Part shown: in pieces, positions 1-64,000 of the stretch
Numbering within the stretch: position 1 is the first letter of the stretch
Layout of the letters: each line of letters begins with the position of its first letter
DNA from: Butyrivibrio sp. FCS014
GTDB taxonomy: Bacteria; Bacillota; Clostridia; Lachnospirales; Lachnospiraceae
NCBI RefSeq assembly: GCF_000526935.1
Contig: NZ_JAHA01000008.1
Span: forward strand, 1-64,000
DNA length: 64,000 bases
Reading direction: 5' to 3'
Position numbers and translations under genes: made by a program
Notes under the pieces: generated by a model
What the model was told of the DNA's origin: nothing
The model's input: only the letters and a program-made list of their open reading frames with translations
The model's database searches: none

Positions 1-1509
1 TCACCGGAGTTGGCTACCTGTGGAAACCAGGCTGTTGTAATAGGTAATGAAGCTGTTCTTGGTGGTGGACGTTGGGGTTGAGCACATATGTCTCTTTTGT
101 AAAAGCTTCTTTGATCTTAGTGGTTGTTGCGTTGTCTTCGCTTCCGTCTATTGTTCTGAAGGTGAAGAGAGTAGGCTCCTGGATCATCAGCGGGTTCACC
201 TGGGAGTTCTTGATGGTGAAGCCTGTGGGGATCTCACCTGCCGGATACTTAACATTGCCCGCCCTCATCCTTACCTATGTTGTAGATAAGTCTGTCTGTG
301 GGGTTGGCGCAAACAAAGAGGGTAAAATCGGAAAGCGGCGCCCTTTGTGGGATCCAGTGTTGCGGGATTACTCTCTTGCCATGGTCATGATGTCGTTGAT
401 GGCCTGTCATCATGTTGTGTACCATGTTGTCAAACTCGGCCTGAATATTCATGATGACTGACTGGGAAATCCTATCGCTGTAGTGCTGAGGATCCTCCAT
501 GATGTCATGGTAGGTTGCCTGGTGATCACCTCTTGCAAGGAGCGCACTGATTTAAGCTTGCCGATGTCGGTGTTGGTAACTGTTGACACAGGCTGTGACA
601 GGTCAAAAAACATGCGCACCCTTGATAGAAAAACAACTTCTTTTGTTCCGTTGGGCTTGATCTCTGTAACTGCTGCGTATTCCCAGTAAGGTGTTGCATA
701 ACCGGCAGCTGTTCCGCCGTCATCTTCCGATAAAGTTGTATCTATTGCCATATGGTTGACATGATCGGAAGTTACAAATGATGATCCTTTCAAAAAGAAC
801 CAGCACATTTCCGAAAGTGTCTTCCTGATAATCTATTCTTCCGTATTCAGCCAGCTTATCAAGAAGGAGGTTTCTCTCATCTCGAAGGTCGTTGGCCTTT
901 TCCTGTTTGCCGGACTCAATGTCAACAATGTCATGATTGAGCTGCTGTATTCTGTCGCCGTACTTGTTGATGTTATCCACCATATCCTTTTACCGTGGAA
1001 TCAAGGTTCTCCTGGTAATCGGTAAGTCCGTCGTATACGCTCTTAGCTCTTGTCAAAAACTCGTTTGCTCTTTGTTACGAAGGAACTCTGTGTAACGGCT
1101 GAGCACGGATCTTTTGCCAGCTCCTGAACGGAAACCCAGAGGTTATTCATGGACTGGGCGAATTCCGATCCGTTAAGCTCCTGCAGCTGATCCTCAATCT
1201 CCTCAATGGCCTTCAGGGAAACATCATAAAAGGCACCTCTTCCGGTCTCTGTCCTGTAGGAGAGATCCAGGAAGGTGCTTCTTACCTGCTTACAATTATT
1301 GTAGTTAACGCCCGGTTCCTATCTGCTTAAGGGCGATGGTGTTGTATTTTTCTTTCTATGGTCTGATATGCCCTGGTTCCCTGGGAAACCTGCTGCCTTG
1401 TATAACCTGTGGTATCAAGGTTCGCCATGTTGTGGGCCGTGGTGTTCAGGGCGTTCTGGGAAACCGTCAGTCCTGAAGCTCCCACATATAAGTTGGCCAT
1501 GAGTGACAT
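1..1509 (-). pseudogene. flgK: Flagellar hook-associated protein FlgK, frameshifted, 3' end beyond the window
   Basis: FlgK joins the flagellar hook to the filament. The start at 1509 follows an AGGAGG site and opens with MSLMANLYVGASGLTVSQNA, the classic FlgK N-terminus. The reading frame is then lost near 1330. Further FlgK-like pieces appear on the same strand in different frames at about 720-983 (DIESGKQEKANDLRDERNLL), 449-808, 249-500 (SQSVIMNIQAEFDNMVHNM) and 14-268. At least four or five single-base shifts are needed to join them. Residues between the shifts still look conserved, so sequencing indels are as likely as true decay. It is the third gene of a flgM-flgN-flgK order transcribed leftwards. 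Family identity is sure; whether it is functional is not. Confidence 0.8.
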
Positions 1510-1642
1510 GTTGATGGTTCCTCCTATATATAAAGTGCGCGATGCGGATTGCTCCGCTGCGCTCCCGCTAAAAATGGGTATAAAAAAAAGACACTACCGC
1601 GATTCTACGGTATTCACCCGGGTGGATTATCTACATGCATCC

Positions 1643-1663
1643 GTACCACTTTGAAAGTGGTAC
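1643..1663. other. Perfect short inverted repeat in the flgN-flgK gap
   Basis: GTACCACTTT and AAAGTGGTAC flank a single G. The repeat lies just after the reconstructed flgN stop (1665) and upstream of flgK. It has no T-run, so it is not a typical terminator; it may be an mRNA processing or stability hairpin. The rest of 1510-1640 shows no gene. Confidence 0.4.
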
Positions 1664-1664
1664 G

Positions 1665-2192
1665 TTACTGCTTTGCATCAAACCCGCCCGATGTGTAACC
1701 TAAACATTCGCCTGTAGTGCCTGCAGCTCTTGAGTAATTCGCCGTCTGTGGAGCCATTTTTAGCCGCCTGGATGATGTTCATTTCGAACTGAACCATCTC
1801 TAAGGAACTTTCCAGTAACTGCTGGTTCTGTCCGTTTACACGTCTGACATTGTCCGCAACGCCAACGAGCCTATCGCGTTGGAATGCCAGTTTCTTCTGA
1901 TCCACAGGTCTTTTGTTCCAATATCTGGATCAGCTCGGTCAGTTTCAATGAATTAACATCCTTGTTAAGTACATTCGCAATATCCTTCATGGCTGTTTCG
2001 CGCTGTTTCTCAGCCCCTGGATACCGCCGATTATGCACTGCTCCTCATTCCGTGATTTTCTTGCAAGTGCCTCAAGGATCACCTTTTGATGATAATGGTT
2101 GTCTTTGCGGCTCGATAATCCCAGTAATTTCTCGTATTAATGTGCATTCCTGGTCAAGTATTCAACCAGGATTCTCGACTAAACTAGGCCAC
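1665..2192 (-). pseudogene. flgN: Flagellar chaperone FlgN, frameshifted
   Basis: FlgN is the cytoplasmic export chaperone for the hook-associated proteins FlgK and FlgL. A GTG at 2192 follows AGGAGG on the minus strand. Pieces recognisable as FlgN are found in successive frames: an N-terminal part with KVILEALARKSRNEEQCIIG, a middle part with MKDIANVLNKDVNSLKLTEL and a C-terminal part (1678-1905) with RVNGQNQQLLESSLEMVQFE. At least three single-base shifts separate them, and the reconstructed stop is at 1665. The gene lies between flgM and flgK, the usual order in Firmicutes, which supports the call. As with its neighbours, the shifts may be sequence errors. Confidence 0.7.
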
Positions 2193-2212
2193 TGAGATCG
2201 ATCCTCCTGTAT

Positions 2213-2514
2213 TTAAATTGATGCTGCTTTAGAAAAGCTCGTCGTTTTTGCCAGTAATCTTTATCAGCAAAAGCCTCTCCACTCACATCATAAGCTACCA
2301 TTTTTAATAGCAGCTTTTAACGATGCAACCTTATCTTCCCTGATGTCGGGTGCATTGTTCACAGCCTGTTTGGCAAACCTGGATATCTTTTCCAATCGAA
2401 GAGAACGATACTGTATCATGTTACATCCACCGGTTCTTCTTTGCTGCCTTGTGGTTTGCTTATTTTGCTGTTTGAGTAAATCTGCTGAACCTGACTGTAT
2501 GCTTCTATTCGCAT
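2213..2514 (-). pseudogene. flgM: Anti-sigma-28 factor FlgM, frameshifted
   Basis: FlgM binds sigma-28 (FliA/SigD) until the hook-basal body is finished. The start at 2514 follows GGAGG. The N-terminus MRIEAYSQVQQIYSNSKISK and the core SIGKDIQVAKQAVNNAPDIR are strongly FlgM-like, but they lie in different frames. The C-terminal region, with IKNGSYDVSGEAFADK, needs another one-base correction near 2300. The reconstructed product is about 95-100 residues, the normal length. Two sigma-28-like promoters lie directly upstream, so FlgM would control its own operon, as is known for this family. Confidence 0.78.
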
Positions 2515-2560
2515 TATCTTTTTCCTCCTTCCCTGGAAGATTTTTGTTTTTCTACTACAT

Positions 2561-2587
2561 TTATCGGTAGATGTCTTCATTACTTTA
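2561..2587 (-). promoter_or_regulatory. Sigma-28 promoter, proximal, for flgM
   Basis: On the minus strand TAAA (2587-2584), a 15-base spacer and ACCGATAA (2568-2561) match the sigma-28/SigD consensus TAAA-N15-GCCGATAA at all but one position. It lies about 47 bases upstream of the flgM start. Confidence 0.8.
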
Positions 2588-2736
2588 GCTTTTTCCGAAA
2601 AGTTTTCCCCAAAACCTTCGGGCCTTAAATAATGATCAAAAAAACTTTCAGGGCGTATATTAAAATGTTATCAGTTACGCTTGTTTCCTTACAATTCCGG
2701 GCTTTTTCATTCTGCCCATTCGTTCCGTCGTTAAAT

Positions 2737-2763
2737 ATATCGACCCTTTCTTGAAAAACTTTA
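2737..2763 (-). promoter_or_regulatory. Sigma-28 promoter, distal, for flgM
   Basis: A second minus-strand match: TAAA (2763-2760), exactly 15 bases, then GTCGATAT (2744-2737). Together with the proximal copy it gives tandem sigma-28 promoters ahead of the flgM operon. No gene is seen in 2588-3008. That gap also has GCCGATAT at 2890-2897 on the plus strand, facing the gene at 3009, but without a good -35 TAAA. Confidence 0.65.
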
Positions 2764-3008
2764 GAGCATTTTTTATTTTTTTTTAAGATTTTGTGGCTTC
2801 GCGTTTTCGAGTCTTGGCTCTGAACATCCGGATTAAAATGTCAGAATATTTAGTCTTTTCATTTTGATGTCATGAGGAAAAAGAGCTGTGCCGATATATA
2901 TTCTGACAGCTAGGGAAAGCATGGATCTTCATGGATGAGAAATCTTCATCATACGTGAAGGTTCATTTTTTTGTGCCATGGACCTTCGCAGAAAGATAAG
3001 GAGGTACC

Positions 3009-4163
3009 ATGAAAATTGCACAAAGTAACGTAAATCTGCGGTCTCCAACCGGACCTACTATGAGGAGAAACACCGTGACCATCCAAAGCGAGTGGCTGAC
3101 CGGGCGGTTCCCTTTATGGACAGTTCTGATAGACCAGGAAAAAAAGCTGGATTCTGTCGATATCACAGAAACCGGCCGGGGTGATCTGCCCCTTAGCAGT
3201 TGAAAGCTACCACGTCGCTGAAACCCTCAAAGTCCGATTACCTCTTCCTCCCGTGGAATCGCTTTGGGAGGAACAGATCGCCAATCTTCGGGCAACGCTC
3301 CTGGAGCGGATCCTGAGGCGCTTGCAGTTCCTTGACGGAAGGCAGGAGCAAACGAGGCTATCAGGCGGTACCCTGGGAAACCACACCGCTAATATGCTGA
3401 GTGCGGCTCCTTTGTCCGTACTACCACCGATAACTGCGGTCCACATTGGAGGAGAGTCCACCACCCTTTTCAGGAAGCGGCACTGCCCTCACTGAAGACG
3501 GGCGGGTCATTGACTTCGGGGTCAGTTCTCAATGTCCAGGCGCCTGTGCGAATATGGCCGGCATTAGCATGAGCTCTGCGGTTAACCTCATCGATCCCAC
3601 TGGTGATCAATGTTGATTCAGGGGTGACCCACATCAGCGACCAGTCCTTCTACTTTGACCTGGACTGCGACGGCGTTGATGAGAAAGTCTCAAACCTTGG
3701 CGCCGGCAGCGGATTCCTTGCTTATGACCGAAACGGCGACGGCAGGATCGGGACGGATCGGAGCTCTTTGGAACAAAGAGCGGGCAACGGCTTCGAGGAC
3801 CTTCGCGGTACGATGGCGACGGTAACGGCTGGATCGATGAAGCGACGAAATCACGATCAGCTCCGTGTCTGGCTCCGGGGCGAAGGACGGCCACCGATAC
3901 ACTGCTTAGCCTCAAGGAAGCCGACGTAGGCGCCATCTATCTTGCAGCGCCGAAAACGCAGTTTAGTCACTTCGGCGGATTGGCGGCGTTAATGCGCCTT
4001 GGCGGATTCGACGGAATCAGGTCTTGCGACGCAGGCGCAGGTGGTCTTATCGCGCAGGGGCTGCTGATTTCAGAGTCACCGGCGTGACCCGCTCCTCCGG
4101 CATCTTCCTGAAGAGAGCGGTGGCGTTGGCACCGTCCAGCAGGTAGACCTTGCCGCACTGTAA
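3009..4163 (+). pseudogene. EF-hand-like calcium-binding-loop protein of a Lachnospiraceae family, frameshifted
   Basis: The start at 3009 has an AGGAGG site and gives MKIAQSNVNLRS. Conserved pieces in different frames follow. The clearest is at about 3603-3760, with FYFDLDCDGVDEKVSNLGAG and then FLAYDRNGDGRIGTD, two Asp-rich loops of EF-hand/dockerin type. Later come SLKEADVGAIYL (about 3910) and SSGIFLKESGGVGTVQQVDL just before a TAA at 4161. I recall full-length relatives of about 380 residues in Lachnospiraceae annotated as hypothetical or VCBS/EF-hand proteins. Several single-base shifts are needed to join the pieces. The function is unknown; a sigma-28-like -10 upstream hints at co-expression with motility, but weakly. 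Confidence 0.6.
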
Positions 4164-4733
4164 ACCGATGTGTCATTATCTTCAACCATATGCTTATTTA
4201 CACGGATTTCTTAATTAAAAAAACGCCCTATTTACAAAAGTGTTTCTATTGTACAAATGAGAATTGTTTTTTTCTGTGGTTGGAAGTGATTAGGCGCTGT
4301 ATGCCGAGGATATGTGAATTGAGTCCTCTCCGACGCAAAGCATTCTACAAGCTGATTGAGTCGGTAAAATATCCCAAAAACTTGACGCTATATCGACAAA
4401 TAGCCTGTTTGAGCACTTGATTATCCGTGATAGCGTTGTGTTTCGTGAATCTTTACATTATTTCGCAAATATCACCGACGCAAAACTCCATAACAGACAA
4501 ATGCGTCGGAAGTGCCGTTGCCGGAAATCATCGAAATCTTGTAAGTCCTCAGCATATATCCAATTACGCAAATCTGAGAATCAGTCTATACCAGCCATAA
4601 TTATCATCAACACAAAATGTAAAAGGAATTTAAAAACACTCCCCACCATTCAAGCCTTAATATCATGAGTGGTGGGGAGTGTTATGTCTTTTCCAAATAA
4701 AACTAATTATAAATTGCAACTAATATATTCCTG
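4164..4733. other. Gene-poor stretch
   Basis: About 570 bases. Open frames of 76 and 83 codons exist (4190-4420, 4417-4668), but they lack ribosome sites and recognisable sequence. Short ACGCAAA-type words recur. The only clear structure is the hairpin at 4637-4681. Confidence 0.5.
4637..4681. terminator. Long-stem hairpin after the toxin-antitoxin pair
   Basis: CACTCCCCACCA (4637-4648) pairs perfectly with TGGTGGGGAGTG (4670-4681) around a 21-base loop. It is downstream of the antitoxin gene on the minus strand, where a TTTTTAAA run follows (about 4637-4628), so it can end that transcript. Confidence 0.55.
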
Positions 4734-5067
4734 TTACTTCGTTACCGCATTGCTGACAAAAGGGAATTTAATCACCAGGTCCTTATCCATTTCCATCATC
4801 ATTAAAAACGACTGGCAATTCCCGAAGGCTTATTTGTCCCGGCTCCCAGGCCTCGACAGTTTTGCATGACACGCCAAAGGTAACTGGCAAATATCTTCTG
4901 GACATTCCCGTAGTATTTCGTATGCGTTTTACATCATCAGCTGCATATGTCTTAATTGGTTCCACAAACTACTTTATGGCGCTTCAGAATAGGCTTTCGC
5001 TTACAGAATCCTCAATTGCTTCATTGAGTCCCGTCATTATACTTGCATAAACACTCTTCTTATTCAT
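4734..5067 (-). pseudogene. NadS/HigA-like helix-turn-helix antitoxin, frameshifted
   Basis: The start at 5067 gives MNKKSVYASIMTGLNEAIED. After one shift comes PILKRHKV, and after another EPIKTYAADDVKRIRNTTGM followed by VSCKTVEAWE, the HTH core of NadS/HigA-type antitoxins. The reconstructed stop is at 4734, after KFPFVSNAVTK, giving about 105 residues. The ATG overlaps the toxin stop, which is typical of toxin-first higBA order. The protein would bind its own promoter and neutralise the toxin. Two or three single-base shifts break it, in the same style as the neighbouring genes. Confidence 0.6.
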
Positions 5068-5409
5068 CCTCGTTTACCTCCCAGATTTCTCCAATGCTCA
5101 ATCATCTTTTGATATCACGCCTTTCCTGCATAGAAAGATTATCTTTTTCATTCTTCCCATATACAGTTATCATAAATATAACCGTTTCTGCAATTAGAAA
5201 AATCAACATAGCATACTCGCGCACTTTTACTTTTTCCTCTGTTATTCATAGCTATCCGAGCTTTCCTAAGGCTACCGGTGCCTTTAATAACAGGATACTT
5301 TTCGGATCCTCATTATTCATTCTCTAAACCAGCGTAGATCCTCATCATCAAACCCAAGCCTGTCCCAATTATTTGAAAACTCATTGGTCTGTATAAATGT
5401 TCTTGTCAT
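5064..5409 (-). pseudogene. HigB/RelE-superfamily toxin, frameshifted
   Basis: The start at 5409 has a perfect AGGAGG site and gives MTRTFIQTNEFSNNWDRLGF. Further on come ARIAMNNRGKSKSARVCYVD and VYGKNEKDNLSMQERRDIK, in different frames. The basic core, the aromatic strand (CYVDF) and the KNEKDNL motif are those of HigB2-type mRNA interferases. The reconstructed product is about 112 residues and ends in an ATG/TGA overlap with the antitoxin. At least two frameshifts are present. The family call rests on motifs only. Confidence 0.55.
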
Positions 5410-5500
5410 ATTCCTCCTGGTATCATTATTGTAATGCCCCATTCAATAGGGTGGTGTCAATCTTTGGTTGGTGATTCCGCAAGTGGGATTGGCAGCGGTT

Positions 5501-5514
5501 GCTCCGATCGGAGC
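5501..5514. promoter_or_regulatory. 14-base perfect palindrome, possible operator
   Basis: GCTCCGATCGGAGC lies about 95 bases upstream of the toxin start. It could be the autoregulatory site of the toxin-antitoxin pair, but the distance is longer than usual. AT-rich AAATCTTAAGATTT-like palindromes follow near 5537-5575. No gene is seen in 5418-5592. Confidence 0.3.
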
Positions 5515-5592
5515 AGACTTAAACAGAATAACAGACAAATCTTAAGATTTTACCGTCAATAATTTCTTAAGATTTCTAAAGAATTATTGCAC

Positions 5593-5633
5593 AAAAGCGG
5601 CAGCTGCGAGTATAAATCGCAGCTGCCGCTTTT
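5593..5633. terminator. Terminator after the PfkB kinase gene
   Basis: A 17-base perfect stem starts AAAAGCGGCAGCTGCGA (5593-5609), has a 7-base loop and ends at 5633. The stem ends in a T-run on either strand, so it can stop leftward transcripts from the kinase gene. Confidence 0.8.
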
Positions 5634-5640
5634 ATAGCTA

Positions 5641-6665
5641 TTAACCTACCTGTTTAGTTTCACTAACCGGTCCCGTAGCCTTGTGGTTTCTGATAATACC
5701 CGTCGATCTCATTCAGGTCGCTGGCGGAAGATCTCCCGGATCGTGTTCTTCCACACTGGATGTGGCATTGCGTATTCCAGAGCTCTCAACATCATTTGTA
5801 TTTAAGAAGTCCGTATAAACGCGGAAACATAGGCATCCCCGGAGCCAATCCTGTCGATGACATCGATGTCTTTGTAGGGCTCCTCAGTGAAAAGCTTATC
5901 CTGCGCGGCATCGTAGATGGGTTGACGTAAAGTTGTGCTTCCTGGGACTTATGACCTCACGCTGAGTCGTGCAAACCACCTTGATGGGATACTCGGTGGT
6001 GTAGCCTCTTCATGATGTCCGCCAGAGTTTCCTCCTTCTGCATCATGCGCCTCGAAGTCTCCTCAGACACAAAGAGAACGTCCACGTACGGCAGAATTTT
6101 CTTTATGGCTGCCCTGGCCTCTTCTTCGCTCCAGAGTTCGCCCTGTAGTTGCAGTCAAAGAAACAGTGGCTCCCCCCTCCTTGAACCGTCTTATCATCTC
6201 AGTGGTCACTTCGCAGGTGTTCCTGTTAAGGGCCAGGGTTATTCCGCTGGTGTGGAACATCCTCGTGGAAGTGAACATGCTCTGTGGCAGTTCATCCAGG
6301 GAGATCCTGGTGATGGATGAGTTTTTTCTGTCATAGACAATTGAAGGCTTTCTTGGTGCCGCACCGTTTTCATAATAGTAGATGCCAAGCCTTGCATCAT
6401 CGGAATCATCATATATAAGGTAGTCGTCGGATACTCCCTCGAACCTGATCCTGTTCTTGATGAAAGTCCCCAGAGCGTTCCGGGGAATCCTTGAGATCAC
6501 GCCGGTTCTCAGTCCCAGAAGTGCAACGCCCGAAGCAACATTAAACTCGGAGCCGCCGGCTCTTTTGTCAAAAATATCTCCTCTGGTCATGCGCTCATAA
6601 TTGGGCGGAGAAAGTCTGAGCATGATCTCTCCAAAGGTCAGCAGATCGAATTTACTCTCACACAT
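5641..6665 (-). pseudogene. PfkB-family sugar kinase (2-keto-3-deoxygluconate kinase-like), frameshifted
   Basis: PfkB/ribokinase enzymes phosphorylate sugars with ATP; KDG kinase serves uronate breakdown. The start at 6665 follows AGGGGG and gives MCESKFDLLTFGEIMLRLSP, then RAGGSEFNVASGVALLGLRT, the N-terminal PfkB signature. The frame is continuous to about 6150 and then breaks several times. The C-terminal signature survives at about 5835-5865 as DRIGSGDAYVSAF, with the catalytic Asp in GxGD. At least three single-base shifts separate the ends. The corrected length of about 340 residues is normal. The KDG specificity is only suggested by the N-terminal sequence style. The gene stands alone between two terminators. 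Confidence 0.7.
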
Positions 6666-6910
6666 GGCAGGTCCCCCTTTATTCCGGTGAAAAAATACTG
6701 TGGCTTCCATCGACACATTGTCGAAAGTCTTTTGTACTCTCATCTTATAATATAGGATATTCATGTGTAAGAGCTTACATTTGCTTCATTGTGGAATATC
6801 TTGAACACACTCATTCAGTTTACCCAGGGTCTTTCTATCAGGTTTTGCTTTCCTGAAAGTTTCCAGATACTTTTTAATGATCGCTATGAACGGTCTTGGC
6901 ATCATATTTT

Positions 6911-7045
6911 CCGGTCTTGTGCAATCGAGTAGGCTGACTCCTACTCGATTCTGCACACAGACATTCCGCACTTCGTGCTCCATGTCCTTACGACCGGCAA
7001 ATGAATTTGTATGCAAGCATCCATTCGCTTGCCGGTCTTGTGCAA
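6911..7045. repeat. Block of stem-loops bounded by a 14-base direct repeat
   Basis: CCGGTCTTGTGCAA occurs at 6911-6924 and again at 7032-7045. Between the copies are a perfect stem AATCGAGTAGG/CCTACTCGATT (6923-6950, 6-base loop), a short GCAC/GTGC stem inside GACAT/ATGTC, and a stem GACCGGCAA/TTGCCGGTC (6992-7000 with 7029-7037). A 95-codon open frame crosses the block; only its part below about 6910 (ending near 6786) looks protein-like, and I do not recognise it. The block may be a small mobile or structured RNA element. No other gene is seen in 6666-7115. Confidence 0.45.
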
Positions 7046-7051
7046 CAAAAA

Positions 7052-7079
7052 ACAGGCGCGACCGAGTGGCCACGCCTGT
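7052..7079 (-). terminator. Terminator after the DUF6465 gene
   Basis: ACAGGCG (7052-7058) pairs with CGCCTGT (7073-7079). On the minus strand the stem is followed by TTTTTTGTTG. It lies about 37 bases past the stop of the lysine-rich protein gene. Confidence 0.7.
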
Positions 7080-7115
7080 CTGATATACGTTTGAGCAATT
7101 ATATTATTTGAAAGA

Positions 7116-7673
7116 TCAAAGACCGATTCTGCCCTGTACCTTGTCGTTCACAACATAGTATGCAGCGTCTTCCTCAGGCTTTACATAGATGCTGAGCTTT
7201 GTGATCTCATCTACGTTTCCACCCATCTCATACTGGTAGTTGTTCTTAGCGTTCTGAACAAGCTCGTCATAAGAGATGTGCTTGTATGAATACTGAAGCT
7301 CGATGTTAGCTGTAACTGCTGCTTCCTTGGGAGCTGCTGCCTTCTTAGCAGGTGCTGCCTTCTTAGCGGGAGCTTTCTTAGCTGCTGTAGCCTTCTTAGC
7401 TGCAGGCTTCTTAGCCTCTGCCTTTTTAACTTCTTCCTTTTTAACTTCTTCCTTCTTAGGCTCTGCCTTCTTAGCGGGAGCTGCCTTCTTAGCAGGTGCT
7501 GCCTTCTTGGCGGGAGCTTTCTTAGCTGCTGTAGCCTTCTTAGCCTCTGCCTTAACCTCAGCCTTCTTCTCTTCTGCCTTTACTACGGGTGCTGCAGCCT
7601 TAGCTTCTGCAGCAACGGGGGTCTTAATAGTTGCAACAGGCTTAGCTACCTCTGTCTTTTTAATCTCAGCCAT
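7116..7673 (-). CDS. Lysine/alanine-rich DUF6465-like protein
   Basis: 185 residues, start at 7673 behind an AGGAGG-like site. Residues about 10-120 are almost entirely Ala, Lys, Pro and Glu, with the block AKKATAAKKAPAKKAAPAKK repeated twice, resembling histone H1 tails and bacterial AlgP/HU-extension sequences. The C-terminal 65 residues form a folded-looking domain ending KLSIYVKPEEDAAYYVVNDK, which I recall as the DUF6465 domain common in Lachnospiraceae. DNA or polyphosphate binding by the tail is inference from composition. The gene has its own strong promoter (7746-7774) and terminator, suggesting high expression. It is intact, unlike its neighbours, even though it is repetitive. Confidence 0.75.
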   Translation of the reverse strand: MAEIKKTEVAKPVATIKTPVAAEAKAAAPVVKAEEKKAEVKAEAKKATAAKKAPAKKAAPAKKAAPAKKAEPKKEEVKKEEVKKAEAKKPAAKKATAAKKAPAKKAAPAKKAAAPKEAAVTANIELQYSYKHISYDELVQNAKNNYQYEMGGNVDEITKLSIYVKPEEDAAYYVVNDKVQGRIGL

Positions 7674-7745
7674 TTCTTGTTTTCCTCCTCAAAATCACAT
7701 TGGATTTATGTAACTCGTTAAAACAATAAAGTGATTACGGAATAG

Positions 7746-7774
7746 AGTTTACACTCATTAACTTCCCTTGTCAA
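7746..7774 (-). promoter_or_regulatory. Sigma-A promoter of the DUF6465 gene
   Basis: On the minus strand TTGACA (7774-7769) is followed after 17 bases by TAAACT (7751-7746). The -35 is perfect and the spacing ideal; the ATG is about 73 bases downstream. Confidence 0.75.
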
Positions 7775-7807
7775 CGCATTCTCTGAGCCGAGACGGCGTA
7801 AATTTAC

Positions 7808-9563
7808 TGTAGGATTCGAAAGGGTAGATTGCCCCTGTGATCAGTTCAGATGTTCAAACCTTACTCATTATAGCGCCTGGTTGGAGGACAGTTCAAGGCT
7901 GTCATTCTAATCCTTGGTCTGTAGTCAAGCAGATCAAGGATAGGTGTGCGCTCTGGCGCACTTTATTCAAAGGCAGAGGCGTCAGCCTCTGGCTTCCTTT
8001 TAGAACAGTTTCCAGATGTAGTTATGCATTCCGATGCTCATCCACTTCTTCAGCTCTGAACTAAGCTCTACCTGTATGCTATCGACATACTTTCCCCACG
8101 CCGGATGGGAATACTGTTTTTCTCTTACATGCGCTACTACAGTCTCTACTTCTTCTGCCCCAGCAGCCTTAGGCATTACTGTCTTCTGGTAACGCACAAG
8201 TTCCAGCATATCCCTTTTGTTCCATGTATAGGCACTGAGTCTTGCCATCTTATCAGCGCCTTTTCGACTCCAGCCCATTGGAGTCATGCTCATTCTTTTT
8301 GACAGGACATGACTGACATGACCTTCAGTACTACATCCAGGAATCCTCCTGTATCTAAGCCTTGTCTTGGCTGCAGACCAGTTATCAAGTATATAATCAG
8401 CGCCTTCTTGCACACGTTTCATTTCCTTGTCGTTTGAGGCATGATATTCAAGCATATCTACCACAGACAGGAAATCTTCCTTACTTCCATCCTTGATCAT
8501 TTCACAGAGAAGCTTTCTGGCATCATCAGCACTATCCATCAAATGGTTTGTCATCTTTATCAGGTATTTTTTGAGGTGGAACTCGTCCATCACATATGTG
8601 ATGCCACTTATCCTTTTTCCCCCAGCCTTAATCCAGGCTCCACCATCTGCTCCTAGGTATATCCTCTTTATGCTGCTTATGTCATAGTTGTTGTCAATAT
8701 ATGTGTAGACTTCATCCCAGAGTTCACTGTTTGCTTTGCCTTCATAAGAACCACAGAAGAAATGGGCATTAACAAGGTGATGTCTTGTACTCTTGGGAGC
8801 ATCCTTTTCAATGCCCTCATGAACATAGATAAGCTTGTTTATCATTCCATTGAGTTTTCTTCCATACTGGTTGACCTGGAGATCCCCCTTTTCCTTCTGG
8901 AACTGAAGCGACACATGATCTTCATCAGCCTCTATATACAGATACTCAACCTTGCGTTTTCTGCCTCTTCTTTTCTGTTCCTTGGGGAACTCGAGAGCAT
9001 GTATCTTATCCTTTACAGTCTCTTTGCTGACCTCATCAAGGATGCTTGCTGCTTGTCCACCTTTACGATAAGAGGTCTGAACGCTCTCTGATAAGAGCTG
9101 TGCTATGGCATCTTCTGACATCCTTTCATGAGGGTCAAATGAAAGCATGTCATCCCAGTAGATATCTGCGTTCTCCAGTCACCTTGTTCTTAAACAGTGT
9201 CTTGGAAAACATAACCTTTCCAATTGAGGTGATAAGAGACTTCTCGTCAGTCCTTACCACTTCCCATCTTTCCTTTCTCACAGGACTGTCTTTTAATATC
9301 TGGTTGCAGGTTGTAAGGGTTTCAGAAAATGTAATCCAACGCCATCTGAAGCGCTTCATTCCTGACCTTGTATATGAAACCTGCAAAGTCTCTCGGATCC
9401 TCTGAAAAATCTTTTGATGCCTTCTGAAGATTTGGTACTCCATTCTCAATAAAATGCTGTATACTATTTAACACAAGGGGACTCCTCCGTTTGGTTATTT
9501 TGGCTTGGACACCGTAAATAACTATATCACGAAGGAAATCCCCTTTTTCAATTAATCCTACAA
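7808..9563 (-). mobile_element. ISLre2-family insertion sequence
   Basis: About 1.76 kb. Terminal inverted repeats start TGTAGGATT at 7808-7816 and, reversed, at 9554-9562, and both continue into GAAA..GGG-type sequence. The flanks are AAATTTAC (7800-7807) and AAACTTTAC (9564-9572), which read as a 9-base target duplication with one base lost. It encodes one transposase on the minus strand. The insertion lies in the 3' end of the PAP2 phosphatase gene. From 7808 to 7999 no gene is seen. Confidence 0.75.
8000..9474 (-). pseudogene. ISLre2-family (UPF0236) transposase, frameshifted
   Basis: The GTG at 9474 follows GGAGG and gives LNSIQHFIENGVPNLQKASK. The frame shifts near 9343 and again near 9150-9185; from 9148 to 8000 it is a clean 382-residue frame. 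Family hallmarks are YLYIEADEDHVSLQ, YLGADGGAWIKAGGKRI and STEGHVSHVLSKRMS followed by MGWSRKGADKMARL, characteristic of the ISLre2/UPF0236 transposases. The corrected length of about 490 residues is close to the family norm of 450-490. Only two single-base errors inactivate it as written. Confidence 0.8.
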
Positions 9564-10244
9564 AAACTTTACGCTAGCCTGAGCCGATATCAAAATTAAT
9601 CCAAGCTCCATGCGGTATAAAAAGGTTATCAGTGTCAGCGAGAACAGTATTCCTGCGAAAATATCGGTCAGCCAATGCACACCGGCAAACAATCTGGCGG
9701 CTACGCCGACTACTATCACTGCAAATGCAGCAATCTTCAGCACTTTGAAGACTGTGGGATTCTTGATGAGTCTTTTCCATGCAGGGATTGCACTGCCCAG
9801 GACGCTGCAGATTATAAGTGTATGAGTTGAAGGATAGGATGTTTCAAGCTCTGTTTCTCCGGGCTGAAGCACGGGTCTGTAGTTGATGGGAATCTTGCCG
9901 AAGACAACATAGATGACTGCCACTACGACATAAAGAATTCCCAGGCCGATGATGACCTTTCCAACCTTGCTAAGGCTCTTTTCCCTGATGAGCTTGTAGA
10001 TGCCCAGTATTGCAAAAGATGCCACTACTGCAAAAGCAACCACCATTGCCACATCGGAGATGGTGTCGAAAAGGCTGTTGTAGCCGAACCTTCCGGCGAA
10101 AGCGCCGTTGAGGCTTGCAAAGCCAACTACTGTATTGTCGGGGCCGATGGCCTGGCGGTCAACGACTGTGGCCAGCACTGAGAAAATTACGGTTATCGCA
10201 AGAAGTGCCAATGGCCTGATGTAATTTTTGATTTTTGTTTCCAT
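9558..10244 (-). CDS. PAP2-family membrane phosphatase, 3' end replaced by an insertion sequence
   Basis: PAP2 enzymes dephosphorylate lipid phosphates such as undecaprenyl pyrophosphate at the membrane. The start at 10244 (METKIKNYIRPLALLA) has a GAGGG site; an upstream start is less likely. Five or six hydrophobic helices are visible. The PAP2 motifs are KIPINYRP, YPSTHT and ARLFAGVHWLTD, giving the Lys/Arg, His and Arg-His-Asp active site. The stop TAG at 9558 lies inside the inverted repeat of the ISLre2 element. Joining the flanks across one target copy gives a continuation TPSRLRECVDKGS and a stop at 7758. Only the cytoplasmic tail is altered, so the enzyme may still work. Confidence 0.75.
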   Translation of the reverse strand: METKIKNYIRPLALLAITVIFSVLATVVDRQAIGPDNTVVGFASLNGAFAGRFGYNSLFDTISDVAMVVAFAVVASFAILGIYKLIREKSLSKVGKVIIGLGILYVVVAVIYVVFGKIPINYRPVLQPGETELETSYPSTHTLIICSVLGSAIPAWKRLIKNPTVFKVLKIAAFAVIVVGVAARLFAGVHWLTDIFAGILFSLTLITFLYRMELGLILISAQASVKFL

Positions 10245-10371
10245 TTCTTTTCCCTCTATATTTATATGATTTTCTTTGTATATGAATTTAGGATTGCTGG
10301 TAGGAGCTTGCAATCCTATGTGTTTGCCCTGCGTATACGGTCTTGGCCTCTGTTTATCTACAGCGAAATTG

Positions 10372-11563
10372 TTACCTGCCGTATACTTCGCTCACGAATT
10401 TGCGGAGCTGAACCATGGCACGCTCCACTTTTTCCGTATCGATGCAGTAAGCCATGCGGAAGAAGCCGGGGGCTCCGAATCCATCGGTGGGCACGAAAAT
10501 CAGGTCGTAGTCCTTGGCTTTTTTACAGAACTCGATGGAGCTCTCTTCGAGAGCCTTGGGCATGATGTAGAAGGTTCCGCCGGGCCTGACCACAGTGAAA
10601 CCAAGGTCGATCAGGGTATCGTAAATGATGTTCATGTTGGTCTCGTATACTGACAAGTCTGCGGTCTCATTGCAAACTGCAGCCACTGCCTGCTGAATGA
10701 TGGACGGCGGGCAGTTGTGGCCGGTGCCTCTGGAAATCTGGCCGCACATGGGAACTATGACATCAGCGCCCTCGCAGGCGGGATTTACAGCGACGTAGCC
10801 GATTCTTTCTCCGGGAAGTGACAGGGACTTGGAGAAGGAATAGCAGCTCAAGGTGTTGTCGTAAAACTTGGAAACGTAGGGTGCGTCTGCGCCTTTGAAT
10901 ACAATCTCTCTGTAGGGCTCGTCGGAAAGCAGGAAAATGGCATGTCCGTAATCCTGAGATTTGTCAGTTAGGATCGCTGCCAGCTTTTTTGAGGGTCTCC
11001 GTTGAATATGCAACGCCTGACGGGTTGTTTGGAGTATTGATAAGAACCGCCATGACATTGGGATTCAGCATCTCCAGGAACTTGTCGAAGTTGATCTGGA
11101 AAGTCTCTGTATCAGCAGGAACCACGGAAAGCTTAAGGCCTGCGCCTGTAATGTACGGGCCGTACTCAGGGAAGTAGGGCGCAAATGTAAGCACCTCATC
11201 TCCGGGCTTTGTCACCGCGCGAACTGCGTGGGAGATGGCGCCGGCCGCTCCTGTTGTGGGGAAGATATGCTCCGGTCCGTAGTTCATGTCAAAACGTCTA
11301 TTCAGAGACTCTGCTATCTTTTCCTTATATAATGGGTTGCCAAGGCTGGGGGTGTATCCATGAAGTGTCATGGTGTCCTCTTCCTGAAGCAGTCTTATCA
11401 TCTCATCCGTAAAGGACTTTGGCACTTCAACACTGGGATTTCCGAGGCTGAAGTCAAAGACGTTTTCATATCCTATTTCCTTGCCGCGGGCTGTAGCATA
11501 TTCAGACAGTTCGCGGATCACGGATTTTGCGCCAAGCATGTTCTTATAGGTTTCGTTAATCAT
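10372..11563 (-). pseudogene. PLP-dependent aminotransferase class I/II, one frameshift
   Basis: A fold-type I aminotransferase similar to AspC/MalY-like enzymes. The first frame (11563-10964) begins MINETYKNMLGAKSVIRELS and contains FSLGNPSVEVP, TTGAAGAISHAV and INTPNNPSGVAYS. The second (11058-10372) contains LLSDEPYREIVF, the PLP-lysine region CYSFSKSLSLPGERIGY and GTFYIMPKA. They join at a run of six A's on the coding strand (10985-10990); one A too many shifts the frame at TLKK/LAAIL. The corrected length is about 396 residues, normal for the family. A homopolymer error is the simplest explanation. The substrate cannot be told. Confidence 0.8.
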
Positions 11564-11808
11564 TGTGCTCCTCCGGATTATTTATAGTATAGGCTGCGGA
11601 TCGCAGGTGTGGCAGTAAGTTACCGCCCCGGCAGTTGTCTCCGGGTGGCCGGTGCTGTGTCTTCCTGTGATGCGCAGGCTTAGTCATGTATCTGTATGAT
11701 TATAGCACAATGTTTAACAGTTTACATCATTAAAGTGGCATGTGAATCGGGGAGTGGTTAGATGAATGGCGACGCGGGATGATTATGAATTGTCTGCTTT
11801 GATATATT

Positions 11809-12604
11809 CTATTTTAATAGGTGCTCTTCTATTGTGTTTTTGTATGATGAGAAATCAAAATGATGGTCTTCGTCTTCGAAGGTCATGATGAGTTTTTTCC
11901 CTTGGATGATACCTGCGGACTCATATTGCCTAAGCTTCCAGAAGAAATCCCTGTCCCGGTATTCAGGATCCCCCATCCGGCCGAAGTGCTCATAATAAAT
12001 GACCTTTCTGCGTTTGACATTCAGGCAGGTGAAATCCGGGTAGATAGTGATGTTGTTGGGAAGCGTGAGTGGTGCTTCGTACTTGTATGGAATACCCAGA
12101 ATCTTAAGATTGTCTGCGATAATGACCTCTGATTTTGAGCGAACCTTCTCTCCATTGGCTGTGGTCTGATCCTTGTTCTCTGGGTGCTTGAGATTTGGCT
12201 CATAAGGAATGGCGAGCCACTTTTGGACGAATTCTTCGTCGCTCATTATGTAAGGCGTTGTCAGCTGCTGCCTGATCTCGTTTTTGAGCTTCGAAGACCG
12301 CTTGGGATGAGTTGATTTCATATTCCTTTATCAGCTCGCTGATCATGTCCAGTTTTGGCGCGATCGTCTTTATGAATTTGCCGGCATAGGCCTTCTGCGC
12401 CAGGGCTTTGGCTATTGATAGCTTGTCTTTGGGAATGTAGATGCCGGAGCGATCCTGTGTATTTTCTCTATGGCGAAATCTTACTCTTCCATCCGTGTGA
12501 GTAATCCTAAGGCTTCCTTGCGGAGCCTGTTCCATGTCCTTCTTCGCGGACATTAGAAGAGACTCTAAGCGAAGTTGCTCCTTACGTAAATCTTCTAATA
12601 TCAT
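11809..12604 (-). pseudogene. Hypothetical protein with C-terminal PD-(D/E)XK-like nuclease domain, one frameshift
   Basis: The N-terminal frame (12604-12200) starts MILEDLRKEQLRLESLLMSA, a coiled-coil-like region, then GSLRITHTDGRVRFRHRE. The C-terminal frame (12321-11809) carries VRSKSEVIIADNLKILGIPY, then YEAPLTLPNNITIYPDFTCL and YYEHFGRMGDPEY. The E..., PDF and xEH pattern resembles restriction-endonuclease-fold (Vsr-like) domains. The two frames meet near 12310, where one base change would give a protein of about 260 residues. I recall close full-length relatives of unknown function in Lachnospiraceae. There is no methylase next to it, so a restriction role is not supported. From 11564 to 11808 nothing is seen. 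Confidence 0.6.
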
Positions 12605-12744
12605 ATATAGCTCCTAAAATGTGATAATGCGCTTTGAACGCCTAGAACCGGCGCGCATTTTCTAAGAATATCTTAGACATTTGGTTATTATAATTGACAT
12701 ACTGGTAGAGTGTCAATCATTTATATTGCTTTAAGTATATGATG

Positions 12745-13092
12745 TGTGCCGAATACTGATTATAGGATGTTTTGTGGCATAGCCGAATTCAACACAGATT
12801 TAACTTAATGTGCCCAACTATCTAATTACAGCAAACTTAAGCACAGTTTTCTTGAAATGAGTATGCCTAATTCACCTATTATTCCCATATTTCGGCACAG
12901 CTTTTCTTAATAGTATTCCGCATATCGAGAGGTATACATGTGCCTATACCACTTAGGGCTTGAACACTCGGCACACGTTTGCACATACATGGTAGTTTTT
13001 CCTGTGCCCATCCCTGCACATTATAAAACATTAGGCACATGATTTATCCAACTCATGTGCCTAAAACAAACAATAATATAGAATTGAGCACA
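12745..13092. repeat. Array 1 of paired TGTGCC/GGCACA half-sites (six units)
   Basis: Half-sites alternate in orientation. TGTGCC-type words start at 12745, 12809, 12862, 12939, 13003 and 13056; GGCACA-type words (GGCATA or AGCACA in three units) start at 12776, 12840, 12894, 12970, 13034 and 13087. Within every pair the start-to-start distance is 31 (once 32), leaving a 25-base interior. Between pairs it is 33, 22, 45, 33 and 22, steps of about 11. The interiors are AT-rich and unlike each other. The array fills the 3' flank of mfd and the 5' flank of the PD-(D/E)XK-like gene. Bases 12605-12744 contain nothing recognised. Confidence 0.8.
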
Positions 13093-13105
13093 AATATTAG
13101 CGCCC

Positions 13106-13153
13106 AAACCGCCGCATAAGCAGCTACACAAACCGCCGCATAGGCAGCTACAC
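13106..13153. repeat. Two direct copies of a 24-base sequence downstream of mfd
   Basis: Each copy begins AAACCGCCGCATA and ends GCAGCTACAC; they differ at one position. They lie between array 1 and the mfd stop. A Cys-rich open frame reading through them has no ribosome site and is not called. Confidence 0.7.
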
Positions 13154-13225
13154 AAGCAGCCAATCAAAACCGCCCGCACAAAACAGCACAAAACGCAAGT
13201 ACCGCACTCAGCACTCGCCAATCCC

Positions 13226-16870
<3,645 letters not shown>

Positions 16871-17001
16871 CAGTTCCCGTCCGTTTAATACAAGCAAACC
16901 GCTCCGAGCGGCTTATACAATCATGTCATTTCCCGCTGCCAAATCTGCCGGCAACAGATCACATCTCTTTCTGATGCCAAGCCTGCTAGTGGCAGATCAC
17001 G

Positions 17002-17628
17002 TTATTTCTTTCCGTTAAACTTGTTCATGGCAGAATCCACGCCGTTTTCCATGATCTCAACAACTGCATCCGCAGCGTTCTGTTCCGCCTCATCGACGGC
17101 TTTCCGGTCCTCGCCCTCAAAGTGTCCGAGAACCCAGTCCACCATATCCCATTCCTTGGGCTTCTTGCCGACGCCTACACGAATCCTTGAAAACTCGCTG
17201 TGTCCAAGCTGCGCGATGATGTTCTTAAGTCCGTTGTGTCCGCCGGCGCTTCCCTTGGGACGAACCCGAATGAGCCCCGGATCAAGATCCACATCATCTG
17301 AGATTACGATAAGATTGGTCTTGGAATCCACCTTAAAATAATTGCATAAAGGTGCCACCGCCTCACCGCTAAGGTTCATATAGGTAAGGGGCTTGACCAG
17401 AATGACTCTTTCATTTCCGATCCTTCCCTTGCCGTAGGCCGCCTTGAACTTAGTCTCTGTAAGGCCGATATTGTATTTATCCGAAAGCACATCAATGGTC
17501 TCAAAGCCCACATTGTGCCTGGTCTTAAAGTATTTCTTCTCGGGATTTCCCAGTCCCACTATTACAAACATGTTTCCGTCTTCCTCTTCCTTCTTATATG
17601 AAAAGAGCTTTCTCAAAAACTCAAACAT
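17002..17628 (-). CDS. pth: Peptidyl-tRNA hydrolase
   Basis: Pth recycles peptidyl-tRNA dropped by ribosomes. The conserved core starts MFVIVGLGNPEKKY at 17571 and has the active-site RHNVGFE (catalytic His), TYMNLSGEAV, the essential Asp in ISDDVDLDPG and GSAGGHNGLKNI. The ATG at 17628 adds MFEFLRKLFSYKKEEEDGN and has the better ribosome site (GGGGTGGGGA directly before it); 17571 is the alternative start. 208 residues by the longer reading, normal for the family. It lies 131 bases upstream of mfd on the same strand. Confidence 0.95.
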   Translation of the reverse strand: MFEFLRKLFSYKKEEEDGNMFVIVGLGNPEKKYFKTRHNVGFETIDVLSDKYNIGLTETKFKAAYGKGRIGNERVILVKPLTYMNLSGEAVAPLCNYFKVDSKTNLIVISDDVDLDPGLIRVRPKGSAGGHNGLKNIIAQLGHSEFSRIRVGVGKKPKEWDMVDWVLGHFEGEDRKAVDEAEQNAADAVVEIMENGVDSAMNKFNGKK

Positions 17629-17736
17629 TCCCCACCCCAACTATTCCGGATAATTAAATGTGCTCACAAATAATAGCAGAAACACAGATAAAGTCAACTA
17701 TTTCTCCTATCAATCATAGCATGTTATAAGGCAAAA

Positions 17737-17762
17737 ACGGGAGGCCCCTAAAAGCCTCCCGT
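17737..17762 (-). terminator. Terminator after spoVG
   Basis: ACGGGAGGC (17737-17745) pairs with GCCTCCCGT (17754-17762) around an 8-base loop. On the minus strand TTTTTGCC follows. It separates the glgC-glgD-spoVG unit from pth-mfd. Confidence 0.85.
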
Positions 17763-17861
17763 CATATTCTTTAGATCCAACTATATAGCAGCTTCGCAGC
17801 TCCGCCTCCGCAGCCTGTCCAACTATAGGAAAAGCCACAGCTTCGTCCCTGCACCGGCCCC

Positions 17862-18182
17862 TTAAGCAAACGGCGGATTTTCTGCCGGCGCCTCCGGCGC
17901 CGCATCGCCACCGCCCTCTTCATCGGGTGGTGCTGCCTTGTCAAAGGCCTCGAGGATGGCGTCCTGCAAGATCTTGCGGGTGTCGGAGTTGATGGGATGT
18001 GCGATATCCCTGTACTCGCCGTCAGCCGACTTCTTGCTGGGCATGGCAATGAACAAGCCACGCTCTCCCTCGATAACCTTTATGTCGTGAACAACAAACT
18101 CGTTATCAAAAGTAACTGATACTACTGCACGCATCTTTCCCTGTTTGGCAACTTTTCTAACACGGATGTCTGTTATCTTCAT
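17862..18182 (-). CDS. spoVG: SpoVG family regulator
   Basis: 106 residues starting [20 protein letters not shown], the conserved SpoVG N-terminus, with [17 protein letters not shown] and [12 protein letters not shown]. SpoVG is a small DNA/RNA-binding regulator present in both sporulating and non-sporulating Firmicutes, so it does not prove sporulation. The C-terminal tail beyond about residue 88 is Gly/Pro/Glu-rich and variable, as usual. It follows glgD by 29 bases and is probably co-transcribed with the glycogen genes. Confidence 0.95.
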
Positions 18183-18211
18183 ATTGTTGTCCCCCTCTTA
18201 TGGAAACTATG

Positions 18212-19330
18212 TCAGATCACGTATCTCTCATTGTTTTCGACTACAATCTTTATGCCATTTTCTTCTTTATAATAAGAGTTTGCCTGGATGGTTCCATGGC
18301 TCTCAACAATGCAGTTCTCAATGTGTGAGTTGTCTCCGATGTACACATCATTAAGAATGATTGAATTCTTGATATAGCAGTTGTTTCCGATGAATGCACC
18401 CTTGAAGATCACTGAATCCTCGATGGTTCCGTTTACGATACATCCGCTGGAAACCAGGCTGTTCCTGACGCTTACGCCTACATTATATTTAGCTGGCGGA
18501 AGGTCAACCACCTTTGTGTAGATTCCGGGATGCTCGCGGAAGAAGTAATGACGAATCTCGGGCTTGAGGAAATCCATGTTGGTTCTGAAATAATCCTCAA
18601 CAGAAGCGATGTTGCTCCAGTAGTCCTTGATCTTGTAGCCATAGATGCGCTTCATGTCCTTATATCTTACAAGGATATCTCTTACGAAATCGTAGCGCTC
18701 CTCTTCCTCTGCTCTCTCAATAAGCTCGATGAGCTGTCTTCTTCTGATAACGTAGATACCGCAGGAGATGGTGTTGGACTTGGAAACCACAGGCTTCTCC
18801 TCGAACTCCTCGATCCTGCTCTCTTCGTTCATACGGATGGTTCCGAATCTCTCGGTATCGATGGTTGCAGGCATATCCTTGCAAACAACGGTGATGTCGG
18901 CCTGCTTCTGAATGTGGTACTCAAGAAGTTTGCCGTAATCCATCTTGTATACACAGTCTCCGGAGGTAATGATCACGTAGGGTTCGTGACAGCTCCGAAG
19001 GAACTCGAGATTCTGTGCAATGGCATCGGCTGTGCCTCTGTACCAGAGATTGCCTGACGCCTTAACCGCAGGGGTGAAAACATATAATCCTCCCTGCTTA
19101 CGTCCGAAGTCCCACCACTTGGAGGAACTTAAATGTGAATTAAGACTTCCCGCATTGTACTGGGTAAATACGGCAACTGTCTGGATATGAGAGTTTGTCA
19201 TATTACTCAGTGCGAAGTCGATACTTCTGTAAAAACCTGCAACAGGCATTGCGCACACAGCCCTCTTCTTGGAGAGGTCCTGCATTCTGCTGCTGCTTCC
19301 GCCTGCCAAAATAATACCAATCGCCCTCAT
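18212..19330 (-). CDS. glgD: Glucose-1-phosphate adenylyltransferase subunit GlgD
   Basis: GlgD is the non-catalytic or regulatory partner of GlgC in ADP-glucose synthesis for glycogen. The N-terminal nucleotidyltransferase domain has IILAGGSSSRMQDLSKKRAV rather than the GGxGxRLxxLTxxRAKP of active subunits. ITSGDCVYKMDYGKLLEY and GIYVIRRRQLIELI follow, then a left-handed beta-helix of hexapeptide repeats (SVIFKGAFIGNNCYIKNSII). The ATG at 19330 is chosen; glgC ends at 19333, so the two are translationally coupled. 372 residues, normal. Confidence 0.93.
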   Translation of the reverse strand: MRAIGIILAGGSSSRMQDLSKKRAVCAMPVAGFYRSIDFALSNMTNSHIQTVAVFTQYNAGSLNSHLSSSKWWDFGRKQGGLYVFTPAVKASGNLWYRGTADAIAQNLEFLRSCHEPYVIITSGDCVYKMDYGKLLEYHIQKQADITVVCKDMPATIDTERFGTIRMNEESRIEEFEEKPVVSKSNTISCGIYVIRRRQLIELIERAEEEERYDFVRDILVRYKDMKRIYGYKIKDYWSNIASVEDYFRTNMDFLKPEIRHYFFREHPGIYTKVVDLPPAKYNVGVSVRNSLVSSGCIVNGTIEDSVIFKGAFIGNNCYIKNSIILNDVYIGDNSHIENCIVESHGTIQANSYYKEENGIKIVVENNERYVI

Positions 19331-19332
19331 TC

Positions 19333-20601
19333 TCAATCACCTGCCTTATCTAATGTTCGTCCGCTGTCGAGGACACCGTCTTTGTAGTCTTCCGCTGTTG
19401 TTTTGCCGCAGACCATAGTGTTCTTGCCGATAGTAACATTGTTCGGAATAACGGATCTCTCTCCGATGGTGACTAGACCTTCACAATAAATTCCGGGCTT
19501 GGTCTCATTCTCTTTTTCCTCGAAGGCACCGAGCTTAACGCCCGAGCCGATCTTGGCCTTCTCGGCGATGATAGCCTTCTCAATATTACAGCCCTCGCCA
19601 ATCTCCGTCTCGTTCATGATGATGGAGTGGCTGACAACCGTATCCTTGCCGATCTTGACGCCGGGTCCGATAACAGAGTTGTAAACCTTACCGTAAATCT
19701 CGCATCCCTCGCCCACGATACTGCGTTCGATGGCGCTGTCGCTTCCAAGGTACTGAGGCGGCTGCACGTCGCTGGCGGTGTAGATCTTCCAGTACTCCTC
19801 GTAGAGGTTGAACTCGGGAACGATATCGATGAGCTCCATGTTGGCTTCCCAATAGGAAGTCAGAGTTCCAACATCCTTCCAGTATCCGTCAAACTCATAT
19901 GCAAACAGAGACTGACCCTGCTCCTTGCAATAAGGGATTATATGTTTACCGAAATCAAGTCCGGCCTGATCTTTATTCTTGATGAGGGCATCCTTAAGAG
20001 CCTGCCATGTGAAGATATAAATACCCATGGAAGCCAGGTTGCTGCGCGGATGCTCAGGTTTCTCCTCAAAGTCCACAATGCGCTTGTCATCATCTGTGAT
20101 CATGATACCGAATCTGCTGGCCTCCTCCATGGGAACCGGCATAACGGCGATGGTAACATCTGCGTTGCTGGATTTGTGGAAATCAAGCATGGTCTCATAA
20201 TCCATCTTATAAATATGGTCACCCGAAAGGATCAGCACATATTCAGGATTATAGTTCTCCATGTACTCGAGATTCTGATAGATAGCATTGGCGGTACCTG
20301 TGTACCATTCGCTGTTGGCGCTCTTCTCGTAGGGCGGAAGAACCGTTACTCCTCCGAAGTTACGGTCGAGATCCCACGGAATACCAATGCCGATGTGAGA
20401 ATTAAGTCTGAGCGGGCGATACTGTGTCAAAACACCTACTGTATCAACACCCGAATTGATGCAGTTGCTGAGCGGGAAATCGATGATTCTGTATTTTCCC
20501 CCAAAAGAAACTGCAGGCTTTGCCATTTTAGAGGTCAGCACTCCCAATCTGCTGCCCTGGCCACCTGCTAAAAGCATGGCGATCATTTCTTTTTTTATCA
20601 T
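19333..20601 (-). CDS. glgC: Glucose-1-phosphate adenylyltransferase GlgC
   Basis: Catalyses ATP + glucose-1-phosphate to ADP-glucose + PPi, the committed step of bacterial glycogen synthesis. The start at 20601 has GAGGTGG. The active-site loop [20 protein letters not shown], the substrate motif [28 protein letters not shown] and FEEKP are all present, followed by C-terminal hexapeptide repeats. 422 residues. It is the first gene of the unit glgC-glgD-spoVG. Together with pgm at the right end of the window it supplies a glycogen route. Confidence 0.95.
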
Positions 20602-20730
20602 GTTCCACCTCGCTGCGCATAAAAGAATTCGCTTTTAACTTATTATAAGTATATCACTCAAACATGCGAAAAAAAACCATTTACTCGGTTCTCTTTATAT
20701 TTATTTTAAACAAATTTCGCCCGGTGTTTT

Positions 20731-20758
20731 TTGACTTTGAGAAAATAAGTGTTAGAAT
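20731..20758 (+). promoter_or_regulatory. Sigma-A promoter of murC
   Basis: TTGACT (20731-20736), a 16-base spacer and TAGAAT (20753-20758), about 50 bases before the murC start. The gap is divergent with glgC. Confidence 0.6.
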
Positions 20759-20808
20759 ATTATTTCGTAAATCATCATATTAAATGTGTGAAGAATCGAG
20801 GCAAATTA

Positions 20809-22203
20809 ATGTTCAAAATCGACTTCAAAAATCCCATTCACGTATATTTCATGGGCATCGGCGGTATCTCCATGAGCGGTCTTGCACAGATCCTCATCGA
20901 GGAAGGCTTTAAGATCTCCGGATCCGACAACAAGAAGTCCGCCATTACAGAAGCCCTTGAGAAAAAAGGCGTCGAAATATTTTACGGACAGAAGGCCGAG
21001 AATATCTCCCGGTCAAAAGATATAGATGTTGTAGTCTACACAGCGGCTGTGCATCCTGACAATCCTGAATTCGTTGCAGCCAAAGAGGCTAACCTTCCGA
21101 TGCTCACAAGAGCCGAGCTCCTTGGACAGATCATGAAAGAGTACGAGCTTCCCGTAGCCATCGCAGGAACCCACGGCAAGACCACCACAACCTCAATGCT
21201 CTCCAAGATCCTTCTTGAGGCAGACACGGATCCCACCCTCTCCATCGGCGGAATCTTCAAGGACATCGGCGGCAACATCAGAGTCGGCAAGTCAGAGTAC
21301 TTCGTTACTGAGGCCTGCGAGTACACCAACTCCTTCCTCAGCTTTTTTCCCAAGATCAGCGTAATCTCCAACATTGACGCAGACCATCTGGACTTCTTCA
21401 AGGACCTTGACGACATCAGGCACTCCTTCAGAAAGTTCGCCCAGCTCCTTCCGGCTGACGGAACCCTGGTCATCAGCGGCGACATCGAGAATCTCACTGA
21501 GATCACAGACGGCCTTGAATGCAAGGTTCTTACCTACGGTTCAAAGGACAGCTACGACTTCTATCCCACAGACATCGTCTATGACGACCTCGGCAATCCA
21601 TCCTTTACGGCACACCTTCCCGGGGAAAAGAGCCTTCAGGTAAAACTGGCAGTTCCCGGAATCCACAACGTATATAACGCTCTTGCCGCCATAGCTGTGG
21701 CAACTCTTCTTAATATAGAAGATGAGCACATTCTTTCCGCCCTGTCACTGTTCGGCGGAACCAGCAGGCGCTTCGAGCACAAGGGAGAGATTGGCGGAGT
21801 CACCATCATTGACGACTACGCTCATCATCCCACAGAGATAAAGGCCACTCTTACAGCAGCCCAGAACTATCCTCACAACAAAATCTGGTGCGTATTCCAG
21901 CCACACACCTACACCAGGACGAAGGCTCTTTTGAATGAATTTGCAGAGGCTCTTTCCCTGGCAGATCATGTGATCCTGGCAGATATCTACGCCGCCAGAG
22001 AGAAGGATAACTTAGGCATCAGCTCCAGAACTCTTCGCGATAAGATCGTTGAGATGGGGCACGAGTGTAATTATTTCCCGACAATTGAAAACTTTAATGA
22101 AATCGAAAAATTCCTTCTGCAAAATTGCACTAAGGGTGATTTGTTGATAACCATGGGAGCCGGAGATGTTGTTAAAATCGGCGATGAGCTCCTTGGCAGA
22201 TGA
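20809..22203 (+). CDS. murC: UDP-N-acetylmuramate--L-alanine ligase
   Basis: MurC adds the first amino acid to the peptidoglycan precursor in the cytoplasm. The ATG at 20809 (MFKIDFKNPIHVYFMGIGGI) matches the family start; an upstream in-frame start at 20749 is less likely. Motifs: GIGGISMSGLAQIL, the ATP loop AIAGTHGKTTTTSMLSKI (about residue 120), the DADHLDFF region, GTSRRFEHKG and IIDDYAHHPTEI. 464 residues. It stands alone with its own promoter and terminator. Confidence 0.96.
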   Translation: MFKIDFKNPIHVYFMGIGGISMSGLAQILIEEGFKISGSDNKKSAITEALEKKGVEIFYGQKAENISRSKDIDVVVYTAAVHPDNPEFVAAKEANLPMLTRAELLGQIMKEYELPVAIAGTHGKTTTTSMLSKILLEADTDPTLSIGGIFKDIGGNIRVGKSEYFVTEACEYTNSFLSFFPKISVISNIDADHLDFFKDLDDIRHSFRKFAQLLPADGTLVISGDIENLTEITDGLECKVLTYGSKDSYDFYPTDIVYDDLGNPSFTAHLPGEKSLQVKLAVPGIHNVYNALAAIAVATLLNIEDEHILSALSLFGGTSRRFEHKGEIGGVTIIDDYAHHPTEIKATLTAAQNYPHNKIWCVFQPHTYTRTKALLNEFAEALSLADHVILADIYAAREKDNLGISSRTLRDKIVEMGHECNYFPTIENFNEIEKFLLQNCTKGDLLITMGAGDVVKIGDELLGR

Positions 22204-22206
22204 TAC

Positions 22207-22343
22207 TTATCCACATTTCCACCCACGGAAAACAGATTTTTAAAACGAGTTTTGGTGGAAAAGTCCGGCTGTATTAAACCCACAGCCGGACTTGTTTATA
22301 CTATTTTTATAAAAAATAATCCACGTTATCCACATTGTCCACA
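22207..22343. promoter_or_regulatory. DnaA-box cluster upstream of dnaD
   Basis: TTATCCACA, the consensus DnaA box, occurs at 22207-22215 and 22326-22334, directly followed by TTGTCCACA at 22335-22343. The cluster lies between murC and dnaD-dnaC. The gap is AT-rich (about 22300-22420) but short, and genes such as dnaA/dnaN are absent, so an origin is not claimed. Confidence 0.6.
22261..22293 (+). terminator. Terminator after murC
   Basis: AAGTCCGGCTGT (22261-22272) pairs with ACAGCCGGACTT (22282-22293) around a 9-base loop, then GTTTATACTATTTTT follows. Confidence 0.8.
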
Positions 22344-22498
22344 AAATTAATAAAACTTCTAAACCTCCCGTGTTTACTGGATTTCTTCGTCACTTTTACC
22401 CATATCATTTTAAAAATCCCCATGCTATAATCTGAATTGTTCCGACAGGAAACACAATTTTCTTCTCGGATTTTTAGTAAAGCAGGTGATGAAAGTTT

Positions 22499-23662
22499 AT
22501 GATGGGGAGAGTATCTATTAGTTCAGGCTATGGGGAGGACTCAACAAATGTTTCCAACATATTTATTGATGAATACATGTCAGAAGCGAATGATGCGCAG
22601 ATTAAGATCTACCTCTTTCTTCTGCGTATGATGAGTGCGAATTTACCCACCAGCGTTCCGGCTCTGGCGGATAAATTCAATCATACTGAAAAGGACGTTC
22701 TGCGGGCTCTCAAGTACTGGGAGAACAAGGGACTTATAAGCCTTGAATACGACGGTGCACAGCACCTGACCGGAATCCATATGGAGGATATAACTTCCGC
22801 CAACGCAAGGAAGTACGGCAGGCGCAGGGGCGATACAGTGATCACTCCGGTGACCGCTTCCGCTCCGCAGGTTGTGCAGCAGTCTATGCCTGGGACTCCG
22901 GCCTCTGTTACCGCCATTCCTACGCGAAATGTAGCAGAGGTTGCTTCCAGGCCAAGCTACACTGCAGCCCAGCTTCGGGCATTCAAGCAGGCTGAAGGCG
23001 CAAGTCTCCTTGCTATTGCAGAGCAGTATTTCGGAAGACCTCTTAGTTCCAACGAGATGTCGATCATATATTACATCCGGGACGAGCTGAAGTTTTCCGA
23101 CGAACTTTTGGACTATCTGATGCAGTATTGCGTCGATAATCATAAGACTGATTTCCGTTACATGGAAAAGGTTGCCATTAACTGGAGTCAGAACAGCATC
23201 GTAACGCTGGAACAGGCACGCACGGAAACCTATAAACATGACAGTGACATCCTCACTGTTATGAAGGCCCTGGGTATGGAAAATAACCCTACCGATAAGG
23301 AGACTTCCTTTATAAACCGGTGGCGTAACGAGTTGGGGTTTTCGATGGAGATCATTTTGGAAGCCTGCGATCGCACTGTTTTAGCGGTGCAGAAGAACCG
23401 CCTCAAGTACTGCGACGGTATTCTGCAGAACTGGCATAAGAACAAAGTTGTTACAAGGGAGGATATTGCCGGTTTAGATGCATCGCATTCCGCGGACCTG
23501 GCCAAGAAGACCAAGTCTCGGGCTTCCGTATCTTCCATCGACACCAAGCTTCGCTCCGGCGAATCATCTATTCGTCTGGGCGACAACCGGAACCGCTTCA
23601 ATCAGTTTGAACATAACAACGTTGATATGGACGAGCTTGAGAAGCTGCTTCTGGACAATTAA
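22499..23662 (+). CDS. DnaD-domain replication protein
   Basis: 387 residues. The N-terminal winged-helix part (about 20-90) includes NIFIDEYMSEANDAQIKIYL and DVLRALKYWENKGLI. Two DnaD-type helical domains follow, about 160-235 (FGRPLSSNEMSIIYYIRDEL) and about 245-310 (WRNELGFSMEIILEACDRT), with the YxxxILxxW-type motif YCDGILQNWHKNKVV. Such DnaD/DnaB-like proteins help load the replicative helicase. The gene lies directly before dnaC, which supports that role. A linker rich in Pro, Thr and Val lies around 110-150. Confidence 0.88.
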   Translation: MMGRVSISSGYGEDSTNVSNIFIDEYMSEANDAQIKIYLFLLRMMSANLPTSVPALADKFNHTEKDVLRALKYWENKGLISLEYDGAQHLTGIHMEDITSANARKYGRRRGDTVITPVTASAPQVVQQSMPGTPASVTAIPTRNVAEVASRPSYTAAQLRAFKQAEGASLLAIAEQYFGRPLSSNEMSIIYYIRDELKFSDELLDYLMQYCVDNHKTDFRYMEKVAINWSQNSIVTLEQARTETYKHDSDILTVMKALGMENNPTDKETSFINRWRNELGFSMEIILEACDRTVLAVQKNRLKYCDGILQNWHKNKVVTREDIAGLDASHSADLAKKTKSRASVSSIDTKLRSGESSIRLGDNRNRFNQFEHNNVDMDELEKLLLDN

Positions 23663-23839
23663 ACCTTGCATGATTGGGGAATCGGGCAAGGCAAGATTCA
23701 TAAGCTCGGCCCTGTGCTTTTGGTTCGGCGGCGGCATCAGCCTTCCCCGAAACACGTACAGGGCCATAGTTTATGGAATCCTCTTCTAAAAAACCGCGGC
23801 AAATGCGTGTTTATCGAACATACAGAAAGGTTCTTCTAT

Positions 23840-24823
23840 ATGTCACTTACCAATTCACAATACGATGCGATAATGCATGAATATGAAGAGAGGCGTTCAC
23901 TTCACAGACAGGAGCTGGAGGAACGCCTTCAGAGCGTGTATGAAAATGTACCGGGCTACAAGGAGCTGGAGGATAAGACCTCTTCTGTCAGTGTGGAATT
24001 CGGCAAAAGGCTTCTTCGGGGCGAGGTTCTTCCCAAAGAAGATCTGGCAAAAGAGCTGGCGCAGATAGCTGCCCAGAAACAAATGCTCCTGGTGCAGGCC
24101 GGTTACTCAAGGGACTTTCTCGATATGGGCTACACCTGTCCCGACTGCAAGGACACAGGCTATATCGGCAACGAAAAGTGTCACTGCTTCAAGCAGAAGA
24201 TCGTGGACACCCTCTACAACAAATCCAATCTCCGCACCCTGACAAGGCAGAACAACTTCAGGATCATGTCCAGGGACTACTACAAGGGCGATGATCTAAG
24301 CAGATTCAACGGCGCAGTAAAGGCTGCTGAAGATTTTATAAATAATTTTGACACCGACTACCAAAATTTATTCATTTATGGTACAGTAGGGACTGGTAAA
24401 TCCTTCCTATCAATATGCATCGCAGACGAACTGCTGAAAAAAGGCCATTCCGTCATATATTTCAGCTCCACGGGTCTGTTTGAACTGCTTGGTGAAGTTA
24501 CCTTCAACAGAGACAACAGACAGGATCTCCAAAATGTTTTCGGAGAGCTTCTGGAATGCGAGCTTTTGATAATCGATGACATGGGCACAGAGATGGTCAA
24601 CAATTTTGTACTGTCCAAGCTCTTCTCTCTCCTCAACGAGAGGGATCTGCGCAAGAAGTCCACAGTCATCACCACTAATTTTGCACTGGACCAGTTGCAA
24701 AACACTTACTCGGACCGTATTTTCTCAAGGGTTACAGGCAATTACAAACTCCTTAAGATATCGGGCCCCGACATTCGAAGATTAAAGAAACTGGCCAAAA
24801 AAGAAAGCGAGGATCTTAAATAA
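23840..24823 (+). CDS. DnaC/DnaI-type helicase loader ATPase
   Basis: 327 residues from the ATG at 23840 (MSLTNSQYDAIMHEYEERR), which follows AGAAAGG; the longer open frame back to 23666 lacks a site. A zinc-binding cluster CPDCKDTGYIGNEKCHC sits at about 100-116, followed by the AAA+ domain with Walker A YGTVGTGKSFLS (about 183), Walker B LLIIDDMGTE and the arginine-finger region YSDRIFSRVTGNY. This is the DnaI/DnaC helicase-loader architecture. The stop overlaps the start of prs (TAATG). Confidence 0.9.
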   Translation: MSLTNSQYDAIMHEYEERRSLHRQELEERLQSVYENVPGYKELEDKTSSVSVEFGKRLLRGEVLPKEDLAKELAQIAAQKQMLLVQAGYSRDFLDMGYTCPDCKDTGYIGNEKCHCFKQKIVDTLYNKSNLRTLTRQNNFRIMSRDYYKGDDLSRFNGAVKAAEDFINNFDTDYQNLFIYGTVGTGKSFLSICIADELLKKGHSVIYFSSTGLFELLGEVTFNRDNRQDLQNVFGELLECELLIIDDMGTEMVNNFVLSKLFSLLNERDLRKKSTVITTNFALDQLQNTYSDRIFSRVTGNYKLLKISGPDIRRLKKLAKKESEDLK

Positions 24824-26037
24824 TGCCAAGAAGAGAAGAGAAACGTAATCTGGAGACTATTCCTGTAGGCTCCTTAGGTATGATTCCTCTTAAAGGTATT
24901 AAACCACTTGCAGAAAAAGTTGACTATTATCTTGTAAAGTGGAGAGCTGAAAGAGAAAATGAGCACAAGGGCAGCCTTGCCTTTACCGGCTATGAGCGTC
25001 CCTCATACATTCTGGATGCGGAGGTTCCAAGATTCGGAACCGGTGAAGCCAAGGGAGTTATCAAGACCTCTGTAAGAGGTGACGATCTTTATCTTTTGGT
25101 GGATGTTTGTAACTACTCTCAGACCTATTCGCTTTTTGGTCAGGAAAATCATATGTCTCCCGACGATCACTATCAGGATCTTAAGAGACTCATTGCTGCT
25201 GTAGGCGGAAAGGCCCGCAGGATCACAGTTATCATGCCTTTCCTCTATGAATCAAGACAGCACAAGAGAAGTTCAAGAGAATCTCTTGACTGTGCTATCG
25301 CTCTTCAGGAGCTGGTAAGCATGGGCGTTGACAATATCATTACCTTTGATGCCCACGATGCCAGAGTTCAGAATGCTATTCCTTTAAACGGATTTGAAAC
25401 AGTCCGCACAACTTATCAGTTTATAAAGGCTCTCCTTCGAAACGTTGATGACCTCAAGATCGATTCAGAGCACATGATGGTAATAAGCCCGGATGAGGGC
25501 GGAATGAGCCGTGCAATCTATCTTGCCAGCGTACTTGGCCTTGATGTTGGTATGTTCTACAAGCGCCGCGACTATACACAGGTTATCGACGGCAGAAATC
25601 CCATCATCTCCCACGAGTTCCTGGGAAGCAGCGTTGAAGGCAAGTCCGTTATCATCGTAGATGACATGATCTCCTCAGGCGAGAGCATGATCGATGTAGC
25701 AAGAGCCCTCAAGGAGAGAAAGGCCGCAAGAATTTATGCCTTTTCAACCTTCGGTCTTTTCACAAACGGTCTTGATGAGTTCGATCAGGCTTACAAGGAC
25801 GGCGTCATCGACAGAGTACTGACAACAAACCTGGTATATCAGAGCCCCGAGCTCCTTTCAAGAGAGTGGTATATCAGCTGCGATATGAGTAAGTACATCG
25901 CTTACCTTATCGATACACTTAACCACGATGCTTCCATCAGCGATCTGCTAAACCCCGTTGAGCGTATCAACAGCATCATTGAGCGCTACAACAGCGGAGA
26001 GCTCAAGGCATCCATGGAAGCCGAGAAGAAAGCATAA
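24823..26037 (+). CDS. prs: Ribose-phosphate pyrophosphokinase
   Basis: Makes PRPP from ribose-5-phosphate and ATP for nucleotide, His and Trp synthesis. Two PRTase-like halves are visible: RRITVIMPFLYESRQHKR with NIITFDAHDARVQNAIP in the first, and the PRPP-binding loop VIIVDDMISSGESMIDVA (about 279) in the second. At 404 residues it is longer than the common 315-residue form, with an extended N-terminus (about 60 residues) and C-terminal tail, a variant I recall from Clostridia. It is translationally coupled to the dnaC-like gene. Confidence 0.92.
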   Translation: MPRREEKRNLETIPVGSLGMIPLKGIKPLAEKVDYYLVKWRAERENEHKGSLAFTGYERPSYILDAEVPRFGTGEAKGVIKTSVRGDDLYLLVDVCNYSQTYSLFGQENHMSPDDHYQDLKRLIAAVGGKARRITVIMPFLYESRQHKRSSRESLDCAIALQELVSMGVDNIITFDAHDARVQNAIPLNGFETVRTTYQFIKALLRNVDDLKIDSEHMMVISPDEGGMSRAIYLASVLGLDVGMFYKRRDYTQVIDGRNPIISHEFLGSSVEGKSVIIVDDMISSGESMIDVARALKERKAARIYAFSTFGLFTNGLDEFDQAYKDGVIDRVLTTNLVYQSPELLSREWYISCDMSKYIAYLIDTLNHDASISDLLNPVERINSIIERYNSGELKASMEAEKKA

Positions 26038-26052
26038 GAGATATAAATAACG

Positions 26053-26095
26053 ATCCTGCCTTATGGTCTATTTTGACAAGACCATAAGGCAGGAT
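26053..26095 (+). terminator. Terminator after prs
   Basis: A 17-base perfect stem (26053-26069 with 26079-26095; arm ATCCTGCCTTATGGTCT), a 9-base loop and a following TTTTTAATTT. Confidence 0.9.
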
Positions 26096-26143
26096 TTTTA
26101 ATTTGCATATTGTCAGGCTGTTTTTAAAGAAGAATTCAAAAAG

Positions 26144-26818
26144 CTATGCCTCTAAAAGCTTTACTATGTCCATCAGGCAATCTACCCTTGCATACAACTT
26201 TTTTGAAAGTTCCTCATCCGGCTCCGTTAAATCCGGAACCATGATGACATTGCAGCCGGCGCCGTAAGCACTGGTCACACCGTTTGGCGAGTCTTCAACA
26301 GCAAAGGTTTCCGAAGGGTCAAGCCCCAGCTCTTTGCAGGCAAAGGCATAGATATCCGGAGCAGGCTTTCCAAGGGCCACCATGTTAGCGCAGATGATCT
26401 TGTCGAAGCTGTCAAAAAGACCTATCTCCTTGAGCAGGCGCTCCGCACGGCCATAGTTGTTGGCGGTGGCAAGAGCTGTCAGGTATCCGTTTTCCCGAAG
26501 CCAGGTCAGTATCTCTTTTGCCCCGGGCTTAAGGGGAATTCCGCTCTCTCCCATCATCTCCTTAACAATGCCTTTTCGATACTCTCTTACCGTCTGATAA
26601 TCAAAATCTTCCCCGAACCATTCCTTAAACTGCCGAGGCGCAAAGGGGCGGCCAAGAGACCGCAACTGAAGCGGCATCCAGGGTTCAACCTTGTAGCCAA
26701 AGTGCTCAAGAGCCTTTGGCCAGGCTATCTGGTAGTATTTCTCAGTATCTGTCAGGGTGCCGTCAAGGTCGAAAATCACCGCTTTGATATTGATGCTGTT
26801 ATTATCGCGATTGCTCAT
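26144..26818 (-). CDS. HAD-family hydrolase, beta-phosphoglucomutase-like
   Basis: 224 residues with all four HAD motifs: VIFDLDGTLTDTE (nucleophile Asp), ALATANN (Ser/Thr position), the Lys in ALGKPAPDIYAFA and VEDSPNGVTSAYGAG. The alpha-helical cap inserted after motif I makes it subfamily IA, close to beta-phosphoglucomutase and phosphoglycolate phosphatases. The substrate cannot be read from the sequence. The next gene upstream on this strand starts at 27494 and ends 46 bases before this one, so the two may be co-transcribed. Confidence 0.88.
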   Translation of the reverse strand: MSNRDNNSINIKAVIFDLDGTLTDTEKYYQIAWPKALEHFGYKVEPWMPLQLRSLGRPFAPRQFKEWFGEDFDYQTVREYRKGIVKEMMGESGIPLKPGAKEILTWLRENGYLTALATANNYGRAERLLKEIGLFDSFDKIICANMVALGKPAPDIYAFACKELGLDPSETFAVEDSPNGVTSAYGAGCNVIMVPDLTEPDEELSKKLYARVDCLMDIVKLLEA

Positions 26819-26864
26819 ATAAATCCAAAAACCTCTTTATTCCCTCAATTCATTAATGACGATA

Positions 26865-27494
26865 TCAGAATCCAAGATTATCGTTTACAAGAACTACATG
26901 GATCCTGTCTTTGTGGCGGGAATACCTTGTGATAAGGAACTGACAGCAGATGGTGTCGGGAGATTTGCAGTCCATGCAGGCTCCGGTCTTGGCGCAGGGA
27001 GTGTTAAGGCCGAACCTCTGAGCATTGATGGGAGCCGCAACATTTCTTGCTCTCTTCATGGCGCCGTCAATATCCTTGCAAACCTTGTTCATGCCAACAA
27101 TAAATACCACCTTCTTAGGTCCCTGGGCAATGGCTGAAACTCTGTTGGAATTGCCGTCAATGTTCACTAGAACGCCATCTTCCGTCATGGCATTAACGCT
27201 TGCAAGAAATACATCGGCGTCGTAAGCAGCCAGCATAGCTGCTCTCTTATCCTCTGCCTTATCCCTGTCTATAAAGTTATAATTTCCGTTCTTAACAGCT
27301 TCCACCAGGCCGATCTCATGGGCACTCATGGCACCGCCCATGGTCACACTGCTGCCCTCGGGAATAAGACTCAGGGCAATCTTTAAAGCTTCATCTGCAT
27401 CCTTGGCATAGTATCCGGACATATTCCTGGACTCCAGACCCTTTATAACAGTCTGTGCCAGCAGTTCATTTCTCTTTACGATATTCTCATTCAT
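26865..27494 (-). CDS. LUD-domain protein (LutC/YkgG-like)
   Basis: 209 residues from the ATG at 27494 (MNENIVKRNELLAQTVIKGL), which has AGGAGG at the right distance. GSSVTMGGAMSAHEIGLVEA, DVFLASVNAMTEDGVLVNID and KVVFIVGMNKVCKDIDGAMK are typical of the LUD (lactate-utilisation, DUF162) family. The C-terminus carries several cysteines (CAKTGACMDCKSPDTICC), a possible Fe-S site. There are no lutA or lutB genes nearby, so a lactate role is not supported here. Confidence 0.85.
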   Translation of the reverse strand: MNENIVKRNELLAQTVIKGLESRNMSGYYAKDADEALKIALSLIPEGSSVTMGGAMSAHEIGLVEAVKNGNYNFIDRDKAEDKRAAMLAAYDADVFLASVNAMTEDGVLVNIDGNSNRVSAIAQGPKKVVFIVGMNKVCKDIDGAMKRARNVAAPINAQRFGLNTPCAKTGACMDCKSPDTICCQFLITRYSRHKDRIHVVLVNDNLGF

Positions 27495-27554
27495 AGCCAA
27501 AACCTCCTACAATACATGATCCGTCAAAACAACTGCTTACATTTTAGCATAGAA

Positions 27555-27593
27555 AAGCCCCCGTATGTCTTTTCAGAAAACATTCGGGGGCTT
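27555..27593 (-). terminator. Terminator after the htrA-like gene
   Basis: AAGCCCCCG (27555-27563) pairs with CGGGGGCTT (27585-27593), and the inner bases also largely pair. On the minus strand TTTTCTATG follows. Bases 27594-27678 hold nothing else. Confidence 0.75.
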
Positions 27594-27678
27594 AATCTTT
27601 GCCGAGTATGTATTTAATGGTGATAAGCACAAAGAACTCCGATTGTCAGGAAGTCCTTGGACCATTTATGCTTCAGTA

Positions 27679-29691
27679 TCAGTGTCCGCCTGCGCCTTCT
27701 GATCCTTGGCCTGACTTGCCGGATCCGCTTCCGGGCATTCCGGGTGTAACCTGACCGTCATATCCGCCTGCTCCGCCTTCTTCGCCGGCGTTGGAATCAG
27801 AGCCCTTTGATGAGCCTGATGCTGCTCCGAGAGTCACGTCATAGGTGTTCTCAACGTACTCTATGCCGTTCTGTCTCATAACCTTGATCTGTACAGTGGT
27901 TCCGGCTGCATAGTACTGAAGTCTTGTCTGAAGGTCATCCATTGAAGTGATCTCCATGCCGTCGAACTCTGTGATAACATCGCCCTTGGCAATTCCTGCT
28001 GCCTCAGCGCCGCCGCCTCTTGAAACTTCAGCAACGTATACGCCCTGAGGAATGCCGTAGCCTGCTGACACATCTGCAGTTACGCTTACACCGGAGATTC
28101 CGATGTAGCCTCTGTCCTCTGCGGATACCTTAAGCTTGGTCTGTTCATTCATGAGCTTGTCGATGATAGGCTGAGCAACTGAGATAGGGATAGCATATCC
28201 CATTCCTTCTACAGTCTCGCCACCGATCTTATTGGAGTTGATACCGATAACCTCACCCTGGATGTTAAGAAGCGCACCGCCTGAGTTACCGGGGTTGATA
28301 GCTGCATCTGTCTGGATAAAGGTCTGTGTCTTGCCTTCTGAGATCTCTACTTCTCTGTTGAGGGCTGAGATAACGCCTGTGGTAACTGACTGGCCGTAGC
28401 CAAGAGCATTACCGATGGCAATTGCAGGCTCACCAAGAGTCAGTGCATTACTGTCTCCAAGAGTTGCAATCTTGATGGTCTCTCTGGTCTCTGAGGAAAT
28501 ATCATCAAGCATTACTGCGATAACAGCAAGGTCCATCTCTGAGTCTGTACCCTTTACAACTGCCTCAATTGCAGAATCATCTGAGAATATAACTTCCAGT
28601 GTATCTGCTCCTTCTATTACGTGGTAGTTGGTTGCGATAAGAAGCTCTGTGTCATTCTCGCCAACGATGATGCCGCTGCCGGATGCTGTTGCTTCTTCCT
28701 GAGTTACGTATCCAAAGTAGCTTGCAGATGCTGTGTAGTTGTTGTGGATCATTACCATTGCAGGCATAACCTCTGAAACAACACCTGTAACGTCTGTAAC
28801 TACAGCAAGGGACTCGCCTGAAACCGTGGTTGTCTTGATGGGAGTCTCATCCTCCTGCCTCTGAGTGTTGTCAGTCACTGTGGAATCGGTCTGATCCTGA
28901 CTCTCCTGTGTGGTCTGAGTATCGTTCTTGGCAATAAATGCCTTGTTTACTGCATTGTAGCCAAGTCCTACACCGCCCACAACAAGTGAAAGTGCAACGA
29001 TGGCTGCGATCACCTTAAGTGCTGTGTGTTTCTTTTTGGGCTTTACAGGAGGAACATTGCCGCCGTTTCCGTTATCGGTGCTGTACTGATATGTTCCGTA
29101 GGAAGGCTGGCTGCTCTGGCCGTAAGAATATCCTGAACTGTAGCTTCCGCCATAGCTGCTTCCTGCCTGGCTCTGGCCATAGCCTGTAGCTGAAGAACTC
29201 TGGCCATATGAACCTGCGCTTGTTCCCTGGCCGTAGCCATAGCCTGTGCCGCCCTGGCCGTAGGAACTTCCTGCCTGGCCCTGGCCGTAACTGCTTCCCG
29301 ATGCGGAAGGACTTCTGAACTGTCCCTGCGAGTAGCTGCTCTGACCGTAACCGGTACCATGTCCATATGAGCTTCCGGTTGAACTCTGGCCATATGCGCT
29401 GCTTGCCTGGCCCTGGCCGTAGGAGCTTCCGGTGCTTCCCTGTCCATAGGAACTGCCGTAGCCTGTGCTGCTCTGTCCATAGGGAGTACTGCTGTAGGTG
29501 CGCTGGCTGCTCTGTCCGTAGGAACTTCCCGCACCGGCTGCAGGCGCTGACTCCTGACCGTAGTTGGTATATGAATTCTCCGAAGCATGCTCCGGTTTGT
29601 TCTCTTTTGCCTCCTGCCCCAGGTCTGTAGTGGGTGTTGAGCCCGAATTGTTCTCGTTAGTTGTCATCTGATCATTTTTGTCGTCAAACAT
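27679..29691 (-). CDS. HtrA/DegP-type serine protease with a SYGQ-repeat N-terminal domain
   Basis: 670 residues. Residues about 40-205 are a low-complexity domain built from SYGQ, GYGQ and SYGQGQ repeats. A basic stretch KPKKK and one transmembrane helix (about 222-246, ALKVIAAIVALSLVVGGVGL) follow. The trypsin-like domain has the triad His in NYHVIEG (about 357), Asp in SEMDLAVIAV and Ser in INPGNSGGALL (about 470). One PDZ domain (about 530-630, QGVYVAEVSRGGGAEAAGIA) and a Gly/Ser tail complete it. The topology places the SYGQ domain inside the cell and the protease outside. HtrA proteases handle misfolded envelope proteins. The SYGQ domain is not a usual part of the family. Confidence 0.92.
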   Translation of the reverse strand: MFDDKNDQMTTNENNSGSTPTTDLGQEAKENKPEHASENSYTNYGQESAPAAGAGSSYGQSSQRTYSSTPYGQSSTGYGSSYGQGSTGSSYGQGQASSAYGQSSTGSSYGHGTGYGQSSYSQGQFRSPSASGSSYGQGQAGSSYGQGGTGYGYGQGTSAGSYGQSSSATGYGQSQAGSSYGGSYSSGYSYGQSSQPSYGTYQYSTDNGNGGNVPPVKPKKKHTALKVIAAIVALSLVVGGVGLGYNAVNKAFIAKNDTQTTQESQDQTDSTVTDNTQRQEDETPIKTTTVSGESLAVVTDVTGVVSEVMPAMVMIHNNYTASASYFGYVTQEEATASGSGIIVGENDTELLIATNYHVIEGADTLEVIFSDDSAIEAVVKGTDSEMDLAVIAVMLDDISSETRETIKIATLGDSNALTLGEPAIAIGNALGYGQSVTTGVISALNREVEISEGKTQTFIQTDAAINPGNSGGALLNIQGEVIGINSNKIGGETVEGMGYAIPISVAQPIIDKLMNEQTKLKVSAEDRGYIGISGVSVTADVSAGYGIPQGVYVAEVSRGGGAEAAGIAKGDVITEFDGMEITSMDDLQTRLQYYAAGTTVQIKVMRQNGIEYVENTYDVTLGAASGSSKGSDSNAGEEGGAGGYDGQVTPGMPGSGSGKSGQGSEGAGGH

Positions 29692-29778
29692 GTCGTGAAC
29701 CTTCCTTTCGTTTTCATGGCTCTAGTATAGTTTTAGTCTGTGATAAAATTGTGTTTTAAATATTATAAAATAATTAAT

Positions 29779-29820
29779 AATGGCCGTCACCACTGTTTAT
29801 GCGGTTCCGGCCATTTTTTA
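29779..29820 (-). terminator. Hairpin after galE
   Basis: AATGGCCG and CGGCCATT flank a loop of about 20 bases downstream of the galE stop. T-rich sequence lies on both sides, including TTTTTT on the plus side. It is plausible as a weak terminator. Confidence 0.5.
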
Positions 29821-29868
29821 ACAGAAGATTATTAAATTTATGAACTGCTCACTGATCTATATCTTGTA

Positions 29869-30885
29869 TCAGTCCTCGTATCCGTTAGGATTCTGGCTCT
29901 GCCATCTCCAGGAGTCCTCGCACATCTCGCGGATGCCGTTAACTGCCTTCCAGCCCAGCTCCTTCTCAGCCTTGTCAGCCTTGGAGTAGCAGGTAGCGAT
30001 ATCGCCGGCACGTCTCTCCTTGATCTCGTAAGGGATCTTAACGCCTGTTGCTTCCTCGAAGTTCTTAACGATATCAAGAACGCTGTATCCAACACCTGTA
30101 CCGAGGTTATAGATGTTCAGGCCGCTTCCGGGAGCCAGCTTTGCAAGTGCCTTAACGTGTCCAACCGCCAGATCCACAACATGGATATAATCTCTGACAC
30201 CGGTTCCGTCGGGAGTATCATAGTCATTACCGAAGACATTGAGCTTGGGAAGCTTGCCAACAGCAACCTGTGTTATGTAAGGCATAAGGTTGTTGGGAAT
30301 ACCATTGGGGTTCTCACCGATGGTTCCGCTCTTGTGAGCACCGATAGGATTGAAGTAACGAAGCAGCACTACATTCCACTCGGGATCAGCCTTCTGGATA
30401 TCAGACAGGATCTGCTCCAGCATTGACTTGGTCCAGCCGTAGGGGTTTGTGCACTGTCCCTTGGGGCACTCCTCAGTAATGGGAATAAATGCGGGGTTGC
30501 CGTAAACTGTTGCTGAAGATGAGAAGATGATGTTCTTGCAGCCATGCTTTCTCATGACATCCACAAGAGTAAGTGTTCCTGTGATGTTGTTGTCATAATA
30601 TTCCCAGGGTTTCTGAACAGACTCTCCCACTGCCTTAAGTCCCGCAAAGTGGATAACGCTGTCGATCTTCTCATTTGTAAAGATCTTCTCAAGAGCCTCT
30701 CTGTCTCTGATGTCAGCCTCATAAAAAGGAACTTTCTTACCGGTCAGGGCTTCAACCCTCTTAAGGGACTTCTCACTGGAATTGGCAAGATTGTCCATTA
30801 CCACAACATCATGTCCTGCATTCTGAAGCTCTACAACTGTGTGTGAGCCGATATATCCGGCTCCGCCTGTTACAAGAATTGCCAT
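29869..30885 (-). CDS. galE: UDP-glucose 4-epimerase
   Basis: Interconverts UDP-glucose and UDP-galactose. 338 residues: the NAD-binding Rossmann start [40 protein letters not shown], the catalytic Ser/Thr region FSSSATVYG, YxxxK in [14 protein letters not shown], and [16 protein letters not shown]. It starts at 30885 behind AGAGG. The next gene upstream on the strand makes UDP-sugars, so the two probably feed cell-surface polysaccharide together. Confidence 0.95.
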
Positions 30886-31026
30886 ATCTACCTCTTTTCT
30901 AAAAAGCGAAATTTGTATTTATGTTCTTTTGTAACTGTATTGTAGTAAAAAGAGCCATCACAGACAATCATCTTTTGTTATCACTGCCTGTCAAAATGTT
31001 AAATCTTATGCTGTCTCTTTTCCCGG

Positions 31027-32256
31027 TCACAGCTCAATGCCATTAAGCTTGCAGAGCTCTCTGGCTGACTCAACGGAGTCTATTCCTTCTTTATTCTTAA
31101 TAGGTGCAAACTCATGCTCTCTTACTACCTCATAAGGAAGGCAGGTATCCAGCATGTGGATCATATCAAGAACCAGCTGCTCAAACTTGCAGCCATTGGG
31201 CTTCTCGGGCTTGATGAGGTTTGCGTTGTCATCGATGTAGGGGATCTTCTTCTCTACAACGTGGAGAGGAAGGCTCTTCTTGGCAATCTCAAACAGGTCT
31301 TTTTCGCGGAAAAGATAATTCAAGATCACACCGTAGTTGTAGGCGGGATCTCCGTTCTCATCCCTGGCATCCATCATCTCCTGTGACAGCTCGTAGTACT
31401 CAACGATAGAGGGCTTGCCGTCCTCAAGGCACATAACACCTACCTTCTCATCGGGAGCATTCTTTCTTACAACCTTGGCACCGCAGGAAACATCTGCAGT
31501 GAGAGTAGCGCCAACAAAGCAGGGGTCGCAGATCCTCTGAAGTACGTTGTCAACGGCAAAGATGTCAATCCACTCGATGCCCTCCTCAAGGATAAGGTCG
31601 CGAAGTCCGGCCTTAAGCATAGAAGTGTACCAGCCGGCGTTGCCGTTGGGGGATGTAGAGATGCGGGACTTGCTCTCCATGTAAACTCTGCCCTCGTAGT
31701 CAGAAGCGGGAGCCATGTCCTGCTTGAAGAAGGTGACCTTCTCTTCGGGATATCCAAAGTAGTTGTGCTCCTTAAGGAATGCCACAGTGGCATCGTTGTT
31801 CTTCTCACTGGTCATGATAAAGAGCCTTATGTAATTGCCGCCTGCTGCCTTAACCGTGTCCAGAAGGTTCTCGATTATCCTCTGGAAAATGTAAACGTGC
31901 TTTGTAAGTCCGATGTCGTACATGCCCTTGGGATTGTCGCTGCCAAGCCTTGTGCCCATGCCGCCTGCAAGAAGACATGCCGCAACCTTGCCGGAAATAA
32001 GGGCCTCAACGCCCTTTGCCCAGAACTCATCCTTGCGCTCTAATATCTCGGGAACCTGCATGGCTGCCAGGGGTGCGAACTCACCTCTTGCCTCGCCCTT
32101 TCCCAGGTTCTTGCAGTTTGCAAGAACAGAGAAATCGGTCTCATCTATCTGTGTAAGGAGCTCCTGCCTCTGTGACTCATCAAGGTCCTCATAGTACTTG
32201 AGAACATGCTGCTGTCCGAACTGCTCCAGTTTCTTTCTGGCTTCTTCTAAAGTCAT
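31027..32256 (-). CDS. UDPGP-family UDP-sugar pyrophosphorylase (UAP1-like)
   Basis: 409 residues behind AAGGAGG. The nucleotide-binding loop CLLAGGMGTRLGSDNPKGMY, FIMTSEKNNDATVAFLKEH and FFKQDMAPASDYEGRVYME belong to the UDPGP family otherwise known from eukaryotic UDP-N-acetylglucosamine or UDP-glucose pyrophosphorylases, not the bacterial GalU/GlmU type. The sequence after SPNGNAGWYTSMLKAG fits UAP1-like enzymes best, so UDP-GlcNAc or UDP-GalNAc is the likely product, but UTP-glucose activity is possible. It sits 141 bases upstream of galE on the same strand. Confidence 0.85.
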   Translation of the reverse strand: MTLEEARKKLEQFGQQHVLKYYEDLDESQRQELLTQIDETDFSVLANCKNLGKGEARGEFAPLAAMQVPEILERKDEFWAKGVEALISGKVAACLLAGGMGTRLGSDNPKGMYDIGLTKHVYIFQRIIENLLDTVKAAGGNYIRLFIMTSEKNNDATVAFLKEHNYFGYPEEKVTFFKQDMAPASDYEGRVYMESKSRISTSPNGNAGWYTSMLKAGLRDLILEEGIEWIDIFAVDNVLQRICDPCFVGATLTADVSCGAKVVRKNAPDEKVGVMCLEDGKPSIVEYYELSQEMMDARDENGDPAYNYGVILNYLFREKDLFEIAKKSLPLHVVEKKIPYIDDNANLIKPEKPNGCKFEQLVLDMIHMLDTCLPYEVVREHEFAPIKNKEGIDSVESARELCKLNGIEL

Positions 32257-32407
32257 TGAATGTACCTCCTTGATATAAATATCAGTTTCCTTTTATAGCA
32301 CCTACTATATTACCACATATGTTGACGATAAGTTCCTAAAAAAGTATAATTATAAAGGCTTTGCGGCAATGTCACAAAGCCTCTTTATCTGTTATTAATA
32401 TGTTTTT

Positions 32408-32496
32408 GGAGTTGTACCCAAGTGGTTGAAGGGTCCGGATTCGAAATCCGGTAGGTCGGTTTTGCCGGCGCAGGGGTTCAAATCCCCTCAACTCCG
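32408..32496 (+). tRNA. tRNA-Ser (anticodon CGA)
   Basis: Acceptor arms GGAGTTG (32408-32414) and CAACTCC (32489-32495) with discriminator G. The anticodon stem CCGGA/TCCGG surrounds the loop TTCGAAA, giving anticodon CGA (32442-32444) for UCG codons. A long variable arm, GTAGGTCGGTTTTGCCGGCG, confirms serine type, and the T-arm contains GGTTCAAATCC. No CCA is encoded. Confidence 0.95.
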
Positions 32497-32501
32497 CTCT
32501 T

Positions 32502-32532
32502 GCTCTGTCTTTAAGACAGAGCTTATTTTTTT
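32502..32532 (+). terminator. Terminator after tRNA-Ser
   Basis: GCTCTGTCT (32502-32510) and AGACAGAGC (32514-32522) with a 3-base loop, then TTATTTTTTT. Confidence 0.9.
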
Positions 32533-32611
32533 AACAGAATCTTAATACCAATGAAAAAGAACTTCGGCAGCGTATACTGTCGAAGTTCTCTTCATAATCA
32601 TAAGAATGGTC

Positions 32612-32821
32612 TTACAGCGTAGGTGTGGTCCCGCAGATTGAGCACACCATACGGCCACCTGAATAAACATTATGCTGAGTATCCTTCTTGCACTTTATGC
32701 AGTAACGGATCTGTGTTGGAGCGGCTTTGCTGTTCTTGCCTCCTGAATTTGCTGACATGCCTCCGTTGATATTTTCCAGGTCGTCATCATTCAGACTCTT
32801 ATTCAGAATAATATCTCCCAT
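32612..32821 (-). CDS. Mini-protein with a double-glycine leader and a zinc-ribbon-like C-terminus
   Basis: 69 residues from the ATG at 32821 (MGDIILNKSLNDDDLENING); AAGGAG is correctly spaced for this start and too close to the ATG nine bases earlier. The acidic LNDDDLENINGG followed by M matches double-glycine leader peptides cut by C39 peptidase transporters. The rest (SGGKNSKAAPTQIRYCIKC) carries CxxC pairs in CIKC and CSIC, a small zinc ribbon. No transporter or immunity gene lies nearby, so export is inference. It may be a bacteriocin-like or signalling peptide, or an intracellular zinc protein with a chance GG. It is preceded on the strand by the receiver protein gene 120 bases upstream. 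Confidence 0.6.
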   Translation of the reverse strand: MGDIILNKSLNDDDLENINGGMSANSGGKNSKAAPTQIRYCIKCKKDTQHNVYSGGRMVCSICGTTPTL

Positions 32822-32941
32822 CTCTACCATCTCCTTTACTTATATTATTTCTCAGGTTCGCGACACTTCATGACCTTGTATATGTTTATACGAACCACTT
32901 CATCCTGTGGCAAAAGAACTTTCGAAAAGCCAGTCACGGTT

Positions 32942-33712
32942 TCATCTCATCAGCTTTTTGCCCTTCTGCTTTTCAAAAAACTCATCTATGTTGGCGATAA
33001 GTTCTGCCGGAGGCATGGTCTTTAAAAGATATTTCTCTGGCTTTAATGCCACCACGTTAAGGACGCTCTCCTTATCCCCTTTATTGGTAAGGAACATTAC
33101 GGGAATGTCGCTGGTGGAGGATTCGCTCCTTAGCATTTCAAGAACCTTGGGGCCTGTGGTCACCGGCATCTCATAGTCCAGAAGAATGAGGTCAACTTCG
33201 TTCTTGGCAAGGAAAGTAATTGCCGCCATTCCGGAGTTCACCATGAACACCTGATACTTATCGGAGAGCCAGCTCTTTATGGTGCGAAGCATGGTTCCAT
33301 CATCGTCCACCACAAGGATACGCTTTTTCTGGAGGCGAATACCCTCTTTTTCCACCACATCAATCATCTTCCGGCCCAGTTCTTTTACATTGACGGGTCG
33401 CTCAAAAACCGCAGCAATCCTGTCGGAGGATACGCGGGAAGTGATCTTTGCCACCTCGTCAGGGGATCCGATAATGCTGATGGAGAGATCATCCTCCACC
33501 TCCCTGTCTCTTAAGTACACAAAGAACTCCATCATTTCGTCCAGATCATCGATGTACACAAGATAGACAGTGGGCTTATTCTCTATTCTCTCCACCTCAG
33601 TAACATTGGGATTTGCCTGGATCACCTCAAAGCCCTCTTCCTTAAGTTCCTTGGCGATGGATGTCACCATGAAGCTCTTTCCGCCGCCCACAAGAAGTAC
33701 TCTCTTGTCCAT
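32942..33712 (-). CDS. Two-receiver response regulator without output domain
   Basis: 256 residues. Residues 1-125 resemble a degenerate receiver lacking the acidic pocket (VLLVGGGKSFMVTSIAKE). Residues about 128-250 are a complete receiver: ILVVDDDGTMLRTI, the phospho-acceptor Asp in LILLDYEMP (about 177), the Thr in VMFLTNKGD and the Lys in KPEKYLLK. There is no DNA-binding or GGDEF domain. It probably acts with the hybrid kinase upstream, as a phosphate sink or a protein-protein switch. Confidence 0.85.
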   Translation of the reverse strand: MDKRVLLVGGGKSFMVTSIAKELKEEGFEVIQANPNVTEVERIENKPTVYLVYIDDLDEMMEFFVYLRDREVEDDLSISIIGSPDEVAKITSRVSSDRIAAVFERPVNVKELGRKMIDVVEKEGIRLQKKRILVVDDDGTMLRTIKSWLSDKYQVFMVNSGMAAITFLAKNEVDLILLDYEMPVTTGPKVLEMLRSESSTSDIPVMFLTNKGDKESVLNVVALKPEKYLLKTMPPAELIANIDEFFEKQKGKKLMR

Positions 33713-33778
33713 TTGAAATTCCTCATTTTCTTAAGGCTTCCGCCATAGCCGCATCAGCAGTTTCCGCCCGGTCAAAGG

Positions 33779-36700
33779 CTACAGTATCTGTAAAAGGCCA
33801 TCCCTGTCCACTGCTGCCATCAGCTCTTTTACCTTATCGTACTTGTCCTTGCAGCTTTCAGGGATACGGTAATCCGATAACATATTCATTATACCATCTG
33901 CAGTATCAAAATCGTAGGCATCTATAAGTTCCTTCATATCTCTAAAGGCGCCCATAAGCTCGTCCTCAGGGATTTCCGGCTTATTCTCATCATCCTCAGG
34001 TTCTTCCGCCGCAGAGAGCTTGTCCTTGTAGCTTCTGTAAAGGGAAAGAAGCTCCGGGGTCTTTGCCCTGATCTCTTCAAGGTTTTCCTCGTTCCCCGCC
34101 GCCTCAAGATGTGCCGCAATTCCGGAAAGCTCCATTGCGCCTATGAGCCTTGCGGAACTCTTAAGGGCGTGGACAGCAACGGTGTAATTTCTTATATCCT
34201 CTTTAGATGCGAAGTTTTCGATGTTATCAGCCTTACCGTCGATGGATACCAGGAACTCCTTCACCACTTCCCTGAGAAGTTCCTTACTTCCGCAATTCTT
34301 CTCGGCTTCCTCAAGGTCCACTCCGGAAAGCTTTGTCAGGAAGTCTGCATCTTCAGCGCCGCCATTTTCCGCACCACCTTCATCAGCGGCTTTCCAGTCT
34401 TCCTGCCCGTTTCCGGCATCTGCTTCTGACGCCGCAAGTATCTTCTCCTTTGGCAGATAGTCCTCCAGCATCTTCTCCAGCTCTTTTCCGTTGACGGGCT
34501 TAGCCAGGTAATCGTCAAACCCGGCCGCCAGATACTCATCCCTGGCTCCGGAGCCCGCGTTGGCGGTAAGTGCAATGCAGGGAACGCCCTCGTTAAGATT
34601 TCCTTCCAGCACCTTCATGGCAGCGAGAGTTTCCAGGCCGTCCATTTCCGGCATTCTGTGATCTATGAAAATAGCATCATACTTTTTCTTCTTTACCTTT
34701 TCCAGGGTCTCTAGGCCGCTCTCGGCGGTGTCTACCTTTATCTGCGTACTCTTAAGAAGCCCCTTCACTACGGTGAGATTTATGGCAGTGTCATCAACCA
34801 CCAGGATTTCCGCATCCGGTGCGCGGAAGGCCTCATGATACTTCTCAAGGCTGGCCAGATACTCCCTGTACTTGGCCTTAAAGTCGCCGATGGGTTCACG
34901 GTCTACCACCTTCTGAACCACCTCGAAGGAAAAATCCGAACCCTCGCCGTAGACGCTCTTCACTTCAAGCTTCGTGTCCATCATGGCCAGCAGCTTTTTT
35001 ACAATACTCATGCCAAGACCGGTCCCCTCAATGGTCCGGTTTCTGATCTCCTCAATCCTCTCAAAGGGGGAAAAGAGCTTGCTAAGATCCTCTTCCTTTA
35101 TTCCGATGCCTGTGTCCACCACCCGGAATCTCAGTCCGATGTTGTCCTCATCAATATTCCTGAAGGACACGCTCATGGTGACACCGCCCTTTTCCGTATA
35201 CTTAACGGCATTCGAAAGCACGTTGGTCACGCACTGTTTGATCCTCACTTCATCTCCGCAGAGGATGTTCGGGATGTCTTTTTCCACATTCACGTCAAAA
35301 GAAAGTCCCTTGTCCTCAGCCTTGGCGGAAATCATATTGATAAGATCGTTTATTGTGGAGCTTAAGTGATACTCCACCGGAAGAATGTCCATCTTCCCCG
35401 CCTCGATCTTGGAAAAATCAAGGATGTCATTGATTATGCTAAGGAGAGAGTTTCCTGCGCTCTTGACATTCTGGGCGTATTCCAGAGTCTGAGGTTCCCT
35501 GCTCTCTCTTAAGATCATCTCATTCATGCCGAGAACTGCATTTATCGGAGTTCTGATCTCATGGGACATATTTGACAGGAAGCTTGATTTCGCTTCACTG
35601 GCCTTCTGGGCCACCTCCAGCTCTTTTTCCAGCTCCTGCTCTTCCTGGAGCCTGCCGATATATTCCTCCACGGATTTAACCGTGGCCTTAATGGAATCAT
35701 TGACCACCCTGATCTCGTCGTGGGACCTTACCCTCAGCCTGTCAGCTTTTTTGCCCACTTCAAGCTTCATGTCATCCGGTGCGCCGGCGTATTCATTCAT
35801 GAAATCCGACATCATGCCAAGAGGCATTCCTATGGTAATCTTGGCGTAGTAATGAGCTAAAGCCGCCAGCGGCACACCTATGCAGAGCATCATCAGTACC
35901 ATCTTCACATCGTAGCCAAAGGCCTTCACGTTAAAAGAAAACTCCATGCTCTGAATGTGATCAACAAACGCCTCCCGGTCTGCTTCAGACAGAAACATGT
36001 CGTCGTCAAAATCAAATTGCTGCGTTGTGGTGGTTTCCTCACTTACCACCGATTCCGGATCGATATTGGAGATCATCATTTCTTTCAGATCAGGGAAAAG
36101 AACTATCATAAACACTCCGACCGAGATGGAAAGGATCAGTTCCACGCTTATGATGATCAGGGAAATCTTCATACCTACTCTGGTTTTACGAAGATCTCTC
36201 CGCAGTTCCCGGTTATCCCTGAACACCCTTGTATAGCCGATTGCCAGTGGGAACATCATCTTACAGATGTCCGGGACTTTCGTAAAATAGATATGCAAAA
36301 GAAAGCCGCAGCCAAAGATAGCCACCGCATCCCTTGTAAAATAAGTCCCAAGCTTCATTCCGTATGCCACGATTTCCTCAACCGAATATGCCCCGTCGGG
36401 CACAATGGTCAGGCATGCCATCTCTATGAAACCTGTAAGCGCCAGAGTTATCACTCCGGCCAGAACTGTCTTTTTTACCTTATCAAACCATAAATACTGG
36501 GAAAACAAAGAGAAACAGATGGCCGGAACAAGGAAAATGGCCATCTTATAGGCATTGCTCATGTCAAGAACAAGGCAGAAGATAAAAGATATCATGAAAC
36601 TCGCCATGGATATCACATATCCATAGAGTCCTCCCAAAAGAAGGAATGGGGTGACAGCAAAAGCCATGAGCACAATGCGTCCCGAAGATACTGTCATGAG

Positions 36701-36832
36701 ATCGGCCCGCAACGAAGATGCTACGCTTGCTGCGGTAAGTGCAGCAAATACAATGATGCCGATAATCTGAAAAGCGATCCTCACTGCCGTTTTAAATCCG
36801 GTCTCAGTATACTTTCTGCTGAATACTCCCAT
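33779..36832 (-). CDS. Membrane hybrid histidine kinase with receiver and Hpt domains
   Basis: 1017 residues. The N-terminal half (about 15-365) has seven or so hydrophobic helices and one acidic extracytoplasmic loop (about 250-305, rich in Asp and Glu). A HAMP-like stretch follows, then the His-phosphorylation site SNMSHEIRTPINAVLGMNEM (His about 424). The ATPase has NVLSNAVKYTEKGG, VVDTGIGIKEEDL and EGTGLGMSIVKKL. The receiver has IFIDHRMPEMDG (Asp about 722) and ALTANAGSGARDEYL. The Hpt domain has VHALKSSARLIGA (His about 888). It forms a complete His-Asp-His relay on one chain. The neighbouring LytTR regulator and double receiver are the obvious partners. Confidence 0.92.
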   Translation of the reverse strand: MGVFSRKYTETGFKTAVRIAFQIIGIIVFAALTAASVASSLRADLMTVSSGRIVLMAFAVTPFLLLGGLYGYVISMASFMISFIFCLVLDMSNAYKMAIFLVPAICFSLFSQYLWFDKVKKTVLAGVITLALTGFIEMACLTIVPDGAYSVEEIVAYGMKLGTYFTRDAVAIFGCGFLLHIYFTKVPDICKMMFPLAIGYTRVFRDNRELRRDLRKTRVGMKISLIIISVELILSISVGVFMIVLFPDLKEMMISNIDPESVVSEETTTTQQFDFDDDMFLSEADREAFVDHIQSMEFSFNVKAFGYDVKMVLMMLCIGVPLAALAHYYAKITIGMPLGMMSDFMNEYAGAPDDMKLEVGKKADRLRVRSHDEIRVVNDSIKATVKSVEEYIGRLQEEQELEKELEVAQKASEAKSSFLSNMSHEIRTPINAVLGMNEMILRESREPQTLEYAQNVKSAGNSLLSIINDILDFSKIEAGKMDILPVEYHLSSTINDLINMISAKAEDKGLSFDVNVEKDIPNILCGDEVRIKQCVTNVLSNAVKYTEKGGVTMSVSFRNIDEDNIGLRFRVVDTGIGIKEEDLSKLFSPFERIEEIRNRTIEGTGLGMSIVKKLLAMMDTKLEVKSVYGEGSDFSFEVVQKVVDREPIGDFKAKYREYLASLEKYHEAFRAPDAEILVVDDTAINLTVVKGLLKSTQIKVDTAESGLETLEKVKKKKYDAIFIDHRMPEMDGLETLAAMKVLEGNLNEGVPCIALTANAGSGARDEYLAAGFDDYLAKPVNGKELEKMLEDYLPKEKILAASEADAGNGQEDWKAADEGGAENGGAEDADFLTKLSGVDLEEAEKNCGSKELLREVVKEFLVSIDGKADNIENFASKEDIRNYTVAVHALKSSARLIGAMELSGIAAHLEAAGNEENLEEIRAKTPELLSLYRSYKDKLSAAEEPEDDENKPEIPEDELMGAFRDMKELIDAYDFDTADGIMNMLSDYRIPESCKDKYDKVKELMAAVDRDGLLQIL

Positions 36833-36863
36833 GGATACCTCTCTTATGCATTTGAAAAGCCGG

Positions 36864-37565
36864 TCAGAAAGTGAACTTCAAAACCAGCTCACTTAAGGTT
36901 CTGTAGGTCCCCCGGGGCACCGAAAACTTTTTTCCATCCTCCATTAAGACCGTGTCCTTTGTGATCTTTAAGACCTTCTTGAGATTGATGACGCTCTTGA
37001 CCCCGAGAGGATAAAAATAGGGATAGTCCAGCTCATCAGCCAGCATCTGCATTGTGCTGCGGATGAGGAAGTTGTCATTGTCAGTCACTATGCGCTTGTA
37101 GTGGTCTTCGGACTCGATGTAGAGAATGCTGTCCACAAGAACCTTGTGGATCTGCCCGCTGTCTCTGAAGGTCAGGTAATGCAGCTCCTCACGCTCCGTG
37201 CACACCCTGTCGAAGGCATCAAAAAACTCCTCCTCAAGAATGGGCTTTTCAAGATAGTGGACCGCGTGGATCCTGAAAGCTTCCTTGTAAAAGGCATTTG
37301 AAGAGGTCATAAAAATAATCCGGGCATCATCATTGTTCTTCAGGATAATATCAGCGAGCTCAATCCCGTTGATCTTATCGATGTAGATGTCCAGAAGGAA
37401 AATGTCGTAGACTTTTTTCTCAAGCCCCTCAAGCATGTCCAGGGAGGAATAGAAAATGTCCACCTCAAATTCCTGCTCCGGATGGAGCTTCTTATATTTT
37501 TCCAAAAGCTCTGCCGCCTCAGCAGCAGAGCTCTTTTCATCGTCGCATATGGCAAGCTTGTACAT
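36864..37565 (-). CDS. LytTR-family response regulator
   Basis: 233 residues from the ATG at 37565 (MYKLAICDDEKSSAAEAAEL). The receiver has LAICDDE, the Asp in FLLDIYIDKINGIELA (about 55), IIFMTSSNAFYKEAF and HYLEKPI. The LytTR DNA-binding domain (about 125-233) has VDSILYIESEDHYKRIVTDN and FSVPRGTYRTL. Such regulators bind direct repeats upstream of their targets. It is 32 bases upstream of the hybrid kinase gene, so the two are co-transcribed. Confidence 0.9.
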   Translation of the reverse strand: MYKLAICDDEKSSAAEAAELLEKYKKLHPEQEFEVDIFYSSLDMLEGLEKKVYDIFLLDIYIDKINGIELADIILKNNDDARIIFMTSSNAFYKEAFRIHAVHYLEKPILEEEFFDAFDRVCTEREELHYLTFRDSGQIHKVLVDSILYIESEDHYKRIVTDNDNFLIRSTMQMLADELDYPYFYPLGVKSVINLKKVLKITKDTVLMEDGKKFSVPRGTYRTLSELVLKFTF

Positions 37566-37644
37566 GTTGCCCCCCAACCGTGATATTGGCTAATGTCTTC
37601 CGGCTTTTGGCTCGCGGCTAAGGCCCTTCCTAAGCCGGTGGGCC

Positions 37645-38421
37645 TTAGCCCTTAAAGTCTATGCTCTGTCCGATGGTCTTCTCGTATGGGGTCTGTACTG
37701 AGTTGGCCCGCATACTGAAATTGTAGTCGTCTATTTTCTTAAGGAGTTCCTCAACGGAGTTTGCCATGAGGATCTCGTAATCCTCCTCGTCCTCGTTGGC
37801 GACGGCCTCCCCGGCCTTACCGGCTTTTTCGGCAATCTTCTCCTTTAGTTCTTCAGCCTGTTCCTTCTTGGCCGCCTTCTTCTCCGCAGCCTTCTCAGCG
37901 GCTTTCTTTGCAGCTCTCTTCTCCTGGAGCTTTGCGCTCATCTCCTGAGAGGACTTGCTCATTACCGCAAAGAAGCTGGCTGTTCCGTTGTCATTAACCT
38001 GCATTCCGATGGTCTTAACCCCGGGCTTGCTTGTCATGGCAGCCTTGAGCTGAGGCATCTTTGTTGCAGCCTGGGCGATAAGTCCCTCATACTTGGCCCT
38101 GTACTCTGGGTCCGTGGCCATGCGCTCAATCTTTTCCTCGTCAATGAGCACAACCATTCTGTTGGCGTTCCCAAAGGAGCTGGCGCTCTGCTTGGCTGTT
38201 TCCTTCATGTCCTTGCTCACAAGAACGAAGTCCATTCCGGAATACTTTTTCTTAAGCTCATCGTAATACTTGGCAGCCTCCTCGCTGAGCTTCGGCTTGC
38301 CAAAGGTTTTGCCGTAATTGGCAGGTGCTGCCGTCTTAGCTGCATCTTTAGCTCCGGCGGCCTTGGTTGCCTCATAAGCCGCGCTGCTGTTATTGGCAGT
38401 GATCTCAGAAATGTTACTCAT
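37645..38421 (-). CDS. DUF6033-like protein
   Basis: 258 residues with a good AGGAGG start. After a flexible Ala/Lys/Thr N-terminus comes GKPKLSEEAAKYYDELKKKY, then DFVLVSKDMKETAKQSA and NRMVVLIDEEKIERMATDPE, features I recall from the Lachnospiraceae family DUF6033, whose function is unknown. A charged coiled-coil-like segment (EKRAAKKAAEKAAEKKAAKK) spans about 165-205, and the C-terminus ends TPYEKTIGQSIDFKG. A candidate sigma-28 promoter upstream suggests expression with motility genes. It is the first gene of the signalling operon. Confidence 0.7.
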   Translation of the reverse strand: MSNISEITANNSSAAYEATKAAGAKDAAKTAAPANYGKTFGKPKLSEEAAKYYDELKKKYSGMDFVLVSKDMKETAKQSASSFGNANRMVVLIDEEKIERMATDPEYRAKYEGLIAQAATKMPQLKAAMTSKPGVKTIGMQVNDNGTASFFAVMSKSSQEMSAKLQEKRAAKKAAEKAAEKKAAKKEQAEELKEKIAEKAGKAGEAVANEDEEDYEILMANSVEELLKKIDDYNFSMRANSVQTPYEKTIGQSIDFKG

Positions 38422-38540
38422 GGTTCCCTCCTTTCAGCGAACGAACCGCATCCTGTACGTAGGTCGTGCGCTCTTCGGCATCCTTGCCGATATAATTTCC
38501 AGTCACATTTATGCTCATGGTTATAGCTTTCTTATATCGT

Positions 38541-38568
38541 ATATCGGAAGAATGTCGGGATTTCTTTA
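38541..38568 (-). promoter_or_regulatory. Candidate sigma-28 promoter for the DUF6033-like gene
   Basis: On the minus strand TAAA (38568-38565), 16 bases, then TCCGATAT (38548-38541). One base longer than the commonest spacing but within the range reported for SigD-type promoters. About 120 bases before the start codon. Confidence 0.5.
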
Positions 38569-38645
38569 TAGTAACGACGTAGTTTTTTCAGGCTTTCCGA
38601 AATATGTCGGAGACTGCAAAACCAGCTCGCAGCTTGGGTTTTACT

Positions 38646-38738
38646 CCTCCCACATGCCGCTGGCATCATAGTTTCCTATTATCCCCACATGCCGACGGCA
38701 TCTTAGCAGCTTACTCTCTCCACATGCCGCTGACAAAA
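38646..38738. repeat. Short palindromic CCACATGCCG repeats at the 3' end of the Nudix gene
   Basis: CCACATGCCGCTGGCATC, then CCACATGCCGACGGCATC about 37 bases later, then CCACATGCCGCTGACA, the last being the coding end of the Nudix gene. The first two contain the palindromes ATGCCGCTGGCAT and ATGCCGACGGCAT. They look like local duplications of the gene's 3' end that gained dyad symmetry. Nothing else is seen in 38570-38645. Confidence 0.55.
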
Positions 38739-39373
38739 TACATAAGTGCCATCCAGGTATATACCGAGTAGAAGATTCCGTGATCGTCTACGCCCTTCTT
38801 CAAAAGCTCTTTTGCCTTATCTTCGCTCACCAGCTCGAAACCGTCAAAGCACTCCTGGCCCTCTGCCCCCATCTGGGTGAGACTGTTAAGATCCGGAAGT
38901 CTTAATACCACGCACACAAGGCCGTTGCTCTCGTCAGTCATTCCGGGGCTGCTGAAAACCAGCGGATTGATAAGGTGGATGTGGTCTCTGTTCGGATCAA
39001 AGACTATTCCGGTTTCCTCATGGATCTCTCTTATGGCAGTGGCAAACAAAGGCTCTTTTTCCTGTGCATCCTCCGGATCCAGAAGACCCGCAGGCACTCC
39101 CAGAAGGAATCTTCCTGTTGGATATCTGTATTCATAGGACAAAAGAAGCTTCGGCTCCTCGCCCGGCAGTTCAATAATAACCGCGCAGCTTACGGCGTCC
39201 GGAAGCATCTTCTTAAATTCCTCATCAGTCTTCACCGCAGCCAGATTCTCTTTTGCCCGGCGCGTAGCGTCGAAATAGTGACGTCCCTCCTGATAGTGCA
39301 GGTCAAAAACCCGCAAAAATTGCTTATCCACCACTGTCTCAACACAGTCCGGTGTGATCTTATATCCTTCCAT
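38711..39373 (-). CDS. Nudix hydrolase, ADP-ribose pyrophosphatase-like
   Basis: 220 residues with an AGGAGG start. The Nudix box reads GVPAGLLDPEDAQEK followed by AIREIHEETGI, with the metal-binding Glu residues of REIHEETG. The spacing inside the box is a little longer than the standard 23 residues. ADP-ribose or a similar nucleoside diphosphate is the likely substrate, but specificity is not readable. It may share a transcript with the small DUF6472-like gene upstream. Confidence 0.85.
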   Translation of the reverse strand: MEGYKITPDCVETVVDKQFLRVFDLHYQEGRHYFDATRRAKENLAAVKTDEEFKKMLPDAVSCAVIIELPGEEPKLLLSYEYRYPTGRFLLGVPAGLLDPEDAQEKEPLFATAIREIHEETGIVFDPNRDHIHLINPLVFSSPGMTDESNGLVCVVLRLPDLNSLTQMGAEGQECFDGFELVSEDKAKELLKKGVDDHGIFYSVYTWMALMYFVSGMWRE

Positions 39374-39482
39374 GGCTTTCCTCCTGATTACATTTTATTG
39401 CGGCGAGCTTGCGCCTTCGCCGGCGCCATAGTTTTCAGCATGCCGGTCCGCGCCTTCGCCGGTGTCATAGCCCCGGGCCGCG

Positions 39483-39650
39483 TCACATCTGGTGGCGCAC
39501 CACTTTATACTCGTCCCCGTCCTGATAGTACGGGCAGTCTTTGCCGCTGTTCATCATGCGGCCGTAGTCGTCCTCGTCCATGTTAACCATGCAGACGTAG
39601 CACTCCCAGTCGTCATCGTATGCGTAATTTGCGCAGGTATCGCAGATCAT
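39483..39650 (-). CDS. DUF6472-like small cysteine protein
   Basis: 55 residues from the ATG at 39650, with AGGAG at the right distance. MICDTCANYAYDDDWECYVC has two CxxC-like pairs, and DYGRMMNSGKDCPYYQDGDE completes a probable zinc or Fe-S site. I recall this as the DUF6472 family, common in Lachnospiraceae and of unknown function. The sequence upstream of its start is repeat array 2. Confidence 0.7.
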   Translation of the reverse strand: MICDTCANYAYDDDWECYVCMVNMDEDDYGRMMNSGKDCPYYQDGDEYKVVRHQM

Positions 39651-39749
39651 GTGTATTCTCCTGTCTTCTTGATATTTCTGTTTTTCCACTAATTATACTA
39701 CCAAATGCGCTAAGGATAGGGTAGCTTTACACCATGCACTAATGCTATG

Positions 39750-40105
39750 TGTGCCGCAATCCTTAATTATCCGCATTGTAGGCATATGCTTTATGGGCAT
39801 ATCAGTCTCTTTATGAGCCAAGTATTCTTATATTCTAAATTTTCGGCACATGAAAAACGTTAATCTTTATCGCTTCGTATGCCTAAAGTCGAGGAAAGCA
39901 CCTATTGCGGCTCATGGATTTCCCAGAAAAAACATTTTCATGTGCCGAAAATCAGTACCTCTTACGCATTTGGCACATCTTTACAGGTATTTGAGGTGTT
40001 TTCGTGTGCCACAAATCATCGTTTCTTACGCATTCGGCACATACTCATAAGTATTTATGCCTTTTTCATGTGCCGAAAAATGTCATTATAATCTTTTGTG
40101 GCATA
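39750..40105. repeat. Array 2 of paired TGTGCC/GGCACA half-sites (six units plus a seventh half-site)
   Basis: TGTGCC-type words start at 39750, 39814 (TGAGCC), 39878 (TATGCC), 39941, 40005 and 40069. GGCACA-type words start at 39781 (GGCATA), 39845, 39909 (GGCTCA), 39972, 40036 and 40100 (GGCATA). Every pair is 31 apart, start to start, leaving 25 bases inside; pairs are separated by 33, 33, 32, 33 and 33. A further TGTGCC sits at 40142, 42 after the last word. The interiors differ, though two share CTTACGCATT. The array fills the gap between the DUF6472-like gene and the ASKHA ATPase gene. Open frames through it follow the repeat and are not genes. Confidence 0.85.
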
Positions 40106-40159
40106 TAAAAGATCTACCGGAACTCAAAAGAATCTTTTCCGTGTGCCGCAATCCACCAT

Positions 40160-41944
40160 TTAAAAGTTCATGCTTTCTATGTAGTCCTCATCAAAGCTGT
40201 CTGTTGCTGCAAGCTCGATCACTTCAGCACAGCGGGCAATGCGCTCGAGGTCATTCCTGGGATCACCGGGATTCTCCTCCGAGTCCTCCCCGGAAAGCTG
40301 CTTCTCAATGTACCTTATGGCCCCCTTCAGGGAAGCGTTACCTACAGCCACTGTCCTTCCCTCAAACTCCGGCGGCAGCATTTTAAGGTAATGTATTTTC
40401 TCTGTATCTATATGGCTTCCAAAGCCCCCGGCGATGTAGACCACTTCCGGAGGATCCGGCGACTTTCTAAGAAGCGTCCTTATCCCCGAAGCAATCGCTG
40501 CCTTTCCCATCTGAACATTTCTGATGTCATTCTGGGTAAGCCACACCTTTCCATCTTCAGTCACAGGAAATCCCCGGTCAAAAAACTCTTCTGCCAAAAG
40601 CCCGGTTTCATCCACAATTCCGCATCTTACAAGTTCCGACACAAGCTCCATCACTCCGGTTCCGCAAAGGCCGATGGGAGGCTGATTTTCTATCGTCGAT
40701 ACCCTCACCCGGAATGTCCCCGGGGATGATTTAATATCATAATAGTAGGTAGAGCGTGATTCTGATTTCTCACCATTTTTTACAATATCCACATGTGCTA
40801 TGGCTCCCGGCACAGAGGCCACTCCGCAGGAAATCCCGCCGGCTTCGAACACAGGTCCCGCCGCAGTTGAAGTAGCTTTAATCCTGCCTCGATCCAAAAG
40901 GGCCATCTCACCGTTGGTTCCAAGGTCGATGAAAAGAGATGTCTGTGATGAATTTCCATCTATATAATACAATCCCGAGACGATGTCTGCACCTACAAAG
41001 GCAGAGATTCCGGGAAGCAGAGTCACCTCTGCGTTCTGCAAAAGATTTCTTCCAAAAGGAAACGCTTTCCCTTCTCCGGCATCATCAGATGGCTCTTTCC
41101 CCCATCTAATGCTTTCCTGCTCCAGAGACACAGGTGTATAGGGATACACGCCAAGCCCCGACACGTCCTTGCCTGTCAGAAGATGGAGCATAGTGGTGTT
41201 TCCGGCGATAACTATTCCCAAATCTGCAGCCGTACGGTTTCCGGTAATGTTATGCACATTATGAGTCAGCTTCATCATCAGATTCTCTATGTCGTTGCGG
41301 ACCAGGTTCCTAAGGTCGCTCCCGGTTTCTTTGGATCCGGTGGCCGCAGCTATTCTTGATATCACATCCGCGCCGTACTTTCGCTGAGAGTTTACGCAGG
41401 ACGCGGAGGCGGCTATGCGGGATTTGTTTCCGCAGACTTCTACCAGTGCAGCTGCGATTGTGGTGGTTCCAAGGTCAATGGCGATACCGTAGTGGCAACC
41501 GGAAGAATCGGCAGTCGCATCATCACCGGATACGTCTGCAGTTTCCGCCGCCATCTCTCTTTCATCAGCGCCATATCCTATCTCCACAGCGCAGTCCTGT
41601 GTGGGGCGGCACCTGCAAAAGAGCCTTACGCCTGCATCAATCTCATGGGGAGTCAGCTGTTTCTTTTCCCCGGGAGTAGGTATTGGGGCACCGAAGGCAA
41701 AGCGGACCTTGCACTTGCCGCAGATTCCCAGCCCGCCGCAGGGCATGCTGACGCGAAGACTCGATTCCAAGTGATGCTCCTTGGGACCAACGCCATCTGA
41801 CATTTCAGTCTTTGAGCAGTCAGCCTCAGAATCTTTCGTATCAGATATCCCGGGAAGGCTGTCCCTTAGGCTTTCCCCGGCTGTCATTGTAAACGCAGTG
41901 GTTCTGCCATCTTTAATTACTTCGACGCGAATTATTTTTTCCAT
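40160..41944 (-). CDS. 2Fe-2S ferredoxin/ASKHA ATPase, reductive activator of corrinoid proteins (RamA/AcsV-like)
   Basis: 594 residues. The N-terminal ferredoxin-like domain (about 1-125) has the plant-type cluster CGGLGICGKC (about 69-78) and a later Cys (LFCRC, about 110). The C-terminal ASKHA/DUF4445 ATPase domain has YGIAIDLGTTTIAAALVEV, IVIAGNTTMLHLLTG, FIDLGTNGEMALLD, GPVFEAGGI, GLCGTGVMELVSELV and YIAGGFGSHID. The family uses ATP to reduce Co(II) corrinoid proteins of methyltransferase or acetyl-CoA pathways. No corrinoid protein or methyltransferase is in the window. It is single-gene, with array 2 at its 3' end. Compared with relatives, the N-terminal region has a 30-residue insert before the first cluster Cys. 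Confidence 0.88.
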   Translation of the reverse strand: MEKIIRVEVIKDGRTTAFTMTAGESLRDSLPGISDTKDSEADCSKTEMSDGVGPKEHHLESSLRVSMPCGGLGICGKCKVRFAFGAPIPTPGEKKQLTPHEIDAGVRLFCRCRPTQDCAVEIGYGADEREMAAETADVSGDDATADSSGCHYGIAIDLGTTTIAAALVEVCGNKSRIAASASCVNSQRKYGADVISRIAAATGSKETGSDLRNLVRNDIENLMMKLTHNVHNITGNRTAADLGIVIAGNTTMLHLLTGKDVSGLGVYPYTPVSLEQESIRWGKEPSDDAGEGKAFPFGRNLLQNAEVTLLPGISAFVGADIVSGLYYIDGNSSQTSLFIDLGTNGEMALLDRGRIKATSTAAGPVFEAGGISCGVASVPGAIAHVDIVKNGEKSESRSTYYYDIKSSPGTFRVRVSTIENQPPIGLCGTGVMELVSELVRCGIVDETGLLAEEFFDRGFPVTEDGKVWLTQNDIRNVQMGKAAIASGIRTLLRKSPDPPEVVYIAGGFGSHIDTEKIHYLKMLPPEFEGRTVAVGNASLKGAIRYIEKQLSGEDSEENPGDPRNDLERIARCAEVIELAATDSFDEDYIESMNF

Positions 41945-42163
41945 ATAAAAAGTTTATCCTGCCGATTTTTCAAAGTCAAACCCGGAGCAAGCCCCGTAAG
42001 CCAGTCGCATAATCAATTATCAATAGCATTTTCACTTTAAATGTGCGACAATATAAGGTACAGAGCCCGATGAGACAGACTATTCTCTCGTGGTTTTCTC
42101 TGCATAAATCACAACCCAAAATCAAAAAAATACAAAACACAAGATGTATGAAAGGAGAACGTT

Positions 42164-43348
42164 ATGGGGCTTATTTCAGCAGCACTTTCAGCAGGCGGCA
42201 GTGTTCTTTCCGATCAGTGGAGGGACTATTTCTACTGCGATTCTCTTACATCGGAGGTGCTTCTCACAAAGGCAAAAAAGAAACAGGGCAAGGGAAATGA
42301 CAACATCATTTCCAACGGATCCATCGTTGCGGTTAACGAAGGTCAGTGCATGATCCTGGTGGATCAGGGACAGATCACTGAAATCTGCGCAGAGGCAGGC
42401 GAGTTCGTATATGATACATCAACAGAGCCTTCACTCTTCTACGGAGATCTTGGAGAGAATATCGTTAACAGCTTCAAGGAATTCTACAAGAGACTTTCTT
42501 TCGGCGGCGGCACAGCCAAGGATCAGAGAGTTTACTATATCAACACCAAGGATATCCTCGGCAACAAGTACGGAACAGTTAATCCCGTTCCTTTCCGTGT
42601 TGTTGACACAAATGTAGGTCTGGACATGGATGTATCTCTTAAGTGCCACGGCGAGTACAGCTACAAGATTGTAGATCCCGTCCTTTTCTACAAGAACATC
42701 TGCGGCAATGTTCCCGGAGAGTTCACAAGAGACAAGATTGAGTCTCAGCTTAAAACTGAGCTTCTTACAGCTCTTCAGCCCGCATTTGCAAAGATCTCCG
42801 ATATGGGAATCAGATACAGCTCACTTCCCGGACACACCACCGAGATAGCTGACGCCCTCAACGAGGTTCTTTCCAAGAAGTGGACCGAAGTTTACGGAAT
42901 CAAGATCAGCTCCTTCGGCGTAAGCTCAGTTACTGCTTCCGAAGAAGACGAGAAGATCATCAAGGAGCTCCAGAGAGCCGGCGCTCTTAAGAACCCCAAC
43001 ATGGCAGCTGCCACACTGGCAAGCGCACAGGCTCAGGCAATGCAGGATGCAGCCAAGAATACTGCAGCAGGCCCTATGATGGCATTTGCAGGCATGAACA
43101 TGGCTCAGCAGGCAGGCGGCATGAATGCCCAGTCTCTGTTCCAGATGGGTGCACAGCAACAGCAGCAGGCAGCTCCTCAGATGGCAGCTCCTTCCGCAGA
43201 CACCTGGACATGCTCCTGCGGTGCAACAGCTACAGGCAACTTCTGCTCCAACTGCGGCTCCAAGAGACCTGCAGCAACCTGGACATGCTCCTGCGGAACT
43301 GTTAATAACGGTAACTTCTGTACAAACTGCGGCTCTAAGAGGCCCTGA
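42164..43348 (+). CDS. SPFH-domain protein with two C-terminal zinc ribbons (YdjI-like)
   Basis: 394 residues behind GGAG. The SPFH/virion-core-like domain spans about 30-300 (NGSIVAVNEGQCMILVDQG, VVDTNVGLDMDVSLKCHGEY). It is followed by a Met/Gln/Ala-rich linker and two near-identical zinc ribbons (TWTCSCGATATGNFCSNCGS and TWTCSCGTVNNGNFCTNCGS). B. subtilis YdjI, in the ydjFGHI membrane-stress operon, has this architecture. The next two genes match YdjG and YdjH, so this is a PspA-type membrane module without its PspA. Confidence 0.88.
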   Translation: MGLISAALSAGGSVLSDQWRDYFYCDSLTSEVLLTKAKKKQGKGNDNIISNGSIVAVNEGQCMILVDQGQITEICAEAGEFVYDTSTEPSLFYGDLGENIVNSFKEFYKRLSFGGGTAKDQRVYYINTKDILGNKYGTVNPVPFRVVDTNVGLDMDVSLKCHGEYSYKIVDPVLFYKNICGNVPGEFTRDKIESQLKTELLTALQPAFAKISDMGIRYSSLPGHTTEIADALNEVLSKKWTEVYGIKISSFGVSSVTASEEDEKIIKELQRAGALKNPNMAAATLASAQAQAMQDAAKNTAAGPMMAFAGMNMAQQAGGMNAQSLFQMGAQQQQQAAPQMAAPSADTWTCSCGATATGNFCSNCGSKRPAATWTCSCGTVNNGNFCTNCGSKRP

Positions 43349-43361
43349 TAGAGAGTAGACT

Positions 43362-44429
43362 ATGGGTTTACACGAATACGAATGCCCCGCCTGTGGCGGG
43401 GCAATGGAATTTAATCCCAAGACCCAGAAGATAAAATGCCCCTTCTGTGATTCGGAATTCGACGTCAAGGATTATGTGGCAAACCACAATTCAAACAGCG
43501 AAGGTGTTTCCGCAGAAGATGCCGGCACCCAGAACCAGACCACGGATGAAAACAACCAGCCGCTGTACGTCTACAGCTGCGGTTCCTGCGGTGGCGAGAT
43601 CCTTGCCACCGAGTCCCTTGGTTCCCTGAAATGCCCCTTCTGCAGCAACAACATCGTTGTGAAAGAGAAGTTTGACGGACAGTTCAAGCCTGATTTCATC
43701 ATCCCCTTCAAGCATACCAGGGAAGATGCCATGAATGCCTACAAGGGATATGTGAAATCCAAAAAGCTTCTTCCCAAGGTTTTCTTTGATGAGAATCACA
43801 TCGACGAACTGAAGGGTGTATATGTTCCTTTCTGGCTCTACAACGCCACCGAGAATTACCGGGGATCCTTTGACGCCACCAAGGTCAGGACCTGGACTGA
43901 CTCCGACTATCGCTACACCGAGACCAGCTACTACGCTGTAGACAGAGCAGGCTCCGAGCAGTTTGAGTGGGTTCCCGTAGATGGCTCCAAAGAAATGCCC
44001 GATGATCTTATGGAATCCCTTGAGCCCTTCGACAGATCGGCCATGGTTCCCTTCAACATGGGTTATCTTGCGGGATTCTTTGCCAATAAATATAACGTTT
44101 CCGCGGAGGAGGACAGAGGCCGCGCCATAGACAGAATGCGCACCTCTACCACCAACGACTTCAGACGCACCATCAGCGGATACAGTACTCTGACACCGCG
44201 CTCGGAGAATATCAGCTCCTCTGAGGAGTCTGTTAAGTATGCCCTCTACCCGGTTTATCTTCTGAACACCAGCTGGGAAGGAAACAATTATCTTTTCGCA
44301 ATGAACGGCCAGACCGGTAAGTTTGTGGGAAATCTGCCTTTCTCCATGAAGCAGGCCCTAAAGTACTACTTCCCTATCGCCGGCATTGTAACCGTTATAG
44401 CATTTATTTTATTCTCAATTTTCGCTTAA
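43362..44429 (+). CDS. Zinc-ribbon membrane protein (YdjG-like)
   Basis: 355 residues. Two zinc ribbons lead (YECPACGGAMEF with IKCPFCDSEF, then YSCGSCGGEI with LKCPFCSNNI). A long domain follows with IIPFKHTREDAMNAYKGY and LKGVYVPFWLYNA, and one C-terminal transmembrane helix (FPIAGIVTVIAFILFSIFA). It starts 14 bases after the SPFH gene. B. subtilis YdjG anchors the YdjI/PspA complex to the membrane; the same role is likely here. Confidence 0.85.
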   Translation: MGLHEYECPACGGAMEFNPKTQKIKCPFCDSEFDVKDYVANHNSNSEGVSAEDAGTQNQTTDENNQPLYVYSCGSCGGEILATESLGSLKCPFCSNNIVVKEKFDGQFKPDFIIPFKHTREDAMNAYKGYVKSKKLLPKVFFDENHIDELKGVYVPFWLYNATENYRGSFDATKVRTWTDSDYRYTETSYYAVDRAGSEQFEWVPVDGSKEMPDDLMESLEPFDRSAMVPFNMGYLAGFFANKYNVSAEEDRGRAIDRMRTSTTNDFRRTISGYSTLTPRSENISSSEESVKYALYPVYLLNTSWEGNNYLFAMNGQTGKFVGNLPFSMKQALKYYFPIAGIVTVIAFILFSIFA

Positions 44430-44450
44430 GGATTAAGAATTGGTAATCAT

Positions 44451-45344
44451 ATGACGAAATATAATAATATGCAGAAAAAGTTTGCCGGCATAATGCTGGT
44501 AATGATCATTCTCGCACTGCTTCTGCCTTTTTCATCCCTGGCTGCGGGGCAACAGCTCTGGGACAGCTATGAGGTTCCAAACACCCGCCAGAAGCCAAGG
44601 CTTGTGGATCAGGCGGATCTTCTTTCCGATACTGAGGAAAAAAATCTGCTATCCACCCTGGACAGTCTCAGTGCGAAATGGAAGTGCAATATCGTTGTTC
44701 TCACTGTCGACTCCCACACCGGTCCCATCGAGGCCTATGCCGACGACTACTTTGACTACAATGGCTTTGGTGCGGATTACAGCGAGAGCGGCATCCTCTT
44801 CATGCTCAGCATGGAGGACAGAGAATGGGCCATCAGTACTGCGGGCGACGCCATCAGAGTCTTCACCGATTACGGTCAGGACTACATGTTTAACCAGATG
44901 CGCGGCGACCTGTCTGATGGTGACTACTACGGAGCCTTCAACACTTATGCCACAGTATGCGACAAGCTCCTGGATCAGGCAGCAAGCGGCACTCCCTATG
45001 ATGTTAACCAGCCGCAGCTCAGGGTCAGGACAGCTTCGGACTATCTTGCTTACCTTGGCTACAGTGTGATCATCGGCCTGGTGGTAGCTCTTTTCCCTAT
45101 TCTGAAGATGAAGAGCGATTTAAAGACCGTCCATATGAATGCCTCTGCTTCCGGTTATCAATCCCAACAGGGCATGCGGATGAGCGTCAATTCTGACAGG
45201 CTCGTCAACAAGACTCTGTCAAAGACTCCTCTTCCCAAGGATAACGACAGCAGTTCATCAAGAGGCGGCGGATGGTCAGGAGGAAGCTCCACCCACACTT
45301 CCAGTTCAGGTCATTCCCATGGCGGAAGCCACGGACATTTTTAA
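44451..45344 (+). CDS. TPM-domain protein (YdjH/YgcG-like)
   Basis: 297 residues. A signal peptide (GIMLVMIILALLLPFSSLAA) is followed by a TPM/Psb32 domain (about 45-170, RLVDQADLLSDTEEKNLLST, VLTVDSHTG, GILFMLSMEDREWAISTAG). A transmembrane helix (YSVIIGLVVALFPIL) and a basic Ser/Gly/His-rich tail (SGGSSTHTSSSGHSHGGSHG) follow. It completes the YdjI-YdjG-YdjH-like set. The ribosome site is weak, so the first ATG is only one of two possible starts. Confidence 0.82.
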   Translation: MTKYNNMQKKFAGIMLVMIILALLLPFSSLAAGQQLWDSYEVPNTRQKPRLVDQADLLSDTEEKNLLSTLDSLSAKWKCNIVVLTVDSHTGPIEAYADDYFDYNGFGADYSESGILFMLSMEDREWAISTAGDAIRVFTDYGQDYMFNQMRGDLSDGDYYGAFNTYATVCDKLLDQAASGTPYDVNQPQLRVRTASDYLAYLGYSVIIGLVVALFPILKMKSDLKTVHMNASASGYQSQQGMRMSVNSDRLVNKTLSKTPLPKDNDSSSSRGGGWSGGSSTHTSSSGHSHGGSHGHF

Positions 45345-45398
45345 CGGTGTGATCTTAAAAATCTGCAAATCCTGGACACTAAATGAGGAGGATGAACA

Positions 45399-47174
45399 GT
45401 GACAAAAGCTGTAAAAGTCCGACTCCAGACAGGTTTACTTTCACTCCTTGTACTTTTCATAGTGATCGTATTCCTGCAATTACTTGGGAATTCCAAATTT
45501 AATACTCCCAGCCAATTTGACCTGGTCCAGCTGGATTCCGGCTGGACTATTAGTCGTGGCATTGAATCCTGGGATCTTGAAAATATTGCTTTAGCCAGTA
45601 CCGGCATTGTAAACTCAGGCGACGTCATTGTCCTGACAAGAAAACTACCGGATATTTCGCTGGATCCTGCCACCATTTGCTTCAGGACTGTTTTGTCTAC
45701 TGTGGATGTTTTTGTAGATAATGTGCCAATTTACAGTTATGGCGAGTATTATCTGGAACGTGGCTATATGATGCCAAAGATGCTGAATTTTGTTCAGCTC
45801 CCGAAGGATTATCAGGGAAAAGAGCTGAAGATAGTCATTACAGCCCGTGAAAACAACGCCTTTTCCGGCCTTGCCCCGGTATACTTTGGCAACTACAACG
45901 ACATCTTTAACTATCTCATGCAGTTGCACAGAATGCCCATGGTCATCGGTGTTTATCTGATCGTGTTTGCGTTCCTGCTTCTTGTAATGTCACCGTTTCT
46001 TTTCTTCGCCAAGAGCCATGATTACAGTATTCTGTTCGGAGCGCTGGTCTCCTGGGCGATGGGCTCTTACATCATGTGCTATAACGATGTTTTCTGGATG
46101 TTTACCGACAGTCCGGGACTGTTTACTTTTATCGAGTATTTCTCTCTTTTCGCGATTCCGGCATGCGTCATGGGCTTTGTCATTGCTGCCCATCAGACAC
46201 AATATAAAAAGATTGCACGTAGTTTGTTTTTACTTAACAGTGCTTTCCTTATAATCACCACGACCCTTCATAACACTTCTGTGATCCACATTAGTCACTT
46301 TGTAACCGTGCTCCATATTTTAGGGCTTATCGAAGGCATCTTCGTCATTATGTCTATCGTTGTGGCAACCATAAGAACTTTACGTGAAGACAATCCGCAA
46401 ATTACCGCTTCCACCAACATGCTTGTGATCGGCCTTATTTCGTTCCTGTTCTGCGCACTGATAGATATCATAAAGTTCAATATTATGAAGTTTACTCCCA
46501 GGGGCGAGGTTAATTCCCACATCAATTTCCTGACTGTGGGTGCGCTTCTGTTTACCATGAGTCTGCTTTTGAATTATTTCTTCCATTGCATCGAATACAT
46601 AAGTAAATCTTCGGAAAAAGAGCATTTGGAGGGCCTTGCCTACAACGACCCCCTGACGGGATTGCAGAACAGAGCCCGCTGCGAGCAGGTTCTTGCCGAG
46701 CTTTCCGGAGCATACACCATCATCAGTCTGGACCTGGATTACCTGAAATACACCAACGACAATTTCGGCCACAGCTATGGAGACATGCTCCTTAGCGGCT
46801 TTGCGGATATTTTAAAAAACACTTTCACCGACGCACTGCTTGTAGGAAGAATGGGCGGCGATGAATTTATCGTTGCGCTTCCTTACGTGGATGAAGAGCG
46901 GCTTGACAGAACCTTTAATAACCTCACAGACCAGCTGAACTACCGCAACAGCCGTGAGACCAAGCTCCGTTTCTCAGCTTCCTGGGGATATGCCACAAGC
47001 AAGGACAAGGAAGTACGTTCAAATCTGTCTGCTCAGAGAGTATATCTGCTGGCAGATCAAAGAATGTATGTAATGAAAAACAAGCACCACAAGCAGACTT
47101 TAGGCCGGCTATACGACGACCTTCTTAATAAAATTCTTGAGAAGGGAGGCGATGGCGATAATGAAAATCTTTAA
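45399..47174 (+). CDS. Membrane diguanylate cyclase (7TM-type sensor plus GGDEF)
   Basis: 591 residues from a GTG at 45399 with GAGGAGG ideally spaced; the nearby ATG is out of frame. One N-terminal helix, an extracellular beta-rich domain (about 40-175, TVDVFVDNVPIYSYGEYYLE), seven membrane helices (about 180-400) and a GGDEF domain (DPLTGLQNRARCEQVLAEL; RMGGDEFIVALP at about 486). GGDEF is intact, so cyclic di-GMP synthesis is likely. The fold resembles 7TMR-DISM sensors, which detect carbohydrates or other envelope ligands. It overlaps the next, paralogous gene by 14 bases. Confidence 0.9.
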   Translation: MTKAVKVRLQTGLLSLLVLFIVIVFLQLLGNSKFNTPSQFDLVQLDSGWTISRGIESWDLENIALASTGIVNSGDVIVLTRKLPDISLDPATICFRTVLSTVDVFVDNVPIYSYGEYYLERGYMMPKMLNFVQLPKDYQGKELKIVITARENNAFSGLAPVYFGNYNDIFNYLMQLHRMPMVIGVYLIVFAFLLLVMSPFLFFAKSHDYSILFGALVSWAMGSYIMCYNDVFWMFTDSPGLFTFIEYFSLFAIPACVMGFVIAAHQTQYKKIARSLFLLNSAFLIITTTLHNTSVIHISHFVTVLHILGLIEGIFVIMSIVVATIRTLREDNPQITASTNMLVIGLISFLFCALIDIIKFNIMKFTPRGEVNSHINFLTVGALLFTMSLLLNYFFHCIEYISKSSEKEHLEGLAYNDPLTGLQNRARCEQVLAELSGAYTIISLDLDYLKYTNDNFGHSYGDMLLSGFADILKNTFTDALLVGRMGGDEFIVALPYVDEERLDRTFNNLTDQLNYRNSRETKLRFSASWGYATSKDKEVRSNLSAQRVYLLADQRMYVMKNKHHKQTLGRLYDDLLNKILEKGGDGDNENL

Positions 47175-48864
47175 AAACACTCGTTTTAGATCCATTATCA
47201 TGTCCACGATCATAGCCTGGGCTATTATCATACTGTGCTTCATCTGTCTCACCTTCAAGGAAAACTACCCCATCTATATTCTGGATGATGGCTGGACTGC
47301 CCATATAAACGGTATAAAAACCGAGAATGTTACTCTTTCGAAGTTCTATAAAGTAAAAGACGGCAGACTCCTTCGCGGAGACACGATCACATTAACAAAA
47401 GAGCTTCCTCAAACCGAGGATTTTGATTTCCCTGTTATCCTCTTTAGAAGCAGATACACAACCCTGGATGTTTACCTGGATGATGACCTGATCTTCACCT
47501 TCGGTGATAACCTGTATGATAAAGAACTGTTCATAGGCAAGATGTATCATTTTATATCATTGCCGGAAGATTACGCAGGAAAAACTCTTACCTTTAACAT
47601 GCGGGTTGGGGAGAACAACGCCTTCCAGAATCTGGCTCCTCCCCGTCTCGGAGGCCAGCCTGATATAGAAGGAGAGTTCCTCCATAAAAACATGACTATT
47701 ATCTTCACCGGAATGTTCATGATAGTATTTGGCGTGGCATTCCTGTGCATCACCATTTTTTATTTCACCTCAGTGCCGGAGATAAGAACCTTTATGTTCA
47801 GTTCCATGTTCTGCATCAACATCGGCGCCTGGCTTCTGACCTATTACAACGTTCTGAGCCCCTTTATCTACACTGAGCACGAGACCTTTGTAGAGTACTT
47901 TACCCTTTATCTTATTGTGCCCTACTGTTATCTCATCTGTTACTGCATACAGAATGTTGAACGCAAAAAGCTCTTCTTTACAGCTGCGGCATTGAGCTGT
48001 GCCGTAACTCTGATCCAGTACTTACTGCACTTTGCATTCAACATTCATTTAAGAGCCACTCTGCCCATGTATCACGCCTGCTGCGTTGGCGGATTTATTC
48101 TGCTTGCTTACTATACCGTTAAAGATCTCCGCTCCCGGGATATCGGCCCCTCAAATTCAACCCAGATGCTGGGACTGATTACCTTTTCAGTTTCGGAGAT
48201 CTTTCATCTGGCATTTTACATGTTAGAAAACATCCATCTGAAGTACCCTGAAATGCTCAGCATTCTGATCATCACCTTCGGCTGTCTGATGTTTGCTTTC
48301 TGCCAGCTGGCCAACTACCTGATGTACATCACCCAGTCCTACGCCCAGAAGCAGGAATACGCATCTCTGTCGAGACTGGCCTACGAAGACGGCCTTACGG
48401 ACCTTCCCAACAGAGCCCGTTCCGACAAAGAGCTTTTAGACCTCGACAAGACAGACACCGACTACTGTATCATAAGCATTGACCTAAACGGCCTTAAGTA
48501 TGTTAACGATAAGTTCGGACATCCCTCCGGCGACAAGTACATCAAGGACTTCTCCAAGGTTCTCACCAGCACCTTTGAAGATCAGGGCTTCTGCGCCAGA
48601 ATCGGCGGCGACGAGTTCCTGGTGATCATCAATGACTCCGAGGGAAAAGACATATCGGCTCTCATCGGACGGATGGAAAGTGCCCTTAATGTCATGAACG
48701 CCCTCTACCCCGAGTACCACCGCAGCGTTGCCACCGGCTATGCATTCCGTCATGAGGGAAAAGAGGATACGACCTCCCACGAGATCTACCTTATGGCCGA
48801 CGAGCGCATGTATGCGAAAAAAAGACGGATGCACGAGGAACTGGGCATCCGGCAGAGACTGTAA
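47161..48864 (+). CDS. Second membrane diguanylate cyclase, paralogue of the preceding gene
   Basis: 567 residues from the ATG at 47161; upstream in-frame ATGs are too close to the AGGGAGG site. Same layout as its neighbour: one helix, extracellular domain (YTTLDVYLDDDLIFTFGDNL), seven helices and GGDEF (DGLTDLPNRARSDKELLDLD; RIGGDEFLVII at about 482). Both have a conserved ENNAF motif before the membrane block. A tandem duplication with divergence is clear. Convergent with the enoate-reductase-like gene across an IS-split terminator. Confidence 0.9.
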   Translation: MKIFKNTRFRSIIMSTIIAWAIIILCFICLTFKENYPIYILDDGWTAHINGIKTENVTLSKFYKVKDGRLLRGDTITLTKELPQTEDFDFPVILFRSRYTTLDVYLDDDLIFTFGDNLYDKELFIGKMYHFISLPEDYAGKTLTFNMRVGENNAFQNLAPPRLGGQPDIEGEFLHKNMTIIFTGMFMIVFGVAFLCITIFYFTSVPEIRTFMFSSMFCINIGAWLLTYYNVLSPFIYTEHETFVEYFTLYLIVPYCYLICYCIQNVERKKLFFTAAALSCAVTLIQYLLHFAFNIHLRATLPMYHACCVGGFILLAYYTVKDLRSRDIGPSNSTQMLGLITFSVSEIFHLAFYMLENIHLKYPEMLSILIITFGCLMFAFCQLANYLMYITQSYAQKQEYASLSRLAYEDGLTDLPNRARSDKELLDLDKTDTDYCIISIDLNGLKYVNDKFGHPSGDKYIKDFSKVLTSTFEDQGFCARIGGDEFLVIINDSEGKDISALIGRMESALNVMNALYPEYHRSVATGYAFRHEGKEDTTSHEIYLMADERMYAKKRRMHEELGIRQRL

Positions 48865-48931
48865 AATTAGTAATGATAAAAAGCAGGTTTTTTCTGATAT
48901 GTACCCAGAATCCTGGACACATATTTATGAA

Positions 48932-49732
48932 CTAGGCTGAACACATGGATGCTATCCTGTATTGTACAGGTGGCATCCATTTTGTTTTTGCCTGAATTCT
49001 TTTGTTATTGTAGTAATCTATATATTCTTCAACAGCGTTTGAGAATTCTTCGAAAGAAGCATACTCTTTCTCATAGCCATAATACATCTCATTTTTTAAT
49101 CTTCCAAAGAATGTTTCCATAATACAATTATCATAGCAGTTACCTTTTCGTGACATAGATTGGATAATGCCATGTTCTTGTAAAGCATTTCTATAATAAG
49201 CATGTTGATACTGCCAGCCTTGATCAGAATGTAATATAAGGCCTTCAATTGAAGGAAATTTACCAAAAGCTTTATTTAACATTCTCTCTATCTGCTCAAG
49301 ATTAGGACTCATAGATAAATCATATGAAATGATTTCATTTGTATTCATATCTAGAACTGGCGATATATAACACTTTCCCCATGAAAAGTTAAATTGGGAT
49401 ACATCTGTCGTCCATTTTTGTAAAGGCGCAGTTGTACTAAAATCTCTATTTATTATGTTATCAGCAATCTTACCCACCTCACCCTTATAAGAGTGATATT
49501 TCTCTTTCGGTCGCTTACCAGCCAATCCAGATTCATGCATGAGACGCTGAACACGTTTATGATTTACTTGGTATCCACGATTTATCAATTCCTGATGGAT
49601 TCGCCTGACACCATATCTGCGTTTATTCGATTCAAAAATACTTTTTATTTCTTTCAGTATATCTTGATTGCGTTCAGCCACAAGGTCTTCCTTACCAATC
49701 TCAAAATAGTAAGTCGATCTAGCTATATGCAT
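48932..49732 (-). CDS. IS3-family transposase OrfB (DDE integrase core)
   Basis: 266 residues. An HTH_21-type N-terminal part (RRYGVRRIHQELINRGYQVN) is followed by the rve integrase fold with its DDE triad: WTTDVSQF, LILHSDQGWQYQ and DNCIMETFFGRLKNE. It is normally made as an OrfAB fusion by -1 frameshifting. AAAAAG runs near the end of orfA (about 49795) are candidate slip sites, and the frame upstream of ATG 49732 encodes IIKELRENGYKLKHLLKA, which supports a fused product. Confidence 0.92.
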   Translation of the reverse strand: MHIARSTYYFEIGKEDLVAERNQDILKEIKSIFESNKRRYGVRRIHQELINRGYQVNHKRVQRLMHESGLAGKRPKEKYHSYKGEVGKIADNIINRDFSTTAPLQKWTTDVSQFNFSWGKCYISPVLDMNTNEIISYDLSMSPNLEQIERMLNKAFGKFPSIEGLILHSDQGWQYQHAYYRNALQEHGIIQSMSRKGNCYDNCIMETFFGRLKNEMYYGYEKEYASFEEFSNAVEEYIDYYNNKRIQAKTKWMPPVQYRIASMCSA

Positions 49733-49749
49733 AGCTTTAAGTAGATGCT

Positions 49750-50319
49750 TTAGTTTGTATCCGTTTTCCCTGAGCTCTTTGATGATTGCTGCTTTTTCGC
49801 CTTGAGTCGCGCAGCTTCCTTTTCTTCTCTCAAGGCGATCTCTTTTTTTATTACTTCGATTTCAGCTTTCATGTATTCGTTTTCAGCTCTTAACCGAATT
49901 AGCTCTTCGTACTCAGATTCATTGGGTTTTGGAGGTTTTCGCGTTCCTACTTTTTTCATATATGGGTTCTTTGATTTACGACCTTTCTGTTTTGGTATAA
50001 GACCATTATAACCATATATCTTATACTTGCGGACCCATTGATAAAGCTGTCCATCAGAAATACCAGCTGAAAAAGCAACACTTTTGTTAGACTCACCAGC
50101 CAAAACACGTGCAACTAAGGCATAACGTTCCTCTGGAGTCCATTCCTTATTATGATTTTTATGTCTTAAAGCATCTGAACCACACGCTTCTTCAATTCTA
50201 ACCCATTCTCGTATCTTATCATGAAATCTTGCAGTCCCTATTCCATCTGGGGTGTCAGGATATTCACCACGATAATACATTTCCACACATTTTCTTTTGA
50301 ATTCGTAACTATAGCGCAT
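49750..50319 (-). CDS. IS3-family transposase OrfA (helix-turn-helix)
   Basis: 189 residues from the ATG at 50319 behind AAGGAGG (MRYSYEFKRKCVEMYYRGEY). The helix-turn-helix WTPEERYALVARVLAGESNK with ISDGQLYQWVRKYKIYGYNG binds the IS ends. The C-terminal half is a leucine-zipper-like coiled coil (YEELIRLRAENEYMKAEIEV). Confidence 0.88.
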   Translation of the reverse strand: MRYSYEFKRKCVEMYYRGEYPDTPDGIGTARFHDKIREWVRIEEACGSDALRHKNHNKEWTPEERYALVARVLAGESNKSVAFSAGISDGQLYQWVRKYKIYGYNGLIPKQKGRKSKNPYMKKVGTRKPPKPNESEYEELIRLRAENEYMKAEIEVIKKEIALREEKEAARLKAKKQQSSKSSGKTDTN

Positions 50320-50413
50320 AAAAATACCCTCCTTACTGTTTTGTCCAGTAAAGAGGGTACATATCATTCATTCAAGAAAAAACCTGCTTTTTTATACCCT
50401 TATTATCAGATTA

Positions 50414-52477
50414 TCAGATCTTCATGGCAATATCCCATGCGCCCCAGATTGCGGAACGAACATTTCCTACCTTTGCACAGTCGCCAAGGAGGTGTACATT
50501 CTTGGCTGCCTGGATAAGAGGAATGGGATGATATCCTACAGACATGATCACGCTGTCAGCGGGAAGAGTAACTGTTCTTCCGTCGCCTGTACCAATCTCA
50601 ACTGACTTCTCGGTAATAGCATTAACTCTTGCCTTGAGGTATACAGGAACTTCGTTGGTCTTGAAGCAGTCACGAAGGTAGCTGGTGTTGGCCAGACACA
50701 TATTCTTAACTGCGATAAGGTCATCCTTCATCTCAACGATCTGAGGGTTCTTGCCCTTTCTGAAAAGATCAAGAGCGATCTCACAACCTGTAAGACCTCC
50801 GCCGATGATGACTACATCCTTGCCGACTTCTTTTTTGCCAAGGAGATAATCTGTGGCGTCCATTGCGTAGTCTGCTGCGCCGGGGATCGGGATCCTGTTG
50901 GCCTCAGCACCTGTAGCAATGATATACTCGTCAGCCTGAGGAAGGCTGTCGGGCTTAACTTCGTAGTTGAAGTGGATCTTAACGCCAAGCTTCTGAAGCT
51001 GATGCTTCTGCCATGCGATAAGCTGTTTATCCTTCTCTTTGAACTCGGGAGCTGCTGCAGCTATGAATACGCCGCCGAGCTCTGAAGTCTTCTCATAGAT
51101 CTCGGGATCATGTCCACGGAGAGCAAGGATTCTTGCTGCTTCCATACCACCGATACCACCGCCGATGATGGCAACCTTCTTGGGATTCTCGGTGGGAACA
51201 ACCTTATATTTCTTGGACTGCATGCTGCGAGGGTTAACTGCGCACTTGCACATTCCGGCTGACTCGGAAAGATCCTGATCGTTGGCTGTTCCGTTGTGCT
51301 TGGTTAAGTTAAAGCATGCTGCGTGACAGCAGATGCAAGGACGAATCTCGTCCTCCATGCCTCTCTCAAGCTTGGCAACCCACTTGGGATCTGCCAGGAA
51401 CTGACGGCCTACAGCCATAGCGTCTATGCCGCCCTTCTTGATGGAAGCTGCACCAACAGCGGGCTCCATCTTACCGGCGCAGACAACGGGAATGTCAACA
51501 AACTTCTTGATGTGCTCAACATCCTCGAGGTTACAGTTCTGAGGCATGTACTGCGGGGGATGAGCCCAATACCAGGCATCATAGGTTCCGTTATCGCAGT
51601 TAAGCATATCGTAACCGGCATCCTGAAGGAACTTTGCAGCCTTCTCGGACTCTTCCATATCTCTTCCGATCTCCTCAAAGTCCTCTCCGGGCATAGCGCC
51701 GTACTGGAAGGCCTTTGTCATGGATCTTACAGAATAACGAAGAGAAACAGGGAAGTCGTCGCCGCACTTGTCCTTGATTTCTTTAACGATCTCAGCAGCG
51801 AAACGGTAACGGTTCTCAAAGGATCCGCCGTACTCGTCTGTTCTGTGATTGGTGTACTTAAGTGTGAACTGGTCAAGGAGGTATCCCTCGTGAACAGCGT
51901 GAACTTCAACGCCGTCAACTCCGGCTTCCTTGCAGAGCCTTGCGGTCTCGCCGAAAGCATAGATGATATCCTTGATCTCTTTTTCTGTTATTGCACGGGT
52001 TGTTACATCATCAGCCCATCTGTTGGGAAGAACTGAAGGTGCAGCTGTAAGGTACTCAGCATCAATATAGGGCTTAGCCAGTGTGTTGAGAGCCTTATTC
52101 TTTGCAAGCATTGCAAGAGGTGCTGTCAGGGCAAAAGACCTTCCGAATCCGGCAGTCATCTGCACAAACATCTTAGCTCCTGTTGCATGAAGCTCATCCA
52201 TGAACTCAGCAAGTTCTTTGAACTTGCGCTTGTTCTGATAGAGCCACTTTCCGCCCAGCATATCCTTAACGGGAGCAATGCCGGGGATGATAAGTCCGCA
52301 ATCATGCTTGGCTATCTTAAGAAGGAGTTTTGCGGCTTCCTTGTCGAAGTGGCTTCCGCCGGGCTCCATCCAGCCAAAGATGCAGGTTCCGCCCATAGGG
52401 GCAAGGACAATACGGTTCTTTATTTCCAGATTCCCGATTTTCCACGGGGTAAAGAGTGATTCATACTCCTGCTTCAT
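50414..52477 (-). CDS. Enoate reductase-like Fe-S flavoprotein (Old Yellow Enzyme family)
   Basis: 687 residues: an N-terminal FMN TIM barrel (LFTPWKIGNLEIKNRIVLAP; DGVEVHAVHEGYLLDQF; HRTDEYGGSFENRYRF), a [4Fe-4S] site from CICCHAACF (about 380) and MCKCAVNP, then an FAD/NAD(P) domain (VAIIGGGIGGMEAARILALR; DVVIIGGGLTGCEIALDLF). This is the 2,4-dienoyl-CoA reductase/2-enoate reductase/BaiCD architecture. Enoate reductases hydrogenate the double bond made by 2-hydroxyacyl-CoA dehydratases in reductive amino-acid pathways, which fits the operon. It starts 2 bases after the preceding stop and is the last gene of the operon. Confidence 0.9.
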   Translation of the reverse strand: MKQEYESLFTPWKIGNLEIKNRIVLAPMGGTCIFGWMEPGGSHFDKEAAKLLLKIAKHDCGLIIPGIAPVKDMLGGKWLYQNKRKFKELAEFMDELHATGAKMFVQMTAGFGRSFALTAPLAMLAKNKALNTLAKPYIDAEYLTAAPSVLPNRWADDVTTRAITEKEIKDIIYAFGETARLCKEAGVDGVEVHAVHEGYLLDQFTLKYTNHRTDEYGGSFENRYRFAAEIVKEIKDKCGDDFPVSLRYSVRSMTKAFQYGAMPGEDFEEIGRDMEESEKAAKFLQDAGYDMLNCDNGTYDAWYWAHPPQYMPQNCNLEDVEHIKKFVDIPVVCAGKMEPAVGAASIKKGGIDAMAVGRQFLADPKWVAKLERGMEDEIRPCICCHAACFNLTKHNGTANDQDLSESAGMCKCAVNPRSMQSKKYKVVPTENPKKVAIIGGGIGGMEAARILALRGHDPEIYEKTSELGGVFIAAAAPEFKEKDKQLIAWQKHQLQKLGVKIHFNYEVKPDSLPQADEYIIATGAEANRIPIPGAADYAMDATDYLLGKKEVGKDVVIIGGGLTGCEIALDLFRKGKNPQIVEMKDDLIAVKNMCLANTSYLRDCFKTNEVPVYLKARVNAITEKSVEIGTGDGRTVTLPADSVIMSVGYHPIPLIQAAKNVHLLGDCAKVGNVRSAIWGAWDIAMKI

Positions 52478-52479
52478 GG

Positions 52480-53205
52480 TTATTCCTTTCCTGGTTTCTT
52501 TTTTCCAAGATGTAATTCCTTCATGCCCTCTACTTCGTCACATACGGCTTTCATGCTGCAGTGTCCGCAGTCTGTGGGCATTCCGTCCAAAATATGGGTG
52601 AGAGTTCTTGTGATCTTGTCGACCTTGTCGGCATTTTCCCGAAGACTCTCAACGATCTTTTTGTCAGTGATAAAGATGACGCGCACCTTCTCCACCTGGC
52701 TTACTTCCTTGTACTTGGAGATATAAGTGGCACCGACTTTTGCAAAGTCGATCTTCTTCCTGAGGGCTTCAGAGCTTATACGAACCTGCTCCTGATTGCT
52801 CTGGGAAGAAACCCTTACCATATATCCTTCAGGAAAAACATGGTATCTTACGAACTCAAGATTTCGGATGGCCTGGAAAGCCTTCTCCTGATCCTGGTCC
52901 TCTCCAAGGTCAGAGGTCTTAAGCATCACAATTCTGGCAAAAGCAGTACTTCCTGTTATAGCCGGTATATCTTTTCCCACGATAAGGACTTCGTCCTCGG
53001 TGATGCGGTCTGAAGTGGTGACCATAGTGTAGTTAACAGAGGGCTCTCCCGCTCCGCCCAGCTCAAGGCCTGCGTCTCTTTGCATGATAAATTCACTCTC
53101 TGCAAGACACTTCCATGCGCTGCCGGGGGCATAAGGCACCTTATTAACAGGTGCCTCCTTAAGAGCCTCCATAGTGGCGTCAATTATGTTGTCGTATAAT
53201 TTCAT
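52480..53205 (-). CDS. Acetyl-CoA synthase middle-domain-like protein with a CxxCxxxxxC cluster
   Basis: 241 residues from the ATG at 53205 (MKLYDNIIDATMEALKE). LELGGAGEPSVNYTMVTTSD with EVLIVGKDI, and later RVSSQSNQEQVRISSEALRK with VEKVRVIFITDK, parallel in order and spacing the middle (A2) domain of acetyl-CoA synthase/CdhC as I remember it. The end TDCGHCSMKAVCDEVEGMKE carries Cys 213, 216 and 222 where ACS has the first cubane cysteines. The rest of the ACS active-site domain, including the CGC nickel ligands, is absent. It is not a broken gene: it ends normally and is tightly packed in the operon. Role unknown; perhaps an Fe-S electron carrier or CoA-binding subunit. Confidence 0.7.
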   Translation of the reverse strand: MKLYDNIIDATMEALKEAPVNKVPYAPGSAWKCLAESEFIMQRDAGLELGGAGEPSVNYTMVTTSDRITEDEVLIVGKDIPAITGSTAFARIVMLKTSDLGEDQDQEKAFQAIRNLEFVRYHVFPEGYMVRVSSQSNQEQVRISSEALRKKIDFAKVGATYISKYKEVSQVEKVRVIFITDKKIVESLRENADKVDKITRTLTHILDGMPTDCGHCSMKAVCDEVEGMKELHLGKKKPGKE

Positions 53206-53221
53206 TTCAAATACCTCTTGA

Positions 53222-53389
53222 TCAGAACCTGATATCTGCTTTCTTGCGATCAAATATCTTATTTACCTGAGTGTAAAGCCAGGCCATAAGCTTCTGGTCA
53301 AGATTCCAGAAATAAATCACGAACAGTATCCCTGTAACGATAATAAGGATCTTACAAATTTTGAAAATGATCTTAAATGTTTTGCTCAT
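53222..53389 (-). CDS. Small one-helix membrane protein, paralogue of the one at 61154
   Basis: 55 residues from the ATG at 53389 (AAAGGA upstream). A single hydrophobic helix, ILIIVTGILFVIYFWNLDQK, is followed by a basic tail ending KKADIRF. ILFVIYFWNLDQKLMAWLY closely resembles ILFAVFYWDLDGKFLYYIW of the 72-residue protein closing the divergent operon. Having one beside each dehydratase-like pair suggests a membrane anchor or small subunit of these complexes. It is flanked by gaps of only 16 and 26 bases. No family is known to me. Confidence 0.7.
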   Translation of the reverse strand: MSKTFKIIFKICKILIIVTGILFVIYFWNLDQKLMAWLYTQVNKIFDRKKADIRF

Positions 53390-53415
53390 CTCAAATAGGT
53401 CCTTTCATGCACTGA

Positions 53416-54210
53416 TTATTTTGCAAGGCCTTTCTGTCTTGCGTACTCAGCTGCACCCAGAGCTCCCATAAGCTGAGGATCTGTGCTGAGGTCTACAACC
53501 TTGAGCTTAAGTACCTGCTCGATAGCAGCCTTAAGTCCAGCATTCTTAGCACATCCACCTGTAAGTGTGATGGAATCTGTAGCGCCTGCCTTCTTGGACA
53601 TTACGAAACATCTCTTAGCAACAGCCATCTCGATACCTGCTGCGATCTCGTCCATGGGCTTTCCTTCACCAACAAGAGTTATAACCTCAGACTCAGCAAA
53701 TACTGTACACTGAGCTGTGATAGGAATAACGTTCTTAGCTGAAAGTGAAAGGTTTGAGAACTGCTCAAGGCTCATCTCGAATGATCTTGCCATAGCCTCG
53801 AAGAAACGTCCTGTTCCGGCTGCGCACTTGTCGTTCATGGCGAAGTTCTTAACTGTTCCGTCTGTGTCGATGGAGATACCCTTAACGTCCTGTCCACCGA
53901 TATCGATGATAGCCTTAACTGAAGGGTTTGTTACATGTACGCCCATAGCGTGGCAGGAAATCTCAGAGATATTCTCGTCAGCAAAAGGAACCTTGTTACG
54001 TCCGTAACCTGTACCGATAAGGTACTCCAGATCCTTGGCTGAAGAAAGGTCTGAAACCTGTCCTACAACCTCGTTCATAGCCATCTTGGCTGACTCTTCA
54101 GCAATAATCTTGCTCTTAACAGTGGTATTAGCTACCATCTTTCCGGTTTCGTCTATGATCACAGCCTTTGTATAGGTTGATCCCACATCACATCCGCCAA
54201 AGTACTTCAT
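53416..54210 (-). CDS. 2-hydroxyacyl-CoA dehydratase activator ATPase (HgdC/BadF family)
   Basis: 264 residues from the ATG at 54210 behind AGGAGG. The actin-like ATPase fold has GGCDVGSTYTKAVIIDETG, IIDIGGQDVKGI and LTGGCAKNAGL. The two cysteines that share a [4Fe-4S] cluster across the homodimer are Cys129 (NDKCAAGTGRF) and Cys168 (QCTVFAESEV). Such archerases use ATP to push a low-potential electron into the dehydratase. It is the only activator in the window, so it probably serves both dehydratase-like pairs. Confidence 0.93.
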   Translation of the reverse strand: MKYFGGCDVGSTYTKAVIIDETGKMVANTTVKSKIIAEESAKMAMNEVVGQVSDLSSAKDLEYLIGTGYGRNKVPFADENISEISCHAMGVHVTNPSVKAIIDIGGQDVKGISIDTDGTVKNFAMNDKCAAGTGRFFEAMARSFEMSLEQFSNLSLSAKNVIPITAQCTVFAESEVITLVGEGKPMDEIAAGIEMAVAKRCFVMSKKAGATDSITLTGGCAKNAGLKAAIEQVLKLKVVDLSTDPQLMGALGAAEYARQKGLAK

Positions 54211-54300
54211 TTTGTAAATCCTCCTAAAAAACATTTTAAAATAATTAGTTATCTATGTTACACGGATTGCTCCGCTTCGCTCTCGCGTTTCATCCCTGTA

Positions 54301-56076
54301 TCACCATGTGGTGTCGTCTTCGAAATCCACCAGTGAAGGGTCTACAGGCTCAGCCTTCATAACGGTTCTCATGAACTCGTTAACCTCGGCTCTCATATCT
54401 TTTCTTGAAACAGTTCTGGGATCCATCAGATCGTGGCTGCACCAAAGAAGCTTGATGCCTCTTTCTCTTGCCTGATCCTCGAAAAGACCCTGAACGGTAG
54501 CCATGTTCTTGCAGGATACGTGCTGATACATAAGAACGAAATCAACGTTCCATGCTTCGCACTGTCTCCAGAGCTCGGTTACTACGTGATCGTATCCACC
54601 GTTGGTGTGACGTCTCATAACCATACGCTCGTAGAGTCTTGCAAGGTCCTTAAGGGCCTCGTCCTTGTTCTCTGTCTCAAGAGGCTTTGTGAAGTTCAGT
54701 GACTCCATCTCAACCAGTATATCTACTCCCCAGCAGTTAGCCATCCAGTTGGAGAAGTTAGCATAATAGTGTGCCGGGATTGACCATACGATGGCTCTGT
54801 ACTTCATCTTGCCGCGCCATGCCTCATCCCTGTTCTCATAGGCCTTGAGCATAAGCTTGTCAACCTTCTGGAATGTAGAGATGATTCTGGGATCAAGTCC
54901 GCCGTCCATCTCGTAGTTCCACTTACGGAACAGCTCGTAGCAAGGTCCGATGAGCTGCGGGTAAGGAGTCTGGTTGATCTCCCATTTCTGAAGCTCGTAC
55001 TTGGTCTCGGTGTTGAAACGCTTCATTGCTGCGAAGTAAGCGTCCCAGTTCCACTTGGCACCTGTATTTTCCTCGATGAACCTGATACATCCTCTTATGT
55101 CTTTTACCGCTGCATCCATGATGGACTCGTCTTCGTAACGAACCGGGAATGCCAGGTGGTAAGTAGGCAGATCCTTGAATCTGCGGCTTGTGTAGGATGA
55201 TGCCATAACAGATCCGTCACAGGGCATTGAGCTTGAAATGAAGCATGCTCCCATGTGAGGAAGAGCATCCACAACTACCGCACCGCACTCTGATGAAGGA
55301 ACAGGGCAGGTATCGGAAGGAAGTCCGTAGGACTCAATTGCGTCGATGTATGGCATACAGGCCAGCTGATCGATCTCGGACAAAAGAAATACCGGCATAA
55401 GCTGATAAGGTATTCCGATGAGGTCAGGGAAACCTGCCATGATCTGTGACATTGTCATCTCATCAAAGAGAACGATTTTCTTGGAAAGTTCCTTACTGTT
55501 ACCGACTTTCTCATCTGCCTTCATAAGAAGAACCAGGTTCTCCGCAACATATCTGAAGATCGCATAGATGAGCTCGTGGTGCATCTGAAGGGCTCTGCCT
55601 CTAAGACCGAGAGTGTTCTTGTCCATGAAGGAGTGACAGCAGAAGTATGAAACCATCCATCTGTAATGAACTGCACCCATCATAGCGGGAACAAGGTCCT
55701 TGGAGAAAGTACCAAGAAGCATTCCCCACATTCTGGCCCACTCGTAGAAGTCGTAGCCGGTGTCCTTGACACCTCTCCACTCACGTCTTACGGTGGCCAT
55801 CTTGCCGTTGGCATAGAGCTTACCAAGCTGCTTCTCTCCGTTGATCATGAAGTCCTTGAATTCCTCGGGGCTCATGTTCTTAAGAAGATTTGCCTCATGT
55901 TTGAGACGCTTGGTAAATCCCTTTGCGTCCTGGCCCATTGACTTGGCAACATCCTTCCAGTCTGTTTCCTTGATAAGGTCGCCTACGATACCGGCGATCT
56001 CTTTCATGTTATCTGCCTGGGCCTTCCAGTTTATCTGATCCTTGAGCCTGAAGTTCTTGGGATCTATATACTTCAT
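54301..56076 (-). CDS. 2-hydroxyacyl-CoA dehydratase/benzoyl-CoA reductase-like large subunit (copy 1)
   Basis: 591 residues; its ATG overlaps the stop of the 397-residue partner (ATGA). The family HgdA/HgdB/BcrBC is seen in CHSFMDKNTLGLRGRALQMH, the conserved cysteines in ACMPYIDAIESYGLPSDTCP and MPCDGSVMASSY, and the C-terminal domain DFVLMYQHVSCKNMATVQGL with LLWCSHDLMDPRTVSRKDMR. At 591 residues it is larger than typical subunits (370-480), with an extended N-terminal part (first about 100 residues, Lys-rich). Paralogue of the 563-residue protein at 59448. The substrate is not readable; typical substrates are 2-hydroxyacyl-CoAs or aromatic CoAs, and some relatives carry double-cubane clusters. 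Confidence 0.85.
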   Translation of the reverse strand: MKYIDPKNFRLKDQINWKAQADNMKEIAGIVGDLIKETDWKDVAKSMGQDAKGFTKRLKHEANLLKNMSPEEFKDFMINGEKQLGKLYANGKMATVRREWRGVKDTGYDFYEWARMWGMLLGTFSKDLVPAMMGAVHYRWMVSYFCCHSFMDKNTLGLRGRALQMHHELIYAIFRYVAENLVLLMKADEKVGNSKELSKKIVLFDEMTMSQIMAGFPDLIGIPYQLMPVFLLSEIDQLACMPYIDAIESYGLPSDTCPVPSSECGAVVVDALPHMGACFISSSMPCDGSVMASSYTSRRFKDLPTYHLAFPVRYEDESIMDAAVKDIRGCIRFIEENTGAKWNWDAYFAAMKRFNTETKYELQKWEINQTPYPQLIGPCYELFRKWNYEMDGGLDPRIISTFQKVDKLMLKAYENRDEAWRGKMKYRAIVWSIPAHYYANFSNWMANCWGVDILVEMESLNFTKPLETENKDEALKDLARLYERMVMRRHTNGGYDHVVTELWRQCEAWNVDFVLMYQHVSCKNMATVQGLFEDQARERGIKLLWCSHDLMDPRTVSRKDMRAEVNEFMRTVMKAEPVDPSLVDFEDDTTW

Positions 56077-57266
56077 ACAGAGGCCTCCTTCCTGATCCGC
56101 TTGATCTCAAGGGCCTCAACAAAGGCCTGGAAGCGGGTCCTCAACTGTCCTGAATTATATACATTGTATGAGCGGTCGATTGAAAGTGTAGGCCAGCCAT
56201 ACTCCTCTGTAAGGATGTGGCTTGCCAGAGGTCTCTCAAATGCCCAGAAGTCACAGTACTTCATCTGTTCAAAGATGATACCGTCGGCATTGAACTCTTT
56301 TGCCAGACGATCTGCTGTGTCACGCCTCTGCTGGATCTTCTCCTCTGCCATGTATCTGGGGCACTCGGAGGTCATCATGTAGTGACGGGCGATCTGCTTG
56401 ACGATATCCTCGTCGTCGTTAAGTACGATCTCTTCTCTTCCGGGGAAAGAACCGTAGCAGTACCTGTCGGCTACTACCATGGCGCCTGACTCCTCAAGAA
56501 GTCTTGTGAAGTTCAGATCGTCTATCTCCGAACCCACAACGGCAACCCTTGCTCTGAACCAGGGCTTGGAATCAACCTTTCTCTTTTTGATCTCTGCAAG
56601 AGTCTCCTCAAGAAGAGGAAGAATCTTGGATGTAGGGCATGTATAGCTTACAAGGCAGATCACATGGAACTCATATCCGGTGATGGGGGGATTGTCCATC
56701 TTCCTTAAGTTTCCGATCTCTGTGATAACGCGGCAGAGCTTGTTGTGCTCCTCCACTGCCTTGCGGATGGATTCATCCGAAACGTCGGTTCCGAGTTTCT
56801 CATGCATCACATCCAGAAGTCTGAGCCTCATCTGAGTGGCTACCTGATCTACGTTATAACTTTCTACTTTGTAAGGCACATCTGTGTGGGTTACAAAGAA
56901 GTGAGGCTTGTTGTTGCAGTTGAGCACCTCGAGGTGCTCATAGCAGCGGTTCATGGCTGAGCATGCATCCACGCCGGCAACTCCGTCCAGGTAACCGTAT
57001 CCTCCCTCAATTCCTCTCTCCAGAAGTGCTCTGGCAAATTCACAGGTGTAATTGGACATGTAATAGGTCGCAATGTCTATTGAACCTGTTCGCGGTGCGC
57101 GCATGCGGGTTGAAAAACAGTTGTCTACATTAAGCAGTACTTCCGGCATATGGTAGCATGTATATCCGATGGCATACTTGCCTTCCGCCTGTGCCTCTTT
57201 GACCAGGTCGTTAGCGGCTTCATCCAAAAGCTTTTCAAAGGTGATTAAATGTTTTAAATCCTGCAC
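56073..57266 (-). CDS. 2-hydroxyacyl-CoA dehydratase/benzoyl-CoA reductase-like small subunit (copy 1)
   Basis: 397 residues from a GTG at 57266 (GGAGG five bases upstream). GYTCYHMPEVLLNVDNCFST near the N-terminus with RAPRTGSIDIATYYMSNYTC is the family's active-site region; conserved cysteines recur in VDACSAMNRC, SYTCPTSK, DRYCYGSFPG, SECPRYM and MKYCDFWAFE. The C-terminal QLRTRFQAFVEALE is shared with copy 2 at 58255, and the two proteins align end to end. It is paired with the 591-residue subunit, as HgdA with HgdB. Confidence 0.88.
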   Translation of the reverse strand: MQDLKHLITFEKLLDEAANDLVKEAQAEGKYAIGYTCYHMPEVLLNVDNCFSTRMRAPRTGSIDIATYYMSNYTCEFARALLERGIEGGYGYLDGVAGVDACSAMNRCYEHLEVLNCNNKPHFFVTHTDVPYKVESYNVDQVATQMRLRLLDVMHEKLGTDVSDESIRKAVEEHNKLCRVITEIGNLRKMDNPPITGYEFHVICLVSYTCPTSKILPLLEETLAEIKKRKVDSKPWFRARVAVVGSEIDDLNFTRLLEESGAMVVADRYCYGSFPGREEIVLNDDEDIVKQIARHYMMTSECPRYMAEEKIQQRRDTADRLAKEFNADGIIFEQMKYCDFWAFERPLASHILTEEYGWPTLSIDRSYNVYNSGQLRTRFQAFVEALEIKRIRKEASV

Positions 57267-57287
57267 GGCTACCTCCTTTCCATAGCT

Positions 57288-58049
57288 TTATAGTATTTTT
57301 AAATTTTCAAGGGCTGTCGTCGCGCCCTTTAAGATTCCCGAATCTGCAGGAAGCTCAAATACGTTCTTCCCTTCGATGTCGTTCTCGGTCATGGTGTCAT
57401 CCTGCGGAATAACGGAAACCACGGGAACTCCGCCGATCTCCTTCTGGGTTATACGCTCGGGGAGCGGTGCCCTGTTAACCACCAGGCCTGCCTCTTCATA
57501 CATCACCAGCTCGTCAGCAACCTGACGGATGGTCTCTATGATACGAAGACCCTTCTGACTCTGATCGGAAACGCATACAAGATGTGTGACCTTCTCGAGA
57601 ACTCTTCTATTAATTTGTTCTATGCCGGCCTCTCCGTCGATAACAACGTAATCGAAGTCGTCAACCAGCATCTCGATAACCTGCTTCAGATAAGTGTTGA
57701 TGGCGCAATAACATCCCGCCGCCTCCGGGCGTCCTATGGCCAGAAAAGCAAATCCGCGCTTCTCCTCCATAGCTTCATAGAGCCTGAATTTAGCCTCCGC
57801 AAGAATGTCCTGGGTATCCTTAAGTTTGCCGGTAACGTCTTCGGCAACTCTCTTCCTTATCTGATCTAAAGTTTCTCCTACTTCTACCCCTAACGCAACA
57901 GAAAGACCTACCGCCGGATCCGCATCTATGGCAAGGATCTTGGCGTCAGGCCTCTTTTCCGTAAGGAGTCGTACAAAGGCAGCAGAAAGAGAAGTCTTAC
58001 CAACTCCGCCCTTTCCGGCCAAAGCAATGACTACAGTATTCTCTGACAT
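57288..58049 (-). CDS. CooC-type nickel-insertion ATPase (MinD/ParA fold)
   Basis: 253 residues from the ATG at 58049 (MSENTVVIALAGKGGVGKTS). The deviant Walker A GKGGVGKTS, AIDADPAVGLSVALG and the nickel-site motif GRPEAAGCYCAIN with Cys113 and Cys115 match CooC of CO dehydrogenase maturation, where the CxC pair binds nickel in the dimer. DFDYVVIDGEAGIEQINRRV completes the fold. It is the first gene of the left operon, 21 bases before the small dehydratase-like subunit. No CO dehydrogenase is present in the window, so its client is an open question. Confidence 0.9.
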   Translation of the reverse strand: MSENTVVIALAGKGGVGKTSLSAAFVRLLTEKRPDAKILAIDADPAVGLSVALGVEVGETLDQIRKRVAEDVTGKLKDTQDILAEAKFRLYEAMEEKRGFAFLAIGRPEAAGCYCAINTYLKQVIEMLVDDFDYVVIDGEAGIEQINRRVLEKVTHLVCVSDQSQKGLRIIETIRQVADELVMYEEAGLVVNRAPLPERITQKEIGGVPVVSVIPQDDTMTENDIEGKNVFELPADSGILKGATTALENLKIL

Positions 58050-58093
58050 ATCACTCCTCATAAAGAAAATCTAACTTAAATCCCCTATATTCT

Positions 58094-58128
58094 AATATAT
58101 TAAATTTGTTACACTTTCACAAGTGAAA
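58094..58128 (-). promoter_or_regulatory. Promoter of the left operon overlapped by a palindromic operator
   Basis: Minus strand: TTGTGA (58122-58117), 17 bases, then TATATT (58099-58094). The 14-base palindrome TTTCAC-AA-GTGAAA at 58115-58128 covers the -35. It is in the 200-base gap between the two divergent operons and could bind a regulator of both. Confidence 0.55.
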
Positions 58129-58254
58129 TTATAAAAAATTTATAAACATTTTGGGGTTTATATGATATGATATGGATGTATTCTTATGAGAACAAATAGT
58201 TGTGTCAAATTAAATTTTAAGAGTACAACACAATAATTAGGGGGATAACTCTAG

Positions 58255-59448
58255 ATGAAAGATCTCGTGCACATTTTTGAGCTCGAAGACCTTTTGCAGG
58301 AAGCAAACAACCCGTTGGTCCGTCAGGCGAAAGCCGACGGTAAGCGCGCTCTCGGCTATACATGTAACTTCATGCCTGAAGTGCTGCTTGACCTCCCGGG
58401 CTGTTTTTCTGTGCGTCTTCGTGCACCTCGTAGTGGATCGCCTGACATGGCTACCTACTATATGACCAACCGTACCTGCATGTACGGACGTTGCCTTTTT
58501 GAGAGGGCTCTCGAGGGAGGCTTCAACTTCCTTGATGCTCAGATGGCAACAGAAACCTGTACCGTTACCTGCAGATTCCAGGAACATTTACAGCTTATGG
58601 ATGTCATCAAGAATCCTGATTTCTTCTGCGAATTCACCGATGTACCATTCAAAAAGAATGAAAACTCCATTGAACATTATGAAGAGCAGCTTCGCTTCCA
58701 CGTTCTCGACAAACTCAAGGAGCACTTCGGAATTGACACCAGTGACGAAGCACTTTTGAAGGCTATTGAAGAGCACAACGAAGTATGCCGTCTCATTCAG
58801 GAGATTGGAAGTTATCGTAAGCTTGACGAGCCCACCATCACAGGATGGGAGTTCTCTGTTATTCAGCTGTGTACTCTGGTTTGTCCCAAGTACCTTATCA
58901 TTGACAAGCTCAAGGACATCGCCAAGCAGCTCAAGACCAGAAAGCCCGATGCAACCAAGACCTACAAAGTTAAGGTTGTTCTTACCGGCTCCGAGGAAGA
59001 CGATCCTGATTTCATCAAACTGATCGAGGAGTGCGGCGCCCTTGTTGTGGCAGACCGTTACTGCTACGGTTCCCTTCCCGGAAGAGATGAGATCGTGGTA
59101 AAAGAGGGTGAGACACCCCTGCGCGCCATCGCACGCCACTACCTTGAAAACAGCCAGTGCCCTCGTTTCATGGATCAGCACATCATGCGTGAGCGCAAAC
59201 AGTACCTGGCAAACGTAGCCAAGGAGTACAAAGCTGACGGAATCATCATTTCACAGATGAAGTTCTGCGAGTACTGGAGCTATGAGCGTACAATCGATAC
59301 CCTGATTCTCCCCAGAGACTTTGGCTATCCCGTATGCTCTATCGAGAAGGAATATGTCAACAACGCTGTAGGTCAGCTCAGAACCAGATTCCAGGCGTTC
59401 GTTGAGAGCATTGAGCTCAAAAATATACAGAAGGAGGGCCAGGCATAA
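58255..59448 (+). CDS. 2-hydroxyacyl-CoA dehydratase/benzoyl-CoA reductase-like small subunit (copy 2)
   Basis: 397 residues behind AGGGGG, exactly the length of copy 1. GYTCNFMPEVLLDLPGCFSV, RAPRSGSPDMATYYMTNRTC, ATETCTVTCRFQEHL, QLCTLVCPKYLIIDK, DRYCYGSLPGRDEIVV, SQCPRFMD and MKFCEYWSYERTID keep the cysteine pattern of copy 1. QLRTRFQAFVESIELKNIQK ends it. It is the first gene of the rightward operon, divergent from the CooC gene. TAATG couples it to the next gene. Confidence 0.88.
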   Translation: MKDLVHIFELEDLLQEANNPLVRQAKADGKRALGYTCNFMPEVLLDLPGCFSVRLRAPRSGSPDMATYYMTNRTCMYGRCLFERALEGGFNFLDAQMATETCTVTCRFQEHLQLMDVIKNPDFFCEFTDVPFKKNENSIEHYEEQLRFHVLDKLKEHFGIDTSDEALLKAIEEHNEVCRLIQEIGSYRKLDEPTITGWEFSVIQLCTLVCPKYLIIDKLKDIAKQLKTRKPDATKTYKVKVVLTGSEEDDPDFIKLIEECGALVVADRYCYGSLPGRDEIVVKEGETPLRAIARHYLENSQCPRFMDQHIMRERKQYLANVAKEYKADGIIISQMKFCEYWSYERTIDTLILPRDFGYPVCSIEKEYVNNAVGQLRTRFQAFVESIELKNIQKEGQA

Positions 59449-61139
59449 TGAAGATCAACTTAGGTGATATTAAAGCCAAATACCGCGAACTCTTCGTCGT
59501 AGAAAAGAGCCCTGAAGAAGCAAACAAACCCAAAGATTTCAAGAAGATGGCCAGTGATTTCTGGAACGGCAAGCCCCACGAAGAGAGGCGTCTTGGAGAT
59601 CTCTACGTTGGAAACACAGGTCTTTACAAGCACCGTGAGTGGCGTGGAGTCAAGGACACCATGTACTACTTCAACATGATCTGGCTTTACAACTACGCTC
59701 ACATGGTTTCCGATATCATGAAGTATGGCCATGGCCCCAAGGGCGTTGTTACCTTCGCCAAGGGAACCATGAGATACCGCTGGATGGGTCAGACCTACCT
59801 CACTGTTATGCACTGGTTCGACAGAGGACTCGAAGGTACAAGAGGCGAAGCCATGAAGGCTTCAGCCTGGCACTACCGTGGTATGGTAAGTGAGACCATC
59901 AGACAGTTCATGAGAATGTTCGAAGCCGACAAGAAGATCAACGGCGGCAAAGAGAACGAGACCTGGAAAAAGACAATTGCCCACAACGAGACACTCAGCG
60001 GCAATATCTTTTACGGATGGAGAGATCAGCTTGATGACGTAGCTCTTGAGATGATCCCCTACTTCGTTTCCGTACACGTAAACAACCACACAGTTCTTAA
60101 CTATATTGATGCAGCTCAGTCAATCGGCCTTCCCGCAGATCCATGCCCTATGTGCCAGGCTGAGTACGGACTGTTCGTTCAGGACGATTACCCTGATTAC
60201 AGCCCTGTAATGCTTACAACCAATGAGGCCTGCGACGGATCTGTTGCTACTTCCGTTCTTCAGGACTGGTTCCTTAACCGTCCTCTTTATGCAATGCCTC
60301 AGCCCATGAGATACGATGATCCTCTCGTTCAGAAGCACTGCCAGAAGGAGATTGAGGGTGCATGGAAGTTCGTGGAAGAGAACTTCGGCATCAAAATGGA
60401 TTGGGATCAGTATGTTAAACATGCTCAGAGCTTCAACAAGCTCACCGAGTTTGAGTGGGAGAAATGGGATGTTGCAGCCAACACTCCTTACTATCCTATC
60501 AACGGTGTTGCTCAGGCTCTTTACAGAATCTACTACTCACAGGATGGTGACAGACCCATCTGGCATGAGATGGATGAGCATGTAAGACGCATCATGAACA
60601 AGACAGTCAAGAACAAGATTGAGACCTTCCCCAAGACCAGACACCGTGCCATCGCATGGAGCTGCGCACCTCTTTACTATTCCAACTGGTGCACATGGGC
60701 TTACAACTGCTGGGGTATCAACTGCGTCATCAACATGGATTCACTTATGTTTGACCAGTATCTTAGAACAGATACTTACGAGCATGCTCTTGAGGATCTT
60801 TCCTGGTTCAACGAGAAGGCCCCCATGCGTGCAATGGCAGTAGGCGGTCACGAGCATATTCTTTCACTGTTCGATTACATGGAGAGATTCAACTGCGACA
60901 TGGTCATCATGTACGATCAGCTTCAGTGTAAGGGAATGCAGGGTATCCACGGCGTATTCGAGGATGAATTCCGTAAGCGTAACATCCACGCCATCTGGGT
61001 TCCTCATGCTCTTCCCGATAAGAGAACCGTATCCAGAGCGGAGATCCGCGATATCATAAATGATTACATGTTCACCGTAATGCGTGAGGAGCCACTTGAT
61101 CCTTCACTTCTTGATTTCGATGACTCTATGAGCTGGTAA
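59448..61139 (+). CDS. 2-hydroxyacyl-CoA dehydratase/benzoyl-CoA reductase-like large subunit (copy 2)
   Basis: 563 residues. The pattern matches copy 1: HREWRGVKDTMYYFNMIWLY, NYIDAAQSIGLPADPCPMCQ, TTNEACDGSVATSVLQDWF, AYNCWGINCVINMDSLMFDQ, CDMVIMYDQLQCKGMQGIHG and HALPDKRTVSRAEIRDIIND. In copy 1 the CPMCQ position reads CPVPSSE, so cluster ligation may differ between the pairs. The C-terminus LDPSLLDFDDSMSW mirrors VDPSLVDFEDDTTW. It must share the activator at 53416 or use one elsewhere. Confidence 0.85.
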   Translation: MKINLGDIKAKYRELFVVEKSPEEANKPKDFKKMASDFWNGKPHEERRLGDLYVGNTGLYKHREWRGVKDTMYYFNMIWLYNYAHMVSDIMKYGHGPKGVVTFAKGTMRYRWMGQTYLTVMHWFDRGLEGTRGEAMKASAWHYRGMVSETIRQFMRMFEADKKINGGKENETWKKTIAHNETLSGNIFYGWRDQLDDVALEMIPYFVSVHVNNHTVLNYIDAAQSIGLPADPCPMCQAEYGLFVQDDYPDYSPVMLTTNEACDGSVATSVLQDWFLNRPLYAMPQPMRYDDPLVQKHCQKEIEGAWKFVEENFGIKMDWDQYVKHAQSFNKLTEFEWEKWDVAANTPYYPINGVAQALYRIYYSQDGDRPIWHEMDEHVRRIMNKTVKNKIETFPKTRHRAIAWSCAPLYYSNWCTWAYNCWGINCVINMDSLMFDQYLRTDTYEHALEDLSWFNEKAPMRAMAVGGHEHILSLFDYMERFNCDMVIMYDQLQCKGMQGIHGVFEDEFRKRNIHAIWVPHALPDKRTVSRAEIRDIINDYMFTVMREEPLDPSLLDFDDSMSW

Positions 61140-61153
61140 TACGGAGGTATATT

Positions 61154-61372
61154 ATGAAAACTATCGGCAAAATACTTTTTAAAATCTTAGGAATCGCAGC
61201 ACTGATCTACGGTATCCTCTTCGCAGTATTCTACTGGGATCTGGACGGAAAGTTCCTGTACTACATCTGGGAACCCATGATGATCAAGCGTTTCGACAAC
61301 ATGGAGAGAAAAGATGCAACTGCAATGCCTTACTCCATGAAGGAAAACGTAGAAGCAAATTTCGAGGCTTAA
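61154..61372 (+). CDS. Small one-helix membrane protein closing the rightward operon
   Basis: 72 residues with GGAGG upstream. The helix IAALIYGILFAVFYWDLDGK is followed by YYIWEPMMIKRFDNMERKDA. Paralogue of the 55-residue protein at 53222, with the shared core ILF-x2-x2-W-x-LD-x-K. It starts 14 bases after the large subunit. Function unknown; a membrane tether for the dehydratase-like complex is inference. Confidence 0.75.
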   Translation: MKTIGKILFKILGIAALIYGILFAVFYWDLDGKFLYYIWEPMMIKRFDNMERKDATAMPYSMKENVEANFEA

Positions 61373-61382
61373 GAAAAAACGA

Positions 61383-61415
61383 GGACCGTCACACTTCGGT
61401 GTGGCGGTCCTTTTT
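61383..61415. terminator. Bidirectional terminator between convergent operons
   Basis: GGACCGTCACAC-TTCG-GTGTGGCGGTCC (61383-61410) with one G-T pair, followed by TTTTT on the plus side and TCGTTTTTT on the minus side. Confidence 0.92.
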
Positions 61416-61428
61416 GGTGGGCGGGACG

Positions 61429-61611
61429 TCAGCAGTCAATCCTTATCACAGCTCCTGTAAGGTCTGCAAATTTGAGGCTTCCCTTAAAGGTCTTGCGCTC
61501 TCCCATAAGGTTGGTGAGAGTGATCTCTTCGCCGTCGATATTGATGGCACTGACATATTCCATTAATACTTCATCGGGATTTGACTCCCTGTAAGCTGTT
61601 GAAAGACACAT
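61429..61611 (-). CDS. cooT: CooT-family nickel-binding protein
   Basis: 60 residues starting MCLSTAYRESNPDEVLMEYV; Cys2 and the whole small beta-barrel pattern (INIDGEEITLTNLMGERKTF) match CooT, a dimeric Ni(II)-binding protein of CO dehydrogenase maturation in which Cys2 ligates nickel. It is the last gene of the pgm unit, 12 bases after the lipoprotein. With CooC and the His-rich protein nearby it points to nickel delivery. Confidence 0.85.
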   Translation of the reverse strand: MCLSTAYRESNPDEVLMEYVSAINIDGEEITLTNLMGERKTFKGSLKFADLTGAVIRIDC

Positions 61612-61623
61612 AATTTTTACTCC

Positions 61624-61962
61624 TTAATATGCATGTACTGTTCCGTTAAGGGACAGCTCCGGATAACCCAGTTTAATTCCCATTGCAATAACGTCATTGG
61701 GATTGTCATCAGTGTGGAAGGTGGCAACTCCGTAGGAAAACTCCACCAGTGTTATTCCATACTGCTTGGCGATAGCCTCAGCCTCTTCCTGTGTATCTAC
61801 AAGGCAAAGCAGCTCTTTGCCCTCAACGTAGTCGCTCTCCACATTAGCTCCCGGTTTTTTTCCCGCAGAATTTCCTGAGGCATTCTGACATCCCACCAGC
61901 AGTGAAACAGCGACAGTCACTAGTATAAATCCCTTTAGCAGTCTTGCAATAGTTCTTTTCAT
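61624..61962 (-). CDS. Small lipoprotein with an I9-like fold
   Basis: 112 residues from the ATG at 61962. The signal peptide has a lipobox, VAVSLLVGC, so the mature protein is lipid-anchored outside. A Ser/Asn/Gly linker precedes a domain of about 65 residues (DTQEEAEAIAKQYGITLVEF, GVATFHTDDNPNDVIAMGIK) that looks like the ferredoxin-like inhibitor-I9/subtilisin prodomain fold. No protease gene is adjacent. The start overlaps the stop of the His-rich gene. Confidence 0.65.
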   Translation of the reverse strand: MKRTIARLLKGFILVTVAVSLLVGCQNASGNSAGKKPGANVESDYVEGKELLCLVDTQEEAEAIAKQYGITLVEFSYGVATFHTDDNPNDVIAMGIKLGYPELSLNGTVHAY

Positions 61963-62378
61963 CACTTAAGTCCTTCCAACGCCTCTTTAAGAGCAGCGTT
62001 TCCTTTTGCAAACAGCTCTTTTGCCTCAGAAACCTTCTGTGCCTGAGCTTCAAAGCCCTGCTCGCCAAGCTTGTCCGCAAGCTTTGACAGTTCATCCTCG
62101 TGACTGGAATTATGCTTGAACATGTAATCCAGAAGGGCGATCATCTGGTCCTTGGTCTCAGGTGTGGGATGATCGTGGTGGTGATGATGTTCATGGTCAT
62201 GTTGATGCTCATGATCGTGAGTGTGCTCATGATGCTCATGATCGTGCTCATCGTGAGAATGCTCGTGTTCATGAGTATAGGTATGTGTATGCTCGTGAGC
62301 ATGCTCCTGTCCGTCATGATCATGGTCATGGGTGTGGGTGTAAGTATGTGTGTGTTCGTGGTTGTGCGTTTCGCTCAT
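61962..62378 (-). CDS. Histidine-rich metal-binding protein (CooJ-like)
   Basis: 138 residues from the ATG at 62378 (GGAGG ten bases upstream). Residues 1-70 alternate His with Asp, Glu and Thr, with 32 histidines before PTPETK. The C-terminal 65 residues are a helical domain (DQMIALLDYMFKHNSSHEDE; LAKGN-type coiled coil LFAKGNAALKEALEGLK). The layout is that of nickel-storage chaperones such as CooJ, but the His-rich part is N-terminal here. It is placed between pgm and the cooT unit. Zinc binding is possible, but the CooC/CooT neighbourhood favours nickel. Confidence 0.75.
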   Translation of the reverse strand: MSETHNHEHTHTYTHTHDHDHDGQEHAHEHTHTYTHEHEHSHDEHDHEHHEHTHDHEHQHDHEHHHHHDHPTPETKDQMIALLDYMFKHNSSHEDELSKLADKLGEQGFEAQAQKVSEAKELFAKGNAALKEALEGLK

Positions 62379-62403
62379 TACCTGGTCTCCTCCTGCCCGC
62401 AGA

Positions 62404-64000
62404 TTATTCCACTGAATTGATAAGATCCAGTGTGGCCTTCTTGATGTCTGCATTGACCTTCAGGGCCTCCTCGCGGGACTGCTGGTTTGAATAGAAATAG
62501 AATTTGATCTTGGGCTCGGTACCGCTGGGCCTGATGGCGAACCAGGAACCGTTGTCCAGGAACATTCTGATGGCATTCTGAGGCGGAATGTCCTCGTAGC
62601 CGTTTATGTAGTCGATGACCTTTTCTACCTTGGCACCGGCAACTTCTGTGGGGAGGTTCTCCCTGTAGAACTTCATCATGCGCTGGATGCGCTGTGCTCC
62701 TGGAATGCCCTCGAGAACGATGTTGGGCTCATCCTCTGCAAAAGAGCCGTATTTAGCATAGATCTCATTGAGAACATCCCAAAGGGTCTTGCCCTGTTTG
62801 CGATAGTAAGCTGCTGCCTCTGCAACCAGCATACCTGCTGAGATACCGTCCTTGTCTCTGATGTCTTCGCAGACAGCGTAGCCAACGGACTCCTCATAAC
62901 CAAACAGATACTGATATCCGTTCTCATGAAGGTAAGGGATCTTGCCGCAGATGTTCTTGAAGCCTGTCAGAGTCTCGAACATCTCAACGCCGTAAGCCTT
63001 GGCGATAATGGTTGAAAGTGTTGATGTAACAATGGACTTTACCATCGCTCCCTTAGCGGGAAGTGTGCCTGCGGTCTTGTGTCCCTCAAGCACGTAGTTA
63101 ACAAGAAGATATCCTGTCTGATTGCCGTTAAGAGGAATGTAATTTCCGTTATCATCCCTGATCTCGATGGCAAATCTGTCGGAATCGGGATCTGTAGCCA
63201 TCAAAAGCTCGGCACCGAACTCTCTTCCGTATTTCTCTGAAAGAGCAAATGCCTTGGGATCCTCGGGATTGGGATATCCCACAGTTGTGAAATCAGGATC
63301 GGGATTCTCCTGCTCGGGAACGATCTTCCAGTTTGTGAAGCCTCTGTCTGTAAGCATCTGTCTGAAAGGAATGGAACCGCATCCGTTAAGAGGTGTGTAA
63401 ACCAGCGGGATGGAAAGATCCAGATCATCGCCCTCATGAATGGCAAGGCTCTCGATCTTGTCCAGATACTCTCTGTCGTACTCCTCGCCGAGAACGGTGA
63501 TCTTGCCGGACTTAACGCCCTCCTCATAGTCGGACTTCTTAATTCCTGTCCAGATATCAACAGCATTGATGCACTCTGTCATGCCATCGGCAACCTCTGC
63601 TGAAACCTGGCAGCCGTCATCCCAGTATGCCTTATAGCCGTTGTAATCCTTGGGATTGTGGGAAGCTGTGATGTTGATGCCGGACACAGTGTGAAGGCGT
63701 CTTATCATAAACGCCAGCTCAGGTGTGGGGCGAAGGCTGGGGAAGGTGTAAACCTTAATTCCATTTGCCGCAAAAATGCCTGCTGCCAGCTCTGAAAACT
63801 CCCTTGAAAAATGTCTGGGATCATGGGCAATGACAACGCCTGCGTCCATTGCTGCCTGTCCCTTTGAAACGATGTAATCGGCAACACCCTGGGAAGCCTT
63901 TCCCACAGTAAGGAAATTCATGCGGTTTGTTCCGGCGCCTACCTTGCCGCGAAGTCCCGCAGTACCAAAGGACAGATCCTGATAGAATCTCTCCTCTTTA
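62404..64000 (-). CDS. Phosphoglucomutase/phosphomannomutase, 5' end beyond the window
   Basis: The frame is open to the right edge; the visible part begins RFYQDLSFGTAGLRGKVGAG. The alpha-D-phosphohexomutase family is clear: the phospho-serine loop ITASHNPKDYNGYKAYWDDG, the metal loop LMATDPDSDRFAIEI, the sugar-binding FGYEESVGYAV and the phosphate-binding IRPSGTEPKIKFYF. It converts glucose-6-phosphate to glucose-1-phosphate, feeding GlgC and the UDP-sugar enzymes in this window. It is followed at 25 bases by the His-rich gene. Confidence 0.93.
   Translation of the reverse strand, partial: KEERFYQDLSFGTAGLRGKVGAGTNRMNFLTVGKASQGVADYIVSKGQAAMDAGVVIAHDPRHFSREFSELAAGIFAANGIKVYTFPSLRPTPELAFMIRRLHTVSGINITASHNPKDYNGYKAYWDDGCQVSAEVADGMTECINAVDIWTGIKKSDYEEGVKSGKITVLGEEYDREYLDKIESLAIHEGDDLDLSIPLVYTPLNGCGSIPFRQMLTDRGFTNWKIVPEQENPDPDFTTVGYPNPEDPKAFALSEKYGREFGAELLMATDPDSDRFAIEIRDDNGNYIPLNGNQTGYLLVNYVLEGHKTAGTLPAKGAMVKSIVTSTLSTIIAKAYGVEMFETLTGFKNICGKIPYLHENGYQYLFGYEESVGYAVCEDIRDKDGISAGMLVAEAAAYYRKQGKTLWDVLNEIYAKYGSFAEDEPNIVLEGIPGAQRIQRMMKFYRENLPTEVAGAKVEKVIDYINGYEDIPPQNAIRMFLDNGSWFAIRPSGTEPKIKFYFYSNQQSREEALKVNADIKKATLDLINSVE

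Follow-up and report, generated by a model that had tools for sequence, protein, structure and literature searches.

We have analysed a window of 64,000 nucleotides, the whole stretch under consideration, from Butyrivibrio sp. FCS014 (contig NZ_JAHA01000008.1). Positions 50414–62378 contain every gene that an earlier note on this DNA had named there: two subunit pairs of the HGD-D type, one activase, one PF03598 protein, an OYE-type flavoprotein and relatives of CooC, CooT and CooJ. The note had seen neither a CODH nor a complete ACS, and this holds for the whole assembly of the source genome (99.97% complete), in which we found no match to Prismane (PF03063) or TIGR01702 and no full ACS, a protein of 241 aa from the locus being the sole ACS-domain match. 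The flavoprotein (ENR, 50414–52477, minus strand), rightly described as enoate reductase-like, is of the OYE type (PF00724, 193.5 bits), with FMN, a 4Fe-4S motif and a FAD/NAD domain. It is similar to BaiCD and bilirubin reductases, yet scores far below the cut-offs of those models (NF045599, 366 against 750 bits; NF041087, 341 against 825 bits), and its C381, C384, C388 and C412 are kept in 60/60 rows.

The 241 aa protein (ACSL, 52480–53205, minus strand; PF03598, 39.8 bits against a cut-off of 24) comprises the middle domain of ACS together with the cubane loop of its A-cluster, here Cys213-x2-Cys216-x5-Cys222-x9-His232, without the CGC motif, the part of ACS that binds nickel ions. In a comparison of 31 full ACS with 16 short rows, the four cubane cysteines and the CGC were both present in all 31 full proteins examined; the short proteins end ahead of the CGC part and carry three Cys and a His in 14 rows, the remaining two rows being one protein of genome G359 with three Cys and no His. 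The likeness to ACS noted earlier is real, but ACSL makes up a separate, conserved family and is not a mere fragment. With acetyl-CoA synthase and AcsF it shares the fold of the middle domain, the cubane loop and a CooC-type ATPase partner, and it differs in length (241 against about 730 aa), in the absent CGC part and in the His that replaces the fourth Cys.

The CooC-type ATPase (57288–58046, minus strand) has the P-loop GKGGVGKT and a CxC motif, Cys-Tyr-Cys, which the note had placed at residues 113 and 115 and which falls on C112 and C114 when counted from MSENT. Its best PDB relative is the CooC 3kje (E 6.8e-15); CxC is kept in 63/63 rows and the P-loop residues in at least 97% of rows. 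CooT (61429–61611, minus strand), with the MCLSTAY start and Cys2, exceeds the PF10133 cut-off (56.1 against 27 bits) and has no second copy in the genome by the same model. The 45 CooT matches listed for the related loci all retain Cys2. The CooJ-like protein is, as described, His-rich (61962–62378, minus strand, 138 aa), with a His repeat and a conserved KHNSSHEDEL region, and the core of its family reads HN-x2-H-x2-E/D. Between these two genes lies a small lipoprotein-like ORF (61624–61965, minus strand), which gave no Pfam match and has a relative in locus L002 only, among the first 100 loci. In the literature, as far as accessible, CooC, CooT and CooJ appear as CODH factors. In the accessible text of PMC6006190, CooT is reported to bind nickel via Cys2, 111 CooT homologues are counted, and 85 of the proteomes with CooT are stated to have CODH as well; the R. 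rubrum CooC is reported there not to bind nickel, so that CooC need not be a nickel carrier, and a chaperone role for CooC without nickel binding is discussed. Compared with Ni-CODH maturation of the R. rubrum type, the locus appears to have the same three kinds of factor, with the P-loop and CxC of CooC, the Cys2 of CooT and a small His-rich protein that may correspond to CooJ, but there is no CODH client and the genes adjoin reductase-like pairs and ACSL.

The two pairs had been described as 2-hydroxyacyl-CoA dehydratase/benzoyl-CoA reductase-like; the pairs and their likeness to reductases were borne out, and the dehydratase part of the description was not. Small subunit A (HAS, 56073–57266, minus strand; PF06050, 303 bits) matches BzdN (8s02_B) with E 3.3e-27, or 5.9e-35 by profile, and its C37, C75, C102, C270, C302 and C338 align with the BzdN double-cubane ligands Cys36, Cys73, Cys100, Cys263, Cys293 and Cys327. 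Small subunit B (HBS, 58255–59448, plus strand; PF06050, 291 bits) has the same six, and these [8Fe-9S] cysteines are present in 136/136 rows of small subunits, including C37 and C270, opposite which the HadC-type small subunit 3o3m_B has no Cys. Since the small subunits keep all six BzdN cysteines, the pairs look like reductases, and at the sequence level they resemble ATP-dependent reductases of the BzdNO/DCCP type, not 2-hydroxyacyl-CoA dehydratases. The activase (ACT, 53416–54210, minus strand; BadF/HgdC type), the one activator of the note, scores 212 bits with TIGR00241 (cut-off 125.4) and 185 bits with PF01869, and its C129 and C168, which we take to be cluster ligands, are kept in 84/84 rows. 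With the class I benzoyl-CoA reductases BzdNO and MbdONPQ the pairs share the two-subunit HGD-D fold, the activase and the six small-subunit double-cubane cysteines (shown for BzdN); they differ in an extra helical N-terminal part on the large subunit, in membrane anchors and in nickel-type chaperones, and identity in the structure alignment is 13–14%. With the double-cubane cluster protein DCCP and its reductase they have in common cysteines at six aligned positions and an activase, but they are heterodimers, and their NF040772 scores (133, 132.5, 22 and 32 bits) lie far under the cut-off of 350.

Large subunit A (HAL, 54301–56076, minus strand) has a helical N-terminal part of about 160 aa followed by the HGD-D fold, and large subunit B (HBL, 59448–61139, plus strand) scores 88.7 bits with PF06050. 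C257 and C286 of HAL are present in 136/136 rows, C522 in 134/136, and C448 and H548 are near-universal; the HBL counterparts are C233, C262 and C494, and also C421 and H520. The HAL profile reached only DCCP (2 sequences) among sequences of solved structures, with C257 and C286 aligned to DCCP Cys, and the model of the large subunit superposes on the BzdO fold, its confidence being low around the cysteines. C522 is predicted, by its position only, to be the third ligand of the large-subunit [4Fe-4S], and C448 and H548 would lie adjacent to this cluster. An equivalence of C448 with the double-cubane ligand C270 of the small subunit was considered and dropped: profiles of the large and the small subunits gave no significant match when compared, and by eye C448 falls beside S260/C260. 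BzdO has the acid-base pair Glu65/His131; here, judged by spacing, Ser289, three residues past C286, would sit at the position of the catalytic His131. A small membrane protein with a single helix, absent from the list in the note, accompanies each pair: TM55 (53222–53389, minus strand; hydropathy peak 2.69) the first and TM72 (61154–61372, plus strand; peak 2.47) the second. A third subunit pair, again with such a protein, is found elsewhere in the genome. Hydropathy exceeds 1.6 in 51/52 members of the TM55 family and 34/35 of the TM72 family, and N29, D31, K33, N43, D47, K49 and F55 of TM55 are kept in 53/53 rows.

Of the related loci, 51 had sufficient flanking sequence; among these, CooC was found in all 51, a pair in 49, ENR in 46, CooT in 38 and the CooJ-like protein, whose model was built from the counted loci themselves, in 33; thus 13 loci have no CooT near ACSL and 18 no CooJ-like gene. 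The clustering of these genes exceeds chance, since it recurs across dozens of species, and the two most closely linked are CooC and ACSL. The large subunit is present in 27 of 28 tested ACSL-positive genomes and in none of 24 without ACSL, with one to four matches per genome, fragments counted (in G502 its gene is interrupted). We also searched 51 ACSL-positive genomes, namely the source genome and those to which 50 loci, out of 80 fetched, belong. CODH exceeded the cut-off in two, was split or partial in two more, and gave only weak matches of about 29 bits in two others, so that none is evident in 47. This supports the inference of the earlier note that the CODH-type nickel genes may serve a client other than CODH, and shows the conservation in species without CODH that it had proposed to check. 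CooT is present in 47 of these 51 genomes, B. proteoclasticus P18 (L016/G154) being among the four without a match. In a sample of 150 Lachnospiraceae genomes, the 20 CooT carriers comprised 17 with CODH and three with ACSL, and CooT was absent from all 109 that had neither; in this sample only 4 of 14 short-ACSL genomes have CooT, one of which (G026) has it on a contig with full ACS and CODH. As another possible client of CooT, [NiFe]-hydrogenase cannot account for the association, because 26 of the 51 ACSL-positive genomes have no PF00374 match; the matches in the other 25, the source genome included, all cover the first 69–70 profile positions in frames of 359–381 aa and are probably Ech large subunits. 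Urease gave one clear and two weak, interrupted matches in the 51 genomes and none in the source genome.

We propose that the locus encodes an ATP-driven, membrane-bound reductase set whose active sites are completed with nickel from CODH-type chaperones, a reading to which we give slightly less than an even chance. CooT and the CooJ-like protein would hold nickel, and the CooC ATPase would hand it on, with ACSL and its cubane-type Cys3-His loop as partner or scaffold. The nickel end point is probably the large subunit: nickel would reach its cluster, where C257, C286 and C522 would bind a site-differentiated [4Fe-4S] and C448 and H548 would also be found. The activase, using ATP, would then drive electrons into the predicted [8Fe-9S] double cubane of the small subunit, from where the substrate would be reduced; the several pairs per genome may be paralogues with different substrates. 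What we observe is gene content, residue conservation, model folds, linkage and co-occurrence, from which metal loading, electron flow and chemistry are all inferred. Against this model speak the absence of CooT from some carriers and of CooT or the CooJ-like protein near some ACSL loci, and also the lack of the CGC in ACSL, the nickel-holding part of ACS. So do the low model confidence around the large-subunit cysteines, the profile comparison without significance, Ser289 at the presumed place of His131, the interrupted large-subunit gene of G502 and the statement that CooC of R. rubrum binds no nickel.

Nickel might instead be confined to ACSL. This would then be a Ni-Fe-S protein of small size, in effect a truncated A-cluster, that carries electrons for the nickel-free pairs or serves them as a cofactor subunit. 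The tight CooC–ACSL pair resembles that of AcsF with ACS, the Cys motif coincides with the A-cluster cubane motif, and ACSL is single-copy in the 27 carriers of the genus, compared with one to four large-subunit matches per genome, fragments counted; the missing CGC part, the His for the fourth Cys, itself wanting in G359, and the two ACSL of G192 (L059, L166) weigh against this alternative, which we regard as doubtful. It is also unlikely, and slightly more so, that CooC, CooT and the His protein serve another metal or act as Fe-S or folding chaperones with no nickel involved. CooC does belong to the MinD/NifH class, its best NCBIfam matches being MinD and ArsA models, under cut-off, and CooT is dispensable; the chaperoning without nickel discussed in PMC6006190 would fit as well, but the nickel-binding Cys2 of CooT described in the same source is kept here, CooC, CooT and the CooJ-like protein recur jointly, and CooT tracks only CODH or ACSL.

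The simpler explanation offered by the note, displaced maturation genes for a CODH encoded elsewhere, could draw on the four ACSL genomes with CODH, two of them split or partial only; the empty whole-genome search refutes it here unless the assembly missed the gene, and with no CODH evident in 47 of 51 genomes we give it next to no credence. Hardly more probable is a lipid-modifying system that makes plasmalogens, to which the membrane anchors would be suited and which recalls the plasmalogen synthase PlsA, a member of the same activase/dehydratase superfamily. A DUF2229 match, presumably PlsA, is present in 71/79 genomes of the genus and in 47/47 of the high-quality ones, mostly in frames of 1416–1517 aa, the size expected for PlsA. 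Since it occurs with or without ACSL, this role looks filled.

In rumen and gut bacteria, most of which have no CODH, relatives of the CODH nickel-delivery genes are kept beside a family of iron-sulfur proteins that resemble reductases. By prediction these are driven by ATP; they are the likely recipients of the nickel, and their substrate is possibly fat-like. The module would give CooT genomes without CODH a client. Should the nickel arrive at the reductase, this would be a nickel enzyme beyond the usual classes, and the benzoyl-CoA reductase family would gain a metal. No paper listed in our searches of open-licence PMC described the module, and the accessible main text of PMC13056359 contains no mention of dehydratase, Lachnospir or Butyrivibrio. 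A parallel is the operon isr of Acetobacterium wieringae, which putatively encodes an isoprene reductase. As far as described in the accessible text of PMC10134865, it also combines nickel chaperones with an anaerobic reductase, the genome has no [NiFe]-hydrogenase, and the authors propose nickel in the reductase active site. In isr, however, the chaperones are HypA/HypB in place of CooC, and the reductase is a FAD oxidoreductase and no member of the benzoyl-CoA reductase family.

What might such a set reduce? Our guess is that it saturates monounsaturated fatty acids. In its fullest form, which we consider improbable, a nickel-containing relative of benzoyl-CoA reductase, loaded by CODH-type chaperones, would hydrogenate isolated C=C bonds in membrane-dissolved lipids. 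In the Butyrivibrio proteoclasticus group it would be the missing enzyme that converts vaccenic to stearic acid, the step with which rumen biohydrogenation ends. Because the stearate-forming trait follows a clade and many carriers have no known phenotype, the stearate link stays a guess. Su6 (L015), reportedly a stearate former, is a carrier, and the reductase genes are also present in the cultured B. proteoclasticus P18, which forms stearate according to the accessible text of PMC4901502.

Our results show that the gene cluster described in the earlier note, nickel genes around two dehydratase-like pairs, is a real and widely conserved locus. The module is a new combination of known parts, and no description of it was found in our searches of the open-licence PMC literature. 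In the window, which was searched with Pfam and NCBIfam models, it is flanked by an IS3-like element on one side and a phosphoglucomutase gene on the other, and forms three runs. The first (58046 down to 50414, reverse strand) codes for CooC, the small and large subunits of benzoyl-CoA-reductase-family pair A (HAS, HAL), an activase, the one-helix membrane protein TM55, ACSL (a short relative of acetyl-CoA synthase, ACS) and the OYE-type flavoprotein ENR; the second (58255–61372, forward) for pair B (HBS, HBL) and its membrane protein TM72; and the third (62378 down to 61429, reverse) for a His-rich protein, a small lipoprotein-like ORF and CooT. This small ORF (61624–61965) was otherwise seen, among the first 100 loci, in L002 only. 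The assembly, 4.09 Mb in 22 contigs with 99.97% completeness and 3.78% contamination, is Butyrivibrio-like, two Butyrivibrio MAGs carrying an ACSL with 96% identity to that of the window.

A scan with 24 ACSL sequences gave 313 related stretches, the best 80 of which were fetched; 51 of these 80 loci had at least 5 kb upstream and at least 2.5 kb downstream of ACSL. With gene-family models derived from the same loci, CooC was found in all 51, the activase and a membrane protein in 50 each, HAL and HAS in 49 each, ENR in 46, CooT in 38 and the CooJ-like protein (common core HN-x2-H-x2-[ED]) in 33. Outside Butyrivibrio, many loci have the CooJ-like gene and CooT within ~500 bp after ACSL, ahead of ENR; in Butyrivibrio they mostly lie 8–9 kb off, at the opposite cluster end. 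Reduced loci include CooC-ACSL-CooT (L059), ENR-CooC-ACSL (L069) and CooC-ACSL (L070), in genomes that encode large subunits elsewhere, and in genome G192 a second ACSL adjoins the subunit pair (L166). Two Clostridia MAGs carry extra frames beside the module (L069, 288–3431; L066, 4102–5778), which we take to resemble aconitase-X subunits and an amidohydrolase.

The absence of CO dehydrogenase (CODH) and complete ACS, claimed previously for the window, extends to the entire assembly, where profile searches gave zero matches to Prismane PF03063, zero to TIGR01702 and ACSL as the sole ACS-domain match. Urease had no match there either, and a frame of 363 aa that matches PF00374 presumably encodes an Ech hydrogenase. 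Ech and Rnf genes occur in 76% of butyrivibrio genomes, according to PMC4478896.

The large-subunit profile, searched in 52 chosen genomes, matched 27 of the 28 with short ACSL and none of the 24 without it (19 of the window genus's 52 ACSL-negative genomes and five with full ACS only). In the sole miss, G359 from another family, a shorter, more divergent pair adjoins CooC and ACSL in a distant version of the module (L161, ~8599–14200; CooC-ACSL-activase-activase-large-small) with two activases and a normal-sized large subunit of 466 aa. Within the window genus, 27/79 genomes carry ACSL (14/47 high-quality ones). Its profile matched 54 genomes of a phylum sample (n = 299), where only the window genome and G359 have the short form and the other 52 have frames of 396–814 aa, mostly full ACS. 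Among 150 Lachnospiraceae genomes, ACSL-sized proteins were found in 14, CODH over the cut-off in 30 and CooT in 20, of which 17 have CODH and three ACSL without CODH. CooT was present in 3/11 genomes with ACSL without CODH and in 0/109 with neither (Fisher 6e-4, ignoring kinship), so the divergent ACSL clade manages without CooT. Across 51 ACSL genomes (the window genome and 50 reached via loci), CooT was found in 47 and CODH over the cut-off in two, being split or partial in two more; two further weak CODH matches (~29 bits) were left out of this count.

ACSL matches the middle domain of ACS, by sequence and by structure model. After this domain, all 31 full ACS examined have C-x2-C-x8-C-x9-C and a later CGC, whereas 14 of 16 short rows have C-x2-C-x5-C-x9-H, the remaining two being one G359 protein with three Cys only. 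Since MAFFT aligns the first three Cys of both forms, these motifs indicate that ACSL retains the A-cluster cubane loop but has lost the CGC part; the loop is the least certain region of the model (pLDDT <50 at 211–216).

We propose that the module likely uses nickel, which would be brought by CooC together with CooT and the His protein, with ACSL as the probable direct partner of CooC and the large subunits as the likely clients. The window genome has three large subunits. Its third pair (contig C19, 368478–371542; L150, 7979–11043) has its own one-helix membrane protein and no adjoining CooC, ACSL or activase, consistent with maturation and activation by a shared unit. Our tentative prediction is that the nickel ends in HAL/HBL; that it stays in ACSL, where the cubane loop is kept, we consider less likely.

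Double-cubane enzymes are known for their reducing power, and this, together with the membrane anchors, suggests a hard-to-reduce lipophilic substrate. PMC10134865 describes a precedent, in which a genome lacking [NiFe]-hydrogenase codes for nickel chaperones alongside a putative isoprene reductase. The module could possibly be a fatty-acid reductase forming stearic acid: B. proteoclasticus P18, which converts linoleic acid to stearic acid (PMC4901502), carries the CooC-pair-activase-ACSL cluster at L016, and its clade is described, in PMC4478896, as the only known one proceeding to stearic acid, via membrane-associated reductases. However, the link involves few named strains, all of one clade, while many carriers have no known phenotype; no CooT was found in the P18 genome, and HAL is interrupted in G502, probably strain B316T (L151, 9466–11240), where the frame is broken near its start into pieces 1–76 and ~54–591 in different frames, although HBL, HBS and the remaining module genes identified at that locus appear whole.

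At the window's module edge, an IS3-type transposase pair (48932–50367) immediately adjoins ENR. Two tandem GGDEF proteins are encoded at 45399–48864, and a look-alike protein cluster, with 24 copies in all, neighbours the module in 13 of the 80 loci that were fetched.
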